From positions 2,181,501 to 2,245,500 of the forward strand of contig JAUISW010000001.1 of NCBI GenBank assembly GCA_030434875.1: a DNA stretch of 64,000 nt. The letters run 5' to 3'. The notes beneath the pieces were generated by a model. It worked only from the letters and a program-made list of their open reading frames with translations. It did no database searches and was not told where the DNA came from. Below are positions 1 to 64,000 of this stretch, piece by piece. Position 1 is the first letter of the stretch. Each line of letters begins with the position of its first letter. Origin of the DNA: Lachnospiraceae bacterium C1.1 (lineage in GTDB: Bacteria; Bacillota; Clostridia; Lachnospirales; Lachnospiraceae). Position numbers and translations under genes: made by a program.

Positions 1-947
1 TCATCAGAATCATAGGTGTATCTAAACTCAAAACCATCCAAAGACATAAGGTATCTTACAGCGCAATCCATTGCAAAAGTCGCCTGATAATCATTGAGCT
101 CAGTATTTGTCTGCTCTTTCAGGCTTATTTTTTCAGATACGGCAAGCTCATAATCATCCTTTGAGATCATATCCTCCTCAAGCATGTCTGCAAGGATCTT
201 ATCTCTTCTTTTAAGGGCATTATCCGGATATTTAATAGGATCATAATATGCCGGACGGTTAGGTATCGAACAGAGATATGCAGTTTCAGAAAGTGAAAGC
301 TGTGAAGCCTTTTTGCCAAAATATCCCTGTGCCGCTGCCTCCAGTCCATAATACTGATTTGCAAAGTAGACATTATTTACATAGTATTCCATTATTTCCT
401 GCTTGGTATATTTCTTTGTAAGATACTTGGAAATAAGGATTTCCTTTACCTTTCTTCTCATTGAGACTTCCTGCGAAAGGTATACATTCCTTGCAAGCTG
501 CTGGGTAATGGTAGATGCACCATGCTGCTCGACTCCCCTGGTCGTTAAATATCGAATCATTACTCTCGCGATACCCTGTATATCATAACCGGGATTTTTC
601 CAGAATGTCCTGTCCTCTACCGCAATAAAGGCATTTATAGCGTTTTCCGGTATCTCATCATAAGAGAGGTAGGTTGAATCCCCATCTCCCCTGAGCTTTG
701 CAATGACATCACCGTTCTTATCGTAAAAATATGTAGGCTCATTTTTCTTAAAATCATCACTTGAGCCATTTTCAACGATCTCCTTAGCCTCTCTGTCAAA
801 CTCTTTATAATATTTGTTGTAAAAATAGAGACCTATAGCGCCTGCAGCAATTATTCCAAGAACTATCACTATGAGCAGGGATTTGAAAAATACGCTGAAA
901 AATGTCCCTATATATGTTTTCTTTTTCTTTCTTCTCTTTTTAGCCAT
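1..947 (-). CDS. Class A penicillin-binding protein (PBP1A-type), N-terminal part, cut by window edge
   Basis: Bifunctional peptidoglycan synthase family; only the cytoplasmic tail, membrane anchor and glycosyltransferase (GT51) half are in view, and the reading frame stays open to base 1. The start is ATG at 947, followed by a very basic stretch (MAKKRRKKKK), one transmembrane segment (about residues 15-37), then GT51 hallmarks: the catalytic-glutamate motif AVEDRTFWKNPG, QHGASTITQQLARN, and the later KVKEILISKYLTKKYTKQEI. The transpeptidase domain must lie beyond the left edge. The arginase-like gene upstream ends 6 bases before this start, so they are probably cotranscribed. The family is certain; the precise orthologue is not. 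Confidence 0.9.
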   Translation of the reverse strand, partial: MAKKRRKKKKTYIGTFFSVFFKSLLIVIVLGIIAAGAIGLYFYNKYYKEFDREAKEIVENGSSDDFKKNEPTYFYDKNGDVIAKLRGDGDSTYLSYDEIPENAINAFIAVEDRTFWKNPGYDIQGIARVMIRYLTTRGVEQHGASTITQQLARNVYLSQEVSMRRKVKEILISKYLTKKYTKQEIMEYYVNNVYFANQYYGLEAAAQGYFGKKASQLSLSETAYLCSIPNRPAYYDPIKYPDNALKRRDKILADMLEEDMISKDDYELAVSEKISLKEQTNTELNDYQATFAMDCAVRYLMSLDGFEFRYTYDSD

Positions 948-953
948 TTATTA

Positions 954-1631
954 TCAGTCACTCACTTTCGTAAGAATATTGAAAACTCTTATAAGCCTCA
1001 TATCCGTCTCTTCATTAATCCTTAATTCCTCTGAATTGAAGAAACCGTCCGTCGGCGCACACTCTCCGCATATATCAATGCCAGCGATCCGTCTGCCTGA
1101 AGATAGGTCATTCAATATATCCGTGAAGCCTTCAAAAGTCATATTTCCCTGATCCCAATTGGTGGGAGCAATTTTCTTATCAAAAACATCCTTGTCCACA
1201 GAAATATAAAGAGGTCTTTCAGAAGACATCTCACCATACTTATGAATAAAAGACTTCCCATCTGCCCAGAAAACTGCGCCCAGCTTTTCTCTTAGTTCAT
1301 TCCTTGTATCGAGTACCCATGAACCACATGATTTCAATCCTTCAAATGCCGGAGGCTGGTCATCGCTGTGATTGTCAAAATAGAGGAGATCAAAGGGCTC
1401 ATTAAGTTCATGCAGAAATAATCGTGTCAGATAGTGATAATTTCCGTTATCAAGCATGTGTATCCCATCAGCTCCATATTTTCTTATCTCTTTTCTGATA
1501 ATTCTTTCTGCATTTTCATCCACATATAATTCTGAACCCGTAAGTTTCGTGAAATCAATAAAGTTTCTATCCGGCAACTCCAGGTTCATCTTCTCATACA
1601 ATCCTGTAAAATTAATAATTAAATTTCCCAT
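954..1631 (-). CDS. Arginase/ureohydrolase-fold protein, divergent
   Basis: 225 residues from ATG at 1631; a TTG 24 bases upstream would extend it but has no ribosome site, and the ATG site is also weak. Two of the three metal-binding motifs of the arginase/agmatinase/formimidoylglutamase family are visible: D-x-H-x-D at 86-90 (FDNHSD) and D-x-D at 146-148 (SVDKDVFD). The usual N-terminal GGDHS motif is replaced by LDNGNYHY near residue 60. It is also shorter than typical arginases (about 300 residues). A manganese-dependent hydrolase of a guanidino or amide substrate is the family expectation, but the substrate cannot be inferred. It precedes the PBP gene with a 6-base gap. Confidence 0.7.
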   Translation of the reverse strand: MGNLIINFTGLYEKMNLELPDRNFIDFTKLTGSELYVDENAERIIRKEIRKYGADGIHMLDNGNYHYLTRLFLHELNEPFDLLYFDNHSDDQPPAFEGLKSCGSWVLDTRNELREKLGAVFWADGKSFIHKYGEMSSERPLYISVDKDVFDKKIAPTNWDQGNMTFEGFTDILNDLSSGRRIAGIDICGECAPTDGFFNSEELRINEETDMRLIRVFNILTKVSD

Positions 1632-1660
1632 AGTTATTATAATTCTACCATACAAGCAGA

Positions 1661-1691
1661 TAATATAAAAGCGGAACCTTTCCGGTTCCGC
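1661..1691 (-). terminator. Intrinsic terminator of metA
   Basis: Perfect 8-bp stem GCGGAACC (1671-1678) / GGTTCCGC (1684-1691) with a 5-base loop. Read on the minus strand it is followed by TTTTATATTA, and it sits 30 bases after the metA stop. Confidence 0.85.
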
Positions 1692-1720
1692 CCAGCAACG
1701 TATTTAGAAACACTGTATCA

Positions 1721-2629
1721 TCAATCAAGTTTATATGGTGTTGCCTGGTAAACATAATAGTTAAGCCAGTTAGTATATATTATATTTGAATGACTCCTCC
1801 AGGAAAGTATAGGTGTCTCCTTAGGGTCATTATTCGGATAATAATTAACAGGGATCTGAGGATCTATGCCCTTGTCCAGATCACGTCTGTACTCATTATC
1901 AAGAGTCACTCTGTCATATTCAGGATGTCCCATGATGAATATCTGCTTTCCATCCTTAGTCATACATAGAAAAACTCCTGCAATGTCTGACTCTGCAATA
2001 ATATCAAGATCATCACAGGCACGTATATCTTCAGCAGCGACCTCTGTATATCTACTGTGAGGCGCATAGAAAATATCATCAGTTCCTCTGACTAAAGGCA
2101 CCTTCCTTTTGAGTACCTTATTGGGATATATTCCCGAAAGCTTTTCCTTAAGCATTCTCTTAGGCAGACCATAATGGTAATAAAGTGCTGCCTGTGATCC
2201 CCAGCAGATATGTATCGTACTTGTAACATTCGTTTTTGTCCATTCAAATATTCCGCACAACTCATCCCAGTAATCAACTTCCTTATACTCCATCTTTTCA
2301 ACAGGAGCTCCGGTAATGATCATTCCATCAAATTTACGTTTCTTTATTTCATCAAAAGTAACATAAAATGTATTGAGATGATTTGCTGAAGTATTTGAAG
2401 CCTTATGGCTTTTAACCATCAAAAAAGTTATATCTATCTGAAGCGGAGTATTTGAAAGGCACCTTAAAAGCTGTAACTCGGTATCTTCCTTAAGCGGCAT
2501 CAGATTCAATATAACTATCTGAAGAGGACGGATATCCTGATGAAGCGAACGGAACTCGTCCATAACAAATATATTTTCATTTTCCAGCTGTTCTTTCGCC
2601 GGAAGGTTACTCTGTACTTTGATCGGCAT
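1721..2629 (-). CDS. metA: Homoserine O-acyltransferase MetA (probably acetyl-CoA type)
   Basis: 302 residues, the usual MetA length. It activates homoserine at its hydroxyl, the first committed step of methionine synthesis, in the cytoplasm. The catalytic residues sit at the canonical numbers: Cys142 (HICWGSQ), His235 and Glu237 (GHPEYD). Residue 111 is Glu (TGAPVEKMEY). In Bacillus cereus MetA a Glu here goes with acetyl-CoA use, while the Gly of E. coli MetA goes with succinyl-CoA, so O-acetylhomoserine is the predicted product. The gene is monocistronic, with its own promoter (2663-2691) and terminator (1661-1691). I saw no SAM riboswitch in its short leader. Homoserine supply (hom, lysC) lies at 28-30 kb. 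Confidence 0.95.
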   Translation of the reverse strand: MPIKVQSNLPAKEQLENENIFVMDEFRSLHQDIRPLQIVILNLMPLKEDTELQLLRCLSNTPLQIDITFLMVKSHKASNTSANHLNTFYVTFDEIKKRKFDGMIITGAPVEKMEYKEVDYWDELCGIFEWTKTNVTSTIHICWGSQAALYYHYGLPKRMLKEKLSGIYPNKVLKRKVPLVRGTDDIFYAPHSRYTEVAAEDIRACDDLDIIAESDIAGVFLCMTKDGKQIFIMGHPEYDRVTLDNEYRRDLDKGIDPQIPVNYYPNNDPKETPILSWRSHSNIIYTNWLNYYVYQATPYKLD

Positions 2630-2662
2630 GGGTCTTTCCTTCCTTTTCGCAATATTAAAGCT

Positions 2663-2691
2663 ATCTTAACACCTGAATGCTTTTTCTTCAA
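2663..2691 (-). promoter_or_regulatory. Sigma-A-like promoter of metA
   Basis: On the minus strand TTGAAG (2686-2691), 17-base spacer, TAAGAT (2663-2668), about 35 bases before the metA start. Confidence 0.55.
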
Positions 2692-2784
2692 GTGCACCTT
2701 GATATGTGCAACAATCTGAACGATTTCATGATATTATTTTATTATAAAATGAAGAATAATGCTCAAGTCAGGAGGACAAACTAT

Positions 2785-3117
2785 ATGACTAAAGAGGAAA
2801 TGATAAAACAGATGACCACAGAAGAACTGGCAAGTTTCCTTCGTGAGATCAGTGAAAACAAACTTATACAGTATGCCGATGTTGAAGAATGGCTCTTAGA
2901 CGACAGTGGTTCTCCTATAACCACCTATTGTGGAAAACCTGGAAAATATTCCACTCAGTCAGAGTTCTTAAAGGCCAGCGGCGGAATACCCGAGATTCGC
3001 CCCTGCAGACTTTTAGGACCAAGATCAATGTTCGGAAAGCCTTATTACAATATCATTGATCTTACCAACAGTGCTCTTCTTTCTGTTCCTACAGCAAATA
3101 TAATAAGAGAGAATTAA
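2785..3117 (+). CDS. Hypothetical protein, 110 residues
   Basis: Start chosen at ATG 2785 because a strong GGAGG (2771-2775) lies 9 bases before it; an in-frame upstream extension has no ribosome site. The product begins MTKEEMIKQMTTEEL, an amphipathic acidic helix, followed by a mixed region with two cysteines. There is no signal peptide or membrane segment. I do not recognise the family. It is the only plus-strand gene here, divergent from metA, and ends at a strong terminator shared with the convergent RND operon. The ribosome site and terminator make it a real gene. Confidence 0.75.
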   Translation: MTKEEMIKQMTTEELASFLREISENKLIQYADVEEWLLDDSGSPITTYCGKPGKYSTQSEFLKASGGIPEIRPCRLLGPRSMFGKPYYNIIDLTNSALLSVPTANIIREN

Positions 3118-3143
3118 ACAAGATACTTCCTTTCCTTTAAGAT

Positions 3144-3181
3144 AAAAAACTACCGCAGGTCATTTCCTGCGGTAGTTTTTT
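3144..3181. terminator. Bidirectional intrinsic terminator
   Basis: Long stem AAAACTACCGCAGG / CCTGCGGTAGTTTT with A/T runs on both sides. It can terminate the small plus-strand gene and the RND operon ending at 3205. Confidence 0.85.
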
Positions 3182-3204
3182 ATCTTTTATTTATCATTTT
3201 TTGA

Positions 3205-6200
3205 TCAGATATCATCATCGTCGTCATCATCGTCGTCAGGTTTTCTGAACCATGGAGTATGCTGACTTGTATTCTCTTTTATTTTATCTTTGATATCTTC
3301 TGTTTTATTTTTAGCAGCAGACTTTCTGTCTTTCTTTTCTATTTTTTTATCTAATCTGTCCTGCTTATGTCTCTTGCGGGCATCCCGGATATTCTCAATT
3401 ATAAGGAAGAATGTAGGCAGGAAAAGCAGTGTGAGGATCGTAGAAGCTATAAGTCCTCCTACCATAACTATTCCCATTCCCTTCATGTTATCTGAGTTTT
3501 TTGCAAAACCGAATGCCACAGGTATCATGGCAAGCTCTGTTGTCAGGGTAGTTATGAATATTGGTCTGAGTCGTCCCGTGCCCGCATCTATAAGTGCATC
3601 ATACGTCGTCATTCCACTTCTCTGATTCTGCATCGCCATATCAATAAGGATAATACCGTTATTAACAACTATTCCTGCAAGCATCAGTATACCCATGAGT
3701 GAAGACATCGAAATCTTCTCCTTCATGATAAGCAGAAGTACTACAGAACCTATTGCTGCAAAAGGAACACAGAGCATGATAAGTACTGAATATATTATTG
3801 ACTCGAACTGTATAGCCATTACTGCAAATACCAGGAAAAATGCTATGACAATTGCCATTCCGATAGATGCAAATTCTTCAGCCATCATTTCCGATACGGC
3901 ATCTGTAGCAAAGCTGACCTCATCGTCCAGTTTTATATTCCTGACCTTTTCCTCAAGGATATCCGTAATTTCATCTTTCTTTTCAGATGACATTGTAGCA
4001 GTTATTGCTGCCTTATATTTTCCATCCTTTCGTGAAATAGTAGTTGCAGATGAAGCAAGCCTTATATCTGCCATTTCCGTTATAGGCACATATACTCCCG
4101 ATGAATTTTTGAAAGTCATGCTTTCAACATCAGAAACATTGGCGAAATATTCATCAGGATAATTAACGGTTATGTCATATTTATTTCCATCTATCATGAC
4201 ATCTTCAACCGGTGTCGAGCCTTCCATGTTCAAGTATATCTGGTTCGCAAGACTACTTGGTGTAAATCCCATATTCTCTGCCATCACCGGATCGATATCA
4301 ATATCAACCTTCGTTCCGGCTTCAGCAAGTGAAGATTTAGCCTGGGTAACACCGTTTGTATTAAGCATTATCTCCTTGATCTCATCTGCTGCCTTTTTAA
4401 GCTTATCGTAGTCCTCACTGACAAGATTATATTCCTTGCTGTCAGCAGAGGACATAGAGCCCGAACCTGTTGTAGAACCTGATGCACAGCTTATCTCACA
4501 TTGAGATGAGAATCCCTTGAACGCCTCATTCCACTCATCGACTATCTCCTGGGTTGTTTTTTCAACATCATCTGCAACATACGCAGCTATAGTTCCCTGT
4601 GCCGAAGACTGAGTTATCGTAGTCGTATAATCGTCTATTTCTTCGTCATCATCGACAAACTGCTCTATCTGGGTCATAACCTTGTCCATCTCATCAAGCG
4701 TAAGGTTATTCCTGAAGGATACCGTTACATTAACGACACCTTCGTCAGTACCGCTCATAAGCTCGGTTCTGAGCTTTGTTGCAAGGAAGCCGGTCAGAAC
4801 AAGCAGTATTATCGAAAGAAAAACAACCGTTTTTTTCCATTTAAGGAATTTCTTAAGTATCTTACCATAAAATGCAGAGATCACATCGATGATCTTCGTG
4901 ACAGGTGTGTTCTTCTTTTCTATAGGCTTATATAAATTAAAGAATACAGGAACAAGTGTTATGGCCGCTACCAGTGATGTTACAAGCGTAAATACGATGG
5001 TAAATCCAAGCTGCTTGAACATCTGACCTGAGAGTCCTTCCATTGTTGCCAGCGGCAGGTATGTTACGACTGATGTTACTGTTGAACCGATTACAGAGTT
5101 CATTACCACAACAGTTCCCTCATACGCCGCATTGATGAATCCCATGCCCTCATCACGTTTTCGGAAACACATTTCTATAACAACAACCGCATTATCCGTC
5201 ATCATACCTATTCCAAGGACGAGCGCGTTCATTGTTACGACGTTAAGCGAAAGATCCATGGCATTCATCAGGATAACAGTTGCCAGCAGAGAGACAGGCA
5301 TCGAGCTTCCTACGATAAGTGCTGCTTTTAAATCTCCAAAGAAGACAAAAAGTACCAGCATTGCAAGTCCTACCGCCTCAATTACAGTAGTTGCAACAGA
5401 CTGCAGCGATTCCATGATCTTATCTGAGGCATCGGAAACAATTTCGATATTAAGCGTAGGATATTCCTGCTGAAGCTTTGATACTATCTTTTTAACCTGA
5501 TTTGAAAGTTCTACTGATGTTGAAGACTGCTTTCTCTTAAGTCCAATACTTATGTTCTCTTTTCCATCATATCTTGAAAGAGAAGTCTTGTCTGATACTG
5601 CATATTTAACCTCTGCTACATCCGCGATATGTATAAGCTCACCCGAATCAGTCTCTATCGGAACCTGTTCCAGTTCTTCTATAGTCTCATATTTTACCTC
5701 TGTCGAAAGATTCAGCTTCTGATTTCCATATGTAGCTGAGCCTGTAGGCATTGAGAAATTAACTGCCGAAATTGCTGACGCTACTGAGGAAAGTGATATT
5801 CCGTACTGGTTCAGGTTTTCCGGGATTATCTTTACCCGTATATATTTTTCATCACCACCTGTTGTGGAAACCTCTGCAAGTGCACTGGCGGTATTGAGTT
5901 CCGGCTCGATATAGTTTTCAACGATCGAAAGCACATCTGTGTCCTTAGAGTCCGATGTTATCGACAGTGTCATATCATCAGAGGAATCCATATCGATCTC
6001 CATTATGGTAGGGTCGTTCACATCATCCGGGAAATCATTCTTTATCCCATCGATCGCAACCTTTACGTCATCATAGGCATCATCCATATCTGTTCCATAC
6101 TCGAACTGCATAAGGACATAACCATAGTTTTCATTCGATTCCGATGTAATTGTAGATACACCCGTGATCGACTGAACTTTATCATTTATGGGATCAATAA

Positions 6201-6390
6201 CGAGTTCATCAACTTCCTCAGGAGATGCCCCGGGATAAGTAGCCTGCACTACCAGATAGGGTATCGACATATCCGGCATGAGTTTAAGCGAAATATTAGA
6301 AATCGAAACAACTGCAAACAGCACCAGACCCATTATAGCAATTGCAACAGTAACAGGCTTATTCAGTGCTCCCTTTACTATTCCATTCAT
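3205..6390 (-). CDS. RND-superfamily efflux permease (HAE1/AcrB-like)
   Basis: 1061 residues with RND architecture: TM1 at about 11-31, a large extracytoplasmic loop, a membrane block at about 330-480, a second loop, and a final membrane block ending near residue 1015. The TM4 proton-relay region reads GIGMMTDNAVVVIE; Asp399 is kept but its neighbour is Asn400, whereas AcrB has Asp-Asp. The cytoplasmic tail is highly charged and ends with nine consecutive aspartates before a final Ile. The start overlaps the adaptor stop by one base (TAATG), so translation is coupled. No outer-membrane channel gene is present, as expected for a Gram-positive; the pump probably acts with its lipoprotein adaptor at the cytoplasmic membrane. 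Substrate unknown. Confidence 0.92.
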   Translation of the reverse strand: MNGIVKGALNKPVTVAIAIMGLVLFAVVSISNISLKLMPDMSIPYLVVQATYPGASPEEVDELVIDPINDKVQSITGVSTITSESNENYGYVLMQFEYGTDMDDAYDDVKVAIDGIKNDFPDDVNDPTIMEIDMDSSDDMTLSITSDSKDTDVLSIVENYIEPELNTASALAEVSTTGGDEKYIRVKIIPENLNQYGISLSSVASAISAVNFSMPTGSATYGNQKLNLSTEVKYETIEELEQVPIETDSGELIHIADVAEVKYAVSDKTSLSRYDGKENISIGLKRKQSSTSVELSNQVKKIVSKLQQEYPTLNIEIVSDASDKIMESLQSVATTVIEAVGLAMLVLFVFFGDLKAALIVGSSMPVSLLATVILMNAMDLSLNVVTMNALVLGIGMMTDNAVVVIEMCFRKRDEGMGFINAAYEGTVVVMNSVIGSTVTSVVTYLPLATMEGLSGQMFKQLGFTIVFTLVTSLVAAITLVPVFFNLYKPIEKKNTPVTKIIDVISAFYGKILKKFLKWKKTVVFLSIILLVLTGFLATKLRTELMSGTDEGVVNVTVSFRNNLTLDEMDKVMTQIEQFVDDDEEIDDYTTTITQSSAQGTIAAYVADDVEKTTQEIVDEWNEAFKGFSSQCEISCASGSTTGSGSMSSADSKEYNLVSEDYDKLKKAADEIKEIMLNTNGVTQAKSSLAEAGTKVDIDIDPVMAENMGFTPSSLANQIYLNMEGSTPVEDVMIDGNKYDITVNYPDEYFANVSDVESMTFKNSSGVYVPITEMADIRLASSATTISRKDGKYKAAITATMSSEKKDEITDILEEKVRNIKLDDEVSFATDAVSEMMAEEFASIGMAIVIAFFLVFAVMAIQFESIIYSVLIMLCVPFAAIGSVVLLLIMKEKISMSSLMGILMLAGIVVNNGIILIDMAMQNQRSGMTTYDALIDAGTGRLRPIFITTLTTELAMIPVAFGFAKNSDNMKGMGIVMVGGLIASTILTLLFLPTFFLIIENIRDARKRHKQDRLDKKIEKKDRKSAAKNKTEDIKDKIKENTSQHTPWFRKPDDDDDDDDDI

Positions 6391-8120
6391 TAACCCTCTG
6401 CCTCCGAATCTTCAGCAACTCCACTGTTTTCTGAAATTGTCTCTTTTTCTGACATAGCCTGACCGCCAGAAACTGTATCATTTACCGAAACAGTTTCCCT
6501 GATTTCAGATACACTTTCCGTTCCCGATCCTCCATTGGTCAATGCAGCTGATCTTTCCGGATTCTTTTTGGTTGCTGAGAGTTTTACTCCTTCATTAAGC
6601 TGGGTTGAATAACTTGTGATCACCTCATCATCTGCGCTGAGACCCTCTTTTACTTCAACCTCCGTATCTCCATTTATTCCTACCGTAATGTTTCTTATCT
6701 CTGCGACACCATTATCATTCAGGTATACATAAGCCTGTTCACCATCGTAATATACAGCACTTACAGGTACTGTCAGTGCATTCCTTGATTCTCTCGTGAT
6801 CGTTCTTATCCTTACCTCAGATCCATTGATAAGGTCTGAGCTTCCTGAAATGCTTGCCTCGATCTTGAAGAGCTTCTTTTCAGAGTCTACGGTGTTTCCT
6901 ACATAAGTTATCACCGCATCGTAATCAGTAGCATTCTTTGTAACTACAGCTTCATTTCCCACGGTAATATTCTTTGCTGTCTCCTCTGCCACATAAAATA
7001 CGATTTTATTTTTTGCATCACTCTGTATCACATATGCCTGACTGCCGGAGGATGCCATGTTATGCAGCTCAATATCAATATCTGTTATCGTACCGCTTAC
7101 AGGTGCCGTCACCTGTGTATATTCAAGCGCAAGCTTTGCACTGTCAAGACTGGCATTAGCCTGTTCCAGTGAAGCCTTTGACGTGTCCACATTTGCCTGG
7201 GCACTGGCAAGCGAAGACTGTACTCCTGCTATAGTCGTGCCTTTTGTATAATTTTCGTAATCCTGCTGCTTTTTTTCTGCAAGCGCCTGGGCTTCCTGTG
7301 CCGTGTAATAGTTCTGCTCTGCAGTTGCCGCATTATAGCCGTATGTATCGCTCTGGAGTTTATTTGAGTCCTTTGAGCTTTCTGCACTTTCCACCTTATC
7401 CTTATAGGACTGATATGCAGTTTCGAGGCTGTCTATACTGCTGTATCCTGATCCCTGAAGCACTTTATCCTTCTGGTCTCCCGGTGCAGCATAATAATCA
7501 TCTATAAGCGACTTAAGCTTGTTTCTCTTTTTTTTGTATTTGCTGACATCATCATCTGAATCATCTGCCTGATCATTATAGTAATCCGAAGTCTCAGATG
7601 CAGATGCCAGAGTGTTTGCTGCACTTGCTACACTTGCCTTTGCCGAATCCACGGCATTTGCAAGCTGCTGTTCCGTTGTTGACATGGTTCCCAATGTTTC
7701 AAGTGCCGAGTACTGGGATGCCTGCTGTGCTGCCGTAGATGAATTAACACCGGCCTGTGCACTTGCTACAGAAGCCTGTGCCTGTGCAAGGCTTATTTGG
7801 GCAGACTCATCATCAATAGTAAATAAAAGGTCTCCTTCATTTACATGATCGCCGACCTCGAAATTTTTACTCGTAACCTCTCCTGATGTCTTCGGAACAA
7901 CTATAACCTCACTTGCAGCCTCAACCGTTGCAGCAAAATTAGAGCTTATGCTTAAGTTTCCAACACCCGGATTAGCTGTTTCTACTTCAACCAGTGCTTC
8001 TTCCTGTGATTCAGTCGCTTCAGCCGATGAAGACGGGGATGCACATCCTGTTGCAGCAGTTGCTGTAATTGTTAATGAAATGGTAATTGCAAGAATTTTT
8101 GAAAGCTTTGCCTTTTTCAA
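6390..8120 (-). CDS. RND periplasmic-adaptor-type lipoprotein (membrane fusion protein)
   Basis: 576 residues. A signal peptide ends in a lipobox with Cys26 (TATAATGC), so the mature protein is lipid-anchored outside the membrane. After a Ser/Glu-rich linker there is a biotinyl-lipoyl half-motif (SGEVTSKNFEVGDHVNEGDLL region), then an unusually long Ala/Ser/Gln-rich helical hairpin at about 100-330, the second lipoyl half (APVSGTITDIDI), a beta-barrel domain and a Ser/Glu-rich tail. It is first in an operon with the RND permease. The 250-base gap to the divergent two-component system suggests regulation by that system (inference). Confidence 0.9.
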   Translation of the reverse strand: MKKAKLSKILAITISLTITATAATGCASPSSSAEATESQEEALVEVETANPGVGNLSISSNFAATVEAASEVIVVPKTSGEVTSKNFEVGDHVNEGDLLFTIDDESAQISLAQAQASVASAQAGVNSSTAAQQASQYSALETLGTMSTTEQQLANAVDSAKASVASAANTLASASETSDYYNDQADDSDDDVSKYKKKRNKLKSLIDDYYAAPGDQKDKVLQGSGYSSIDSLETAYQSYKDKVESAESSKDSNKLQSDTYGYNAATAEQNYYTAQEAQALAEKKQQDYENYTKGTTIAGVQSSLASAQANVDTSKASLEQANASLDSAKLALEYTQVTAPVSGTITDIDIELHNMASSGSQAYVIQSDAKNKIVFYVAEETAKNITVGNEAVVTKNATDYDAVITYVGNTVDSEKKLFKIEASISGSSDLINGSEVRIRTITRESRNALTVPVSAVYYDGEQAYVYLNDNGVAEIRNITVGINGDTEVEVKEGLSADDEVITSYSTQLNEGVKLSATKKNPERSAALTNGGSGTESVSEIRETVSVNDTVSGGQAMSEKETISENSGVAEDSEAEG

Positions 8121-8279
8121 TTCTCCACTCCTCCTTCTTATCTATTCGGAATCAAAACCTTTTTTCTAAATCCGAAATCTCCTTAATATTATGACCCGCA
8201 ATGTTGCAGGCTTAAAGCCGCGAGGATATTGCGGCAAATTAATTCATTCGACTTATGATAAAATAGATTGATAAACATA

Positions 8280-8317
8280 AAATAAACTTTTTAATGCCAT
8301 TATCAAAGTTTATTTTT
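8280..8317. promoter_or_regulatory. 12-bp perfect inverted repeat between RND operon and two-component genes
   Basis: AAAATAAACTTT at 8280-8291 and its exact reverse complement at 8306-8317, spacer 14. A TATAAT at 8323-8328 follows, with TTATCA (8301-8306) 16 bases before it, so the right arm falls inside a probable promoter for the response regulator. The left 90 bases of this gap (8160-8235) also hold a small hairpin (GCCGC/GCGGC). A regulator site is an inference. Confidence 0.45.
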
Positions 8318-8373
8318 ATTTTATAATAAATATATATACTTTAGCTTGTTACGAAAAAACAATGGAGGTCAAA

Positions 8374-9054
8374 ATGTTCAATATACTTGTTGTTGAAGAT
8401 GATAAAAATACACGCAGATTAATGGAAGCTGTCATCAAAAGTTCAGGCTATTCTGTTTATACAGCCGAAAACGGGCTGAATGCATTTGACGTTCTTGACA
8501 GCCAGCAAATTGACCTGATCATTCTCGATGTAATGATGCCCGAAATGGATGGCTATACTTTCTTAAAAGAATTCAGGATATCAGATGATTCCACACCTAT
8601 CCTGATGATCAGTGCCAAAACTCTCCCCGATGATATAAAGAAAGGATTTAAGCTCGGAACAGATGATTATATGACAAAACCCTTTGACGAAGAAGAAATG
8701 ATACTTCGAATAAATGCCCTGCTCCGACGTTCTAAAATAACGAGTGAACATCTCCTGACTATCGATGACCTCATTCTTGACTATGACAGTTTTACTGTAA
8801 AGCGCGGAAACGAGCCGGAAATTCAGCTTCCGCAAAAGGAATTTCTCTTATTATATAAGCTGCTCTCCTACCCCGGTAAAATATTCACCCGATTACAGCT
8901 TATGGATGAATTCTGGGGAATGGATTCCGAATCCGGAGACAGCACTGTTACCGTACACATCAACAGACTCAGAAAGCGTTTTGAAGACTATAGCGAATTC
9001 AAAATCGAAACTGTAAGAGGCTTAGGCTACCGTGCCGTAAAAACAAATCAATAA
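8374..9054 (+). CDS. OmpR/PhoB-family response regulator
   Basis: 226 residues. Start set at ATG 8374 because GGAGG at 8364-8368 overlaps an earlier in-frame ATG. Receiver domain with the acidic pair at residues 9-10 (VVEDD), phospho-acceptor Asp52 (LIILDVMMPEMDG), a conserved switch Ser (MISAK) and Lys in MTKPFDEEE. A C-terminal winged-helix DNA-binding domain runs from about 125 to 224 (GYRAVKTNQ end). The histidine kinase starts 14 bases downstream. Transcribed away from the RND efflux operon, which is the obvious candidate target. Confidence 0.93.
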   Translation: MFNILVVEDDKNTRRLMEAVIKSSGYSVYTAENGLNAFDVLDSQQIDLIILDVMMPEMDGYTFLKEFRISDDSTPILMISAKTLPDDIKKGFKLGTDDYMTKPFDEEEMILRINALLRRSKITSEHLLTIDDLILDYDSFTVKRGNEPEIQLPQKEFLLLYKLLSYPGKIFTRLQLMDEFWGMDSESGDSTVTVHINRLRKRFEDYSEFKIETVRGLGYRAVKTNQ

Positions 9055-9068
9055 GATCGGAGAAAACA

Positions 9069-10208
9069 ATGTCAATAGAGCTTAATCAAACAAAGGAAAA
9101 CAAATCTTCCCAATGTGAAAATAATGCTAAGATATCAAAAGTAGTATACAAAAAAGTAACTCTTTCGATCGGAATAATAGTTTTTATATCATCTATTATT
9201 TCCCAGGTAATTTCCTCTGCCGTAACTTATAATTACTTAAAATTCACTCACGATGAATTTGAACAACAAAATATCTCCGGCGGGGCAATAGTTACTTCCT
9301 CCATTATAATTTTCCTCGGTATACTCTTCCTTGCCTGTATATGTATAGGCACCATATGCAGCTTTATTATAGTTAAGCTTCCGTTAAAACCCCTGTCGGC
9401 CATGATAGAATTCATTAACCGGCTTTCCGACGGAGATTTCTCAGCCAGGCTTTCTCTCCCCGGTAAAGAAATAGGCTATAAACCTTTTGCCAGCGTGATC
9501 TGCGCATTGAACCGCCTCGCCGAGGAACTTGAGAACAATGAAATGTTTAAATCCGATTTCATCAATAACTTTTCCCATGAGTTCAAAACCCCTATTGTCT
9601 CGATAAAAGGCTTTGCCAAACTCCTGAAAAACGGGAATCTGTCAGAAGAGGATAAAGAAAGCTATCTGGACATAATAATTGAAGAATCCAACCGGCTTTC
9701 CAATCTTTCAGAGAATGTCCTTAACTTAAGCAAACTTGAAAAACAAACTATCCAGACCAGTAATATAAATTTCAACTTTGCAGAACTCGTTCGGCGTGAT
9801 ATCCTCATGCTCGAGTCCAAATGGTCCTCAAAAGATATCAGTTTTGATATAGACCTCGATGAAATAAGCTATTTTGGAGATGCCAATCTGTTAAGCCAGA
9901 TATGCATAAATCTCATCGATAACGCCATAAAATTCTCACCTAAAAAAGGTGATATACGCATAAGTCTGAAGCGGTCCGACAGTGAAGACCATACTTTGGT
10001 ACTAGTAGTTTCAGATAATGGTATAGGAATGGATAAAGAAGCCTTAGCCCGTATGTATGACAAATTTTATCAGGCAGATCATTCTCATTCCACCGAAGGA
10101 AACGGTCTCGGACTCACTGTTGTAAAACGTATTGTTGATATCTATTCCGGATCTATCGAAGTAAAATCAGCCCCCAATGAAGGCTGCAGTTTTACAGTCA
10201 CATTATAA
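9069..10208 (+). CDS. Sensor histidine kinase (HAMP-HisKA-HATPase)
   Basis: 379 residues, start ATG 9069 with CGGAG upstream. Two transmembrane segments (about 31-55 and 74-101) flank a very short extracellular loop of about 20 residues. A HAMP region follows to about 155, then HisKA with phospho-acceptor His170 (NNFSHEFKTP), and an ATPase domain with N box (DNAIKFSP), G1 (DNGIGM) and G2 (GNGLGL). The tiny sensor loop suggests that it senses membrane stress or a partner protein rather than binding a soluble ligand (inference). Forms an operon with the response regulator; terminator at 10220. Confidence 0.93.
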   Translation: MSIELNQTKENKSSQCENNAKISKVVYKKVTLSIGIIVFISSIISQVISSAVTYNYLKFTHDEFEQQNISGGAIVTSSIIIFLGILFLACICIGTICSFIIVKLPLKPLSAMIEFINRLSDGDFSARLSLPGKEIGYKPFASVICALNRLAEELENNEMFKSDFINNFSHEFKTPIVSIKGFAKLLKNGNLSEEDKESYLDIIIEESNRLSNLSENVLNLSKLEKQTIQTSNINFNFAELVRRDILMLESKWSSKDISFDIDLDEISYFGDANLLSQICINLIDNAIKFSPKKGDIRISLKRSDSEDHTLVLVVSDNGIGMDKEALARMYDKFYQADHSHSTEGNGLGLTVVKRIVDIYSGSIEVKSAPNEGCSFTVTL

Positions 10209-10219
10209 ATCTGTTCCCC

Positions 10220-10278
10220 AGCCGGCTTCGTCGTTAGCATTCCCAAATAAAAGCTATCGACGGACTCCGGCTTTTTTC
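10220..10278 (+). terminator. Intrinsic terminator of the two-component operon
   Basis: AGCCGG (10220-10225) pairs with CCGGCT (10267-10272). Inner arms CGTCGTTAGC and GCTATCGACG pair imperfectly. T5 run follows. Confidence 0.8.
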
Positions 10279-10452
10279 TTTCCATATTATACCATAGTAT
10301 ATTTATTAAATCGTTATTAATTTTAAGACAATTTTTATTTCATTATAATTTTCTTTAGAAATAAAAAAGTGCCTTCGGCACTTCAACTCCCCTGCCCCTC
10401 ACTCATGAGGGGTGGGGTTTTCTTTTGCTCCATTTTCATTCATAATAGTTAT

Positions 10453-11601
10453 ATGAACATACTGCAAAAAATCTTTACCGACTACTATGAAACAATTATT
10501 TTCACAATGAAACCTCGCTCATCTGTCATTGAAAACATCGACAAGATGATTAATTGTGGCAATCCAGACTTTGGTGGTGCCATGTATGGATGCCCGGATT
10601 GCGGAAAACTTAAATTTGTTCCCTTTCGCTGTCACAGCCGCTTTTGTCCTTCATGCGGAAATAAGTATTCCATGGAACGCACCACCAACATGTCATTCAA
10701 GCTGATCAAGGTCAATCATAGACATTGCGTTTTTACCATTGCCGAAGATCTAAGGATTTACTTTTTACAGGATCGTTCTTTACTTAACTGCCTGTTTCAT
10801 GCTGTTAACAGTGTTATTTCCCATATGTTCCGCAAAATAAATAAATCAAAAAATTTCACTCCCGGTTTTATCATGGTCCTGCACACTTTCGGACGTGATC
10901 TAAAATGGAATCCGCATATTCACTGTCTAATATCTGAAGGCGGTTACAGTGACAACGGCGAATGGCGAAACGTAACTCATTTTAATTACAAGCTTCTTCG
11001 CAGTTCATTTCAAACTGCACTTTTAAATGAATTAGAACCTTATCTTGGCTCTTCCTTTAAGAAAGTCAAAGCTGCCTGTTATGACAAAAATAAACAGGGC
11101 TTCTATGTTTATGCCAAGCCCAACAAATGCAACCCTACCACCGTAATTAAATACATTGGACGTTACCTTGGCAGACCTGTCATTGCAACTTCACGTATTG
11201 ACAAATATGACGGTGATTATGTCACTTTCCACTACAACCGCCACGAAGATGACAAATATGTAGAAGAAACCATCCCTGCAACCGAGTTCATTGAACGTCT
11301 GATACGGCATATACCTGAAAAACACTTTAAGATGATACGTTATGGTGGTATTTATGCCCGTCACAGAGACATTGACAAAAATCTTAACCGCGCCATTTCA
11401 AAAGAAAAGCACTCATTTCTTCGTGGCTTCAATAAATGGCGTACTGCACAGCTTTCCGCGTTCGGATATGATCCTCTAAAATGCGATTGCGGTTCAACAA
11501 TGCTGTTCCTGGAACTATATTTTAATCATAAGCGCGTTTCTCTTGAAGAACTATACGAGAAAGCCATGTCCAAGTCTCGTGGATTGCGTTCATCTGCATA
11601 A
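10453..11601 (+). CDS. IS91-type HUH transposase
   Basis: 382 residues from ATG 10453; a longer in-frame GTG start at 10369 lies inside a hairpin and is rejected. N-terminal zinc-binding domain with Cys47, Cys50, Cys60, Cys65 and Cys68 (CPDCG, RCHSRFCPSCG). The HUH metal-binding motif His155-Ile-His157 (WNPHIHC) and the nicking-tyrosine motif KYIGRYLGRP (Tyr234, Tyr238) are both intact. This single-strand transposase would move the element by rolling-circle replication. The coding frame is complete, so it may be active. No clear ribosome site precedes the ATG. Confidence 0.9.
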   Translation: MNILQKIFTDYYETIIFTMKPRSSVIENIDKMINCGNPDFGGAMYGCPDCGKLKFVPFRCHSRFCPSCGNKYSMERTTNMSFKLIKVNHRHCVFTIAEDLRIYFLQDRSLLNCLFHAVNSVISHMFRKINKSKNFTPGFIMVLHTFGRDLKWNPHIHCLISEGGYSDNGEWRNVTHFNYKLLRSSFQTALLNELEPYLGSSFKKVKAACYDKNKQGFYVYAKPNKCNPTTVIKYIGRYLGRPVIATSRIDKYDGDYVTFHYNRHEDDKYVEETIPATEFIERLIRHIPEKHFKMIRYGGIYARHRDIDKNLNRAISKEKHSFLRGFNKWRTAQLSAFGYDPLKCDCGSTMLFLELYFNHKRVSLEELYEKAMSKSRGLRSSA

Positions 11602-11651
11602 CTTTATTAATCCGACTATACTTGGTATAATCCTTTCAGGAGGATACCAAC

Positions 11652-11825
11652 ATGAAACAAAACATTGAGAAACTGCGCAAAAAGTACATGGATAACCCAC
11701 CAGAAGGTTTTTCTCCCAAGGACATTCGCAATATGAGCGAGGATGAACTTTTGGATTTGGATTATTTCTTAAATGATGACGAACTTGATGACGATTTTGG
11801 AGAAGATGGTTTCTACATCTTTTAA
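11652..11825 (+). CDS. Small acidic protein (57 residues) following the transposase
   Basis: ATG 11652 with a strong ribosome site GGAGG at 11639-11643; a TATAAT-like hexamer lies just upstream (about 11626). The product starts MKQNIEKLRKKYMDNPPEG and ends in a strongly acidic tail (DELDDDFGEDGFYIF). No family is recognised. Its position inside the element suggests an accessory of the insertion sequence; the acidic character would fit a protein that masks a DNA-binding surface, but that is speculation. Confidence 0.65.
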   Translation: MKQNIEKLRKKYMDNPPEGFSPKDIRNMSEDELLDLDYFLNDDELDDDFGEDGFYIF

Positions 11826-11929
11826 TTTCCATACCGTCTGTTTGTCATGCATTCCTTCATTATTCATTTCAATTTAATGTCCGAACGTACGTTAGGATTT
11901 GTTGTCCAAAAAATTGGAATTTCCTATAA

Positions 11930-11976
11930 AGTAAAAAATAAGCTTGATTTATCCGTTACCGGACAAATCAAGCCTT
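11930..11976 (-). terminator. Terminator of the tRNA operon
   Basis: On the minus strand GGCTTGATTTGTCCG pairs with CGGATAAATCAAGCT around a GTAA loop (one bulge/mismatch), followed by TATTTTTTAC. It lies just after tRNA-Lys. Confidence 0.85.
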
Positions 11977-11982
11977 TCTAAC

Positions 11983-12055
11983 TGAGACACGCGGGATTTG
12001 AACCCGCGACACCCTGATTAAAAGTCAGGTGCTCTACCAACTGAGCTAGTATCTC
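11983..12055 (-). tRNA. tRNA-Lys (anticodon TTT)
   Basis: 73 bases. Acceptor GAGATAC/GTGTCTC with one G-U pair; anticodon stem CTGAC/GTCAG-type around TTT; T-arm GCGGGTTCAAATCCCGC. CCA is not encoded. Last gene of the six-tRNA cluster. Confidence 0.95.
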
Positions 12056-12091
12056 ATATTATTTAATTAACAACTCGCGTGAAAACGCTAG

Positions 12092-12163
12092 CAGGGCTAG
12101 CTGGATTCGAACCAGCGAGTGCAGCAGTCAAAGTGCTGTGCCTTACCGCTTGGCGATAGCCCC
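12092..12163 (-). tRNA. tRNA-Gln (anticodon TTG)
   Basis: 72 bases. Anticodon stem CAGCA/TGCTG with loop CTTTGAC; T-arm GCTGG/CCAGC; acceptor GGGGCTA/TAGCCCT with a terminal G-U pair; discriminator G. No encoded CCA. Confidence 0.93.
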
Positions 12164-12191
12164 AAACGGAATAACATTCATTTTGAAAGCG

Positions 12192-12266
12192 GGTGGAATA
12201 AGGGACTCGAACCCTTGATCTCCAGATCCACAATCTGGCGCGTTAACCAACTACGCCAATCCCACC
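12192..12266 (-). tRNA. tRNA-His (anticodon GTG)
   Basis: 75 bases including the extra G(-1) opposite discriminator C73, the tRNA-His identity pair. Anticodon stem CCAGA/TCTGG; acceptor GTGGGAT/ATTCCAC. Confidence 0.95.
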
Positions 12267-12292
12267 ATGTGTAAGACTTTAAGTCTTAACAG

Positions 12293-12366
12293 TGTGCCTG
12301 CAGGGATTCGAACCCTGGACCCTCGGCTTAGAAGGCCGATGCTCTATCCAGCTGAGCTACAGACAC
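12293..12366 (-). tRNA. tRNA-Arg (anticodon TCT)
   Basis: 74 bases. Acceptor GTGTCTG/CAGGCAC; anticodon stem TCGGC/GCCGA with loop CTTCTAA; reads AGA/AGG. Confidence 0.95.
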
Positions 12367-12392
12367 ATAAACGAAAAATAGGCAAAAATGTA

Positions 12393-12463
12393 AGCGGGTG
12401 ATGGGAATCGAACCCACGTATCCAGCTTGGAAGGCTGGTGTTCTACCATTGAACTACACCCGC
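12393..12463 (-). tRNA. tRNA-Gly (anticodon TCC)
   Basis: 71 bases. Acceptor GCGGGTG/CACCCGC; anticodon stem CCAGC/GCTGG with loop CTTCCAA. Confidence 0.95.
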
Positions 12464-12487
12464 AGTGTTTCTTTAGTCCGAATTAAA

Positions 12488-12562
12488 TCGGGGTGACAGG
12501 ATTCGAACCTGCGACCTCCTGGTCCCAAACCAGGCGCTCTAGCCAAACTGAGCCACACCCCG
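12488..12562 (-). tRNA. tRNA-Pro (anticodon TGG)
   Basis: 75 bases. Acceptor CGGGGTG/CACCCCG; anticodon stem CCTGG/CCAGG with loop TTTGGGA. First gene of the cluster, 34 bases after the expected transcription start. Confidence 0.95.
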
Positions 12563-12602
12563 TTTCCTTGGAACCTCATGTCCAATCCGTGACGCAAGAA
12601 AT

Positions 12603-12631
12603 ATTATATCTTCACTTGCCAATAAAGTCAA
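12603..12631 (-). promoter_or_regulatory. Near-consensus promoter of the tRNA operon
   Basis: Minus strand: TTGACT (12626-12631), 17-base spacer, TATAAT (12603-12608). It is the closest match to the sigma-A consensus noticed in the window and drives six tRNAs ending at the 11930-11976 terminator. Confidence 0.9.
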
Positions 12632-12660
12632 CACTTTTTTTGAATTTTTTTTATTTTTTT

Positions 12661-13140
12661 TCAAAAATATTTGATTGCAATCTGAAACCCGCTATTTTCG
12701 CGGCTTTCCAGGATTATGTAGGATGGATTTCTGCCCTCTTGTCTTGGATAAGATAAGCTTCCCGGGTTCATTACGGTCAGATTTCCCTCTTTTGCAATAT
12801 AAGGTTTATGAGTGTGACCATAAATTGCATAGTCTGCCCCCCTGCTCTCCGCTTCTTCCCGAAAACGATCCGGTCCCATGGAGACTCCATACCTGTGTCC
12901 ATGAGACATAAAGAATTTATATCCCTCTATCTTAAATACAAGCTCTTCCGGCAAGCGTGAAAAATAGTCATTGTTTCCCATGACTATCTTACACTCACAA
13001 CCTGCCAGCTCTGCTATATCTTCTTCTCCATCCTCGACATCCCCTGCATGCAGGAGAAGATCAAACGGTCTCTCCTTCATTATGACCTTCCTCAGAATGT
13101 CATGTCTTCCATGTGTATCACTTACTACCAGTATTTTCAT
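12661..13140 (-). CDS. YfcE/MJ0936-family metallophosphoesterase
   Basis: 159 residues, the size of compact metal-dependent phosphodiesterases. Metal-binding motifs in order: SDTHG (8-12), GDVED (33-37), GNND (GNNDYF, about 55), SHGHRYG (about 79-85) and GHTH (about 108-111). Cytoplasmic; substrate is probably a phosphodiester, but family members differ. The start lies 23 bases inside the end of the XTP pyrophosphatase gene, so it is translationally coupled and last in a four-gene operon. Confidence 0.9.
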   Translation of the reverse strand: MKILVVSDTHGRHDILRKVIMKERPFDLLLHAGDVEDGEEDIAELAGCECKIVMGNNDYFSRLPEELVFKIEGYKFFMSHGHRYGVSMGPDRFREEAESRGADYAIYGHTHKPYIAKEGNLTVMNPGSLSYPRQEGRNPSYIILESRENSGFQIAIKYF

Positions 13141-13735
13141 ATTCTTCTATCAATTCCTTCATTGCTCTTAAAGCTTTGCCTCTGTGGCTTTCTTCGTTCT
13201 TGACCTCAGGCGGAAGCTCTGAGGTCGTTTTACCATATTTAGGCAGTATAAATATAGGGTCATAACCAAAGCCGTTCTCACCGTGCTCTGCATAGCCTAT
13301 ACGACCCTCCATGACACCACGCACTACTTTCTCACTTCCGTCCGGAAATACCGCTGCAACAGCGCATACAAAGCGTGCTGTACGTTTCTCATCCGGCACG
13401 CCCTCAAGTCTATCTATTATGGCATTATTCTTTATATGGTAAGACGTATCTTCTCCCATATATCTTGCAGAATATATACCCGGTTCTCCTCCGAGTGCAT
13501 CCACCTCCAGTCCGGAATCATCAGCAAGAACCAGTCCGCCTGATATTTTCCATATACTGCGCGCTTTTATGAGTGAATTTTCTTCAAAAGTTTTTCCATC
13601 TTCAACTATATCCGTTTCGATACCAGCATCTTTCATGGATTCGACCGGAATTGAAAAGCCCTCTAAGATCTCATTGATCTCTCTGACCTTATTTTTATTT
13701 CCGGTAGCAAATATTATCCTGTCAATTGTTTTCAT
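13118..13735 (-). CDS. rdgB: XTP/dITP (non-canonical purine NTP) pyrophosphatase
   Basis: 205 residues from ATG 13735 (a TTG two codons earlier, nearer to AGGA, is possible). RdgB/HAM1 family: FATGNKNKVREI substrate loop at the N-terminus, catalytic region LADDSGLEVDALGGEPGIYSAR, GFGYDPIF and SHRGKALRAMKEL at the C-terminus. It removes dITP/XTP from the nucleotide pool. Overlaps the amidase gene upstream and the phosphodiesterase downstream; RdgB-YfcE adjacency is a common pairing in clostridia. Confidence 0.95.
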   Translation of the reverse strand: MKTIDRIIFATGNKNKVREINEILEGFSIPVESMKDAGIETDIVEDGKTFEENSLIKARSIWKISGGLVLADDSGLEVDALGGEPGIYSARYMGEDTSYHIKNNAIIDRLEGVPDEKRTARFVCAVAAVFPDGSEKVVRGVMEGRIGYAEHGENGFGYDPIFILPKYGKTTSELPPEVKNEESHRGKALRAMKELIEEYENTGSK

Positions 13736-14726
13736 TTGCAAAATATTCCTTTATAGTCTCTGTCAAAGCCTCCGATGCCTTCTCCATATAAGCATCCTCA
13801 GACATCAGAAGAGCTTCTTTTTTATTGGTAATATATCCAAGCTCCAGCATTATTGTTTTAGAGTTTAAATTCCTCATAAGCGAAATATTAGTTCCATCTT
13901 TCCAGCCGGCATCCTTTTCCGAGCATTTTTCGGCTATATTTGACGAAAAAGCTTCAGCAAGGGCTCTGTCTGCTGACAACGACAAAGCAGTTATTCCTGT
14001 AGTGGTACGGCTTTTTGAATCTGCGCCAACATGAATACTGACAACCAGATCCGCACTTACGGAATTTATAAAAGATAATCTTTCTTCATCCGAAAGATTA
14101 GTATCTTTCTCTCTCGTATAATATATTCCTATATCATCCGAAAAAAGTGTCTTATGGAGTTTTTCAACCACACCATTAACTATATCCTTTTCGGCTTTAC
14201 CATAAGCTGTTGTTCCGCTATCATCTCCTCCATGACCCGGATCGATCACAAGGATATGATCATAAATATCCCTCGGACTTACAAATTTTATAAAAAGCTT
14301 ATCGTCCCTGATCTCCGTCACAGGCTCAACTATTTCCTCTGACTCAAATACTATTGAAGCTGTTCCTTCCTCGAAACCATATTTGATATTTGTTATCCTT
14401 TTCATTTCTCCGGAAAAAAGATTTTTATGATAAAAATCCTGCTCTACAGGACTGATATTCACTGTGATCCGCCTTCCGCTGTGATTTTTACTGACCGTGA
14501 CATTTTCTTCTCCAAAATCATCCGGAAGCGGAATTGTGACATATCCTGCCCTGTCACCGCTTCTCTCTGCCAGAGAGCTGTTGTCAGTATATTCACCATC
14601 AGTCTGGTTGAACACACCTCTCTCCCTTGCAAATCCAATAGAAATATCATTTCCCGAAAAAATAAAATATATCATTGAAGAAAAAGCCAGAATAAAGAAT
14701 ATCAGAAAACCTGCTGTTTTCTTCAT
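13722..14726 (-). CDS. N-acetylmuramoyl-L-alanine amidase (Amidase_3)
   Basis: 334 residues. N-terminal signal-anchor (about 5-24), then an unassigned beta-rich region (an AMIN-like role is possible) to about 155, and a zinc amidase domain: first ligand in VIDPGHGGDDSGT, Glu in KAEKDIV, second His in VVSIHVGAD, and the catalytic Glu in TIMLELGYITNKKE. It cuts the peptide side chain from peptidoglycan outside the membrane. The start overlaps the methyltransferase stop by 4 bases (ATGA). Confidence 0.92.
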   Translation of the reverse strand: MKKTAGFLIFFILAFSSMIYFIFSGNDISIGFARERGVFNQTDGEYTDNSSLAERSGDRAGYVTIPLPDDFGEENVTVSKNHSGRRITVNISPVEQDFYHKNLFSGEMKRITNIKYGFEEGTASIVFESEEIVEPVTEIRDDKLFIKFVSPRDIYDHILVIDPGHGGDDSGTTAYGKAEKDIVNGVVEKLHKTLFSDDIGIYYTREKDTNLSDEERLSFINSVSADLVVSIHVGADSKSRTTTGITALSLSADRALAEAFSSNIAEKCSEKDAGWKDGTNISLMRNLNSKTIMLELGYITNKKEALLMSEDAYMEKASEALTETIKEYFANENN

Positions 14727-15883
14727 CTGTCATTCTCCTTAGGTCTTCTGGGCGGCTTAGGTCCTGGATACATATAGTAATAAGTTTTTATCATACCATT
14801 ATATATTTTCCGGTTCTTCTGGGCTTTCTGTCCAAAGCTCTTTTCCATATCCTCATACGAGGAAATAATATATACAGACCAGCTGTCAAGCGCCCTGCAT
14901 GCAGCTCCAAAATCCCTGTATATCGGGATGAGGCTTTCCTTATCCTCAAGTCTTTCTCCATAAGGCGGATTTGTAACTATAAATCCGTATTTCTTAGGGT
15001 GTGAAAGCTCTTTTGCAGGTCTCTGCTGGAAATGGATCAATTTTTCCACCCCTGCTCTTTCAGCATTGGAACGTGCCACCTTTATTATTTCAGGATCTAT
15101 GTCATATCCCTGGATTTCGGTATCTATATCCGTTACTACAAGGCTCTGTGCTTCATCTATCGCATCATACCATACTTTTCTCGGAACAAGCTCCTTCCAG
15201 CTCTCCGCTGTAAATTCCCTGTCCAGTCCGGGTGCTATATTTGCTGCGATCATTGCTGCCTCTATAGGTATGGTACCGCTGCCGCAGAAAGGATCTACAA
15301 GTATCCTGTCTTTTTTCCATGGTGTGAGCATTATAAGGGCTGCCGCCAGATTTTCAGCTATTGGCGCAACGCCCTGCATTTTTCTGTAGCCTCTCTTATG
15401 AAGCGAGTCTCCTGTACTGTCAAGCGCAACAGTGACCCTGTCCTTATACAAAAATACTCTTACCGGATATTCGTCTCCATCCTCTTCAAATCGTTCAAGA
15501 TGGTAGGTCATCTTCATCTTCTCTACCATTGCCTTTTTCATTATGGACTGAATATCTGAAGGGCTGAAAAGCTTTGATTTCACCGTTGATGCTTTTTTTA
15601 CCCAGAACTTTGCGTTCTTCGGAAGAAATTCCTCCCAGGGCAAAGCCTTAGTGCCTTCAAAAAGCTCATCATAACTGCGTGCTTCAAACTCACCGACTTC
15701 TATCAAAACCCTTTCTGCGGTTCTGAGTCCGATATTCGCACGTGCAACAGCTTCAGCATCTCCTGCGAAAGTCACCCTTCCGTCATCTGTTCTTACAATT
15801 TCATATCCTAATTCAGTTACTTCTCTTTTTAATACTGCTTCCAGTCCAAAGTGACATGGAGCTATAAGGTTAAATTTTCTCAT
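14723..15883 (-). CDS. THUMP-domain class I SAM-dependent RNA methyltransferase (RlmL/YpsC-like)
   Basis: 386 residues from ATG 15883 (MRKFNLIAPCHFGLE). A longer in-frame start at 15955 falls inside the upstream terminator hairpin and is rejected. N-terminal THUMP/ferredoxin-like region (about 1-165), then the UPF0020 methyltransferase domain with SAM loop VDPFCGSGTIPIEAA and catalytic motif TNPPYGERL. Expected to make an N2-methylguanosine in 23S rRNA. First gene of the operon with amidase, rdgB and phosphodiesterase. Confidence 0.92.
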   Translation of the reverse strand: MRKFNLIAPCHFGLEAVLKREVTELGYEIVRTDDGRVTFAGDAEAVARANIGLRTAERVLIEVGEFEARSYDELFEGTKALPWEEFLPKNAKFWVKKASTVKSKLFSPSDIQSIMKKAMVEKMKMTYHLERFEEDGDEYPVRVFLYKDRVTVALDSTGDSLHKRGYRKMQGVAPIAENLAAALIMLTPWKKDRILVDPFCGSGTIPIEAAMIAANIAPGLDREFTAESWKELVPRKVWYDAIDEAQSLVVTDIDTEIQGYDIDPEIIKVARSNAERAGVEKLIHFQQRPAKELSHPKKYGFIVTNPPYGERLEDKESLIPIYRDFGAACRALDSWSVYIISSYEDMEKSFGQKAQKNRKIYNGMIKTYYYMYPGPKPPRRPKENDR

Positions 15884-15940
15884 GTTTTTAATTTTAGTCA
15901 GAGCCTCCGCTTTCGTCAACAAATATATTTTTATACAAAG

Positions 15941-15969
15941 AAAAAACCCCGACACAAGTGTCGGGGTTT
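15941..15969 (-). terminator. Intrinsic terminator after the orphan gene at 16118
   Basis: Perfect 12-bp stem AAACCCCGACAC (15944-15955) / GTGTCGGGGTTT (15958-15969) with a 2-base gap, followed on the minus strand by TTTTTTC. The 150 bases between it and 16118 hold nothing else recognisable. Confidence 0.85.
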
Positions 15970-16117
15970 CATGAGGGGAGTATAAATATTTATAAAGGGG
16001 TTATCATAAAAAGAATTATTGAAGGGTTAACTCTTTTTACGTCGATTATAATATCATGCTCCAATATAATTAGCAACTGTTTTTTTGTTCAAAATATTAT
16101 TTCAAAAGTTGATTTTT

Positions 16118-16699
16118 TTACGCCTGACTTACGGGATAGGCTTCCGGCAAGAGTTCGCAGTATCCCTCCATTAGAATTTTAAACTCTTCAAATGTAAATT
16201 TTGCACGAAATTCTTCCAGTTTTTCAATCTTATGATTTTTATGCGGATTTTTTCTATCCTTTGCAAAATAATGCTTTGCATTCCAGAATCCCATATCTGT
16301 AAATCTGGTAATGTCATTAAAAGCTATGGTCTTTGCCTCTATATCAACCTCCGGATGTGTATGGATCACAGCATGTCTCATTCTCAGAAGAAGAGTCTTC
16401 GCATTTACCTCTTCATTTAAGTTGAGAACTCTGAAATATCCATCATAAAATCCACGTGCAAAATAACTGTCAACTATATCCCCGTTTTCTTTATCGCCGT
16501 GTTTCTTAAGAAGCTCATCAGCCTTTGAGCCTTCTTTGAACGCCATAGTCTCCGGCAGCAGATCAAAGTCCGCTCCCTTCGGATACATTGTAAGACCCGT
16601 TAAAGCATTTATAAGAGCTGAAAAATCATCAGCCTCCGCACCCTCGAGCATTTTCTTTGTCTTTTCAGCGTAAAGCGCTATCATTTCTCTGTCTTTCAT
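16118..16699 (-). CDS. Hypothetical protein, 193 residues
   Basis: Start ATG 16699 with a GGAGG-like site about 12 bases upstream. Soluble, no signal peptide. Helical N-terminus (MKDREMIALYAEKTKKMLEG), then LTGLTMYPKGADFDLL, a motif RMRHAVIHTHPEVDIEAKTIAFND, and an aromatic C-terminal part. The His-rich HAVIHTHP stretch could bind metal, but I know no family for it. Downstream of the DUF1700 gene with a 50-base gap, so perhaps cotranscribed. Confidence 0.75.
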   Translation of the reverse strand: MKDREMIALYAEKTKKMLEGAEADDFSALINALTGLTMYPKGADFDLLPETMAFKEGSKADELLKKHGDKENGDIVDSYFARGFYDGYFRVLNLNEEVNAKTLLLRMRHAVIHTHPEVDIEAKTIAFNDITRFTDMGFWNAKHYFAKDRKNPHKNHKIEKLEEFRAKFTFEEFKILMEGYCELLPEAYPVSQA

Positions 16700-16748
16700 A
16701 AATTAAAGATAACCTCCGATTTCTGTATATCGTCTACTCTGACGATCT

Positions 16749-17240
16749 TTAGTCCTTAAGCCTCAGCAGGAGGATCAATACAACTATCATAAATACAGGT
16801 CCGAAGAAATAGAAAAGTGCACCTATAGCCTTAAATATCAGAACAAGGAACAGTATGATAACCGTAAGAATTGTAAAAAGTATGAGGGCAGCTTTCCATC
16901 CGCTGAAGATGTGCATATTATTTCTGCCATTTTTCTCTTTTCCGAATCCATACGAATACGTTCTCTTGTTTTCCCTGCCTGTATCAGAATCATAGTCAGC
17001 CTCAGCATAAGAAGATTTTGCCATTGGAGATGAAGTCTCGATTATCGTCTTTGCTATGAGTCTCGGGTCTCCGAGCTTCTCCATTACTTCTTCCTCGCTC
17101 TGCCCTTTCTGTATCTCCGTTGAAATATATTCCTCGTAAAAATTCATATTTTCATTGAAGACCTCCGGCGATACCTCACCGCTCAGAGCTCTTTTTAAGG
17201 CATACAAAAATTCCTGTTTTGTCATATTGTCGTTCTGCAT
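16749..17240 (-). CDS. DUF1700/HAAS-domain membrane protein
   Basis: 163 residues from ATG 17240, chosen because CGGAG lies 5 bases upstream; the longer start lacks a site. The N-terminal 70 residues are the HAAS-type helical domain (TKQEFLYALKRALSG, followed by a helix ending KLGDPRLIAKTI). Two transmembrane segments at the C-terminus (about 113-158) end with RLKD. Such proteins usually partner a PadR regulator, but none is adjacent. It starts 59 bases after the GLUG protein stop and may be the tail of the GLUG/MMPL operon. Confidence 0.8.
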   Translation of the reverse strand: MQNDNMTKQEFLYALKRALSGEVSPEVFNENMNFYEEYISTEIQKGQSEEEVMEKLGDPRLIAKTIIETSSPMAKSSYAEADYDSDTGRENKRTYSYGFGKEKNGRNNMHIFSGWKAALILFTILTVIILFLVLIFKAIGALFYFFGPVFMIVVLILLLRLKD

Positions 17241-17299
17241 AAAACTCCGCTTTCCTGACTGTTTTTTCGCGAGTAAACTCAAATCTGATTATAACACGT

Positions 17300-20200
17300 T
17301 TATCGTGTCTTTTTAAACCTTTTAACTATTATAAACACTGCCAGAATGACTAAAACAAGACTTCCGGCAACGATATGCGGAAGATAATGATATTTGTCCC
17401 GGATAATATAAAAACTTCCGTCCCCATCCATCTTAAATACCACATATTTTCCATCAGGATAACTTTCCACCGGAACTATTTTATCCCCGTTTTCTATAGC
17501 CACTCTGTACCAGTCTTTATAGCCTGTTGACAGAAGTCTTATGGTATATTCACCATCCGCTGCCGCCGCGTTATCTTTTATCTGAAAGATATACTTATCA
17601 ACAGTTTCATAATTTTCACCGGCATCTTTTTTATCTGCTTCGTATTTTTCATAGGCAAGGCTGCTGCCCTTTGTGAAATTGCCGGATACCAGCAATACCG
17701 GAAATGGTTCATCCGAAGCCAGTGTGCTTATCATGCTCGCATAGGTCACTTTTACCACAATATTCTGCCTTATATCTTGAAGCTCAGAAAAATCCATTGA
17801 CACTGTCTTCTTCCCATCACTTATAAAATCAGGAAGTTCGTCAGCACTTATACTGCTTCCATAATCTTTTTCTATGACAGCAGCCTTTTCATCATCAACT
17901 ATAAAAGTCACTCTGACTTTGCCGAAGTCCTCCGGTGTACCCTCTTTTTTCAAAAGCTCCTCATAGCTTATTTCCTCTGCTTCATCTGTGAGACTGAGCC
18001 CGTTTATCGCAGCTCTTCCATAGTCAACATATAAATTTCCGCTGGCAGAGGAGTTTTCTTCGTCAATAAGCATTCCTGCTACCGCTCCGTAGCGTTCACC
18101 ATTTCCCTCTATCTCTGTCATTGTCGTATTATTATAGAGATTACCTGCCATACCTGCTATTCCGCCGGCATAATCATTGCCCGAAATTGTCTGCATAGAA
18201 TAACAGTTTCTGATCACATTTTTTGCGTATCCTGCTATTCCTCCTGTGTAGTCTCCGTCTTCATTAGTTACCATTCCATAGTTTTGAGATGCGATGACCG
18301 CACCCACTTCCATACGTCCTACTATACCTCCGGCATAGCTGTTTCTTACATCCACACCGCCATAATTTTTACATCCATTCACGGTGGCCTGTTTTGTCCT
18401 TGTATATTTAAGGCTTAGCTGACCTCCGCTCACAACTTCAAAATCAGACTGCAGATCAATATCAACTCCGGCGAAGCCCGTAATACCTCCGCCATTAATA
18501 TCAGAGCTTATAAATCCATTATTTACACAGCCGATGATCTTTCCTTTTCCCGGATCTTTATCAGTTGTATCTGACACATCATCGAAGATATCATCGATAT
18601 CGTCTGTATTCTGTATTCGGCTGAGTTCGGCATCCAGCTCGTCAAATCCGTCATGCAGTGTATCATTTAAGAGATTCATTTCACTAACAATTTTATCCAT
18701 ATGATCCCTGATCTCTTTGTCAGAGCTTTTTAAGGAATCGCTTAAGGCATCCATCTGCGTTGCCATCATGTCGGTTTTAGACGTTATATCATCATCAGTC
18801 CCTCTGATATCTGTTTTATAACTGTCATAAGCGCCTCTCAGATAATCATCAAGTGCCTCTGAAGCATCCAGTGCATCAGACAGTCCGTCTTTGATCTCTC
18901 CGGCATTTTTGGCGATCCTGTTGCCAACCCCTTCTATCTGCTTTATCTCGTTATAAATATCAGTATTTAAGTTTTTAATTGCAGAGATATAAGAGCTCAT
19001 ATCGATACTGAGACCGCTTGAAGCAGAATTTTCTGTATCCTTTATTATCCTGATGATCTTATCAATATCATTCTTTATGGCTGTTGAATAATCTGCGGTT
19101 TCGATATCTTTAATATCTATTCCGTCAAATGCAGCCCTCAGATCATCTACTTTCCCTCTTATCTCTCCTTCCGTTATATCATCCTTCGATCTATAGTAGC
19201 TTTTATAGCCGCTTACTGTTCCTCTGAGGTCATCTACAGTAGTCCTGATGTCATCAATTTTCCCCTGTGTCTCGTCATCAGCACTCTGAGCTATGTCATT
19301 AAGCTCATCCATGAGATCATTCATCTTATCTATCTCATCACTGCTTCTGTCAAAAGCATCTTCACTATAGATATTCTCCGTATATGCTTCAAACTGGCCT
19401 GCGATCCCGCCGACATTTTTTCTGCCTGCTATATCTCCGCTGTTAACGCAGTTATAAAGAATACCTCTTTCATAGCCAACGATACCGCCATTATTATAAC
19501 CAAGATGTGAAAAGCCGACATTTCCGCTGTTTTCACAGTTTCTGATTATTCCGGAAGATGCTCCTGCTATGCCTCCGCTATAGTTTATTTTATCCTCATC
19601 CGTTATTTTTTCTTTGATATCATCATTTAAGAGATCTATCTCATCCGGATTCAGCTTTTCAAGATTCTTACTTCCATCATCTTCATTTATTTTTTTGAAA
19701 GCTGAAAGATGTTCGTCATCCTGCGGAATATTGTTAACAGATCCGCTGTTTTTTGCGCCATCGATCACGCCTTCATTAAATCCTGCTATACCTCCGCTGC
19801 GTCTTTTTGCCAGGATGATTCCTTCATTTCTGCAATTATCTATCTCGCCGGATTCGTCATTATGTCCGGCAATTCCTCCCGCAGCTTCAGAAGCTACAAG
19901 ACTTCCCCCGAAAACACAATTCTTTATATATCCCTTATTTATTCCGGCTATTCCGCCTATATTTTCTGCTTTTCCATCCGGTGCGATCTGCCCTTCAAGC
20001 CGCAGATCTTCAACTGTTCCGCTTTCCGTGACCGTCTTTATAAATCCGCTTTCTGATGCTGCATCTTCCAGCTTAAATCCCGTAATTTTATGTCCGTTTC
20101 CGTCAAAAGTCCCTGCCATGACAGCTATAGGTTCAAACCCACTGTCAGAAAGATCTATATCTTCAGTTAAAACTATCTTTTTTCCTGATGTGTATTTATC

Positions 20201-20365
20201 AGAGACAGCCTTCTTCGAAAACTCAACAAGCTCATCTGCGCTGGATATCTCCATATCCGCGGACCCGTATCCGCTCTCCGCTGCCGACAGAGGAATTATA
20301 TTCGTCAGCATGCAAAAGCTCATCAGCAGACCGAAGGCAGCTTTATAATATTTATTTACCTGCAT
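17300..20365 (-). CDS. Surface protein with GLUG repeats, central coiled coil and C-terminal membrane anchor
   Basis: 1021 residues. Signal peptide about 1-29 (FGLLMSFCMLTNIIPLSAA). GLUG-type beta-helix repeats run from about 80 to 330 (GGIAGINKG, GGIAGHNDES, GGIAGFNEG, GGIAGASSG, GGIVGYERG, GGIAGQFEA). An acidic, coiled-coil-like region follows to about 600 (including YYRSKDDITEGEIRGK), then a second GLUG block (GGGITGFAG, AGGIVGRME, TGGIAGYAK, AGGIAGMAG), two beta domains and one transmembrane helix (about 994-1014) with a basic tail (KRFKKTR). The start lies inside the MMPL gene (14-base overlap), so they are coupled. Its paralogue is at 23027-25999. Probably an extracellular partner of the transporter; molecular role unknown. 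Confidence 0.88.
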   Translation of the reverse strand: MQVNKYYKAAFGLLMSFCMLTNIIPLSAAESGYGSADMEISSADELVEFSKKAVSDKYTSGKKIVLTEDIDLSDSGFEPIAVMAGTFDGNGHKITGFKLEDAASESGFIKTVTESGTVEDLRLEGQIAPDGKAENIGGIAGINKGYIKNCVFGGSLVASEAAGGIAGHNDESGEIDNCRNEGIILAKRRSGGIAGFNEGVIDGAKNSGSVNNIPQDDEHLSAFKKINEDDGSKNLEKLNPDEIDLLNDDIKEKITDEDKINYSGGIAGASSGIIRNCENSGNVGFSHLGYNNGGIVGYERGILYNCVNSGDIAGRKNVGGIAGQFEAYTENIYSEDAFDRSSDEIDKMNDLMDELNDIAQSADDETQGKIDDIRTTVDDLRGTVSGYKSYYRSKDDITEGEIRGKVDDLRAAFDGIDIKDIETADYSTAIKNDIDKIIRIIKDTENSASSGLSIDMSSYISAIKNLNTDIYNEIKQIEGVGNRIAKNAGEIKDGLSDALDASEALDDYLRGAYDSYKTDIRGTDDDITSKTDMMATQMDALSDSLKSSDKEIRDHMDKIVSEMNLLNDTLHDGFDELDAELSRIQNTDDIDDIFDDVSDTTDKDPGKGKIIGCVNNGFISSDINGGGITGFAGVDIDLQSDFEVVSGGQLSLKYTRTKQATVNGCKNYGGVDVRNSYAGGIVGRMEVGAVIASQNYGMVTNEDGDYTGGIAGYAKNVIRNCYSMQTISGNDYAGGIAGMAGNLYNNTTMTEIEGNGERYGAVAGMLIDEENSSASGNLYVDYGRAAINGLSLTDEAEEISYEELLKKEGTPEDFGKVRVTFIVDDEKAAVIEKDYGSSISADELPDFISDGKKTVSMDFSELQDIRQNIVVKVTYASMISTLASDEPFPVLLVSGNFTKGSSLAYEKYEADKKDAGENYETVDKYIFQIKDNAAAADGEYTIRLLSTGYKDWYRVAIENGDKIVPVESYPDGKYVVFKMDGDGSFYIIRDKYHYLPHIVAGSLVLVILAVFIIVKRFKKTR

Positions 20366-22835
20366 CTTTTACCGCCTCACTAGCTTTACCCGTTTCCAGA
20401 GTAAATTTCATATCACCGTTTACCGTACCAACAAGATCTGCATCAATATACCCTGAAAAATATCCCTTTACATGTCCATTAAGCTCCATTACAGAAGCCT
20501 TGCGTTCAAGGCTCTGTCCTCCTGCGATCTGTCTGTGTATAACGAAAGCAGTCCTGTCAAAAAGCGGGTCGCAGATACAGAGTATCTGCGGAAGTATGAG
20601 CATTACAAGTATGATAGATGTAAGTGTTCCTCTTCCAAGGGCTATTCCGATCGCAGATATTACTGCATTACTTGTACAGTATCCTACCGCAAAACCACAT
20701 GCCGTAAGGATCGTTCCGGACGTAAGGATCGTTGAAAAGGACTGATTAAGGCTCGCAACAATAGCCTCTTTTCTGCTCGGAAGTTCTTTTCTGAGCACCA
20801 TGTATCTGTTTGTTATAACTATCGCATAATCTACAGTTGCGCCCATCTGTATTGAGCTCACGATCAGATAGCCAAGGAAATACATAGGAGTATTAGTGAG
20901 GTAAGGTATAGAGAAATTAATCCATATACTTCCCTGTATCGTTAGCAGCAGTACAAAAGGTACGCTTGCCGACTGGAATGTAAAGAGAAGTATCACACCT
21001 ACGAAAAATGCCGTAAGGGCAGATATAAGTGTATTATCCTTGCTGAAGGAAGCTGAAAGATCCTGGTTACTGGTAGGATCACCGACAAGATATATCCTGT
21101 TCGTATAATAACTTTGAACCATTTCCCTTACTTCATTTATATGTTCGAAAGTTTCTTCTCCCTCTACTTCACCATTCATCGTGAATACTATTCTCGAATA
21201 TTCTTCACCTTCGAGCTGTTTCCTGGCATTATCTATGCTTTCCTTTATATCATCAAGGTCTTCTGTCTGATCCGCACTCAGATTTATGGCATTTTTCTCT
21301 TTCTGTTCATATATATAATCGATCATATCAAGAACAGATATCTTATATTCATCAATACCGTCGATAAATGCTCCATAGGCTTCATTTTCCTTTGCATAAG
21401 CCGTATAAAGCAGTTTTACCAGTCCGGTATCAACATCAACTACCTCTGCAAGTTCTCTTGGATTAAGCTCATCCGTAAGAACATATTCTTTATCATCTCC
21501 GACATCTACATTTGCCAGCGCAGTTATATCACCGACATAGTCAAATTCAGTCAGTTTTTCGATAATCTCCTTTTCCTTGGTGTAATCACCTTTTGGAATC
21601 ACTATCGCCATCTGACTTCCTGTCTCAAAGGTTTGATCTATCCTGTTCTTCGCTCTGACATAATCAGTCATCTTTGCACATTTAGCCGAATATTTATCAA
21701 AAATATAAGGGCAGTTATTTGAGCAATATACAGCAAATACAAGCAATGCGATAAATAAGACCGGCATCACATGTCTGGTAGCATAAATGAAATTGCCGTA
21801 ATGATTGATCGTAGGAACGAAATTTTTGTGTCTGCTCTTTTCAATGATATTTCTGCACATCATTATAAGACAGGGCATAAACAGGAATACCGTAAGCATC
21901 GAAAATACAATTGATTTACAAAGTACAAGTCCCAGATCCCGTCCTATCTGGAAATGCATAAATACCAGCGCCAGAAGTCCTGCCATTGTGGTAAGCGAGC
22001 TTGAAGAGATTTCGACTATAGCCTTTGAAAGAGCCTGTATCATTGCTTCTCTTGAGTCTTGACCCTTATTTTTTTCTTCGAGATAGCGATGAAAAAGAAT
22101 AATAGCATAGTCTATGGCAAGGCCAAGCTGAAGTACTATATCCACTGCATTCGAAATAAATGATATTGTTCCGAAAACATAGTTTGTACCCTTATTGAGT
22201 ATTGCTGCCATTATAAATGTCGCAATGAATATCGGAACCTCTGCGTAAGTCTCAGATGTAAAAAGCAATACAACTACTATAACTATGGTAACTATTCCAA
22301 GGATAAATCTGATATCCGCCTGCAATTCTGCAGATTCATCAAGATCTACTGTCGTATAAACATAGCTGTCATAATCCTTGACATAATCCCTGACATCTGC
22401 GATCGCCTGCTGCGTAATATCGGCTTCTTTCTCATCAGTAAACATCACTGTGATCAGTGCCGCCGAATCTTTATAATAATCCTCAAGGCTTTCCTCGTTA
22501 TAATCGCTGTCATCAGGATCGTAGAATTTGACAGTATCAACACCCGCTATCTCAGCAATACCATCTGCTGCTATTTTCGCCCTGTCATAGGTTATATTTG
22601 CAAGAAGGATTTTGGCCGTTCCAAAGGTCTTAAATTCCTCATCCATGAGGTCAACGCCTATCCTTGTCTCCGTCGTATTCGGAAGATATTTTGCAACATC
22701 ATTTTCGACCTCAACTCTTCCCATTGATACGGCACAATATATTGCCATAACTATAAATAAAACAAAAAATCCCGATCTTTTATCTACAATGAATTCTGCT
22801 ATTCGATACATAGGATTATTCTTATTTGAACTCAT
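20352..22835 (-). CDS. MMPL-family RND transporter
   Basis: 827 residues in two similar halves. TM1 about 20-38, an extracytoplasmic domain to about 172, five clustered helices to about 340 and the same layout in the second half. The proton-relay Asp-Tyr pairs of MMPL proteins are present in both halves: Asp242-Tyr243 (AIDYAIILFHRY) and Asp669-Tyr670 (TVDYAIVITNRY). MMPL proteins move lipids, siderophores or peptides across the membrane; the cargo here is unknown. It lies between two paralogous GLUG/coiled-coil genes, and its stop overlaps the start of the anchored one. A 191-base gap with three hairpins separates it from the upstream paralogue. Confidence 0.93.
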   Translation of the reverse strand: MSSNKNNPMYRIAEFIVDKRSGFFVLFIVMAIYCAVSMGRVEVENDVAKYLPNTTETRIGVDLMDEEFKTFGTAKILLANITYDRAKIAADGIAEIAGVDTVKFYDPDDSDYNEESLEDYYKDSAALITVMFTDEKEADITQQAIADVRDYVKDYDSYVYTTVDLDESAELQADIRFILGIVTIVIVVVLLFTSETYAEVPIFIATFIMAAILNKGTNYVFGTISFISNAVDIVLQLGLAIDYAIILFHRYLEEKNKGQDSREAMIQALSKAIVEISSSSLTTMAGLLALVFMHFQIGRDLGLVLCKSIVFSMLTVFLFMPCLIMMCRNIIEKSRHKNFVPTINHYGNFIYATRHVMPVLFIALLVFAVYCSNNCPYIFDKYSAKCAKMTDYVRAKNRIDQTFETGSQMAIVIPKGDYTKEKEIIEKLTEFDYVGDITALANVDVGDDKEYVLTDELNPRELAEVVDVDTGLVKLLYTAYAKENEAYGAFIDGIDEYKISVLDMIDYIYEQKEKNAINLSADQTEDLDDIKESIDNARKQLEGEEYSRIVFTMNGEVEGEETFEHINEVREMVQSYYTNRIYLVGDPTSNQDLSASFSKDNTLISALTAFFVGVILLFTFQSASVPFVLLLTIQGSIWINFSIPYLTNTPMYFLGYLIVSSIQMGATVDYAIVITNRYMVLRKELPSRKEAIVASLNQSFSTILTSGTILTACGFAVGYCTSNAVISAIGIALGRGTLTSIILVMLILPQILCICDPLFDRTAFVIHRQIAGGQSLERKASVMELNGHVKGYFSGYIDADLVGTVNGDMKFTLETGKASEAVKDAGK

Positions 22836-22861
22836 TTAAACCTTTATCCCTTCCAAAAATT

Positions 22862-22985
22862 ATGACTTTTCGCCACTTCGTGCCTCAAAGTCATGCAAAC
22901 AGGCCATTTAAATGCAGCTGCGCTGCGGGCCTGTTTGGCACTTGTTTTAACTTATCACACGGAACCCGCAGTAAATGCGGATTCC
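22862..22985. repeat. Three tandem hairpins in the GLUG-MMPL gap
   Basis: Stems: ATGACTTT/AAAGTCAT (22862-22894 region); AAACAGGCC/GGCCTGTTT enclosing GCAG/CTGC (about 22897-22935); GGAA-CCGCA/TGCGG-TTCC (22961-22985). No T run follows, so they are not standard terminators; they may set RNA processing or stability within the operon. Confidence 0.5.
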
Positions 22986-23026
22986 TGCAATAAAGTCACC
23001 AAAACATATCCTTTAAAAATCTTCTT

Positions 23027-25999
23027 TTAAGAAAACAATCCGGAAAAAAATCCTTTTTTTCTTACAATATAAAACTCTGTCTCGTCTCCGATATCTGCAA
23101 TAAGATATTTTCCATCTCTGCTGCAATCCGCTGTTTCTAAGCCATTATCAGAAAGAAAAGCCAGCAGATCTTTTTTATTTTCATCCAGGATCCTTATTTT
23201 ATGCTTTCCCGGAATCATTCCATATTCGGATTCTGTAGTAAACGATATTTTGGAGACTATTTCGTAATCAGAAGTTCCTGAAATTCCTGCCTCATCTATT
23301 TCATCCTCTGATCTCACCAACAGTTCTGTTCCCGGATAAAATTTACCTTCAAGTATAAATTCAGGCTCATCTTCCTCTGTCGCAACAGCTGTAAGATAGG
23401 CTTTATATCTGGCCTCTACCAACATATTTTCACTGATACTATTAAAATCAGACACCGACCAGTATGCCATACTTTCATCTGTATCATGGGCAGATGGTAT
23501 ATCAACGGTTCTTATTGATTCCCCGTAATCGATCTTTATACGCTTTACGACATTTCCATCTTCCACAAAAGTCACCATCAGTTTCTTAAATGCCTCCGGT
23601 ATATCATTTCCGGAAATTATATCTTTATATCGTTTTTCCGTTGCTTCTTTATTATCTGTCCTTCCATTTACTGCATTTACCCTATTTGAGCAAAACTCAT
23701 TACCTGATACTTTTCCACCTTTTTCGAGGCTTCCAGCTATCGCTCCACTGTGTTCTTTTATCCCCAAGATACTTACTATTGCCTTATTATTTTCGATATT
23801 CATTCCTTTTCCGGCAATACCACCGATCTCTGCATTTCCGGAAATAGAACATACCGAATAGGAATTTCGTATTGTAAATGCACTTAAACCAGCAATTCCT
23901 CCAACATATTCTCCATCCTCTGCAATAATATTTCCATAATTTCCACAGGATATCATCGCACCACTCTCTGCTCTTCCGGCAATTCCACCCGAATAATTTT
24001 TCCGACTTATTATGTCTGCATAATTTTCCGACTCTAATATAGTTGCTCTTTTGCTTGAGCTGTATTTAAGACTCGGTATCCCAACAGATACTATTTCCGT
24101 CTCAGATTCAGTTTCATACCAGTAATCCACCGATCCGCAGATTCCGCCTGAATTTATATCTCCGTATATGTTTGCGTTATTTCTGCATTTAACTATCATT
24201 CCCGATGATACGGTCTCATCCTCATTATCCGAAATATCATCAAATATCTCCGTTATATCATCAGTTTCCCTGATATCTTCAAGAAGATCTTTAGCCTCAT
24301 CAAAACTATCACCGACAGCATCATTTAATTCCCGGTTCTTGGCTGATATCTCGTCAGTTTTCTTTCTTAATACGCTATCTGAGTCTTTTAATCCATCGTT
24401 TAGTGCATCCATTTCTGCCGCAATATTTTCAACATTCTGATTTATGTCATCACTGGTATTTCTTAGATCGCACTTATAACTGTCATAACTCTTCCTAAGA
24501 TAATCATCCAGTTCATTAAATTCATCCCTAAGCTCTTCAAGACTTTCTATCATTTTCTTTGTCTTTTTACTTAGCTTTTTCTCAGCCCCTTTAATTTCTT
24601 TTATATGCTGATCAATCGCCTTTGCCATATCCGATGCGTTTGAAGCAATTTTATTTAAGTTTTCCGGAACATCCACAAAGGAGCGATTCCTTATGGCAGA
24701 AGCAAGTGCCTTTATCAGGTTCGCCATGATCTCGACTCTTTCCTTTGCCGTTGTCCCCTGATATGAAGAAAACTCAAGCGTAAAATCCAGGTCCATATCA
24801 TCTGCTGTAGTTCTTATATTATCAAGCCTTCCTTCAAGCTCCTTCTCTGTTATATCGTCCTTGCTTCTGTAATACGCCTTATTTTCACTTATCTTCGCCC
24901 TCAAAAGATCCGCTTCATTTCTGATCGCGTCAAGATTATTCTGAAATTTCTGATCCTCCTCGGCTATAAGGCTGTTGAGCTCAGTAAGAAGTACATCAAG
25001 CTCGTCGAGCTCATCTCCTGCCTTGTCAAATGAATCATCTTCATAAACATGCATGCTGTAAGGCTCAAAAAGTCCTGCAATGCCCGCTGTATCTTTCCTG
25101 CCCGATATTTCTCCGTTATTTATAGAATTCCCAATATATCCTCTGCTGTATCCGGCAATCCCTCCGGTTAAATATCCGAGTGAACTATAACCAATCTTCC
25201 CATAATTTTCAGATTCATCTATAATACCGTTATTTACGCCGGCTATTCCTCCGGTCATCAATACCCTGATATCTTTTATCTTATATTCCAATTCATATCC
25301 ATATTTATCCCTTAAAATTTCATGAGCAGTTTCAGAATCCCTGTTGATCTCGCCATGATTTATGGAATGAACTACTTTTCCCTCATTAAATCCTGTAATA
25401 CCGCCTGTCCTTCTCTGTGAAAGAATATTTCCTCTGTTTACACAGGAGACTATATTTCCCGAAGGTCCGTTATGACCTGCAATACCTCCGGTATTTCTAT
25501 AGGAAAGAATAGTTCCGTTAAAAACGCAGTTGATCAATAATCCATTGTTCTCTCCTGCTATACCGCCTATATCTTCACTTTCCTTCCCTCCGCAGATATC
25601 AGCATATATCATAAGGTCTTTAACAATCCCTTTTTTCGTCAGCTCTCTGAATACGCCATTTATCGAATCATTTGACGATATGGAAATGCCCTTTATTTTA
25701 TGTCCGTTTCCATCAAAAACACCCGCCATTAAAGCTATTGGTATAAATTTTTTCCCTGAAAAATCCAGATCATTGACCAGCTTAAAAGTTTTTCCAAGGC
25801 TATAGGATTCATTAACACTTTTCTTTGTCAGTTCTTCAAAATCTTTTATATCTGAAATTTCTATTATCGTCTCAGATTCGATATGATCTTCAGAAACAGT
25901 ATTTTTAATCCCGGCATAAACAAAAGCATTGCAATTGGAAAATAAAAGCGCAATCCAAACTATAAATGCTGTTAACTTAAAAATTCTTTTTTTCTGCAT
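23027..25999 (-). CDS. Secreted GLUG/coiled-coil protein, paralogue without membrane anchor
   Basis: 990 residues from ATG 25999, preceded by AAAGGA; the longer in-frame start at 26107 would read through the operator and is rejected. Signal peptide (KLTAFIVWIALLFSNCNAFVYA). The same order of parts as the 17300-20365 protein follows: GLUG repeats (GGIAGENNG, GGIAGHNGPSG, GGITGFNEG, GGIAGVNNG, GGIAGYSRG), a central coiled-coil region with the shared AYYRSKDDITEKELEGR, a second GLUG block (GGICGSVD, GGIAGRAES, GGIAGLSA, GGIAGKG) and the C-terminal beta domains. It stops at KKGFFSGLFS with no transmembrane helix. First gene of the operon, divergent from the TetR regulator. Confidence 0.87.
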   Translation of the reverse strand: MQKKRIFKLTAFIVWIALLFSNCNAFVYAGIKNTVSEDHIESETIIEISDIKDFEELTKKSVNESYSLGKTFKLVNDLDFSGKKFIPIALMAGVFDGNGHKIKGISISSNDSINGVFRELTKKGIVKDLMIYADICGGKESEDIGGIAGENNGLLINCVFNGTILSYRNTGGIAGHNGPSGNIVSCVNRGNILSQRRTGGITGFNEGKVVHSINHGEINRDSETAHEILRDKYGYELEYKIKDIRVLMTGGIAGVNNGIIDESENYGKIGYSSLGYLTGGIAGYSRGYIGNSINNGEISGRKDTAGIAGLFEPYSMHVYEDDSFDKAGDELDELDVLLTELNSLIAEEDQKFQNNLDAIRNEADLLRAKISENKAYYRSKDDITEKELEGRLDNIRTTADDMDLDFTLEFSSYQGTTAKERVEIMANLIKALASAIRNRSFVDVPENLNKIASNASDMAKAIDQHIKEIKGAEKKLSKKTKKMIESLEELRDEFNELDDYLRKSYDSYKCDLRNTSDDINQNVENIAAEMDALNDGLKDSDSVLRKKTDEISAKNRELNDAVGDSFDEAKDLLEDIRETDDITEIFDDISDNEDETVSSGMIVKCRNNANIYGDINSGGICGSVDYWYETESETEIVSVGIPSLKYSSSKRATILESENYADIISRKNYSGGIAGRAESGAMISCGNYGNIIAEDGEYVGGIAGLSAFTIRNSYSVCSISGNAEIGGIAGKGMNIENNKAIVSILGIKEHSGAIAGSLEKGGKVSGNEFCSNRVNAVNGRTDNKEATEKRYKDIISGNDIPEAFKKLMVTFVEDGNVVKRIKIDYGESIRTVDIPSAHDTDESMAYWSVSDFNSISENMLVEARYKAYLTAVATEEDEPEFILEGKFYPGTELLVRSEDEIDEAGISGTSDYEIVSKISFTTESEYGMIPGKHKIRILDENKKDLLAFLSDNGLETADCSRDGKYLIADIGDETEFYIVRKKGFFSGLFS

Positions 26000-26043
26000 A
26001 TTTTCCTTTTCAACACAAAGTCTATTTATAAACTGATTTCTAT

Positions 26044-26064
26044 TAATCAACACAGTGTTGATTA
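26044..26064. promoter_or_regulatory. 21-bp palindromic operator between GLUG gene and tetR
   Basis: Ten-base arms TAATCAACAC (26044-26053) and GTGTTGATTA (26055-26064) are exact complements around a single central A. The right arm covers the -35 of the tetR promoter; the left arm abuts the promoter region of the GLUG operon. Size, symmetry and position fit a TetR-family operator controlling both directions. Confidence 0.8.
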
Positions 26065-26086
26065 TTTTCTTAACAAGTATTATAAT
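26058..26086 (+). promoter_or_regulatory. Promoter of the tetR gene
   Basis: TTGATT (26058-26063), 17-base spacer, TATAAT (26081-26086). The -35 lies in the palindrome, predicting autorepression. Confidence 0.75.
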
Positions 26087-26130
26087 GACATTCATAAAGA
26101 AAATCAACAGATTTAACGGAGAATTTATTT

Positions 26131-26694
26131 ATGAAGGACGAACACCTCGACAGGCGAACAAAAAAGACCCGCAAGCTCTTATGGGACGGGCTTGCAAAAC
26201 TCATGCTCGAGCATGACATCAATGAGATAACCGTCAAAGATCTGACAGAACTGGTGGATATTAACAGAAGTACATTTTATATACACTACAAGGATATCTA
26301 TGATTTATTAAATTCTATTGAAGCTGAACTTTTAGACGATTTTGATGAATTGTTAAACTATAATGTAGATGGATCAAAAGATGTTCACCAGCAGGTCATG
26401 CCTATACTTGCAACACTTTACTCGAGGCTCTATGAACAGAAAAATCTTGCCAGCGCTTTTCTTGGTCCTCATGGTGACGCATCATTTATATATGCCCTCC
26501 AATCGCTTTTAAGCAAAAAGATCACTGATCTCTTAAAAAATGACTCCACTGATGAAGAAATATACGCTTTCTATTCAGCCTTTTGTTTCAGCGGCTGTGT
26601 CGGAATAATCAAAGAGTGGATAAAAACAGGCTATAAGAAAAAGCCTGACGAAATGGCCGAAATCACGGCAAAGCTTCTCATCAATGGAATTTAG
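26131..26694 (+). CDS. TetR/AcrR-family transcriptional regulator
   Basis: 187 residues, ATG 26131 with CGGAGA upstream. N-terminal helix-turn-helix at about 30-60 (DINEITVKDLTELVDINRS then TFYIHYKDIYDLL). The C-terminal ligand domain ends with a motif (GCVGIIKEWIKTGYKKKPDEMA) seen in a TetR subfamily often placed beside MMPL transporters in Firmicutes. It is divergent from the GLUG/MMPL operon and very likely represses it through the palindrome at 26044-26064 (inference). Ligand unknown. Confidence 0.92.
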   Translation: MKDEHLDRRTKKTRKLLWDGLAKLMLEHDINEITVKDLTELVDINRSTFYIHYKDIYDLLNSIEAELLDDFDELLNYNVDGSKDVHQQVMPILATLYSRLYEQKNLASAFLGPHGDASFIYALQSLLSKKITDLLKNDSTDEEIYAFYSAFCFSGCVGIIKEWIKTGYKKKPDEMAEITAKLLINGI

Positions 26695-26737
26695 CTTTTC
26701 GGTTTTTAGCCTATAGGTTTTATCCTGTTGCGAGGGC

Positions 26738-27661
26738 TCAAAGATCCCTGAGGTAGTCACAGGTGATCTTCATGCACTCAGTCGCTGCGATCGTCATGTA
26801 TTGAAGGTGAAAAACATGGAACATGCCTTTGAAGATATAGCATTTTATGTCTTTGCCTGCATAATGCATCTTTTCGACAAAATTCTTCGTATCAGGATAA
26901 AGCACATCCTCTGTGCCGGTAAAAACTAAGATATGCGGCAGTGTTTCCGGATCTATCGCCATCGGATCGCATACTATATCGGAAATACCTTCTCTCCAGA
27001 TCTTTACGGGAATCTTTACTGCATCCAAAATGAGCATCGGATCTCTTTTCTGATATTCCTGAGTTTCTGGTGAATTAGACTTTATACTGCAGGCCGGAGA
27101 ATAAACCACTACGCCTCTCGGCATCGGCAAGCCTTTATCTCTAAAATACTGCGGTAGTGTAAGCGCTATAGCTCCTCCTGATGAGTCACCCGAAACAACG
27201 ATATTCTTCGCGTCCGTTTCTTCCAATATTTTTTTATAGGCAACTTCTGCCATCTTATAAGTCAAAAATCCATCATATGTAGGAACTTTCGGATAAGCGA
27301 CCATTGTTACCTTAACTCCTGCCCTTTTAGCAAGTGTCTCCATAAATTGAATGTGGAATTTTGTTGCTTCCTGAAAGAAAGCTCCCCCTGTAAAATAGAT
27401 CACATGTTTATCAGTTTTATACTCTCTGGGCATAAATGTATAGCATGAAAAATTATCCACTCTAAATGAACTGACTTCACCCTTGATCAGTTCCCTGTCA
27501 AGACGATAAGGCTCCTGATTGCCCTTGAGAGCACGCATTTTTTCTTCCATTTCGGTTTTGGTCAGGTGAATTTCATTTTTTGCAAGATAATACTTTATTA
27601 TCGGTGCTGTCAAAGCATCCTTTGTTGCAATCCCCATTTTAATAATGTAGTTATCTGCCAT
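26738..27661 (-). CDS. Alpha/beta-hydrolase esterase (HSL/acetyl-esterase type)
   Basis: 307 residues, cytoplasmic. Oxyanion-hole strand YFTGGAFF (a variant of the HGGG motif, about residues 89-96). Nucleophile Ser160 in SGDSSGG, acid in FTGTEDVLYPD and His in GMFHVFHL complete the triad. Similar enzymes deacetylate sugars or small esters. Convergent with tetR and unlikely to belong to that locus. The 44 bases between them hold no clear terminator. Confidence 0.88.
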   Translation of the reverse strand: MADNYIIKMGIATKDALTAPIIKYYLAKNEIHLTKTEMEEKMRALKGNQEPYRLDRELIKGEVSSFRVDNFSCYTFMPREYKTDKHVIYFTGGAFFQEATKFHIQFMETLAKRAGVKVTMVAYPKVPTYDGFLTYKMAEVAYKKILEETDAKNIVVSGDSSGGAIALTLPQYFRDKGLPMPRGVVVYSPACSIKSNSPETQEYQKRDPMLILDAVKIPVKIWREGISDIVCDPMAIDPETLPHILVFTGTEDVLYPDTKNFVEKMHYAGKDIKCYIFKGMFHVFHLQYMTIAATECMKITCDYLRDL

Positions 27662-27729
27662 TTTCCCCTCATAAGTCTCTTAATCAATTCACAATTTTCA
27701 AATTTACAGAAAATCTGTATTTTTTTGTC

Positions 27730-27801
27730 TTTTAGTCTTCGCCTCTTACGCCGTTCGCCTCAAAGTTCCTACGAGGAACGCAACAGGCGAAAACTGAAAC
27801 A
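27730..27801. repeat. Palindromic intergenic repeat, copy 1 (with copy at 35356)
   Basis: Shares a long near-identical core with 35356-35432: TTCGCCT..., GCCGTTCGCCT, AAAGTTCCTACGAGGAACG, CAACAGGCGAAAA. Arms TTCGCCT/AGGCGAA pair, with an inner GTTCCT-ACG-AGGAAC hairpin. Not in a gene. The rest of the 288-base gap (27662-27949) holds the lysC terminator and AT-rich sequence. Confidence 0.8.
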
Positions 27802-27884
27802 ACAATCAATATCTATAATTTTAACATATAAAAGAAAAAACAAGTTGAAATAGGCTGTATGTTCTTAATTTTGCACTTAAAATA

Positions 27885-27917
27885 CAAAAAAAGAAGGAAG
27901 TGTAAAACTTCCTTCTT
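27885..27917 (-). terminator. Intrinsic terminator of lysC
   Basis: AAGAAGGAAGT (27891-27901) / ACTTCCTTCTT (27907-27917), 5-base loop, then TTTTTTTGT on the minus strand; 33 bases after the lysC stop. Confidence 0.88.
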
Positions 27918-27949
27918 TTCTATATTTATGAGCATTTATTTCTTACTGA

Positions 27950-29158
27950 TCAATCCTCAAGTTCAAAAGCATTGTGTACAGCGATCATTGCGCGATCTAC
28001 ATCAGCCTCGGCAATAAGAACTGTAACTCTGATCTCGGATGTTGAGATCATATTGATATTTATGTCTGCTCCGTAAAGGGCTTCGAACATCTTTGCAGCA
28101 ACACCCGGGTTACTCATCATTCCTGCACCTACTACAGAAACCTTTGCAACATCCTTGTTAACATCGATCTTGTGGGCTCTCATCTTTTCCATATTATCCT
28201 CAAGAACTTTGATTGCCTCATCAGCACTGTCCTCAGGTACTGTAAAGGAAATGTCCTTTGTGCCGTCACGTCCGATAGACTGAAGGATCATATCAACATT
28301 TATATTCTGCTTTGCGATAAGATCAAAAAGTCTGAACGCAATACCCGGTCTGTCCTCAAGTCCAATAACTGAAATTCTGGTAGCATTCTTCTCTGCAGCT
28401 ACACCACTAACAAGCATTCCTTCCACTTTAACTACCTCCTTGATTGTAGTTCCTTCTGATTCATTTAAGCTTGAGCGTACCACGAGAGGCACGTTATATT
28501 TCTTGGCAAGTTCTACTGAACGGTTATGAAGCACACCTGCTCCAAGTGTTGCAAGATCGAGCATTTCATCATAGGTTATCTCTTCCATCTTACGTGCATT
28601 TGGAACAATTCTCGGATCAGCTGTAAATACGCCATCTACATCTGTATAAATCTCACACATATCAGCTCTGAGTGCTGCTGCAAGGGCTACCGCGGTCGTA
28701 TCCGAGCCGCCACGTCCAAGTGTTGTATAATCATCATATTTATTCACGCCCTGGAAGCCTGTTATGATAACAATCTTTCTGCTGTCCAGCTCGTGCTGTA
28801 TACGCTCAGTATCAATTCTCTTAATTCTTGCATTGCCGTATGAGCTTGATGAATGCATGGCAACCTGAAAAGCATTCAGTGAAACCGCCGGTATGTTGAG
28901 ATAATTGAAAGCCATGCTCATAAGTGCAACAGATGTCTGTTCTCCTGTTGTAAGAAGCATGTCAAGTTCTCTCTTAGGCGGGTTAGGATTAATCTCCTTC
29001 GCCATGTTGATAAGTACATCCGTCTGTTTTCCCATTGCCGAAAGTACTACTACTACCTGATTACCTGCGCGGTAATCATCCAGGCATCTTTTTGCCACAT
29101 TGAAGATACGTTCTTTGTTTGCGACGGATGTTCCGCCAAACTTTTTAACTACCAGCAT
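27950..29158 (-). CDS. lysC: Aspartate kinase
   Basis: 402 residues. Amino-acid kinase domain with KKFGGTSV at residues 4-11, the GRGGSDTTA loop (about 150) and EIYTDVDGVFTADPR, then two ACT domains (about 265-402; GLEDRPGIAFRLFDL, VVGAGMMSNPGVAAKMFEAL). It makes aspartyl phosphate for lysine, threonine and methionine; the ACT pair is the site of amino-acid feedback. Directly downstream of hom (45-base gap, no terminator), so hom-lysC form one unit that supplies MetA with homoserine. Confidence 0.96.
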   Translation of the reverse strand: MLVVKKFGGTSVANKERIFNVAKRCLDDYRAGNQVVVVLSAMGKQTDVLINMAKEINPNPPKRELDMLLTTGEQTSVALMSMAFNYLNIPAVSLNAFQVAMHSSSSYGNARIKRIDTERIQHELDSRKIVIITGFQGVNKYDDYTTLGRGGSDTTAVALAAALRADMCEIYTDVDGVFTADPRIVPNARKMEEITYDEMLDLATLGAGVLHNRSVELAKKYNVPLVVRSSLNESEGTTIKEVVKVEGMLVSGVAAEKNATRISVIGLEDRPGIAFRLFDLIAKQNINVDMILQSIGRDGTKDISFTVPEDSADEAIKVLEDNMEKMRAHKIDVNKDVAKVSVVGAGMMSNPGVAAKMFEALYGADININMISTSEIRVTVLIAEADVDRAMIAVHNAFELED

Positions 29159-29203
29159 TTTCCCGGTTCCTCCCTATAAAAGCAGATATATTATTGAAGA
29201 TTA

Positions 29204-30433
29204 TTATAAAGCCATTTCTTTGATTCTTATGCGGCTTATTACTCCGCCAAGCTTTTCTGCGCGATCATTAAATTCTTTTTCGCTCATTTTTTCTGTAACA
29301 AGTCCTGCCTCATCTGCATGTTCTTCCAGACTAACCACTTCTTCAGCATTCATAAGGCTCTTTGCTTTTTCAAGCTTATCAGCAGATACTCTTACGAAAA
29401 ATTTCTTCTCATCATTTTCAACTGAAGGAAGATCTATCTGCTTTGGATTCCAGTTGAAAATAAGTGTACGACCGATATGCCTTACCTCATCAACAACATC
29501 AGATACAACCGCGCTTGCTGTTGGAAGTGAACCTGCTCCTGCTCCGTAGAACATTGCATATCCAAGCATATTGCCATGTACCAAAATCGCATTATAAACA
29601 CCGTTTACACTGTAAAGCGGTGTGGATGCATCTATAAGGAATGGTGCAACGAGTGCATAGCAATGTTTTTCTCCATCTGTAACCGTCTTTCGGCTGGTTG
29701 CAAGGAGCTTTATCTCTCTGCCCATTGCCTTTGCATAATCTATATCTTCCTTGCTGATCTTTGTTATTCCCTCTGTATAGATTTTCTTATAATCAGCAGT
29801 TCTGCCATAAGCAAGTGATGAAAGGATTGCAAGTTTTCTGACTGCGTCGTATCCTTCTACATCTGCCTCAGGATTTCTTTCAGCATAGCCCTTTGCCTGT
29901 GCATCCTTAAGAACTTCCTCATAGCTAAGACCCTTTTCTGTCATCTCTGTAAGGATGTAATTGGTTGTACCGTTAAGAATACCTGTGATCTCATCAACAT
30001 CATCAGCAGTTATGGAGCTGTTCAGAGGTCTGATGATCGGGATTCCACCGCCGCAGCTTGCTTCGAAAAGATAATTTACATTATTTGCATGAGCTATAGA
30101 AATAAGCTCAGGACCGAACTCAGCAACAAGCTCTTTATTTGAAGTACATACGCTCTTTCCCTCTTCAAGTGCTGCCTTTGTGAATTCATATGCAGGATGA
30201 AGACCGCCCATGACTTCTACCACAACTCTTACTTCCGGATCCTTTAAGATAACATCAAAGTCATGTACGATTTTATCCTGAATAGGATCTCCGGGGAAAT
30301 CTCTCAGATCAAGAACATATTTTATATCAATCTCTTCTTTAGCCTTGTTATTGATAATTTTCTGATTCTTTGTAAGAACTTCTACTACTCCGCTTCCTAC
30401 TGTACCATATCCGAGTACTGCTATTTTTGTCAT
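29204..30433 (-). CDS. hom: Homoserine dehydrogenase
   Basis: 409 residues from ATG 30433 (MTKIAVLGYGTVGSG), with AAAGGATGG about 10 bases before it; upstream in-frame starts lie too close to that site. Rossmann NAD(P) motif at the N-terminus, catalytic region NGTTNYILTEM and the Asp/Glu-rich stretch GYAERNPEADVEGYDA. A C-terminal ACT domain runs from about 330. Reduces aspartate semialdehyde to homoserine. In line with the ACT protein upstream (44-base gap) and lysC downstream. Confidence 0.96.
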   Translation of the reverse strand: MTKIAVLGYGTVGSGVVEVLTKNQKIINNKAKEEIDIKYVLDLRDFPGDPIQDKIVHDFDVILKDPEVRVVVEVMGGLHPAYEFTKAALEEGKSVCTSNKELVAEFGPELISIAHANNVNYLFEASCGGGIPIIRPLNSSITADDVDEITGILNGTTNYILTEMTEKGLSYEEVLKDAQAKGYAERNPEADVEGYDAVRKLAILSSLAYGRTADYKKIYTEGITKISKEDIDYAKAMGREIKLLATSRKTVTDGEKHCYALVAPFLIDASTPLYSVNGVYNAILVHGNMLGYAMFYGAGAGSLPTASAVVSDVVDEVRHIGRTLIFNWNPKQIDLPSVENDEKKFFVRVSADKLEKAKSLMNAEEVVSLEEHADEAGLVTEKMSEKEFNDRAEKLGGVISRIRIKEMAL

Positions 30434-30476
30434 TCGTAAAACCATCCTTTCAAAGTTGCTATTTAAAACATTATAT

Positions 30477-30926
30477 TCAGGCAAGACTCTTTCCCAAGAT
30501 TTTCACTGACTGGACGCCATTCTGTGCATTCATGGCATCTACCATTTTTGAAACATCTTCTGTTTCGCTCAATACCTGTATCGAAATTGTCAGTGAAGCT
30601 ATACCGTTGATCGGTATGGACTGATGTATTGTAAGTATATTAGCCTTAAATGCCGCTATCGACTTTAATACATCCGATAACAGCCCGGGTTCATCATCCA
30701 TCTGCACTGAAAGTGTAATTGTCGTTCCTTTTGTTGTATCGTGAAAAGGAAGAATATCATCTTTATATTTATAGAATGAACTTCTGCTTATTCCGACTGA
30801 TTCTGTTGCTTCCTGCACGCTGGCAGCCCTTCCGGATTCTATAAGTTTTTTTGCATTGACCACTTTTATGAGCACTTCCGGTATAGCATGCTCAGTAACA
30901 AGATAATAATTTTTTCCTTCTTCCAA
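30477..30926 (-). CDS. ACT-domain protein, UPF0735 (PheB/YszB-like), TTG start
   Basis: 149 residues. The start is set at TTG 30926 (MEEGKNYYLVTEHAIPEVL), because GGAGG lies 5 bases before it and family members begin there; an in-frame ATG at 30989 has no site. N-terminal helix-turn-helix-like segment (RAASVQEATESVGISRSSFYKYKDDILPF), then an ACT domain (DEPGLLSDVLKSIAAFKANILTIHQ). Probably senses an amino acid and regulates hom or related genes (inference from its constant pairing with hom in clostridia). Confidence 0.88.
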   Translation of the reverse strand: MEEGKNYYLVTEHAIPEVLIKVVNAKKLIESGRAASVQEATESVGISRSSFYKYKDDILPFHDTTKGTTITLSVQMDDEPGLLSDVLKSIAAFKANILTIHQSIPINGIASLTISIQVLSETEDVSKMVDAMNAQNGVQSVKILGKSLA

Positions 30927-31038
30927 AATGTCCTCCACTTTGTTCGTACTCAGTGTACAAATGTGCGTCAACGAAAGATATGATATCACAGTATAATTAT
31001 AAATGCAAGCAGTGAATCAAAATTTCGTTAGTTTTGTA

Positions 31039-31200
31039 TTTTTATCGTTACTGTTCACACAGCTCTGCGCACCTGCTGCGCTGAGCGTAAGACAGCATAA
31101 AACAGGAAATATGGATTTGCCCTATTGCCGCAGGCAATCTTAAAATGGGCAAATCCAGTTACTGTGAGCACCTGTAAGGTGTGAACAGTAACTTTTTATC
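31039..31200. mobile_element. MITE-like element copy A (146 bp) with 8-bp target duplication
   Basis: Exact 14-bp terminal inverted repeats GTTACTGTTCACAC (31047-31060) and GTGTGAACAGTAAC (31179-31192). Both sides carry TTTTTATC (31039-31046 and 31193-31200), a perfect target duplication. Inside are an imperfect hairpin GGATTTGCCC/GGGCAAATCC with inner ATTGCC/GGCAAT, and a second GTTACTGT at 31158. No coding capacity. Copy B is at 60897-61163. It fills most of the 375-base gap before prfB. Confidence 0.85.
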
Positions 31201-31238
31201 TGTATTTTCTATGCTGATTAATAATTTTAATGGCAGCT

Positions 31239-31282
31239 AAAAAGACCTTTTGTCGATATATTTATCAACAAAAGGTCTTTTT
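31239..31282 (-). terminator. Intrinsic terminator of prfB
   Basis: Perfect 15-bp stem AAAAAGACCTTTTGT (31239-31253) / ACAAAAGGTCTTTTT (31268-31282), 18 bases after the prfB stop. Confidence 0.88.
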
Positions 31283-31300
31283 CTATATATAGCAGCCAGA

Positions 31301-32422
31301 TTACTGAGCTGCTTTTCCTCCGTTTGCCTTCCAAACAAGATAACCATTGATGAAAGGATCGAGATTTCCATCAAGGACGCTGTCTGCCTGTGCCACTTCT
31401 ACACCGGTTCTTAAATCCTTTACAAGCTGATAAGGCTGCAGGAAATATGAACGTATCTGTGAACCCCATGCATTATCCTTTACTTCACCTCTGATCTCAG
31501 AAAGTTTCTCTGCATTATTTTCATGAGCAAGCATAAGGAGCTTTGCCTTCAGCATCTGCATAGCCTTATCCCTGTTCTGGAACTGTGATCTCTCGTTCTG
31601 ACAGGTAACTACTATTCCTGTGGGCAGGTGAGTGATTCTGATGGCAGATGAAGTCTTATTGATATGCTGTCCGCCGGCACCGGATGAACGATAGGTATCA
31701 ACCCTGATATCCTCAGGCTTAACCTCGATATCGATATCCTCTTCAATATCAGGCATAACATCAAGTGATACGAATGATGTCTGTCTCTTACCCTGAGCAT
31801 TGAATGGAGATATACGCACAAGACGATGTACTCCCTTCTCTGCCTTAAGATATCCATATGCATTTTCACCATTGATCTGAAATGTAGCACTTTTAAGACC
31901 TGCTTCATCACCGTCAAGTGAATCCAGTACCTCAACTGTAAAGCCATGTCTTTCAGCCCATCTGCTGTACATTCTGAAAAGCATGCTGCACCAGTCACAG
32001 GACTCAGTACCGCCGGCTCCTGCATTAAGCCTTAAAATGGCATTATCTGTATCATATTCTTCCGAAAGAAGTGTCTTGATCCTTATTTTTTCATATGCTT
32101 CACTGAATGACTCATATTCTGATTTGATCTCATCTATCATAGACTCATCATTTTCATCATTCGCCATATCAATAAGGTCAAAGATATCATTAAACTGATT
32201 TTCGAGAGTATCGTAAGTCTCTACGTCACCCTTTAAGTCACCAAGTTCTCTTGACTGCTTCTGGCTCTTTTCCGGGTCATCCCAGAATCCGGGCTCAGCC
32301 ATAAGATGATTGAGCTCATCTATCCTGTTCGCCTTATTTTCAAGATCAAGTGAAACTTTAAGCTGCTCAAGGGGCTCTCTGTATTGTTCTAATTCGAGTT
32401 TTAAATTATCTAACTCTAACAT
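31301..32422 (-). CDS. prfB: Peptide chain release factor 2, without programmed frameshift
   Basis: 373 residues, RF2-like: helical N-terminal domain (MLELDNLKLELEQ), the catalytic GGQ loop (SSGAGGQHINKTSSAIRITHLPTG) and QNERSQFQNRDKA. It ends translation at UGA and UAA. Most prfB genes have CTT-TGA near codon 25 for autoregulation; here the equivalent place reads through as CTTGAT (V-S-L-D-L-E) in one continuous frame. Lies downstream of secA with a 97-base gap containing a hairpin terminator; secA-prfB order is common in clostridia. Confidence 0.96.
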   Translation of the reverse strand: MLELDNLKLELEQYREPLEQLKVSLDLENKANRIDELNHLMAEPGFWDDPEKSQKQSRELGDLKGDVETYDTLENQFNDIFDLIDMANDENDESMIDEIKSEYESFSEAYEKIRIKTLLSEEYDTDNAILRLNAGAGGTESCDWCSMLFRMYSRWAERHGFTVEVLDSLDGDEAGLKSATFQINGENAYGYLKAEKGVHRLVRISPFNAQGKRQTSFVSLDVMPDIEEDIDIEVKPEDIRVDTYRSSGAGGQHINKTSSAIRITHLPTGIVVTCQNERSQFQNRDKAMQMLKAKLLMLAHENNAEKLSEIRGEVKDNAWGSQIRSYFLQPYQLVKDLRTGVEVAQADSVLDGNLDPFINGYLVWKANGGKAAQ

Positions 32423-32464
32423 TTAATTCCTTTCTGAATCCATGATTTATGTCGATCCGTTCAA

Positions 32465-32513
32465 TAGATTATAAAAACAGGTCTTTAAGCGCGGCTGCGC
32501 CGCAGACCTGTTT
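32465..32513 (-). terminator. Probable terminator between secA and prfB
   Basis: Stem AAACAGGTCT (32475-32484) / AGACCTGTTT (32504-32513) with inner GCGG/CCGC. Minus strand continues TTTTTATAAT. The hairpin resembles the AAACAGGCC/GGCCTGTTT stem at 22897-22935. Confidence 0.65.
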
Positions 32514-32519
32514 CCTATA

Positions 32520-35108
32520 TTATTTTTCAGGCCAGGACATTCCCGGGCGTCCATGGCAGTTCTTAAACTTCTTGCCGCTTCCGCAAGGACATGGATCGTT
32601 GGGATAAACCTTCTTTTCTACACGCTTCTTAGGCCCCTTTGCTACCGAATCATCCTTATTCGTTCCGGTAACCTTGGCAACCTGTTCTCTTTCAACCTTC
32701 TGCTCAATTCTGATGTGCATAAGGAGTCTTACGGTGTCTTCCTTTATCGCACTTGTCATTGAATCGAACATCTCAAATCCTGCTGTACGATATTCAACTA
32801 CAGGATTCTTCTGTGCAAATGCCTGAAGTCCGATACCCTGTCTTAACTGCTCCATATCATCGATATGATCCATCCATTTACGGTCAATTACCTTAAGCAG
32901 AACCACACGCTCGATTTCACGGAGATGCTCAGGTTCAGGGAACTCAGCCTCTTTACTTTCATAATATTTAACAGCCTGCTCCTTCAATCTCTGAACAAGC
33001 TCCCCCTTATTAAGACCCTTGATATCAGGACTCTTAACCGGTGCAAGAGGTACTATCGGAATAAGCAGCTCATTGAGTTCCTTAAGATCCCAGTCATCAG
33101 GTCTCTGATCCTCTCCGATACAGGTATCAACAGCGCTTTCAACAATATCAGTGATCATCTTATAGATAGAATCTCTCATTGATTCGCCGTTAAGAACTTT
33201 ATTTCTCTCTGCATAGATGATCTCTCTCTGATCGTTGTTTACTGCATCATAATCAAGGAGGTTCTTTCTTATGCCAAAGTTGTTATCCTCTATCTTCATC
33301 TGAGCCTTTTCAATAGCTCTTGTAAGCATTCCGTGCTCGATCTGCTCACCCTCAGGTACGTTAAGTGCCTCAAAGGCAGCCATAAGTCTCTCTGAACCGA
33401 AAAGTCTCATCAGATCGTCTTCAAGTGAGATATAGAATCTGGAAACACCGGGGTCTCCCTGACGTCCGGCACGTCCGCGAAGCTGGTTATCAATTCGTCT
33501 GGACTCATGTCTCTCTGTACCAATGATCATAAGACCGCCCGCAGCCCTTGACTCTTCATCAAGCTTGATATCGGTACCACGTCCTGCCATGTTTGTAGCA
33601 ATGGTTACTGCTCCGTGCTGACCTGCCTGAGCAACGATCTCAGCCTCAAGCTCATGGAACTTCGCATTGAGGACATTATGCTTGATACCTCTTTTCTTAA
33701 GAAGAGCGGAAAGCTCCTCAGAGGCTTCGATTGTGATCGTACCAACCAGGATAGGCTGACCTGTCTCATGTATACGGACTATCTCGTCAACAATAGCCTT
33801 GAGCTTTTCTTTCTTTGTCTTAAATACTGCATCCTGGAGATCTTTTCTCGCAATGGGCTTATTAGTAGGAATAGTGATAACGTCCATGCTGTAGATCTCA
33901 CGGAATTCTCTTTCCTCAGTTGCAGCAGTACCTGTCATTCCTGCTTTTTTATCAAATTTATTAAAGAAGTTCTGGAATGTGATGTTAGCTAAAGTCTTGC
34001 TTTCTCTCTTTACCTTAACATGCTCTTTTGCTTCTATAGCCTGATGAAGACCGTCTGAATAACGACGTCCCGGCATGATACGTCCGGTAAATTCATCAAC
34101 AATAAGAACTTCATCATCCTTTACTACATAGTCCTTATCACGGAACATAAGATTGTGAGCTCTGAGTGCAAGGATGATACAATGCTGTATCTCAAGGTTT
34201 TCAGCGTCGGCAAGGTTCTTGATATGGAAGAATTTCTCAACCTTTGCCACACCCTGCTCCGTAAGGTTAACAACCTTATCCTTTTCATTTACGATAAAGT
34301 CACCTGTCTCCTCTATCTCAGTTCCCATGATGGCATCCATCTTTGTAAGCTCATCAACGGAAGCTTCACCACGTTCAAGCTGTGTTGCAAGAATATCACA
34401 GGCTTCATATATCTTTGTTGATTTTCCGCTCTGTCCGGAAATAATAAGAGGTGTACGCGCCTCATCAATAAGAACCGAGTCAACCTCATCGATGATGCAG
34501 TAATGAAGTCCACGGAGAACAAGCTGTTTTTTATAGATTACCATGTTGTCTCTAAGGTAATCGAAACCAAGCTCATTATTTGTTACATATGTGATATCGC
34601 ACGCATAGGCTGCCTGACGTTCTTCACTTGTCATACCGTTAAGAACAACACCGACCTTGAGTCCTAAGAACTCATGGATCTGACCCATCCACTCCGAGTC
34701 ACGCTTAGCGAGGTAATCATTTACTGTTACAATATATACACCCTTTCCTTCAAGTGCATTAAGATATGCAGGAAGTGTTGATACAAGGGTCTTACCTTCA
34801 CCAGTTCTCATTTCGGCGATACGTCCCTGATGAAGGATGATTCCACCGATTATCTGTACAGGGAAATGCTCCATATTGAGCACACGGCGTCCTGCCTCCC
34901 TGACTACCGCATAGGCCTCAGGCATTATCGAATCCAGACTCTCTCCGTCTGCGATCCTCTTCTTGAATTCTCTTGTCTTATCTTTAAGTTCTTCATCAGA
35001 GAGCGCAACCATCGATTCACGAAGTGACAGTATCTTGTCTACTATAGGCTGAATACGCTTAAGTTCGTGCTGACTGTGTGTTCCGAAAATTTTCGTAAAA
35101 ATACTCAT
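32520..35108 (-). CDS. secA: Protein translocase ATPase SecA
   Basis: 862 residues. Motor of Sec secretion. Walker A in [18 protein letters not shown] (about 100-115), DEAD-like [20 protein letters not shown] (about 205), a complete helicase C half ([22 protein letters not shown]), helical scaffold and wing domains, and a C-terminal zinc motif ([18 protein letters not shown]) for SecB/phospholipid contact. Start ATG 35108. The upstream 333-base gap (35109-35441) holds AT-rich promoter sequence and the palindromic repeat at 35356. Confidence 0.98.
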
Positions 35109-35355
35109 TTATAAAAGCCCTTCTATGCCTTTCTTTAGTTATTCCGTTTATATTTCAAAGCAGTTTTGACCGCTTTGTTATTCTCCCGACATGATCCCAC
35201 TCATCGAATCCGCATAAACTCTGTTTAAACGGTTAAATCATGTTCTTTTTCGCATAACTAATTTATTCTACCAAAATTAATTTACTATTTCAATATTAAT
35301 ATTGTTACCGTTAAATGGACTAATTATGAACAAGAGATATTTTCAAAAATATATA

Positions 35356-35432
35356 CGTTTTGGTGACTTCGCCTGTTATGCCGTTCGCCTTAAAGTTCCT
35401 ACGAGGAACGCAACAGGCGAAAAACTAAAACG
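35356..35432. repeat. Palindromic intergenic repeat, copy 2
   Basis: Core is near-identical to 27730-27801. Arms CGTTTT...CTTCGCCTGTT and AACAGGCGAA...AAAACG are complementary with a few mismatches; inner hairpin GTTCCT-ACG-AGGAAC. It sits 10 bases beyond the CotH stop codon at 35442. Confidence 0.8.
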
Positions 35433-35441
35433 AAAAACTAA

Positions 35442-37316
35442 CTATTTATACATGACCTCTGCTTCTATCCGCTCGTCGGTAACTATGGTCGTTTCTGTTA
35501 ATTCTTCTCCGGTCTTTGAATTGACCCATACTGCAGTGAGACCTTCCTTTTCTTTTATATAGGGAAGTTCTCCCAACTCCGAACCGTAGGAATAACCATA
35601 ATAAGGATCTCTATTTGCAAAATCTCCCACAAAATGTACCGTACAGAGTTTTCCATTATCCTTAAATATCTTGTCAAACAACTCTTTCCTGCTCTTTATA
35701 AAATCGGCTATCTTTTCTATTTCCTCAGCCGTTGATTCAGGTGTGGAAGTCCATCTCATCATATCCATTCTGTCGTCTATCTCAGAGTATTCGTTATTAT
35801 TCCAGCCTTCATTCTCTATATAATCGTTAAGCATCGGCTCCATGACATTGCAATACTCCTCATAGACCTTGTCTCTGTACTCTTCACAATTCATAAAAAG
35901 ATTATAGAAAATCCTGGTACCATTTCCATGATTTGTGAGGTAAGTCAGTCTTCCTACATCATCGAGCTCTCCCGGCATCAGATTCTCGAGTGTCTTATCG
36001 TAATCCCAGGGTGGTCCTGCATGAAGGAGCGGATCTACCGCATCCGAATATTTATAGAAAAATGAACTCGTGGCCCCGGATGCCTCATTATCGACAAATT
36101 CTTCCAAAAGATACTTGTCGGCAAAGCTTTTAAGTTCTATAAGATTGGAGACATCTCCGCCTTCAGCCGCTGTCTTCTCTATTTTATTAACAAGATCCGC
36201 TATATAATCTACTTCTTCCTTAGAAGCTATTTCCGGACTCCTAATGCAATATTTTTCTCCGGAAACTGTTCTGAATCTTGATGGAAACCGTTCATATCTT
36301 TCTTCATAATTCTTCTCTATCAGATATCCGCCGCTAATATCTGTCGGGTTTCTGTCGAGGTCAAAGGCTCTTCTCTCTCCCGGTGAATCGGCACTTACAA
36401 CTGTCTGCGGATAGCTGGAGGTTTTTTTAGAATTAAGCTGTTCATTCTGTATATCAAGATCCTCTATATCCACATTTCCCGATGCGACCTGCACCTTTTC
36501 ACTTAATTCATAAATCCCATTGTATTTGCCGTTAAGATAAAGATCCACATAAACTGAAGATGTAGTCTCCTTAAAGCCCATCGCTTTTGCAAATCCATTC
36601 ACCGTCTTGTTTCTGATATTTGATTTATCCAGACAATTTGCAAGAAGCACCCATTTATCTGAGGATTTGAGTCCACATAGTGAGTGAGGCTCATTCAATT
36701 TAACTCTATAAGGCTTTTTTTCAAGCTCCCAGCTGGTATTTCCCCTGCCCTTGAGACTTGCGATCTCACCCTGGTACTCAAGGCCGCCCTCGCTGTTATA
36801 AAGGCAGAGTTTTCCGGCTTCCTGATAAGTTTTATCAGCATTTATCTTTTCCATACTGCCGGATTCTGTCTCTATGAACATCGACGCAACATTCTCCGAC
36901 TGCATATATTGGAAAATGCGTCTTTCTGTTTCATTTCCATTTTCGTCCATAAATTCCATATAATAGCTTTCAAATGAGTTAAGACCTTGAGCCAGCCTTT
37001 CCCCGTTTTTCTGCTCGAATTTATTTCCGTTGATATCTTCGAATACTATTTTTTCACATCCCGAAAATTCTATGGTCGATCTTTCCAGATCAGCATTTGA
37101 CGGAATAAAAAGATACCAGGTATCCGAGCTGTGGTGCTCATCATAATAAAGATCAATATAATTGCCGCTTCCGTTTAAATTAAAGCTGAACATTTCCGGA
37201 AGCGAGGAAGCGTTCGAAGCCGACTCTTTCTTTTCTATTCTGTATACTGCAAAAATAACTATTATAATAAGAAAGAGACTTATTAAAGCTGTAAATCTCT
37301 TTTTTATATATTTCAT
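35442..37316 (-). CDS. CotH-kinase-family protein, membrane-anchored (first copy)
   Basis: 624 residues from ATG 37316, preceded by AAGGAG. One N-terminal membrane segment (about 8-25) places the rest outside the cell. CotH kinase core: SLKGRGNTSWELEKKPYRVKL nucleotide-loop region, FLNG-type YLNGKYNGIYELSEKV, GGYLIEKNYEERY and the metal/catalytic motif AGPPWDYDKTLENL. CotH proteins are atypical secreted kinases (spore-coat in Bacillus, and common in cellulolytic and rumen clostridia). The target is unknown. A second copy lies at 39640-41538, with ptb-buk between. Confidence 0.88.
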   Translation of the reverse strand: MKYIKKRFTALISLFLIIIVIFAVYRIEKKESASNASSLPEMFSFNLNGSGNYIDLYYDEHHSSDTWYLFIPSNADLERSTIEFSGCEKIVFEDINGNKFEQKNGERLAQGLNSFESYYMEFMDENGNETERRIFQYMQSENVASMFIETESGSMEKINADKTYQEAGKLCLYNSEGGLEYQGEIASLKGRGNTSWELEKKPYRVKLNEPHSLCGLKSSDKWVLLANCLDKSNIRNKTVNGFAKAMGFKETTSSVYVDLYLNGKYNGIYELSEKVQVASGNVDIEDLDIQNEQLNSKKTSSYPQTVVSADSPGERRAFDLDRNPTDISGGYLIEKNYEERYERFPSRFRTVSGEKYCIRSPEIASKEEVDYIADLVNKIEKTAAEGGDVSNLIELKSFADKYLLEEFVDNEASGATSSFFYKYSDAVDPLLHAGPPWDYDKTLENLMPGELDDVGRLTYLTNHGNGTRIFYNLFMNCEEYRDKVYEEYCNVMEPMLNDYIENEGWNNNEYSEIDDRMDMMRWTSTPESTAEEIEKIADFIKSRKELFDKIFKDNGKLCTVHFVGDFANRDPYYGYSYGSELGELPYIKEKEGLTAVWVNSKTGEELTETTIVTDERIEAEVMYK

Positions 37317-37440
37317 CTGATATAACTCCTTAATCAACCGGTAATTATAACCTTCTTCTGTCATCTGCGGTATAAGCAATATTTGCCTTAAATCCGCAAC
37401 TAATTAAACATTATAACACGCATTCTCTTTTTATGCTTCC

Positions 37441-37469
37441 TTGACCTTTGCCCTTAATAATGATATATT
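37441..37469 (+). promoter_or_regulatory. Promoter of ptb-buk
   Basis: TTGACC (37441-37446), 17-base spacer, TATATT (37464-37469), 73 bases before the ptb start. Confidence 0.8.
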
Positions 37470-37542
37470 TTTAACAAAGCGTTTTTACGCAAATATTAAG
37501 TTTTTTGGAGCTTAACTCCAAATCATATTTCAGGAGGAAACA

Positions 37543-38460
37543 ATGGGCAAGCATTTTGAAAACCTGATAGCTCAGGTAAAAAAGTATCCTATGAAGAAAC
37601 TTTCTGTTGCCGCAGCAGCAGACTCTAATGTTCTTTCAGCCGTAAAAGAAGCAAAGGAAAAAGGTATCGCCGATGCAGTTCTTTTCGGAGATGAGGCAAA
37701 GATCAAAGAGATCGCAGCTGAGATCGGAATGGACGCATCACAGTTTGAGATCCACGATATCGCAGATCCCGTAGAGGCAGCTCACGAAGCAGTAAAACTG
37801 GTTCATGACGGTGGTGCCGAGATGTACATGAAAGGTCTCCTTTCAACAAAAGATTTTCTTAAGAGCATTCTTGATAAAGAAGTCGGCCTCAGAACAGATA
37901 AAAAACTTTCTCACGTTTGTGTATTTGAAATAAAAGGCATCGACAGACTTCTTTTCCTTACAGATGTTGCATTTCTTCCCTATCCCACACTTGAAGACAA
38001 GGTAGATATAATTGCAAACACCGTTGAAGTTGCAAATGCATGCGGAATTGATATGCCCAAGGTTGCACCTCTTGCAGCTGTAGAAGTAGTCAACCCCAAA
38101 ATGCCCGAGACTGTTGAAGCAGCTGAACTCGTAAAAATGAACGAGGAAGGCAAGATCAAAGGTTGTATCGTTGACGGACCTCTTTCTGTAGATATGGCTT
38201 TAAGCCACGAGGCATGCGTACATAAGAATGCACTCGACAGAAAGATCACAGGCGATGCAGATATCTTCCTTTTCCCTGATATCCATGCCGGCAACATTGC
38301 TTATAAATTCATCGTACATACAACAGAATTCTTAAACGGATGCATACTTACAGGAACCAGAGCTCCTGCAATCCTTACATCCCGTTCAGACAGCACAGAG
38401 ACCAAACTTAACTCTATAGCACTTGCATCTGTTGTTGCTGAACATCTTAAGAATCAATAA
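37543..38460 (+). CDS. ptb: Phosphate butyryltransferase
   Basis: 305 residues, the Ptb length (phosphotransacetylases are longer or differ in the C-terminus). Converts butyryl-CoA and phosphate to butyryl phosphate. Conserved MYMKGLLSTKDFLKSIL, TDVAFLPYPTLEDKVDI, VDGPLSVDMALS and the C-terminal FPDIHAGNIAYKF and TGTRAPAILTSRSDS. GGAGG lies 7 bases upstream. Followed by buk (31-base gap). Specificity for butyryl versus acetyl groups is inferred from the pairing and the beta-oxidation-type operon next door. Confidence 0.95.
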   Translation: MGKHFENLIAQVKKYPMKKLSVAAAADSNVLSAVKEAKEKGIADAVLFGDEAKIKEIAAEIGMDASQFEIHDIADPVEAAHEAVKLVHDGGAEMYMKGLLSTKDFLKSILDKEVGLRTDKKLSHVCVFEIKGIDRLLFLTDVAFLPYPTLEDKVDIIANTVEVANACGIDMPKVAPLAAVEVVNPKMPETVEAAELVKMNEEGKIKGCIVDGPLSVDMALSHEACVHKNALDRKITGDADIFLFPDIHAGNIAYKFIVHTTEFLNGCILTGTRAPAILTSRSDSTETKLNSIALASVVAEHLKNQ

Positions 38461-38491
38461 AAACAAACTTAATTTCAGGAGGTAATTTTTA

Positions 38492-39562
38492 ATGTCAATC
38501 AAATCACTGATCATTAACCCGGGTTCTACTTCCACTAAAATTGCTGTTTTCGAAGATGAAACAATGCTTTTTGATAAAACTCTCCGTCACACTAACGAAG
38601 AGATAGCTCAGTTTGATCACATTATAGATCAGATGGATTTCAGAAAGAATATCATCCTTGATTTCCTTAAGGAGCAGAACTTCGATTTAAATAGTCTCAA
38701 TGTCTGCGTAGGTCGTGGTGGTCTTGTAAAGCCCATCATTGGCGGTACTTACACAGTAAATGAAGCTCTTTCAGAAGACCTTAAAAAGGGTGTTCAGGGT
38801 GAGCACGCATCAAACCTCGGCGGACTTCTCGCACGTGAGATAGGCGATCCCCTTGGAATCCCTTCTTATATCGTAGATCCTGTAGTTGTTGATGAAATGC
38901 AGCCCGTTGCAAGAATTTCCGGATGTCCTGAAATTCCGAGAACTGCTGTAGGTCACCCTCTTAACCAGAAGGCTATGGGTCGTAAATATGCAAAAGAGAT
39001 CGGTAAAAAATATGAGGACTTAAATCTTGTTATCGTTCACATGGGCGGCGGTGTTTCCTGTGCAGCTCACGATCACGGCAAGATGATCGATATTTTCAAT
39101 GCTCTTGACGGAGATGGTGCTTTTTCACCTGAAAGAGCCGGCGGTGTTCCTGTAGGCGGTCTTATAAAGCTCTGCTTCTCAGGAAAATATTCAGAGGCTC
39201 AGGTAAGAAAGATGTTCGTTGGTGAAGGCGGACTTAACGCATACCTCCACAATAACAGCATGCAGGAATGCGAAAAGATGATGAACGACGGTGACAAGAA
39301 TGCTGAGACCGTTGTAAATGCATTCATCTATCAGATTGCAAAGAATATCGGCTCCATGGCTACCGTACTTAAAGGAAAGGTTGACCAGATCATACTTACC
39401 GGCGGTATCGCTTATGAAAGCTATATCACAGACGGCATCAAGGAAAGAGTATCCTTCATCGCTCCTGTAACCGTTTACAAGGGAGAGGATGAGCTTCTTG
39501 CTCTGGCTCAGGGTGCCCTCCGTGTTCTTAACGGCGAAGAAGAAGCTAAGATCTACGAATAA
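38492..39562 (+). CDS. buk: Butyrate kinase
   Basis: 356 residues. ASKHA acyl-kinase: [16 protein letters not shown] at the N-terminus, [40 protein letters not shown], and [17 protein letters not shown]. Makes ATP and butyrate from butyryl phosphate. The Buk length and lack of acetate-kinase signatures favour butyrate. GGAGG precedes the ATG. Terminator at 39596. Confidence 0.97.
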
Positions 39563-39595
39563 GCCTTTCATATTGCTTTATTCATTAGATATGAT

Positions 39596-39635
39596 AAAAA
39601 GCGTCCGGTCAGAAATTCTGGCCGAACGCTTTTTT
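39596..39635. terminator. Bidirectional terminator between buk and the second cotH
   Basis: AAAAAGCGT-CGG / CCG-ACGCTTTTT stem (one mismatch each side) with A and T runs, shared by the convergent buk and CotH genes. Confidence 0.88.
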
Positions 39636-39639
39636 ATTT

Positions 39640-41538
39640 TTATTCCTCTTTTGCCTTTGCCATGATTGTCATGTCACGTGTGATAGGCGTGTTTTCATCT
39701 ATTATCTCACCGGTATCCACATCATACCAATAGTCTTCATTTCCCTTTGTAGCATAATCATAAGGCATGTATTCAAGAGTATCACCGTCACATATACCTA
39801 TATAACAGCTATGACTCTCGTTATTTCTGGGGAAGTACAAAATATGCATTTCTTCATTATTAACCCATATCCTGTCTGTGAATTCTTTTCTTTCGCTTAT
39901 ATAGTCCTTAAGCTGCTGGATCCACTCCTTATTCTCGCTTCTTCCGTATCCCCAGCGTTCTTCATCCATTTCATGATCATTATTTATGATTTCTGTAAGA
40001 TCATCGATGATACCGCCATCTCTGACCAGCTCATCCAGATATGGTGAAAGCCTCTTTATATAGATTTCCTTAACCCTGTTCAGGAAATCTGAATTGTTTC
40101 TGTAAAGATTAAAGAAAAGAACCGTACGTCCTGCGTGTGATGTAAGGAAATTCAATGTATTTGTCTGGCTCATGAGCCTATTGGAATTCTTTCCAAAGGT
40201 TTTGTCATAATCCCATGGGGGACCGGCATATATCAGCTTATCTATCTTATCAATATCTTTATAGAAATAGGAACTTGTAGATCCTGCAGCATCATTCTTT
40301 GAAAACTCTTCTATCAGGAATTTATCAGCGAAGCTTTCCAGATCAATAACTTGAGAAATATCAGCATCATTTTCTCTGATCAGTTCATCTATAAGTTCAA
40401 ATTTATCCGCTATATAATTGACTTCATCCATAGAAGCATATTCCGGACTTTTTATTACATAGCTCTCTCCGGATGATGTTGTGAATTTACTAATCGAGCT
40501 GCCATATTTTTCTCCATAATCCCTTTCAACAAGATATCCTCCTGTTATATCATCCGGGCTTATTATATCAAGTCCTGTTCTTTTTGACCCGTCATCTGCA
40601 GAAACAGTAGTAGTTTCTACTGTTTCCAGCATTGCACTGTTTACCTGATTATTCTCATGATCTAAGTCTGTCAGGTTCAGCCTGTTAGGCTCTATACTGG
40701 CCTTGGCCTCTATCTGGTAGAGACCGTTATATAAACCGTTAAAATAAAGTTCTGCATAAGTAGTTTCTGGTACTGCCCTCATTCCCAGCGCATTTGCCAT
40801 TCCGAAAACTATTGAATTTCTCATAAGTGAATGATCCATTCCATTGCTCTGGAGCACCCATTTATCAGATATATTCATTCCAAACAAGGAAGCAGGTTTC
40901 GAAAAACGTATCTGATAGGTCTTTTTTTCTATCTGCCATGAGGTATTGCCATGACCTTTAAGATATTTATACTGATCTGCGAACTCTACCGTTCCATCCG
41001 CTCTGTAGATGATGGTATTTCCGGTCTCTCTGTATTCTTTATCAAGATGGATATTATCCATTGTGCCGTCGTCAGTGTTTATAAAAACAGTCGGAAGATT
41101 TTCAGCCTGCATAAAGGTAAGCCTGCCCTCTTCAACCAGCTGACCCTGACTGTAAAAATCTGCAGTATATTCTTTGTCTATTGTGATCTTTTTTAATGAT
41201 CCGTTATCTTTAAGATTAATGACCTCGCTTGCTTCTGAATCCATAAGAACGAGTTCATCTGCACCAGAGAAAAATATATGCGTATCTGCAAGGTTGGCAC
41301 AGGAAGGCAGGAATATATAATGTCCTCCGGCATTTTCCTTATCATCATCATATTTATCAGTCCAACAGTTTATAGTCGTTCCATCAAGATTCCCATTAAG
41401 ATCTGTATAAAGACTAGTGAAACAGGATTCTCCATTTTCCAGATACTGGCTCTGGTCAAGTTTAACTTTTACGATCGCAGATACACCTATGAAAACAATG
41501 AGTAAAATAATGATTCCGACCAGTTTTCTTTTCGACAA
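39640..41538 (-). CDS. CotH-kinase-family protein, membrane-anchored (second copy), TTG start
   Basis: 632 residues from TTG 41538, which has a perfect GGAGG 9 bases upstream; the ATG further upstream has none and falls in the leader hairpin. N-terminal membrane helix (KLVGIIILLIVFIGVSAIV), then the CotH core: KYLKGHGNTSWQIEKKTYQIRF, YFNGLYNGLYQIEAK, GGYLVERDYGEKY and AGPPWDYDKTFGKN. The same layout as the 35442 copy, with diverged sequence, indicates an old duplication. Preceded by a long structured leader. Confidence 0.87.
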   Translation of the reverse strand: MSKRKLVGIIILLIVFIGVSAIVKVKLDQSQYLENGESCFTSLYTDLNGNLDGTTINCWTDKYDDDKENAGGHYIFLPSCANLADTHIFFSGADELVLMDSEASEVINLKDNGSLKKITIDKEYTADFYSQGQLVEEGRLTFMQAENLPTVFINTDDGTMDNIHLDKEYRETGNTIIYRADGTVEFADQYKYLKGHGNTSWQIEKKTYQIRFSKPASLFGMNISDKWVLQSNGMDHSLMRNSIVFGMANALGMRAVPETTYAELYFNGLYNGLYQIEAKASIEPNRLNLTDLDHENNQVNSAMLETVETTTVSADDGSKRTGLDIISPDDITGGYLVERDYGEKYGSSISKFTTSSGESYVIKSPEYASMDEVNYIADKFELIDELIRENDADISQVIDLESFADKFLIEEFSKNDAAGSTSSYFYKDIDKIDKLIYAGPPWDYDKTFGKNSNRLMSQTNTLNFLTSHAGRTVLFFNLYRNNSDFLNRVKEIYIKRLSPYLDELVRDGGIIDDLTEIINNDHEMDEERWGYGRSENKEWIQQLKDYISERKEFTDRIWVNNEEMHILYFPRNNESHSCYIGICDGDTLEYMPYDYATKGNEDYWYDVDTGEIIDENTPITRDMTIMAKAKEE

Positions 41539-41663
41539 ATTATATACCTCCAAATTCAAAAGCGCCCTATCCATCAAGGAGGGCACACTCCTATTCAGAA
41601 CAAGGCGCATCACCGAGGGGGTCTCCTCGGAGGCACAGACTCATAGAGCCCATACATTTCGAT
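41539..41663 (-). promoter_or_regulatory. Structured 5' leader of the second cotH gene
   Basis: About 115 untranslated bases between the promoter and the TTG start. Stems visible on the minus strand: CCGAGG/CCTCGG around AGACCC, and alternatives in which GCGCC (near 41612) pairs with GGCGC (near 41551) or GCCCT pairs with AGGGC. Near the start a GGGCGCTTTTG follows the second stem, so alternative pairing could end or allow transcription. I do not match it to a known riboswitch. Confidence 0.45.
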
Positions 41664-41692
41664 ATTATACTACATTAATATTGTTAAAACAA
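41664..41692 (-). promoter_or_regulatory. Promoter of the second cotH gene
   Basis: TTGTTT (41687-41692), 17-base spacer, TATAAT (41664-41669) on the minus strand. Confidence 0.7.
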
Positions 41693-41743
41693 GAGATTTG
41701 ACCTTATCAAAATTTCTATATTTAATATATCAAATGTCGAAAT

Positions 41744-41776
41744 TTTTGCCATGGAACTGTTGATTCCATGGCAAAA
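41744..41776 (-). terminator. Terminator of the butyryl-CoA operon
   Basis: 13-bp perfect stem TTTTGCCATGGAA (41744-41756) / TTCCATGGCAAAA (41764-41776), 30 bases after the etfA stop. Confidence 0.8.
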
Positions 41777-41805
41777 TATTTTTAAGAATATTTAATTAAC
41801 TCTTA

Positions 41806-42864
41806 TTAAGCTTCTTTAGCTTCGTTTGCTGCAAGAATCTTCTTGGTGAGCTCAGGAACTACCTTGTTAAGATCTCCAACAACACCATAATCAGCTACTT
41901 CAAAGATAGGAGCATTCTCATCTTTATTGATGGCAATGATGATATCAGACTCTTCCATGCCTGCCACATGCTGTATGGCACCTGAAATACCGATTGCAAA
42001 GTATACATGAGGTCTTACGGTCTTACCTGTCTGACCTACCTGCATCTCCTTTGGCTTCCAGCCGGAATCAACAACTGCCCTTGAGCATGAAACTGTTCCG
42101 TGAACTGCCTCAGCAAGATCCTCGAGAAGCTTGAAGTTCTCAGGTGAACCAACACCACGTCCGCCTGAAACAAGGATCTTCGCCGCAGAAATATCTGCAA
42201 CTGTAGAAACTTCCTTTACAATCTTTTCAATAGTCACATATTTATCATCCGGTGTGAATCCAGGATTGAACTCAACTATCTCAGCCTTAGCGCCCTTGTT
42301 CGGAGCAATCTTCTGCATAACGCCGGGACGGACTGTAGCCATCTGAGGACGGTGTCCGGGGCATGCGATAGTAGCGATCGTATTTCCTCCGAATGCAGGA
42401 CGGGTCATGAGAAGCTGCTTATGAAGCTGCTCATCTTCGTGTCCCGGAACCGGCTGAAGCGGGAAATCACCGATATCAAGCTTTGTACAGTCAGCTGTAA
42501 GACCTGTATGAACTCTTGCAGAAACGCGAGGGCCAAGGTCACGTCCGATAGCTGTTGCACCTACAAGCATGATCTCAGGCTTGTACTCATTTATAACAGA
42601 TGTAAGAGCATGAGCATAAGGCTCTGTTCTGTAATCCTTTAATTCAGGGTCATCTACAAGTATAACTCTGTCTGCGCCGTACTCTGCAAGCTCATCACAA
42701 AGTCCCTTAACGTCTGAACCGATAAGAACTGCAGTTACTGTCTTAGTATCAATATCATTGCTGAGCTCTCTTGCCTTACCAAGTAATTCAAGAGCGATCG
42801 GGCTTAACTTATTGTCAACCTGCTGAGCAAAGATAAATACTCCTTTATATTCTTCCAAACTCAT
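41806..42864 (-). CDS. etfA: Electron transfer flavoprotein subunit alpha
   Basis: 352 residues from ATG 42864 with GGAGG upstream; a longer start runs into the etfB end. N-terminal ETF fold, and a C-terminal FAD domain with VSGGRGVGSPENF, GSCRAVVDSGW-type KEMQVGQTGKTVRPHVYFAIGISGAIQHVAGMEESD and the final NKDENAPIFEVADYGVVGDL. Partner of EtfB and Bcd in flavin-based electron bifurcation: NADH drives crotonyl-CoA reduction and ferredoxin reduction together. Last gene of the operon. Confidence 0.97.
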   Translation of the reverse strand: MSLEEYKGVFIFAQQVDNKLSPIALELLGKARELSNDIDTKTVTAVLIGSDVKGLCDELAEYGADRVILVDDPELKDYRTEPYAHALTSVINEYKPEIMLVGATAIGRDLGPRVSARVHTGLTADCTKLDIGDFPLQPVPGHEDEQLHKQLLMTRPAFGGNTIATIACPGHRPQMATVRPGVMQKIAPNKGAKAEIVEFNPGFTPDDKYVTIEKIVKEVSTVADISAAKILVSGGRGVGSPENFKLLEDLAEAVHGTVSCSRAVVDSGWKPKEMQVGQTGKTVRPHVYFAIGISGAIQHVAGMEESDIIIAINKDENAPIFEVADYGVVGDLNKVVPELTKKILAANEAKEA

Positions 42865-42901
42865 TTTGTTTTTTCCTCCAAACTCATAGTCTATCAAATC
42901 T

Positions 42902-43711
42902 TCAGATTACATGCTGTTCTGCGAGAGTGTCAAAGATATAACCTGCACCTTCCTCATCAGAGTCAAATGTTCTGATCTTTGTAGGATCCTTTACCTTTGC
43001 AACTTTATCGGAAGCCTTTGCGATCTTCGTAGGTGAACCGTTAAGACCAACGCTGTCGTCATTAAGGGTATCAAGATCAGCTCTTCCAAATGTAACGATC
43101 TTTTCATCTTTATTGTCGATTGCATCAAAAATTCCGCCCGGAGTCATGTAACGAGGCTCATTGAGCTCTGCAAGTGCAGTAAGAAGGCAAGGCATCTTAG
43201 CCTTAAGGATATGATATCCGTCATCATACTGTCTCTTTACAGTGATTTCCTTAGCTGCCTCATCAACCTTTATGATCTCCTGTGCATAGGAAATGATAGG
43301 AAGGTTAAGGTGCTCAGAAATCTGAGGTCCAACCTGAGCTGTATCACCATCGATAGCCTGACGACCTGTGATAATGATATCATAGTCGAGCTTTCTGAGT
43401 GCAGCTGCTATAGTTGAAGATGTAGCCCATGTATCAGCACCGCCGAGAACACGGTCTGTAACAAGCACGCCCTTATCAGCGCCCATTGCAAGTGCTTCTA
43501 TAAGTACAGCAGAAGCTTTAGGAAGTCCCATTGTTACAACAGTAACTTCTCCGCCGTACTGATCCTTAAGGCGAAGTGCAGCCTCAAGACCGGCTTTATC
43601 ATCCGGGTTCATAATTGCGAGCATAGCTCCTCTGTCGAGGGTTCCGTCCGGCTTAAATTTTACGCCGCCCTTTGTGTCCGGAACCTGCTTAACACACACA
43701 ACGATTTTCAT
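42902..43711 (-). CDS. etfB: Electron transfer flavoprotein subunit beta
   Basis: 269 residues. CVKQVPDTKGGVKF at the N-terminus, GMGLPKASAVLIEALAMGADKGVLVTD, TGRQAIDGDTAQVGP and the C-terminal part that wraps around EtfA. In the bifurcating complexes this subunit carries the second FAD. Followed by etfA after 37 bases. Confidence 0.97.
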   Translation of the reverse strand: MKIVVCVKQVPDTKGGVKFKPDGTLDRGAMLAIMNPDDKAGLEAALRLKDQYGGEVTVVTMGLPKASAVLIEALAMGADKGVLVTDRVLGGADTWATSSTIAAALRKLDYDIIITGRQAIDGDTAQVGPQISEHLNLPIISYAQEIIKVDEAAKEITVKRQYDDGYHILKAKMPCLLTALAELNEPRYMTPGGIFDAIDNKDEKIVTFGRADLDTLNDDSVGLNGSPTKIAKASDKVAKVKDPTKIRTFDSDEEGAGYIFDTLAEQHVI

Positions 43712-43780
43712 TTATATTATCCTCCATTACTAGTGAGACGTTTATACGTACTCCTGCTTGGCTGTATTTATAAGTTGCGA

Positions 43781-44932
43781 TTATTTAAGCAATGCGCCTG
43801 AGATTACCATTCTCTGAACTTCAGAAGTTCCTTCGTAGATCTCGGTAATCTTAGCGTCTCTCATCATACGCTCTACTTCGTACTCTCTGATATAACCGTA
43901 ACCACCGTGGAGCTGAACAGCCTTAGTTGTAACATCCATAGCAACCTGTGCTGCAAAAAGCTTTGCTGTTGCAGCTTCTACTGAATATGTGCTCTGAGTT
44001 CTCTTAGCCTCAGCTGCCTTGTAAACAAGAAGCTTAGCTGCCTCAACCTGAGCTGCCATCTCAGCAAGCTGGAACTGGGTGTTCTGGAATGCTCCGATTG
44101 CTCTGCCGAACTGTTTTCTCTCTTTTACATAAGCAATTGTTCTCTCTAAAGCGCCCTCTGCAATACCAAGTGCCTGAGCAGCGATACCGATACGTCCGCC
44201 GTCAAGAGTGTGCATAGCGATCGGGAAGCCCTTGCCCATAGGTCCTAAAAGATTGTCCTTCGGGATTCTGCAATCCTGGAAGATAAGCTCATATGTGGAT
44301 GAACCACGGATACCCATCTTGTTCTCTTTTGTTCCGAATGTAAATCCGGGTGTATCCTTTTCAACGATGAATGCTGAGAACCTCTTAACCTTACGGCCTC
44401 TCTTCTCTTCAACGCTTGTGTAAGCGATTACAATGTAGATGTCTGCTTCTTTACCGTTTGTAATGAAGCACTTTGATCCGTTAAGTACCCACTCATCACC
44501 GTCAAGAACAGCCTTTGTCTGAACGCCCTGTGCGTCAGTACCTGCTCCGGGCTCTGTAAGACCGAATGCACCGAGCTTCTCGCCCTTTGCAAGGGGTACA
44601 AGGTATTTCTGCTTCTGCTCTTCTGTACCATATGTAGCAATAGGATCACAGCAAAGTGATGTATGTGCTGATACGATAACGCCTGTTGTACCGCAAACCT
44701 TTGAAAGCTCCTCTACGCACATTACATATGTTAAAGGATCACATCCCTGGCCGCCGTACTGCTTATCGATCGGGATACCCATGAAGCCGTATTTCTGCAT
44801 CTTTTCAACGGTATCACGAGGGAATACCTCTGTCTCGTCAACTTCGATTGCTCTCGGCTTTACTTCTTTTTCAGCGAAATCTCTGAAAAGGTCTCTGGCC
44901 ATTTCATGTTTCTGGTCTAACTGAAATTCCAT
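43781..44932 (-). CDS. bcd: Butyryl-CoA dehydrogenase
   Basis: 383 residues, standard short-chain acyl-CoA dehydrogenase. FAD region [16 protein letters not shown] and [11 protein letters not shown], substrate region [16 protein letters not shown] and the catalytic Glu in [16 protein letters not shown]. Reduces crotonyl-CoA to butyryl-CoA with EtfAB. Confidence 0.97.
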
Positions 44933-45014
44933 CTCTGATTTTCCTCCATTGTTATAATAGTAATCCCACGGGCAGGATCAGATATTGATCTGCCCATGAG
45001 CAATAGACATATGA

Positions 45015-45893
45015 TTAAAGTTTGTCAACAGGTGTCTTTGTCCTGTCTTCATTGTACTTGTAGAATCCGATTCCGCTCTTAACACCAAGGTGCTTACCAC
45101 GAACCATCTTACGAAGGAGTGTGCATGCACGATACTTGGAATCGCCGGTCTCATTGTAGATAACGTCCATGATGGCAAGAACGATATCAAGTCCGATGTA
45201 ATCACCGAGCTCAAGGGGTCCCATAGGATGGTTGCAGCCAAGCTTCATAGCTGAATCGATACCTTCGATATCAGCGATTCCGTCAGCATAAACCTGGATA
45301 CCCTCGTTGATCATAGGAACAAGGATTCTGTTTACAACGAATCCCGGAGCCTCGTTAACCTGTACAGGTGTCTTTCCAAGCTTCTCAGAGATCTCAACAA
45401 CCTTGTCGATATCAGCCTGAGGTGTATTGATGCCTGCGATAACCTCAACAAGCTTCATTACAGGAGCCGGATTGAAGAAATGCATTCCGATGATAGGCTT
45501 CTGAAGACCATTTCCGATCTCAGTGATGGAAAGTGATGATGTATTTGAAGCAAAGATGCAGTCAGGGTTCTTTACGATATTCTCCTGAAGATCCTTGAAT
45601 GTGGACTTCTTGATATCCATAACTTCAAGAGCTGCCTCAACTACGAGATCAGGATCAACAGCCTGGCTGTTAAGGCCTGTCTGGATCTTGTTTAAGATCT
45701 TATCAGCATCTTCCTGAGCCATCTTTCCTTTTGCTATTCTCTTATCGAAGCCCTTCTTGATGTTGTTCTTACCGCCATCAGCGAACTCCTGCTTAATGTC
45801 ACAAAGGTAAACCTTTTCAACTTCATCACACTGTGCAAATGCCTGTGCGATTCCGCGTCCCATTGTACCTGCTCCAATGACTGCTACTTTCAT
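45015..45893 (-). CDS. hbd: 3-hydroxybutyryl-CoA dehydrogenase
   Basis: 292 residues. NAD motif VAVIGAGTMGRGIAQAFA at the N-terminus; catalytic His in GMHFFNPAPVMKLVE, and NEAPGFVVNRILVPMINEG. Converts acetoacetyl-CoA to 3-hydroxybutyryl-CoA. Third gene of the operon; GGAGG-type site upstream. Confidence 0.97.
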   Translation of the reverse strand: MKVAVIGAGTMGRGIAQAFAQCDEVEKVYLCDIKQEFADGGKNNIKKGFDKRIAKGKMAQEDADKILNKIQTGLNSQAVDPDLVVEAALEVMDIKKSTFKDLQENIVKNPDCIFASNTSSLSITEIGNGLQKPIIGMHFFNPAPVMKLVEVIAGINTPQADIDKVVEISEKLGKTPVQVNEAPGFVVNRILVPMINEGIQVYADGIADIEGIDSAMKLGCNHPMGPLELGDYIGLDIVLAIMDVIYNETGDSKYRACTLLRKMVRGKHLGVKSGIGFYKYNEDRTKTPVDKL

Positions 45894-45937
45894 TGTAATT
45901 TTTCCTCCATTTTTATTTATAGTATCAAAACTCAGTT

Positions 45938-46732
45938 TTAAGCGTTTTTGAAATCAACATGCTTAACCTTTGCCGGATCGTCTTTCTTTCTTAAGAAGTT
46001 AGCCATGCCTTCCTTCTGATCCTCTGACTCGAAGCATGAACCAAAGAGTTTCTCTTCGATCTCAATAGCCTTGTCGATGTCAACCTGAAGGCCATCATTG
46101 ATAGCTTTCTTGCAAGCTCTTACTGCGATAGGTGCATTCTGAGCTATTGTTGAAGCCATCTTCTCAGCTGTAGGGAGAAGCTCTTCCTGGCTTACTACCT
46201 GATTTACAAGACCGATTCTCAAAGCTTCATCAGCCTTGATGTTTCTTGCTGTGTAGATAAGCTGCTTAGCCATTCCGGGGCTTACAAGACGTGCAAGTCT
46301 CTGTGTTCCGCCAAATCCGGGTGTGATTCCAAGACCAACCTCGGGCTGACCGAATACTGCATTGTCTGAGCAGATTCTGATATCACAGCTCATTGAGATC
46401 TCGCATCCACCGCCAAGAGCAAATCCGTTGATTGCTGCAATAACAGGGATAGGGAAAGTCTCGATCTTACGGAAAATGTCATTTCCCTTCTTACCAAAAG
46501 CTTCGCCCTCAGCCTTTGTAAGTGAGCTCATCTCACCTATATCAGCGCCTGCAACGAAAGACTTATCGCCTGCACCTGTAAGAACAAGGCAGCGAACTGT
46601 ATTTACATCAACTCCGTCAAGAACCGCATTGAGGTCATCAAGAACCTCAGAATTAAGTGCATTTAATGCCTTGGGACGATTGATAGTGATAACTGCGATT
46701 TTATCTTTTACTTCGTAATCTACGAATCCCAT
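45938..46732 (-). CDS. crt: Enoyl-CoA hydratase/crotonase
   Basis: 264 residues from ATG 46732, with AAAGGTGAG 7 bases before it; a GTG at 46744 is rejected. Crotonase fold: KSFVAGADIGEMSS oxyanion hole, AINGFALGGGCEISMSCDIR with catalytic Glu, and QPEVGLGITPGFGGTQRL with the second Glu. Dehydrates 3-hydroxybutyryl-CoA to crotonyl-CoA. Confidence 0.97.
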   Translation of the reverse strand: MGFVDYEVKDKIAVITINRPKALNALNSEVLDDLNAVLDGVDVNTVRCLVLTGAGDKSFVAGADIGEMSSLTKAEGEAFGKKGNDIFRKIETFPIPVIAAINGFALGGGCEISMSCDIRICSDNAVFGQPEVGLGITPGFGGTQRLARLVSPGMAKQLIYTARNIKADEALRIGLVNQVVSQEELLPTAEKMASTIAQNAPIAVRACKKAINDGLQVDIDKAIEIEEKLFGSCFESEDQKEGMANFLRKKDDPAKVKHVDFKNA

Positions 46733-46752
46733 TCTGCTTCTCACCTTTCTGC

Positions 46753-47934
46753 TTATTCGTAAGCTTTAACAACTGTTGCGCATCCCATTCCGCCGCCGAT
46801 GCAAAGTGTAGCAAGACCTGTCTTTGCTCCGGTTCTCTCCATATTGTGAAGAAGTGTAACGAGGATACGTGCACCTGATGCTCCAACAGGATGTCCGAGT
46901 GCGATAGCACCACCGGCTACATTAAGCTTTGAAAGATCAAAGTTAAGATCTCTTCCAACTGCTACGCTCTGTGCTGCGAAAGCTTCATTAGCCTCATAGA
47001 TATCGAAATCATCGATGGTCATGTTGAGCTTCTTCATAACCTTCTTTGTAGCTGCTGTAGGTCCAACACCCATGATTGAAGGATCAACACCTGCAAGAGC
47101 TCCGCCGCAGAATACAGCCATAGGCTTAACACCAAGCTCCTTAGCCTTCTCTTCTGTCATAACAACAACTGCTGCTGCACCGTCGTTGATTCCGGAAGCA
47201 TTACCTGCTGTTACATATCCATCAGGATTGATAGTTCTTAATTTAGCAAGCTTCTCAAGGTTTGTATCACGACGAGGACCTTCGTCTGTGTCGAATACAA
47301 CTGTTTCTTTCTTTTTCTTTATCTCTACAGGAACGATCTCTTTCTTGAACCATCCCTCATCAATAGCGTGAACAGCCTTCTGCTGTGAGTTGTAAGCGAA
47401 CTCATCAAGTTCTTCTCTTGTAAGCTTCCACTGCTCTGCAACATTATCTGCAGTCTTGATCATGTGGTAATCATTGAATGCATCCCAAAGAGCATCCTTG
47501 ATCATTGTGTCAACAAGTGTGCTGTTGCCCATTCTATAGCCATAACGTGCTTTTTCAAGAGCAAAAGGAGCCATTGACATGTTTTCCATACCACCAGCTA
47601 CAACGATATCAGCATCGCCTGCCTCTATCATCTGTGCAGCCATATTTACGCAGTTAAGGCCGGAACCGCAAACAACGTTTACTGTAACGGCGGGTACCTC
47701 AACAGGAAGTCCTGCACCTATTGAAGCCTGACGTGCTACATTCTGTCCAAGTCCTGCCTGGATAACGCATCCCATGTAAACATGATCAACCTTCTCTGCC
47801 GGCACACCTGCTCTCTTCAATGCCTCTTTGATAACGATCGAACCGAGCTGTACAGCCGGTGTTGTGGAGAGTGATCCTCCCATTGTTCCGATAGCAGTTC
47901 TGCATGCGCCTGCAAGCACAATCTTTTTTGCCAT
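46753..47934 (-). CDS. thl: Acetyl-CoA C-acetyltransferase (thiolase)
   Basis: 393 residues. Nucleophile Cys89 ([12 protein letters not shown]), [11 protein letters not shown]is, and the C-terminal acid-base Cys in CIGGGMGCA, all as in biosynthetic thiolases. Condenses two acetyl-CoA. First gene of thl-crt-hbd-bcd-etfB-etfA, the order known from Butyrivibrio and Roseburia. AAAGGAGG before the ATG; its own promoter at 47990-48018. Confidence 0.97.
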
Positions 47935-47989
47935 AAACCTAATGCCTCCTTTTGTCTGACTTTGTTATTTTTTTATCAGTCCATTCATC

Positions 47990-48018
47990 ATAATAACATA
48001 GCGAACCGATGAATGCAA
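47990..48018 (-). promoter_or_regulatory. Promoter of the butyryl-CoA operon
   Basis: Minus strand TTGCAT (48013-48018), 17-base spacer, TATTAT (47990-47995), about 55 bases before thl. Confidence 0.65.
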
Positions 48019-48059
48019 TATAAGTTTGTGAAAAAACTATCATTTTTATTTTAAAATAG

Positions 48060-48098
48060 AAAAGCCGATCGGAAATTTCTTTCCGATCAGCTTATTTT
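48060..48098 (-). terminator. Terminator of hpf
   Basis: GC-GATCGGAAA / TTTCCGATC-GC stem (48064-48091, one mismatch), flanked by T runs on both strands. Confidence 0.85.
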
Positions 48099-48157
48099 TT
48101 CAACTGTCAATAATGTATAAAAGCATTGCGAACCCCTCTTTTCGCTGGACAGAGTCA

Positions 48158-48685
48158 TTAATTATCGGGCTCTATCAGTCCATAAGTATTACCTTTTCTT
48201 CTGTACACTACATTGACTTCATCTGTCTCTGCGTTTCTGAAAACGTAAAAGCTGTGTCCAAGAAGTTCCATCTGAACGCAGGCATCTTCCGGATACATTG
48301 GCTTAATACCGAATTTCTTTGTTCTGACGATCTTGATCTCATCATCATCATCGAAATCCCTGTCAATATATTCCTGCTTGAATGAACCGCTGCCCTGCGA
48401 TCTGTCGATTATTTTCTTTTTATACTTTTTAAGCTGTTTCTCTATTATCTCTTCAACCAGGTCGATTGAAACATACATGTCATTGCTGACCTGCTCTGAT
48501 CTGATGATGCTTCCCTTAACAGGGATCGTCACCTCGATCTTGTGTCTTTCCTTCTCGACACTTAAAGTAATATTTACTTCAGTGTCAGGTGAAAAATAGC
48601 GCTCAAGTTTGTTCATTTTCTCCTCTACTGCCGACCTGAGCCCCGGTGTAACATCAATATTCTTTCCGGTAATTGCAAAACGCAT
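48158..48685 (-). CDS. hpf: Ribosome hibernation-promoting factor, long form
   Basis: 175 residues. N-terminal YfiA/HPF domain (MRFAITGKNIDVTPGLR... to about 100) that binds the 30S mRNA channel, a short linker, and the C-terminal dimerisation domain (KKFGIKPMYPEDACVQMELLGHSFYVFRN) that makes 100S ribosomes in Firmicutes. Monocistronic. Confidence 0.96.
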   Translation of the reverse strand: MRFAITGKNIDVTPGLRSAVEEKMNKLERYFSPDTEVNITLSVEKERHKIEVTIPVKGSIIRSEQVSNDMYVSIDLVEEIIEKQLKKYKKKIIDRSQGSGSFKQEYIDRDFDDDDEIKIVRTKKFGIKPMYPEDACVQMELLGHSFYVFRNAETDEVNVVYRRKGNTYGLIEPDN

Positions 48686-48798
48686 AAGACCACATCCTTT
48701 TCTGATAGATTTGCCGCTCTACGGCACACTGTCAAAATGCACATAATCCTTTCTTTTACCTTCGTCATTTTGTGAAATTATTATAACACACTGTCGGT

Positions 48799-49263
48799 CT
48801 AATTACAATCCGGAAGTTCCGTAACTTCTTCAAGAACTTTTACAAAATTTTCAAGCCCTTTTCTGTCTTCTTCATCGAAACGGTTTAATACAGGGCTGTC
48901 TATATCAAGCACTGCCACTACTTTTCCATTCTTATGTATCGGAACCACTATCTCAGAATTCGAGGCACAGTCGCAGGCTATATGCCCCGGGAATTCATGT
49001 ACGTTATTAACGAGCATGGATTCATCCCTTTCCACTGCTGTTCCGCAGACTCCCTTTCCTGTCTGGATCCTGATACAGGCGACCTTTCCCTGGAAAGGGC
49101 CTAAAAGCAATGAATTATTATCCATAATGTAAAAGCCTGCCCAGTTCAGATCATCCATTCTTTCTTTTATCAGTGCTGATGCATTTGAAAATACCGGGAT
49201 AAAATTACGCTCTTCTTCCGCCAGTGATCTAAGCTGCTCAGCCATTAATTTGTAGTCTGTCAT
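48799..49263 (-). CDS. Free methionine-(R)-sulfoxide reductase (GAF domain)
   Basis: 154 residues from ATG 49263 (AAGGA 7 bases upstream). Single GAF domain. Three cysteines, Cys63, Cys73 and Cys97, have the same spacing (10 and 24) as the catalytic Cys84/94/118 of E. coli fRMsr (KVACIRI, GKGVCGTA, GHIACDCASNSEIV). Repairs free Met-(R)-sulfoxide. Its place just after a methionine import operon supports that role. Confidence 0.92.
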   Translation of the reverse strand: MTDYKLMAEQLRSLAEEERNFIPVFSNASALIKERMDDLNWAGFYIMDNNSLLLGPFQGKVACIRIQTGKGVCGTAVERDESMLVNNVHEFPGHIACDCASNSEIVVPIHKNGKVVAVLDIDSPVLNRFDEEDRKGLENFVKVLEEVTELPDCN

Positions 49264-49336
49264 TTTCCCATCCTTTTCCATATCAATTATCTGCAAATGC
49301 CATTGTCTCAGGGCACTGTTATACTCGTTAACAGGT

Positions 49337-49999
49337 TTAACTCAATTTCTTATACATGTGATTTCCGAGCATCTGTATTATCTGTACGAATGCAATAAGC
49401 ACGATGGAGCAGACGACAAGATATTCCGTCTTATACTGCTGATAGCCGTATCGTATCGCTATATCTCCTATTCCGCCGCCGCCAACAGTTCCTGCCATTG
49501 CAGAATATCCTATAAGTGATATTATCAAAAGTATCACGCCATTAAGCATTCTCGGGATCGACTCCTTGACATAAACCCTTATCAGTATCTGAAAATTCGA
49601 CGCCCCAAAGGATTTTGCCGCCTCTATGACTCCCGGGTCAGTTTCCCTGAGACTGGTCTCAAACACTCTCGCTATATAAGGAATCGCTGAAACTGTTAAC
49701 GGAACTATCGACGCCGTGGTTCCGATCGATTTCCCAACCATCATCCTTGTAAAAGGAATAAGGATCACCAGCAGGATTATGAAAGGAAAGCTTCTGAATA
49801 CATTGACGATGAAACTCAATGTCTCATAGATGACCTTATTCGGCTTAAGACCGTCAGAAGCAGTAAGTGTAAGTATTATTGCAGGTATGAAACCTAAAAT
49901 AACAGAAAAAAGTGTCGACCAGAAAACCATATATAATGTCTGCCTGAACGCAGTGGCAATGATCTCTCCCATTCCTGTTGTCGATAAAATTCCAGCCAT
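49337..49999 (-). CDS. metI: Methionine ABC transporter permease
   Basis: 220 residues, five transmembrane segments, with the permease EAA-type loop EAAKSFGASNFQILIRVYVKESIPRM and AIRYGYQQYKTEYLVV at the end. MetI-type. GAGGTG precedes the ATG. Separated from metN by a 279-base gap that holds a large folded repeat. Confidence 0.95.
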   Translation of the reverse strand: MAGILSTTGMGEIIATAFRQTLYMVFWSTLFSVILGFIPAIILTLTASDGLKPNKVIYETLSFIVNVFRSFPFIILLVILIPFTRMMVGKSIGTTASIVPLTVSAIPYIARVFETSLRETDPGVIEAAKSFGASNFQILIRVYVKESIPRMLNGVILLIISLIGYSAMAGTVGGGGIGDIAIRYGYQQYKTEYLVVCSIVLIAFVQIIQMLGNHMYKKLS

Positions 50000-50021
50000 T
50001 TTTTCACCTCTTTATATTAAT

Positions 50022-50280
50022 GATGTTGGGGTCAAAAGGTATTTTGCCCCCAACTGATGCCCACGCATTGCTCCATTGCTTCGCAATTCACGCAATGCTG
50101 CAATCATTCGGAATCCGCCTGTTTACTGCGTAAACAGCTACTACTCTGTATGCGCATACACTAAATTCGTGCATACGCGCTCATTAAGTGTCTGCGGATT
50201 CCTCATGATTGGGCGGGTCAACAAGTCATGCAGCAGATCATGCAGGCATGACTGCTGTATGACCTTTTGACCCTGGCATC
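50022..50280. repeat. Long inverted-repeat element between metN and metI
   Basis: Outer arms GATG....GGTCAAAAGGT (50022-50040) and ACCTTTTGACC....CATC (50262-50280). Nested inside are ATTGC/GCAAT, GGAATCCGC/GCGGATTCC with inner CTGTTTA/TAAACAG, GTATGCGCATAC, and CATGCAG/CTGCATG-type stems. The right end overlaps the metN stop codon (50279-50281). No coding capacity. Confidence 0.75.
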
Positions 50281-51247
50281 ATATCAATTCCCAGGTAACA
50301 TTTTGTGAATCCAGAAATCTGCACGCTTTTTTCAGATATTTTTCATCCATGTTCAGAACCAGACTTCCATATACATCTTCCCTGAAATCCTCAAGTCTGG
50401 CCCAGCAGATATTAAATTCTGCATCCAGCTCTTTTGCCATCTGCGTTACTATCGGGCGCTGATTTCCCTCTCCATAAAAGAAAAGCTTTAGATTTACGCC
50501 GCTTTGGGGAAGTTTTTCGCTGTCTTCCCTAAGGAATGCCCTGATTTCCTCTTCCTTGGGCCATACAAACAGCCGCTCCGGTTTTCCTACTGCAAGAACC
50601 TTTCCATTGCTTAAAAAGGCGACCTTCTGGCATATCTGCTTTACGACTTCCATCTGATGAGTTACAACAACTATTGTAATACCCATCTCCCTGTTTATTT
50701 TCTGGAGAAGTGAGAGAATCCCCCTCGTTATCTCAGGATCGAGGGCACTTGTCGCTTCATCACAAAGGAGAAATTCAGGATCAAGCACAAGAGCCCTTGC
50801 TATCGCAACTCTCTGCTTCTGCCCGCCTGAAAGTTCCCTCGGCTTTGCATGTACCTTTTCCTCAAGTCCGACAAGCCTTATCAGATTCAGTATTTTTTCC
50901 TTCGCCTCAGGGGTATTTGTCTTTATCCCCCAGAATTTCATCGGAAGTGCCACATTCTGATATACATCAAGACGTTCCAGCAGATTAAATCCCTGAAAGA
51001 TCATCCCCATTCTTTTCTGAAGAAGGCGAAGTGCCTTTTTATCCTTTATATCAACCTTCTGTCCGTCAACAGAAATATTTCCGCCGTCGTAGGACTCGAG
51101 TCCGTTTATACAGCGAAGAAGCGTTGATTTACCTGCACCGGACTGGCCAATTATTCCGAATATTTCCCCATCATCAATATCAATGGAAATATCCCTCAAA
51201 ACCTCAGTCTTTTTGAAAGATTTTCTGACATTTTCAATCTTTATCAT
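50279..51247 (-). CDS. metN: Methionine ABC transporter ATPase
   Basis: 322 residues. Walker A GIIGQSGAGKSTLLR, signature LSGGQKQRVAIARAL, Walker B EFLLCDEATSALDP, His switch VVTHQ, and a C-terminal NIL domain (about 245-322) that senses methionine and inhibits transport in this family. Unusual order: metQ first, then metN, metI. Confidence 0.95.
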   Translation of the reverse strand: MIKIENVRKSFKKTEVLRDISIDIDDGEIFGIIGQSGAGKSTLLRCINGLESYDGGNISVDGQKVDIKDKKALRLLQKRMGMIFQGFNLLERLDVYQNVALPMKFWGIKTNTPEAKEKILNLIRLVGLEEKVHAKPRELSGGQKQRVAIARALVLDPEFLLCDEATSALDPEITRGILSLLQKINREMGITIVVVTHQMEVVKQICQKVAFLSNGKVLAVGKPERLFVWPKEEEIRAFLREDSEKLPQSGVNLKLFFYGEGNQRPIVTQMAKELDAEFNICWARLEDFREDVYGSLVLNMDEKYLKKACRFLDSQNVTWELI

Positions 51248-51324
51248 TATTTCCCAGACCTCTTATATTTAATTTGTTTCACTACTATAACACAAAGTCC
51301 AGTATTTTTCCAATAAAGCCTGCA

Positions 51325-51357
51325 CACAAAAAGATGCGCCTGCAGACAGACGCATCT
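51325..51357 (-). terminator. Terminator between metQ and metN
   Basis: Stem AGATGCG (51332-51338) / CGCATCT (51351-51357) followed by TTTTTGTG on the minus strand. A partial stop here would give more MetQ than MetNI. Confidence 0.6.
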
Positions 51358-51371
51358 GATCACGAAATATT

Positions 51372-51400
51372 GTAACTGTTCAGGTGCCCTGAACAATTAC
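51372..51400. repeat. 30-bp palindromic repeat, copy D
   Basis: GTAACTGTTCAGG (51372-51384) - TGC - CCTGAACAATTAC (51388-51400); 12 of 13 pairs. Near-match to 55220-55248 and to the target that MITE copy B interrupts. The flanks GAAATATT and GAAAAATT are a 7/8 direct match. Confidence 0.75.
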
Positions 51401-51416
51401 GAAAAATTTTCAGTTC

Positions 51417-52355
51417 TTATTCCGCATCTATATACGAAGCAATGACAGCACCCTTGTAGGTCTCCTCGATATAATCCTTGACCTTATCAGACTGAATAGC
51501 CTTAATAAGAGCCGCTGTCTTTTCGGAAGTCTCGTTTCCTTCCTTAACTACAATAAAGTTCGTTCTTTTGATCGTTGTCTCGTCATCAAATTCCTCAATA
51601 TCAAGTGCTGGATGGCTTGAAGGAAGATCTGCCTCAAGCGCATAGTTTCCATTAATGGCTGCGGCATCAAGATCAGGCAGTGAAAGTGCAAGAGACGCTG
51701 CTTCAAGCGGTGTTATCACATACCCATGAGGATTTGCCTCACTGTCCTTAGTAAGTGAATCCTCTGTATAATTATCATCTGTTCCAAATCCTCCGTTAGA
51801 TGTCAGCAGACCCTTCTGTACAAGCAGATCTACTGCCCTGAGACCATTATCCGGGTCGTTCGGGATACCGATCGATGCCCCATCAGGAATTTCATCAAGT
51901 GAACTGTATTTTTCTGAATAGATTCCCATAGGCTCAATGTGAACGCCCGCTACTGCTGCAAGATGGAGTCCGGCATCCTCATTCTGCTGTTTCATATATC
52001 CCAGGGTCTGGAAGTAGTTTGCATCAAGCTCATCCGACTCAAGTGATGTATTTGGAAGTACGTAATCCGAGAAAACCACAGTCTCCAGTGTCCAACCATC
52101 TGCTGCAAGCACTTCCTTTACTACGTTGTCCAGTATTTCAGCATGTGGAACTGCCGTAGCCCCAACCCTTATTACCTTGTCTCCATCAGAAGCCGGAGCT
52201 GCTGCTGTATCTGCCGCTGTATCTGCTGCAGTTTCAGTTGAAGCTGCAGCTGCCTCCCCAGCCGGAGCAGTCGCTGAAGAGCTGCTGCCACAGCCTGAAA
52301 GAATTCCCGTTAAAAAAAGTCCTGCCAGAAAAACCGATAAAATTTTCTTTTTCAT
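51417..52355 (-). CDS. metQ: Methionine-binding lipoprotein
   Basis: 312 residues. Signal peptide with lipobox Cys22 (LTGILSGCG), Ala/Thr linker, then the NlpA/MetQ fold (KVIRVGATAVPHAEILDNV, the LEAASLALSLPDLDAAAINGNY substrate motif). Imports methionine with MetNI. GGAGG-type site upstream. An ATGCTAA-5-TTAGCAT palindrome lies at 52401-52419 near its promoter. Confidence 0.95.
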   Translation of the reverse strand: MKKKILSVFLAGLFLTGILSGCGSSSSATAPAGEAAAASTETAADTAADTAAAPASDGDKVIRVGATAVPHAEILDNVVKEVLAADGWTLETVVFSDYVLPNTSLESDELDANYFQTLGYMKQQNEDAGLHLAAVAGVHIEPMGIYSEKYSSLDEIPDGASIGIPNDPDNGLRAVDLLVQKGLLTSNGGFGTDDNYTEDSLTKDSEANPHGYVITPLEAASLALSLPDLDAAAINGNYALEADLPSSHPALDIEEFDDETTIKRTNFIVVKEGNETSEKTAALIKAIQSDKVKDYIEETYKGAVIASYIDAE

Positions 52356-52400
52356 AGTATTTTCCCTCCTCTAATGATACCTGCTATCACCGATCATCTC

Positions 52401-52419
52401 ATGCTAACTATATTAGCAT
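52401..52419. promoter_or_regulatory. Palindrome in the metQ promoter region
   Basis: ATGCTAA / TTAGCAT separated by 5 bases, about 46 bases before the metQ start, overlapping a possible -10 (TAATAT, with TTAACA 16 bases upstream). Candidate operator; no SAM riboswitch or T-box was recognised. Confidence 0.4.
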
Positions 52420-52517
52420 AATTTAATAATTTGTTAAATTAAAATATATCAATTACCAGTGATAACTTTTACTTATCAGAGACAACCGGTGTTGTTATCA
52501 AAAAATGGTGCCGCCTT

Positions 52518-53393
52518 TTACTCCAGCAACGAATCTGTATAAATGCCGTAAATCCCATGACTGAAATATTCATCTGCAAGGCTGTCATCATTTATCGTAT
52601 GTACAAAACACTTAAATCCCTTATCAAGAAGTATTTCTTTAAGTTCACCACTCTCATGGAGTTCTTTTTCACGTTCTTCATTCAATGTTATGACCCTTAT
52701 CCCTTTTTCCCTGGCAAACTCAGCCTCATGGGCAGCCTCGAATTCCGGATCATTATCAAATCCATACCATGTATATATTATGGAATTCCATGAATATACA
52801 TCCATGATCATGTCAAGCATATCTTCAAAATAAATCTGAGGTATAAAATGATCTATCATTTCAGGTGCATACTGCATGATCGTGCTGTATATTTTTTCAT
52901 ATTCCCTGCTTATCTCCTCACTCTCCTCGGCTCCGTACTTTCCATCGATCACTATATAGCAGTCCGGATAATCCTTTATGATCTTTGTAAAATCCTCAAA
53001 TGAAAGGGGTGTATACTTCCCGTAGATTTTTGCTCCAAGAAACTCTTCAGATGAAAGGGGTTCTTTGTTTTCATCACTGTCCCTTTCTATTCCCAGGATC
53101 TTTTTTATATCCTTGTTTCTCCAGCTATGAAAAAGCACAAGTTCATCGTCACTTGTAATTTTTATATCAATTTCAAATACTCTGTAGCCCTTTTCATAAT
53201 TTTGAAGAAATGCCTCTTTTGAATTCGTATAACTGTACTCGTCTATACTTCCAAGTGCATGACATATATATCTGTTTTTTTCAAGCCAGCTGTAATCATA
53301 ACCTTTACTGTCAAATCTGTCACCGCAGCCTGTAAGCGCTGTCATGAGCAGGATGATCACAAACGGCAGAAAGATTTTTTCAAGCTTTATCAT
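52518..53393 (-). CDS. GDPD/PLC-like phosphodiesterase lipoprotein
   Basis: 291 residues. Lipobox Cys23 (MTALTGCG). TIM-barrel with GDPD-like positions: ICHALGSIDEYSYTNSKEAF (His and the Asn-Ser variant of the usual H-R-G...E-N-T), the metal-binding pair in RVFEIDIKITSDDELVLFHSW, and a C-terminal TDSLLE. Key residues deviate from classical GDPD. The start overlaps the LTA-synthase stop (ATGA). In an envelope operon, it may trim glycerophosphate or phosphoglycolipid products (inference). Confidence 0.75.
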   Translation of the reverse strand: MIKLEKIFLPFVIILLMTALTGCGDRFDSKGYDYSWLEKNRYICHALGSIDEYSYTNSKEAFLQNYEKGYRVFEIDIKITSDDELVLFHSWRNKDIKKILGIERDSDENKEPLSSEEFLGAKIYGKYTPLSFEDFTKIIKDYPDCYIVIDGKYGAEESEEISREYEKIYSTIMQYAPEMIDHFIPQIYFEDMLDMIMDVYSWNSIIYTWYGFDNDPEFEAAHEAEFAREKGIRVITLNEEREKELHESGELKEILLDKGFKCFVHTINDDSLADEYFSHGIYGIYTDSLLE

Positions 53394-55195
53394 TTATAAT
53401 CATCCTTATCATCAAAAAGCTCATAATACTGTAATTTTCTGTAATCAATCACCTTATCGGCATTATCTTCCACCGGACCGGATGACCCGTTTTTGTCCAC
53501 AACCCTTATAGCCGACAGAATAGGAATATTATCCGATATCTTATCAGCCAGTGTACGATATTTTGTAAGAGGTATTCCCGCAGCCCTTAACATATAATTG
53601 CCAAGATAATTAAGAGAGGTCTCTACTCCGTGTTCCTCCTCTATGTCATAATTAGCCCATATAACAAAGGGAACTCTGTATATATTCTCATTAGCTTCCT
53701 CGTCAAGCTCCTGATAATCATTTCCGTTAAGCTCATATATTTTCCTCAAAACAGAAGGTGAAGGCTGATGATCTCCAAACATTACAACTATTGTTTTTCT
53801 ATCAGACTTTTCAAGCTTTTCCGTAAATTCCTGCAGAGCCTCATCCGACAATTTGACCAGCGAGAGGTAATTATTAAGTCTCTTAACATATTTATCCTCA
53901 AGGTCATCAAGTCCATCAACAAAAACGGTTCTTTCAAAATTCTCCGGATCGCCGTCGTATCCAGAATGGTTCTGCATAGTAACTGAAAAGGAAAATACCG
54001 GCGAATCAGGGTTTTCCCTGTTATCAAGCTCATACTCTATCTGGTCAAAAAGACTTTTGTCCGAGATGTAATCCCTGACGATCGTTGGATTGAACTGGTA
54101 GAAATAATCCTGAAAGTGAATTTCATCAAATCCAAGGTGAGGATATACATTTTCACGGTTCCAGCCGCTCGACTCATAATCATGCATCCCGATCGTCTCA
54201 TATCCAAGCGATGCAAGATACCATGGAAGGGCATCTATGTCTTTATTTACATATGACTGATAGGCTATACTTCCATCCGGTAAAAAAGCCATTGAATTTC
54301 CGGTAAGAAATTCAAACTCAGAATTTGGCGTATTTCCTCCATTGACTGATACATTAACATAGCCTGTTATGGAATTTTCTCCACCATCCTGCAGTGAATG
54401 GATAAACGGCATGTAATCCACATTAGTTGTAAAATTCCCGTCAACTTTTGGATCTGAAAAAGCCTCGTTCATTACAACGACTATGTCAGGATACTCTTCC
54501 TCTGCCCCGGACATATCCGGCTCTGTTTCATCCAGCAGATTCTTTTCTTCTGCCGCACTGTAACCTGACGGTTTTTCCACGGACATATATTTCATCTTAT
54601 TTAAGAATCCCATTACATATCCGTTATACTGGGTAGTAACATATAATCTGAACTTACCCTCATGAAAACCTATCATCTTACAGAATTTTGTATCCTGCAG
54701 ACCCGTTGCCAGACCTGCAAATGCGGCAAGAGCGACTATTCCGGTCACAATTCTCAATACTGTCTTTTTAAATATCTTTTTTGCATCAACGTTACAGAAA
54801 AATGTCAATACAAAAAGTCCCACACAGCACAGGGTTCCGATGATCATCCGTGTATTCGGTGTGTAGTCGTAATTACCCGCAACATTCATGGCAGTTCCAA
54901 AAGAAAATAAATCCCATGGCTGTATATATGAATCCCTGAATATAAAGACATAAGCATCTGCAAGTGCAAAAAACCAGAAAAATACGATCTCTATGCGCAG
55001 AGCCGCTTTCACTCTGCCTGTAACGGCTATCAAAAGCCATGCCATGATCTCAAAAAACACTATATTTACAATCTGCATGCTCAGCTTAATATTATCCGAT
55101 ATATTAAATATCATATATTCTGTCGAATAAAAAACAAGTGCAGGAATAATCACAAGCAGAATCCAGTCCGCCGTATTTCTTAATTTTTCTTTCAT
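53390..55195 (-). CDS. LTA-synthase-family sulfatase-like enzyme
   Basis: 601 residues. Five transmembrane helices (about 1-165), a linker, and an extracellular sulfatase-fold domain. Metal/catalytic residues of the LtaS family: Glu244 (VVMNEAFSDPK), nucleophile Thr289 in NVSVNGGNTPNSEFEF, and FGDHQPS near residue 470. Transfers glycerol-phosphate-type groups from phosphatidylglycerol to a glycolipid or polymer. It sits after two YfhO genes, so a teichoic-acid-type polymer and its glycosylation appear linked. Confidence 0.92.
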   Translation of the reverse strand: MKEKLRNTADWILLVIIPALVFYSTEYMIFNISDNIKLSMQIVNIVFFEIMAWLLIAVTGRVKAALRIEIVFFWFFALADAYVFIFRDSYIQPWDLFSFGTAMNVAGNYDYTPNTRMIIGTLCCVGLFVLTFFCNVDAKKIFKKTVLRIVTGIVALAAFAGLATGLQDTKFCKMIGFHEGKFRLYVTTQYNGYVMGFLNKMKYMSVEKPSGYSAAEEKNLLDETEPDMSGAEEEYPDIVVVMNEAFSDPKVDGNFTTNVDYMPFIHSLQDGGENSITGYVNVSVNGGNTPNSEFEFLTGNSMAFLPDGSIAYQSYVNKDIDALPWYLASLGYETIGMHDYESSGWNRENVYPHLGFDEIHFQDYFYQFNPTIVRDYISDKSLFDQIEYELDNRENPDSPVFSFSVTMQNHSGYDGDPENFERTVFVDGLDDLEDKYVKRLNNYLSLVKLSDEALQEFTEKLEKSDRKTIVVMFGDHQPSPSVLRKIYELNGNDYQELDEEANENIYRVPFVIWANYDIEEEHGVETSLNYLGNYMLRAAGIPLTKYRTLADKISDNIPILSAIRVVDKNGSSGPVEDNADKVIDYRKLQYYELFDDKDDYK

Positions 55196-55219
55196 GATAT
55201 CACTATATCCTTATTGACC

Positions 55220-55248
55220 GCAGCTGTTCAGGTCCCCTGAACAGTTAC
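55220..55248. repeat. 30-bp palindromic repeat, copy C
   Basis: GCAGCTGTTCAGG (55220-55232) - TCC - CCTGAACAGTTAC (55236-55248). Same family as 51372-51400 and the target of MITE B. Lies in the 63-base gap between the YfhO and LTA-synthase genes. Confidence 0.7.
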
Positions 55249-55258
55249 TATGAATTTA

Positions 55259-58036
55259 CTAATATATTGACGCTTTCGTTTTAAGGCTTTTCAGCATTAT
55301 GATAAATTCTATGAGTCCAAACAGTACAAATCCTGAAACTGTCAATATAAACCCGGTTCTCATATAGGGAGTCTCATAGCTTAAATAAATATCGTGTTCT
55401 CCGGCATCAAGCTCTACAGCCATATACATGTCATTTGCACATTTAAGCTCAGTTTCCTTTCCATCCACATATGCTGTCCAGCCTTCCGAATAAGGAACAG
55501 ACAATGCAAGGATCTTCCCTCTGTCCAGATCTATGTTTCCGCTGATACTGTTCACACCGATTTCCACATTTTCCAGCATATCCTCTGACAGTTTCTCTAT
55601 ACCATCCTCTATGTCATCCGCACTATGTGCTATGACATCTATATCACTGAAATCATAGACACCTGCATCCTTAAAGTGAATCCTCATCTCACTGCCATCT
55701 GACTCCTTTATGTATCCAAGATTACAGATATAATCATCCTGTCCGCAATAATATATGTTCCTGTGGTTCATATAGTTAAACGTCCTGTAGATATCCCCAT
55801 ATGATACTGCTATGTTGGTATTATCCTCTGCCGTATGGGAGATATCCTGGATCTTCACCTCGTCACGCTCTATCGGTGAAAGGCTTTTCCATTCATCATC
55901 AGTGTACTTGTCCCTGTTGCTGATCTCCTCAAAGCCAAGACCCGTGATCATGAAATACAGCTCACAGTTATCTGTTTCCTCTATATCCAGGCGTGCCGAT
56001 GCCCCATCCTTGGCTACATATATTTTGCCGTCCTCTATTTTTATGTTTTCGTTTTCTTCTATATTTTTGAGGACGCTTTTCTGCTTAAGATCCAGGTCTG
56101 TCTTTGGAAATGAGGATTCCTCCAGCACGACACCGTTCAGCATTGCCTCCTGCCTTTCGGACGGATCCATTTTTTCAAAATCCTCCTCACTTACCCAGCT
56201 GTCATATGTATATCCGAGTGATAAAGGATTATCAGCCTCATAGGCAAGGATTTTCCCGTCATCACTCTCCACCGATTCCCCGGTAGTATGATAGCCATGC
56301 GGAACCTTTGACTCACTTCCCTCCTTCACCAGCAGGTATTTCACTGAAGAAAGTGCCTGCAGGATACTCCTGCTGTCAAGATTCGAATACATATAGGTTC
56401 TTTCAGCATTTAGCGCAATATCCATGATAAATTCCGGAACATAGGGACCGGTCATGGACAGATAATAGTTGGTCGTATATTTGCCCCTGATCTCCGAACT
56501 GTTTCTCTGATAAGGGGTATCATACTCCTCTATCCTGTAAAATTCGTCTCCATGGGTTATCTCATCGGCATTTTCCTCTGCCAGTATTTTATTAGCCTCT
56601 GAAAATCCGAGATATTCCTTCATTCCATGATCTATGCCATCTTCTGAAAACCTGTAATAAGCATTGACCGTTATCCCGGCTACTGTCAGGAAAGCCACGA
56701 GATATCTGATATTGTATTTTCTCTCTGACGAGACCGCCAGCACTATAAACAGCAGTTCTGCGACCAGCAGGGCTGTCTGGCTCATTCCCTCCTTCGATCT
56801 GGAAATAAACGAAACTGAAGTTACAAACGCATACATCAGAACCGAAACAGTGAGTATTATTATCTGTTTCCTGCTTAATTTTTCAAAATACGGGATCATC
56901 AATGCCACTACATACGCAGCAAGCAGAGCCAGACACCAGCTCCACCTGTTCGCTGCATAGGCAAATCCGTTTAACGCATAGCCGGCAAAAGGTATCAGTG
57001 TGAAGGCGATCAAAACTCCCGTAGCTATCTTAACCTTTGTATATTTACCTTTGATAGTAAAAAGAGTCACTATCGAAAGATATGCCAAAGGTGTATATCC
57101 ATAAACTGTCCAGGAATATGGAACAGTGTTTCCTGTAAATGCCTTCAGGTAATTCAGGTAATAGCTCAAAGGATATAAAGGCTCTACGACAACAGACGCA
57201 CTGTATCTCGACGATGACATCATCGTCATGACTGCCGGGAGCAGGATCACTGCCGCGATCATCATTGATGCTGCCCCAAAAAGCAGAAATCTGCAGACTG
57301 TGATCAGTATTTTCCTTATTTCAGCCTTTTTCTCATTCACGATATATTTAAAGACCGCATAACCTATCGCAAGCACCACTATCATATAGAGAAAATAAAA
57401 ATTGCTTACAGCAGCTGCTGCCAGTGATAAGATAAAGCCTGCCGGATTTTTATTTTCAAGGACATTATCTACTCCCATGAGTACAAACGGAAACCATATC
57501 AAAGGTACGATAAAACAGTACTGGTGCAGACAGTAAAAGATTCCCCATACCGAAAAGCAGTATATCATCGCTCCTGCAATTGCAGGCCTCTTCCCCGCTC
57601 CATGCCTCTTTATGAATAATGCAGCTCCAAGCCCGGCAAAATAAAGCTTGATGAAATAAAGGAGACAATAAAACTTGTCCATGTGGGCTTCAGGAATAAA
57701 TGCACTCAGAAGCGTAAAGGGATCTCCCAACCCATAGTAATGCATGGATGTAAATATATCCGCACCAAATCCTATAGACATATCCCACATAGGAATGACA
57801 AGCCTGTGACTGCTGAGAAAAGTTCCTATGATCGTCTTGAAAAACCTGCTGCAGTAAAGGAGTGCAAGATAATGCTGCGCAAGCCCGTCCCCTTCCCATA
57901 TGATAGATTTGTGATTGTACAGGAAATACCAGAAACAAAGCAGAAAAACTGCAGTAAAAACGATACTGTATTCAATAAAAAACGCATATTTCTTTTTACT
58001 TAAGCCAGCATATATGCCCTTAATTTTATTCAACAT
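55259..58036 (-). CDS. YfhO-family GT-C membrane glycosyltransferase-like protein (second of tandem pair)
   Basis: 925 residues. About 12 transmembrane helices, with an N-terminal loop IWEGDGLAQHYLALLYCSRFF and IPMWDMSIGFGADIFTSMHYYGLGDPF; Asp and His residues in this first loop match the GT-C layout. A large extracellular C-terminal domain follows, then a last TM. In B. subtilis YfhO glycosylates lipoteichoic acid. Its start overlaps the first copy by 7 bases. Confidence 0.9.
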   Translation of the reverse strand: MLNKIKGIYAGLSKKKYAFFIEYSIVFTAVFLLCFWYFLYNHKSIIWEGDGLAQHYLALLYCSRFFKTIIGTFLSSHRLVIPMWDMSIGFGADIFTSMHYYGLGDPFTLLSAFIPEAHMDKFYCLLYFIKLYFAGLGAALFIKRHGAGKRPAIAGAMIYCFSVWGIFYCLHQYCFIVPLIWFPFVLMGVDNVLENKNPAGFILSLAAAAVSNFYFLYMIVVLAIGYAVFKYIVNEKKAEIRKILITVCRFLLFGAASMMIAAVILLPAVMTMMSSSRYSASVVVEPLYPLSYYLNYLKAFTGNTVPYSWTVYGYTPLAYLSIVTLFTIKGKYTKVKIATGVLIAFTLIPFAGYALNGFAYAANRWSWCLALLAAYVVALMIPYFEKLSRKQIIILTVSVLMYAFVTSVSFISRSKEGMSQTALLVAELLFIVLAVSSERKYNIRYLVAFLTVAGITVNAYYRFSEDGIDHGMKEYLGFSEANKILAEENADEITHGDEFYRIEEYDTPYQRNSSEIRGKYTTNYYLSMTGPYVPEFIMDIALNAERTYMYSNLDSRSILQALSSVKYLLVKEGSESKVPHGYHTTGESVESDDGKILAYEADNPLSLGYTYDSWVSEEDFEKMDPSERQEAMLNGVVLEESSFPKTDLDLKQKSVLKNIEENENIKIEDGKIYVAKDGASARLDIEETDNCELYFMITGLGFEEISNRDKYTDDEWKSLSPIERDEVKIQDISHTAEDNTNIAVSYGDIYRTFNYMNHRNIYYCGQDDYICNLGYIKESDGSEMRIHFKDAGVYDFSDIDVIAHSADDIEDGIEKLSEDMLENVEIGVNSISGNIDLDRGKILALSVPYSEGWTAYVDGKETELKCANDMYMAVELDAGEHDIYLSYETPYMRTGFILTVSGFVLFGLIEFIIMLKSLKTKASIY

Positions 58037-60801
58037 CTGTTACCTTTTCTTTTAATAAAAATCCTTATACCCATCAATACAGCGGCCATTGCAATCCCTG
58101 CAAGACTCATAAATGCCCCGGTTCTTAAGTAAGGTGTTTCATATCTTAACTCAATCTCGTGATCTCCTGCTGCGAGCTCGAGCGCCATATACATGATATT
58201 GGCTCTTTTAAGCTCCGCCTTTTTCCCGTCAACACAGGCCGTCCATCCTTCTGAATACGGAACTGTCAGCAGCAGGATCTTATCTTTATCCAATGATATC
58301 TTTCCGCTGACTTTGTTTACCCCTATGACAGTATCCGTCATAACATCCTCAGCACGGGATCTTATTTCTTCACTGATATCTGCAACAGGCTTGCTGATCA
58401 CCCTTATGCTGTCAAAAGTATATTCTCCCGGATTTCTGAAACTTAATGTGACTTCATCCGGAGCATCCTCATTATATCCCAGATTTACAAGGAAGTCAGA
58501 CCTTCCGCAGTAAAAATCCGCTCCCGGTGAAAGGATCTCCACAACCTTGCTTATATCCTTATAGCTGACCATCAGGCTGGAGCTTACATTGGTCTTCCCC
58601 TTCCTGTCCTCGCTTAAAACAAGGTTTTTCTCGTATTCTGTGAGATTTGCCCATTCACCGTCATCATAAGTATCTCTTTCGCTGACTCCCCTGTATCTTA
58701 AATTATCAAAAACGACATATGTTTCAGCATCCGGCAGCGCATCAAGTTTTAGTGTCACTGTCCCGCTGCCCCTCACGAAAAAGCTGTTTTCTGAAATATT
58801 TATGCGTCCCTTTGACTCGATGAGATCCAACACATCTGCCGAGTCGGACGAAACGGTCGCTTCCTTAAAGCTGCTGTCCTCCATGACTGCTGCACTGAGC
58901 ATGGCATCGGCACGTTCAGCCGGATCCATTTCCTCAAATTTCCCGACAGGAAAATATTCTGAATATGTATAGCCCAAAGGCAGTGCCGTATCAGCCTCAT
59001 ACATTGCCACCTGTCCGAGCGGGGTATTTCCGCTGACCACCAGTCTGGAATAATTAAAAGGTCTTTCCGCATCGGCGCCTTCCCCCACAAAAAAGTATTT
59101 TACAGATGCAAGTGCCTCAAGTATGCTTCTGGATTCAACTCCTTCATAATCATAATCCTTCGGCCAGTTCATATACATATGATCAATAAATTCAGATATA
59201 TAGGGATTGGTCATCGAATGATAAAACTGTGTTCCGTAGACCCTCCGGTGTATACTGCTGTTCTGCGTAGTATCGAGTCCGACCTCTTCTATCCTGTAGA
59301 AATCATTATCGCTTAGCGAGGAAAGCAGGATATCAGGATTTTCCTCAGTCAGCTTCTTATCTGCCTCACCCCTGTCAAGAAACTCCTCGATCCATCCGGG
59401 ATTTGCGTTTAATGACATCTTGTAATAACTGTTAAGGCTGAACCCAAGCAGAAGGATACAGATAACAGCTGACCTGAATATCTTTCTTTCCGTTTTTGCT
59501 ATATCAAAAAGCAGTATCACAAGAGCCAGAATGAGCAGTATGACTGCCGATGCCATTGTCTGCTGGGATCTGGAGCTGCCAAAAACAGAATATACGGCGC
59601 AGTAGACAAAAACGATAATTGCTGCCCTTCTCCTCGCTGCATATGTAAAAGCCCTGATATCATCCAGTACCCTTGCCGTTATATATGCAACGGTCATGGC
59701 ATATCCCCATATCCATCTGTTGACAACATAAGAAAATCCATTCAGGATATAGCCGCCTGCCGGTATCACCGCAAAAAGGGTCAATATCCCGAAAACTACC
59801 AGATAGTGCCTGTACTTTTTATGAGCCGCGGCCATAAATGCCAGGGCAAGCAGTCCCAGTGACGTATACCCCATCAGTGTCCAGGCTCCCGGTATCGAGG
59901 CATTTGTAAATCCTGCCATAAAATTCACGTAATAGTTGAAGGGATAAAATATATCCACTGAGCTTGCCTCAGATGCTGCAAGTCTTTTTGACGAAAACAT
60001 GACATTCAGTACGGGCATCATAATGACCGCCGAAATCAGGAATGCATTCAGGCCAAAAACGATAAATTTGCCAAGAAGGGTAAAAAATCCTCTTATCCCG
60101 AATTTTCTGTAAAGGCATATGTACCTGTATATTGTATAAAGCACCGCAAGGGCAATCTCCATATAGAAAAAATAAAAATTGCTCATTGCCGCAATGGACG
60201 TGAATATTATAAATATAAGCGGGCTTTCACCATCAATGATCTTATCAATACCAAGCAGTATCAGAGGAAACCATACAAGAGGTGCCACAAAAAAAGGATG
60301 CATCAGCCCAAGAACCATGGAATATGCAGAGAAAACATAGATGAGTGATCCTGTCAGCACACCAAACCGTCCTCTTTTATGTCGGAAAGCAAATGCAGAA
60401 AAGCTCAGCCCGGCAAGATAAAGCCTCAGCAGATACAATAAAAAATAGAAATGCTGGCAATATCTCGATGGAACAAGTGCAGACAGAAGCGCCAGCGGAT
60501 CCCCGACCGCATAATAATGAAATGTGGTGATGATATCAGACCCGTAGCCTATGGTAAAATCCCACATAGGAAGCTCAAAACGGTGCTCTTTGAATAAGGT
60601 CTCTGCGATCTGTCTTAAATATTCTCCATAATAGAGAAGTGCATTATAATGCTGCTTTAATCCGTCCTGATACCAGATTATCGACTTTTTATAAAGGCCG
60701 AAGCGAAACAGTATTACTATTGCTGATACCACGAACAATACTGTATATGCTGTCAGATACGAATATCTGCTCTTCTTAAACTTTTCCCACTTTTCTGCCA
60801 T
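58030..60801 (-). CDS. YfhO-family GT-C membrane glycosyltransferase-like protein (first of tandem pair)
   Basis: 923 residues from ATG 60801, chosen because AGGAG lies 8 bases before it; an ATG at 60807 is too near. Closely similar to the next gene throughout (IIWYQDGLKQHYNALLYYGEYL, PMWDFTIGYGSDIITTFHYYAVGDP, C-terminal SGKISLDKDKILLLTVPYSEGWTACVDGK). The two are tandem duplicates with almost equal length, which suggests either a heterodimer or two sugar specificities. First gene of the operon YfhO-YfhO-LtaS-GDPD. Confidence 0.9.
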   Translation of the reverse strand: MAEKWEKFKKSRYSYLTAYTVLFVVSAIVILFRFGLYKKSIIWYQDGLKQHYNALLYYGEYLRQIAETLFKEHRFELPMWDFTIGYGSDIITTFHYYAVGDPLALLSALVPSRYCQHFYFLLYLLRLYLAGLSFSAFAFRHKRGRFGVLTGSLIYVFSAYSMVLGLMHPFFVAPLVWFPLILLGIDKIIDGESPLIFIIFTSIAAMSNFYFFYMEIALAVLYTIYRYICLYRKFGIRGFFTLLGKFIVFGLNAFLISAVIMMPVLNVMFSSKRLAASEASSVDIFYPFNYYVNFMAGFTNASIPGAWTLMGYTSLGLLALAFMAAAHKKYRHYLVVFGILTLFAVIPAGGYILNGFSYVVNRWIWGYAMTVAYITARVLDDIRAFTYAARRRAAIIVFVYCAVYSVFGSSRSQQTMASAVILLILALVILLFDIAKTERKIFRSAVICILLLGFSLNSYYKMSLNANPGWIEEFLDRGEADKKLTEENPDILLSSLSDNDFYRIEEVGLDTTQNSSIHRRVYGTQFYHSMTNPYISEFIDHMYMNWPKDYDYEGVESRSILEALASVKYFFVGEGADAERPFNYSRLVVSGNTPLGQVAMYEADTALPLGYTYSEYFPVGKFEEMDPAERADAMLSAAVMEDSSFKEATVSSDSADVLDLIESKGRINISENSFFVRGSGTVTLKLDALPDAETYVVFDNLRYRGVSERDTYDDGEWANLTEYEKNLVLSEDRKGKTNVSSSLMVSYKDISKVVEILSPGADFYCGRSDFLVNLGYNEDAPDEVTLSFRNPGEYTFDSIRVISKPVADISEEIRSRAEDVMTDTVIGVNKVSGKISLDKDKILLLTVPYSEGWTACVDGKKAELKRANIMYMALELAAGDHEIELRYETPYLRTGAFMSLAGIAMAAVLMGIRIFIKRKGNRC

Positions 60802-60896
60802 ATCCATTGCTCCTTAATAAATGCAATTAAATCAGTATAACATAAATCATATTATTCTTACAAATCATAATACTATACATATCGGTAATTGTTCAG

Positions 60897-61163
60897 GTGC
60901 ACCTGTTACTGTTCACACGCTTTCAGCGTGCTCCAGTAACGGGTTTTGCCATTTAAGATTGCCCCCTCTGTGTGGCATATACTAAGCTCAGCTTTGCTTC
61001 GCTAAGTATTATGCACATACGGCAATGGGCAAAACCCAATGTTAAGTCAAGGTTATTGCGGCATAACTGCGCACACATATTTCACTTAGTGCTTCAGCAC
61101 TTAGTGAAATAGCGTACAGAGTAGCGGAGTGCGCAGTTTGCCTGTGAACAGTAACGTGCACCT
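60897..61163. mobile_element. MITE-like element copy B (251 bp) with 8-bp target duplication
   Basis: Inverted ends GTTACTGTTCACA (60905-60917) / TGTGAACAGTAAC (61143-61155), flanked by GTGCACCT on both sides (60897-60904 and 61156-61163). The interior shares its core with copy A in the reverse direction (GGCAATCTTAAA-TGG-CAAA here, GGCAATCTTAAAATGGGCAAA there). It also contains a CACTTAGTG/CACTAAGTG-type stem near 61083-61110. The target it split, GTAATTGTTCAG|GTGCACCT|AACAGTTAA, is itself a member of the 30-bp palindrome family. Confidence 0.85.
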
Positions 61164-61347
61164 AACAGTTAAGCTGTCCGCTAAATTGTAACGATTATTC
61201 CCCGAACATAAGGTATATTTGTAAAAACAATTTCCAAGTCAAGCCGAACAGCAGATTTTTTTATGCTTTTAAAACTTTTCATTATTTTTCAACAAGATTT
61301 TTTAGTCTTTGGTTACCATAATATTTATTTGTATTTTTGTTAAAACA

Positions 61348-61420
61348 TGTGGATAATGTGGACAAATCGGTGTATAACCGATAAATTCTAATCTTTTTTG
61401 TGGATAACTTTTGTGGATAA
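61348..61420 (-). other. DnaA-box cluster in an AT-rich gene-free region
   Basis: Perfect 9-mer TTATCCACA on the minus strand at 61348-61356, 61399-61407 and 61412-61420, and a one-mismatch copy (TTGTCCACA) at 61357-61365. All are in the same orientation. The surrounding 61200-61560 is very AT-rich. This lies in the 1.1-kb gap 60802-61907 that contains no credible gene. Confidence 0.7.
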
Positions 61421-61574
61421 CTCCTGTATTTTTTCATGAATTGTACTTGATTAAAAAATAATTGTGCACTTTTAGTAATAGTATTACCCGAACAAATTAA
61501 GCATTTCACCGCATCTTTTCTGATAATTGTATCCCGATTTTTTTATCATCTCTGAATTGATTGACAATTTACTT

Positions 61575-61838
61575 TGAAAGTGTTTCCCGTAGCCAACAGA
61601 ATGCACGCTGGCGTGCAATTCTGATTGGATACGTGGAAACCTGACCTGTAAGGTAAAACGTCCAGTGGACGTTTTACGGGCACGTTTTGATGCGCTATGC
61701 GCATCAGTGCACCGCCGCGTGAAGGCTGATAAGCCGGAACGCGAATACAGGGTGGGAATTGCGGAAGCAGCAAAGCTGCGGAGCAATTCACTTTCAGGCA
61801 TTGTGGCGCACGGCGCAAGCCGTGCATGAAAGTTTACT
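61575..61838. repeat. Multi-hairpin intergenic element
   Basis: Hairpins in order: GTTTCC-GTA/TAC-GGAAAC with inner GCACGC/GCGTGC (61583-61640); GTAAAACGTCC/GGACGTTTTAC (61653-61677); GATGCGC/GCGCATC (about 61689-61706); GAATTGC-GCAG/GCTG-GCAATTC (about 61756-61788); GCACGG/CCGTGC (about 61808-61825). TGAAAGTG (61575-61582) and CACTTTCA (61789-61796) may pair. Open reading frames crossing it are not convincing. Confidence 0.6.
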
Positions 61839-61857
61839 CTTTTTTATAGATAAATTT

Positions 61858-61896
61858 AAGAAAGGAGAATCCGGCTTTGTCGGATTCTCCTTTCTT
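61858..61896 (-). terminator. Terminator of the MBOAT-SGNH operon
   Basis: Perfect 16-bp stem AAGAAAGGAGAATCCG (61858-61873) / CGGATTCTCCTTTCTT (61881-61896), loop GCTTTGT, 12 bases after the SGNH stop. Confidence 0.88.
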
Positions 61897-61907
61897 AACA
61901 CTCATCA

Positions 61908-63242
61908 TTATAGATTTATATCCCTGAAAACTTCGTAATCGACATCACTGCCTACGGTTCTCGCAAAAACCTTTAAGGTATAATTCTCCATTTCATCTTT
62001 ATCTTTATATATTATCAGTTCTTTATCCTCGCTGTAATCCGACTCCAGCTCGGTCTCCCCTGTTTTCCTGTTTATAAGCTGATATCTGTACTCAGGTGTA
62101 AACCGGTCAGGCTCCGCACTCTCAAATTCCAATATGTAATTGGAGTCTCTATTATCGTAATCCAGCGTGGCGTTCACTGAAATAATACCGTCTATGTCTT
62201 TTGAAAGATCATCCAGGTCTTCATAGAAATACTGAGACATATCTTCTCCTGCCTCATAATTTCTGACAACCTCTGCATAAGCCATGCTCGTTATCTCAGA
62301 ACCTCTGCCGTTAAGATGCAGATCATCTGCAAAATCTGTTTCGACCAGCTCATCTCCCAGCTCTTTATGAAAATTCATATTGGCATAAAAAATACCATTT
62401 CTATCAGCAATGTCATTATAATAATCGACAGCTGTCATATATCCGTCAGCATCGAAGAGCTGTCTCCTCGGAAGCGGCATTGATATCATCAGTACCTTTA
62501 TCTCTCTTTCAATGCAGAGATCTATCATTTTCTGATAATATTCACCAATATACGGTGCAACCTCATCCATGTTGACCTCTAAATGAAAATTCCATTCTCC
62601 GCCGTTTTCATCAATGTCATAATAATAACCATTTTTTACGTAGTATTCACTGTCACCTTCAACAGAGCCTATTTCCTCCGGTTCCCCGTTTCTTGCAAAA
62701 TAATCCATTCTGCTCGTGAGATCAAAGATAAGATCACTAAGACTGTTGCCCTTTATAAATCTGAAGGTTGGAAGAAAGAGGATAGCCTCCCCAATGGTAA
62801 AATCATCCCAGAAATATTCCAGCTTATTTTTAACACTCCTGATCCTGTCCATTGTTACATTTCTGTTGAACTCATTTTTTGTCTCAATTTTAAGAGAATT
62901 CATACCAGCCTCTAAAACCACATATTTAGGCGTAAACGATTCCAACATATCTTTTAAGAGATAATATCGGCCCTTTACATCCTGTTCAGGCGAAGCAGCA
63001 TCACATACATTCTTGAGTCCAAGCTCATTCTCTATAATTTCCGGTGAGATACCCTGATATACCCTCGATGTTCCGACGAAGATCATATCAACATTTTCAC
63101 CTTTTTCAATAATATCTGAAATATCAGAATTCCAGTATAACGACCTGTAATTGTTACTGAAAAAGCAGAATGTAAGGAACTCGACAACTATCATAAGAAA
63201 CAATATAACAACAGGCAGCCTTAATTTTTTAATACTCTGCAT
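61908..63242 (-). CDS. SGNH/AlgJ-like membrane-anchored protein paired with MBOAT
   Basis: 444 residues from ATG 63242 (MQSIKKLRLPVVIL; GGGG nearby); an ATG at 63266 is a less likely start. N-terminal membrane helix (about 7-25), then an extracellular domain with the SGNH-like blocks VDMIFVGTSRVYQG (Ser-containing GTSR), KYVVLEAGMNSLK (Asn) and the final DDLHLNGRGSEITS (Asp/His pair). Usually completes O-acyl transfer to a surface polymer with the MBOAT partner. The C-terminal 100 residues are an added beta domain. Overlaps the MBOAT gene by 14 bases. Confidence 0.85.
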   Translation of the reverse strand: MQSIKKLRLPVVILFLMIVVEFLTFCFFSNNYRSLYWNSDISDIIEKGENVDMIFVGTSRVYQGISPEIIENELGLKNVCDAASPEQDVKGRYYLLKDMLESFTPKYVVLEAGMNSLKIETKNEFNRNVTMDRIRSVKNKLEYFWDDFTIGEAILFLPTFRFIKGNSLSDLIFDLTSRMDYFARNGEPEEIGSVEGDSEYYVKNGYYYDIDENGGEWNFHLEVNMDEVAPYIGEYYQKMIDLCIEREIKVLMISMPLPRRQLFDADGYMTAVDYYNDIADRNGIFYANMNFHKELGDELVETDFADDLHLNGRGSEITSMAYAEVVRNYEAGEDMSQYFYEDLDDLSKDIDGIISVNATLDYDNRDSNYILEFESAEPDRFTPEYRYQLINRKTGETELESDYSEDKELIIYKDKDEMENYTLKVFARTVGSDVDYEVFRDINL

Positions 63243-64000
63243 ATAGAAACCCCGAACTTGTGCCATTCATGCTTATGTTTAAGATTATCATGTATATTCC
63301 AAAAAGATAGACAAGACCTTTGACATATATCGGAAAATTCTTCATAAGCAGTATATCGCGCTTACCAATCTCTGTCAGTATATCAGACATGATCAAAGCC
63401 ACTGTTCCTATCAAAAAGAAAAATATCTTCATCTCGCTCATTCCCGGAAAAAGATCTATATAATCGCTGACTGATGAAAGCGATACTGCAAAACCCGTAA
63501 CAATTTTTTTATAATAAGCAAGAGCTGTATTCATATTATCGGAAAGTGCTATAATTCTGAAGGCACTTACTAAAAAGAAAGTTCTGGCCATCATGAATAC
63601 AGTCCAAATTCTGTTATCCTTACCTATCCTTAAGAAGCCTCTTATCTTCGAATAAACTTCCTCCAGCTCCATGCTTAAGATAATTACGATCATGTTGCAG
63701 TATCCCCAGACTATAAAGGTCCAGTTGGCTCCATGCCAAAAACCTGTCGCTGTCCATACAAACACAAGAGCCAGATAACTCGGCACAAGCTTTGCAGCCC
63801 TCATTTTACCCATTTTTCTGAAGCGTTTTCCCAGATTCTGGGCTGTTTTTCCCGTGGCTATAGGATAAAAAAGATAATCCTTAAACCATGCTCCAAGTGT
63901 AATATGCCATCTTCTCCAGTATTCTTCGACTGAGGTTGAAAAGTAAGGTCTCTCAAAGTTCTCTGCTATCTTTATTCCAAGAATTTCTGATATTCCGCAC
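63229..64000 (-). CDS. MBOAT-family O-acyltransferase (AlgI/DltB-like), C-terminal part, cut by window edge
   Basis: The frame is open to base 64000, so the N-terminus lies beyond the window; a Met at 63813 is internal. Motifs: SVEEYWRRWHITLGAWFKDYLFYPI and GFWHGANWTFIVWG with the catalytic His of MBOAT proteins, then several transmembrane helices ending GFLYAEY. Moves an acyl group across the membrane to a surface polymer, with the SGNH protein downstream as its partner. Confidence 0.92.
   Translation of the reverse strand, partial: CGISEILGIKIAENFERPYFSTSVEEYWRRWHITLGAWFKDYLFYPIATGKTAQNLGKRFRKMGKMRAAKLVPSYLALVFVWTATGFWHGANWTFIVWGYCNMIVIILSMELEEVYSKIRGFLRIGKDNRIWTVFMMARTFFLVSAFRIIALSDNMNTALAYYKKIVTGFAVSLSSVSDYIDLFPGMSEMKIFFFLIGTVALIMSDILTEIGKRDILLMKNFPIYVKGLVYLFGIYMIILNISMNGTSSGFLYAEY

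Follow-up and report, generated by a model that had tools for sequence, protein, structure and literature searches.

In Gram-negative bacteria and mycobacteria, RND/MMPL pumps use partners or domains that carry the substrate over the envelope. How these pumps work in single-membrane bacteria is, to our knowledge, poorly understood. The YhgE/Pip proteins carry long coiled coils at the surface of Gram-positive cells. In mycobacteria, the MmpS5-MmpL5 operon adjoins the gene of its repressor, and a coiled-coil tube in the periplasm has been proposed as the route by which substrate passes the wall (accessible text of PMC12501195). In the FarE/FarR system of S. aureus, a divergent TetR regulator binds the intergenic segment shared with the MMPL-type pump, which exports linoleic acid, and the accessible text of the report mentions no large outer partner (PMC12671165).

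The window, a 64,000-nucleotide stretch of DNA from Lachnospiraceae bacterium C1.1, contains an operon transcribed from the minus strand in the order GLUG1, MMPL, GLUG2. The MMPL gene (20352 to 22835) encodes an MMPL/RND-type transporter of 827 aa, whose last membrane helix is followed by a Gly-periodic tail. GLUG1 (23027 to 25999) is 990 aa long from its likely ATG; the longest ORF (23027-26107) begins at a TTG, and a promoter-like pair at 26107-26079 makes the ATG at 25999 the likelier start. GLUG2 (17300 to 20365) is 1021 aa long, and its gene shares 14 bases with the MMPL gene. ORFs and family matches confirm what the first-pass annotation described, namely two paralogous proteins of about 1000 residues bracketing an MMPL transporter, an overlap of the second GLUG gene with the transporter gene, and a TetR regulator alongside that faces the operon from the plus strand (26131 to 26694; 63.2 bits against TetR_C_8). 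Most of the 191 bases between GLUG1 and MMPL are occupied by a dispersed hairpin repeat of about 136 bp (22850 to 22985, minus strand), which has 49 matches in the genome and is read as a later insertion outside the system. A HAAS-domain membrane protein is encoded 17 bases downstream of GLUG2 (16749 to 17282, minus strand); neighbour comparison finds its gene only in close relatives, and it is therefore left out of the core unit. HEPN and RlmL genes were likewise rejected as parts of the system, being present in close relatives only.

A perfect 21-bp palindrome, TAATCAACACAGTGTTGATTA, assigned to neither strand, is located at 26044 to 26064 and is a probable TetR operator. It overlaps a -35-like hexamer of the plus strand and is situated just downstream of a -10-like hexamer on the minus strand, and related palindromic sites recur in the gap between the TetR gene and the operon in relatives. 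The divergent TetR gene recurs in 30 of 97 loci. The common intergenic region combines a divergent TetR gene with an inverted-repeat candidate operator, and the divergent TetR-MMPL layout is that reported for FarE/FarR, whereas the operon in the window adds large outer partners, of which MMPL-GLUG operons carry one or two. The likeness to MmpS5-MmpL5 consists of an RND/MMPL pump, a coiled coil and an operon next to the gene of a presumed repressor. In the accessible account of MmpS5-MmpL5, however, the pump itself contains the coiled coil and is accompanied by a small Ig-like protein, MmpS, while in the present system a second protein, of 1000 residues, carries the rod, flanked by its two beta blocks. 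An MmpS-like gene was looked for in the operon and not found: none of its proteins gave an MmpS family match, and no further same-strand ORF of at least 100 aa lies between the genes.

The transporter matches PF03176 in two stretches with 149.4 bits (cut-off 20.5). The HAE3, ActII and MmpL3 subfamily models of NCBIfam did not reach their cut-offs, the best being TIGR00921 with 137.2 bits against the 351.9 required. Asp-Tyr pairs in TM4 and TM10 form the proton relay in MmpL3. The corresponding pairs of this transporter, D242-Y243 and D669-Y670, are invariant in a 66-row alignment of homologues that are among the nearest. Of 105 partner MMPL proteins, 100 have both pairs, and the remaining five are cut by contig ends, with one pair visible. 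This conservation suggests that the pump is driven by the proton gradient. MMPL proteins have also been listed as candidate queuosine-precursor transporters, the candidate tested being from another phylum as far as the accessible text goes (PMC11130926).

GLUG1 and GLUG2 share 38% identity over 964 aligned positions, and the YYRSKDDITE motif noted earlier as common to both is present in their alignment. Each consists of a signal peptide, an N-terminal GLUG-type beta block, a helical rod, a C-terminal GLUG block and a beta domain. GLUG2 ends in a hydrophobic helix, its membrane anchor, followed by a basic tail; GLUG1 has neither, and the earlier labels "anchored" and "secreted" fit. GLUG2 matches Pfam Glug (PF07581) with 31.4 bits against a cut-off of 20.5. 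GLUG1 gave no Pfam Glug match among the matches listed (25 of 26 families), and a genome-wide Glug search found the GLUG2 site only and none at GLUG1, which is therefore termed GLUG-like by homology to GLUG2 rather than by the Pfam model. Within a GLUG-protein set, the model matches 20 of 28 members (E up to 0.01). By look, the C-terminal beta domain suggested an InlB-type beta-grasp repeat, but Pfam scans of two fragments found none, and the assignment was dropped. Matches in the rod to Apolipoprotein, Baculo_PEP_C, SMC and similar models were below cut-off and were set aside as coiled-coil matches. Across the family the beta blocks are constant (N block 214-290 residues, C block 179-206) and rod lengths range from 164 to 841 residues, with the length variation mostly in the middle of the rod.

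The GLUG-rod-GLUG architecture is tightly linked to MMPL. In samples drawn from the family, the phylum and the class, an MMPL gene directly adjoins or is fused to the GLUG gene in 75 of 76 loci with this architecture (29 of 30 family loci, 6 of 6 phylum genomes and 40 of 40 class loci), and L138 is the sole orphan with the full-length architecture. The 30 family loci are matches covering both blocks, with G168, which is in pieces on short contigs, counted apart. For the class sample of 47 genomes, 40 new loci were fetched; the window's own genome, G022, G060 and G341 were already covered, and G733, G835 and G837, with short matches, were left out. In L251, L252 and L256 the GLUG gene is broken into several ORFs and was kept in that form. 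Among 77 named loci, MMPL is in the fetched stretch of 71, and in the remaining six (L046, L050, L053, L067, L074 and L078) the GLUG gene meets a contig end. As controls, 10 and 9 loci were chosen as matches seeming to cover repeats only, and rechecking found 18 of the 19 without rod alignment; the other, L188, was excluded because one ORF aligns over the rod region at about 120 bits, making it a weaker candidate orphan without MMPL. None of the 18 rod-less loci has an adjoining MMPL gene, the upstream side being out of view in L143 and L147. Scattering of GLUG genes without MMPL, which would have spoken against the proposed system, is thus seen for rod-less GLUG proteins and, apart from the one orphan, not for the rod architecture.

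The linkage also holds in the reverse direction. In 200 family genomes, a partner lies beside 30 of the 31 MMPL genes of this subfamily, those scoring at least 800 bits, and the other (G016) is at a contig end; an MMPL gene of intermediate score in G157 (420 bits) has no GLUG gene. The linkage is seen in 18 families sampled from Clostridia and their phylum, while the other neighbours change, and it outlasts a change of gene order to GLUG-GLUG-MMPL in L036 and L037. Of 87 downstream pairs, 79 have overlapping genes when the longest-ORF starts are taken. MMPL and GLUG distances are correlated at 0.86 over 80 pairs, though such a correlation is also expected of linked, vertically inherited genes.

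In eight loci the two proteins are fused (L061, L062, L064, L264, L265, L267, L269 and the contig-cut L266), and the signal peptide comes after the last helix of the pump. On the tree they occupy three separate positions, and the starred branches force three changes. The first tree had 110 rows after removal of 13 duplicate or near-identical locus ids, and trees were built by a quick method without bootstrap. By a simple hydropathy rule, 10 of 110 full-length GLUG proteins have no C-terminal membrane helix; GLUG1 is among them, as is L043, which is cut by a contig end. A pair of GLUG proteins is not the basic plan: the basic unit is MMPL with one GLUG protein, and the second copy here is a lineage duplication that has lost its anchor.

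The first-pass annotation also proposed that GLUG proteins are the partner of MMPL in place of YhgE/Pip. The dedicated partnership stands, given the linkage and the fusions, and the replacement does not. Long coiled coils are the likeness between the two protein types, but no YhgE family was found among the NCBIfam matches of GLUG proteins (E up to 0.1), and no YhgE was found in the window's own genome. YhgE and MMPL-GLUG occur together in 4 of 200 family genomes, on separate contigs, where about 6 are expected by chance, so there is no exclusion between them. An MMPL gene is in the fetched stretch of 1 of 16 YhgE loci, and it has its own, different partner.

Since MMPL is nearly always beside its GLUG partner and is fused to it in three lineages, the two probably form one two-part export machine in which the GLUG protein is a dedicated outer subunit. 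It is apparently an undescribed machine of gut Clostridia; as far as the literature was searched, no description was found, in keeping with the earlier suggestion. The proton gradient would drive the pump to take an amphipathic substrate, such as a lipid or fatty-acid-like compound, and to release it outside the cell. The GLUG protein, which in most cases is held in the membrane by a C-terminal helix of its own, would contact the pump, its two beta blocks stacking over it as one beta-solenoid, and the rod between them may fold as an antiparallel hairpin directed outwards through the peptidoglycan, where it would guide or shield the substrate. TetR would repress the operon via the palindrome and be released by the substrate.

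More tentatively, and with rather more doubt than belief on our part, this RND machine of single-membrane Clostridia may have its wall-crossing conduit supplied in trans, as a beta-solenoid collar interrupted by a length-adjustable coiled-coil hairpin that serves as ruler and guide through the peptidoglycan; the conduit would be bound to the MMPL pump, with which it has repeatedly become fused. A sister subfamily of MMPL pumps from this bacterial family (L213-L220) bears on this idea. Eight of its loci were chosen among those scoring next best for MMPL, and in 7 of them the gene directly after MMPL encodes a secreted protein that combines a beta head with a long coiled coil. Like the GLUG protein it is a secreted beta/coiled-coil partner; unlike in sequence, it gave no GLUG match in five scanned, of which two match an xxxLxxG heptad model. 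Homology was rejected, the two profiles aligning over 34 columns only, at the signal peptide, and GLUG-profile scores of 15-36 bits on three sister partners cover no more than the coiled coil, whose composition is taken to account for them. If the conduit reading holds, the unrelated partner of the sister branch would make an outer coiled-coil subunit a general rule for Gram-positive MMPL pumps.

The regulatory layout fits an alternative that is in our judgement unlikely: a FarE-like, TetR-controlled efflux pump for detoxification, with the GLUG protein an accessory that binds or sequesters a toxic amphiphile or braces the pump and provides no substrate path. The divergent TetR gene with its recurring palindrome agrees with this, as does the same layout in linoleic acid export by FarE/FarR (accessible text of PMC12671165). 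Neighbour clustering of the 97 loci found no recurring substrate-making gene, so none names the substrate, which may come from outside. By itself, detoxification leaves unexplained both the highly variable rod between constant beta blocks and the 1000-residue partner beside nearly every sampled MMPL of the subfamily. The same clustering returned two further groups, one ABC-transporter-like and present in 20 loci, where its distance and strand vary, and the other in 13 loci.

Other surface proteins also carry GLUG repeats, and plasmid matches covering repeats only are annotated as fimbrillin family or GLUG motif protein. The GLUG protein could accordingly be primarily a surface adhesin or fibre, with MMPL exporting a lipid or factor for its assembly or display, and stalks that lift a head typically vary in length too. 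We consider this improbable: the rod is flanked by beta blocks and has no separate head, the anchor and the fusion order would place those blocks near the membrane, rod-less GLUG loci are without MMPL, and its fusion to the pump speaks for a subunit role. A GLUG-domain protein was named as an NF-kappaB activator in an infant-microbiome screen, whose accessible text mentions no MMPL (PMC8480279). Adjacency from shared ancestry only is contradicted by the sampled genomes, for although HAAS and RlmL flanks are also conserved among close relatives, which makes local synteny alone weak evidence, the linkage persists while other neighbours and gene order change, and the fusions are spread over three positions in the tree.

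The preferred two-part export machine provides a working hypothesis, the MMPL link, for a large protein family that is unnamed in most sources. Its natural fusions suggest a stoichiometry and a topology, so that the question is directly testable. Gut genera named in the records as bearing the partner include Enterocloster, Roseburia and Flavonifractor. Two unrelated coiled-coil partners adjoin two branches of one pump family, and a dedicated outer subunit in 18 sampled families would bear on the mechanism of RND/MMPL pumps in single-membrane bacteria.

The operon lies on the minus strand and comprises genes for GLUG1 (23027-25999), an MMPL transporter (20352-22835) with a clear Pfam match and GLUG2 (17300-20365), which has a Pfam Glug match over the cut-off. 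The TetR gene (26131-26694, clear TetR_C_8 match) is on the plus strand. No Pfam Glug match is present for GLUG1 among the matches listed, and the protein is assigned to the GLUG type by homology to GLUG2 (38% identity across 964 aligned positions). The GLUG1 open reading frame is listed with a TTG start at 26107. Translation more likely begins at the ATG at 25999, given a promoter-like pair on the minus strand at 26107-26079; such sites are no commoner here than in shuffled sequence, so the pair is only suggestive. Adjoining the operon (16118-16699) is a gene for a protein with a sub-threshold HEPN match (pEK499_p136, 25.1 bits versus 26.6) that is kept in close relatives.

The link between GLUG proteins and MMPL proposed in the first-pass annotation held up when GLUG genes were sampled from genome sets chosen irrespective of MMPL, and genes with the full architecture are almost always found with it. 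The family sample (200 genomes) yielded 30 loci with matches over both repeat blocks and the rod, and MMPL directly adjoins the GLUG gene in 29 of them. The sole exception, L138 (G047:C8), is a full-length GLUG-rod-GLUG gene with no MMPL neighbour in the fetched stretch; it is a second copy, and the other copy in genome G047 has an MMPL gene. Counted apart from the 30 is genome G168, where the gene is fragmented over short contigs and MMPL adjoins in two pieces. A full or contig-cut copy was found in six genomes of the phylum sample (398 genomes) besides the window's own, all six with MMPL. Forty-seven of the 391 genomes in the class sample have a match at E <= 1e-40, and MMPL is directly upstream or fused in 40/40 newly fetched loci. 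MMPL-linked loci from the phylum and class samples span 18 families. As controls, 19 loci of GLUG proteins seemingly without the rod were used (10 family-sample, 9 phylum-sample); none of the fetched stretches contains an MMPL gene, and in two (L143 and L147) the upstream side is cut off by a contig end. On recheck, 18/19 controls showed no alignment over the rod, the exception being one open reading frame in L188. This gene (7467-11855) comes from a different family and encodes a 1462-residue GLUG protein with an alignment of about 120 bits across the rod region and no MMPL nearby; it may be an orphan, perhaps one that is only remotely related and serves a different purpose. In the plasmid collection, record NZ_OY725729.1 (38 kb, labelled Monoglobus pectinilyticus) carries a remote GLUG-rod homologue at 3963-7172, with 28% identity and 70% coverage.

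In the reverse search, the MMPL profile was run against the same 200 family genomes with at most four candidates scored per genome, and 31 matches reached 800 bits or more. A GLUG partner is beside 30 of these, and the remaining one (in genome G016) stops at a contig edge. Below 800 bits are two contig-cut MMPL fragments in G168, both with GLUG, a 420-bit match in G157 with no GLUG gene, and a sister MMPL subfamily scoring at most 344 bits. The basic unit is MMPL plus one GLUG protein, since the upstream and downstream copies of three-gene loci fall in one 32-row tree group (support 100) that is nested within the larger single-partner family. The gene order is GLUG-GLUG-MMPL in L036 and L037.

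MMPL and GLUG also occur as a single open reading frame in L061, L062 and L064 (1806, 1862 and 1831 residues) and in five class-sample loci (L264, L265, L267, L269 and L266, the last truncated at a contig end). When 145 GLUG proteins are placed on a tree (quick method), three changes are required to account for the fused rows, and starred branches force three; a single gain with two later losses could also give this number. At each of the eight junctions seen, the last MMPL helix is followed by a linker, which in L062 and L064 is longer than the short one of L061 and the class-sample fusions, and then by the former signal peptide, which could thus act as an extra membrane helix placing the GLUG part outside. 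The genomic evidence strongly favours MMPL and GLUG working together as a single unit.

Among 110 full-length GLUG proteins, the N block has 214-290 residues, the C block 179-206 and the rod 164-841 (median 278.5), with median Gly plus Pro contents of 7% in the rod versus 20% and 17% in the blocks. The two end segments of the rod differ little in length between proteins, with a median of 54 residues (36-58) for the first and of 41 (22-48) for the last, and the middle segment ranges from 41 to 669 residues. This pattern is as expected for a hairpin of variable reach on a conserved base, and the rod is predicted to form such a hairpin. A simple hydropathy rule finds a C-terminal hydrophobic helix in 100 of the 110 proteins. 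Such a helix is absent from GLUG1 and from the two proteins closest to it (L048 and L049) but present in other upstream copies, for example in L033 and L034, so the "secreted" form looks derived.

In the sister subfamily, a separate MMPL branch in the same bacterial family (L213-L220), the gene directly after MMPL encodes, in seven of eight picked loci (exception L216), another kind of secreted protein, one that combines a beta head with a long coiled coil. The profile of this partner aligns with the GLUG family at the signal peptide only, and in five partners scanned the only Pfam match over the cut-off is the coiled-coil model Sec3_CC in L220. The L213-L220 partners form a coherent secreted family with a DYG motif in the beta head, a coiled coil and an FTS.KN-like motif near the C-terminus, and often end in an amphipathic tail. 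The earlier suggestion that GLUG proteins stand in for YhgE/Pip was not borne out: they have no YhgE match, MMPL is in the fetched stretch of 1/16 YhgE/Pip loci, and the two systems occur together in four of 200 genomes versus about six expected if independent.

TetR homologues are the most widely recurring neighbour cluster (30/97 loci, 93% on the opposite strand). The intergenic region contains a perfect palindrome, TAATCAACACAGTGTTGATTA (26044-26064), which is the sole match in 64 kb at up to three mismatches (0.01 expected). Sites one to three mismatches from its 17-bp core are in the TetR-operon gap or at its edge in L033, L034, L038, L039 and L040 and likewise in L045, L048, L049, L086 and L120; the gap of L107 has a related site whose middle is shorter by one base. 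No palindrome-like site precedes the operon in L042, L047, L063 and L068, loci without a TetR match, or in L087 (gap of about 16 bases), which has three-mismatch matches elsewhere, so that lone weak matches are no proof. Between GLUG1 and MMPL (22850-22985) lies an element of about 136 bp with at least 49 matches in the genome, its own site counted (scored: 40 of 83 candidates); at least 22 of these are nearly full-length, with 89-100% identity. Several hairpins are predicted in the 171 bases that contain it (z-score -5.6). The element resembles a dispersed repeat of the MITE or REP type, and its presence in the operon looks like an insertion, because the GLUG1-MMPL gap in L033, L034, L048 and L049 is -14 to +18 bases.

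Two DY pairs of the MMPL protein are kept in all 66 rows of an alignment with near homologues, and both are present in 100/105 partner MMPL proteins; the five exceptions are truncated by contig ends and show one pair. The protein is probably an active pump, since these pairs correspond to the proton relay of MmpL3. Behind its last membrane helix is a Gly-periodic tail (GHVKGYFSGYIDADLVGTVNGDMKF; 20352-20600) with no Pfam domain match; a simple pattern search finds a similar tail in 67/87 GLUG-linked MMPL proteins, and none is seen at the eight fusion junctions.

FarE of Staphylococcus aureus, an MMPL-type linoleic acid pump, is likewise beside a divergent TetR gene (PMC12671165). For mycobacterial MmpL5, a substrate route through a periplasmic coiled-coil tube has been proposed (PMC12501195). 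In a library that lacks most subscription papers, no paper combines GLUG with MMPL, and among the papers listed on related subjects none describes the MMPL-GLUG pair, judged by title, opening of the abstract or individual passages. Taken together, the findings are best explained by a pump that receives its outer coiled-coil element from a separate beta-repeat protein, in which the rod may guide a substrate, possibly an amphiphile, through the wall. The MMPL-GLUG pair would thus join an RND/MMPL pump to a partner of a new type.
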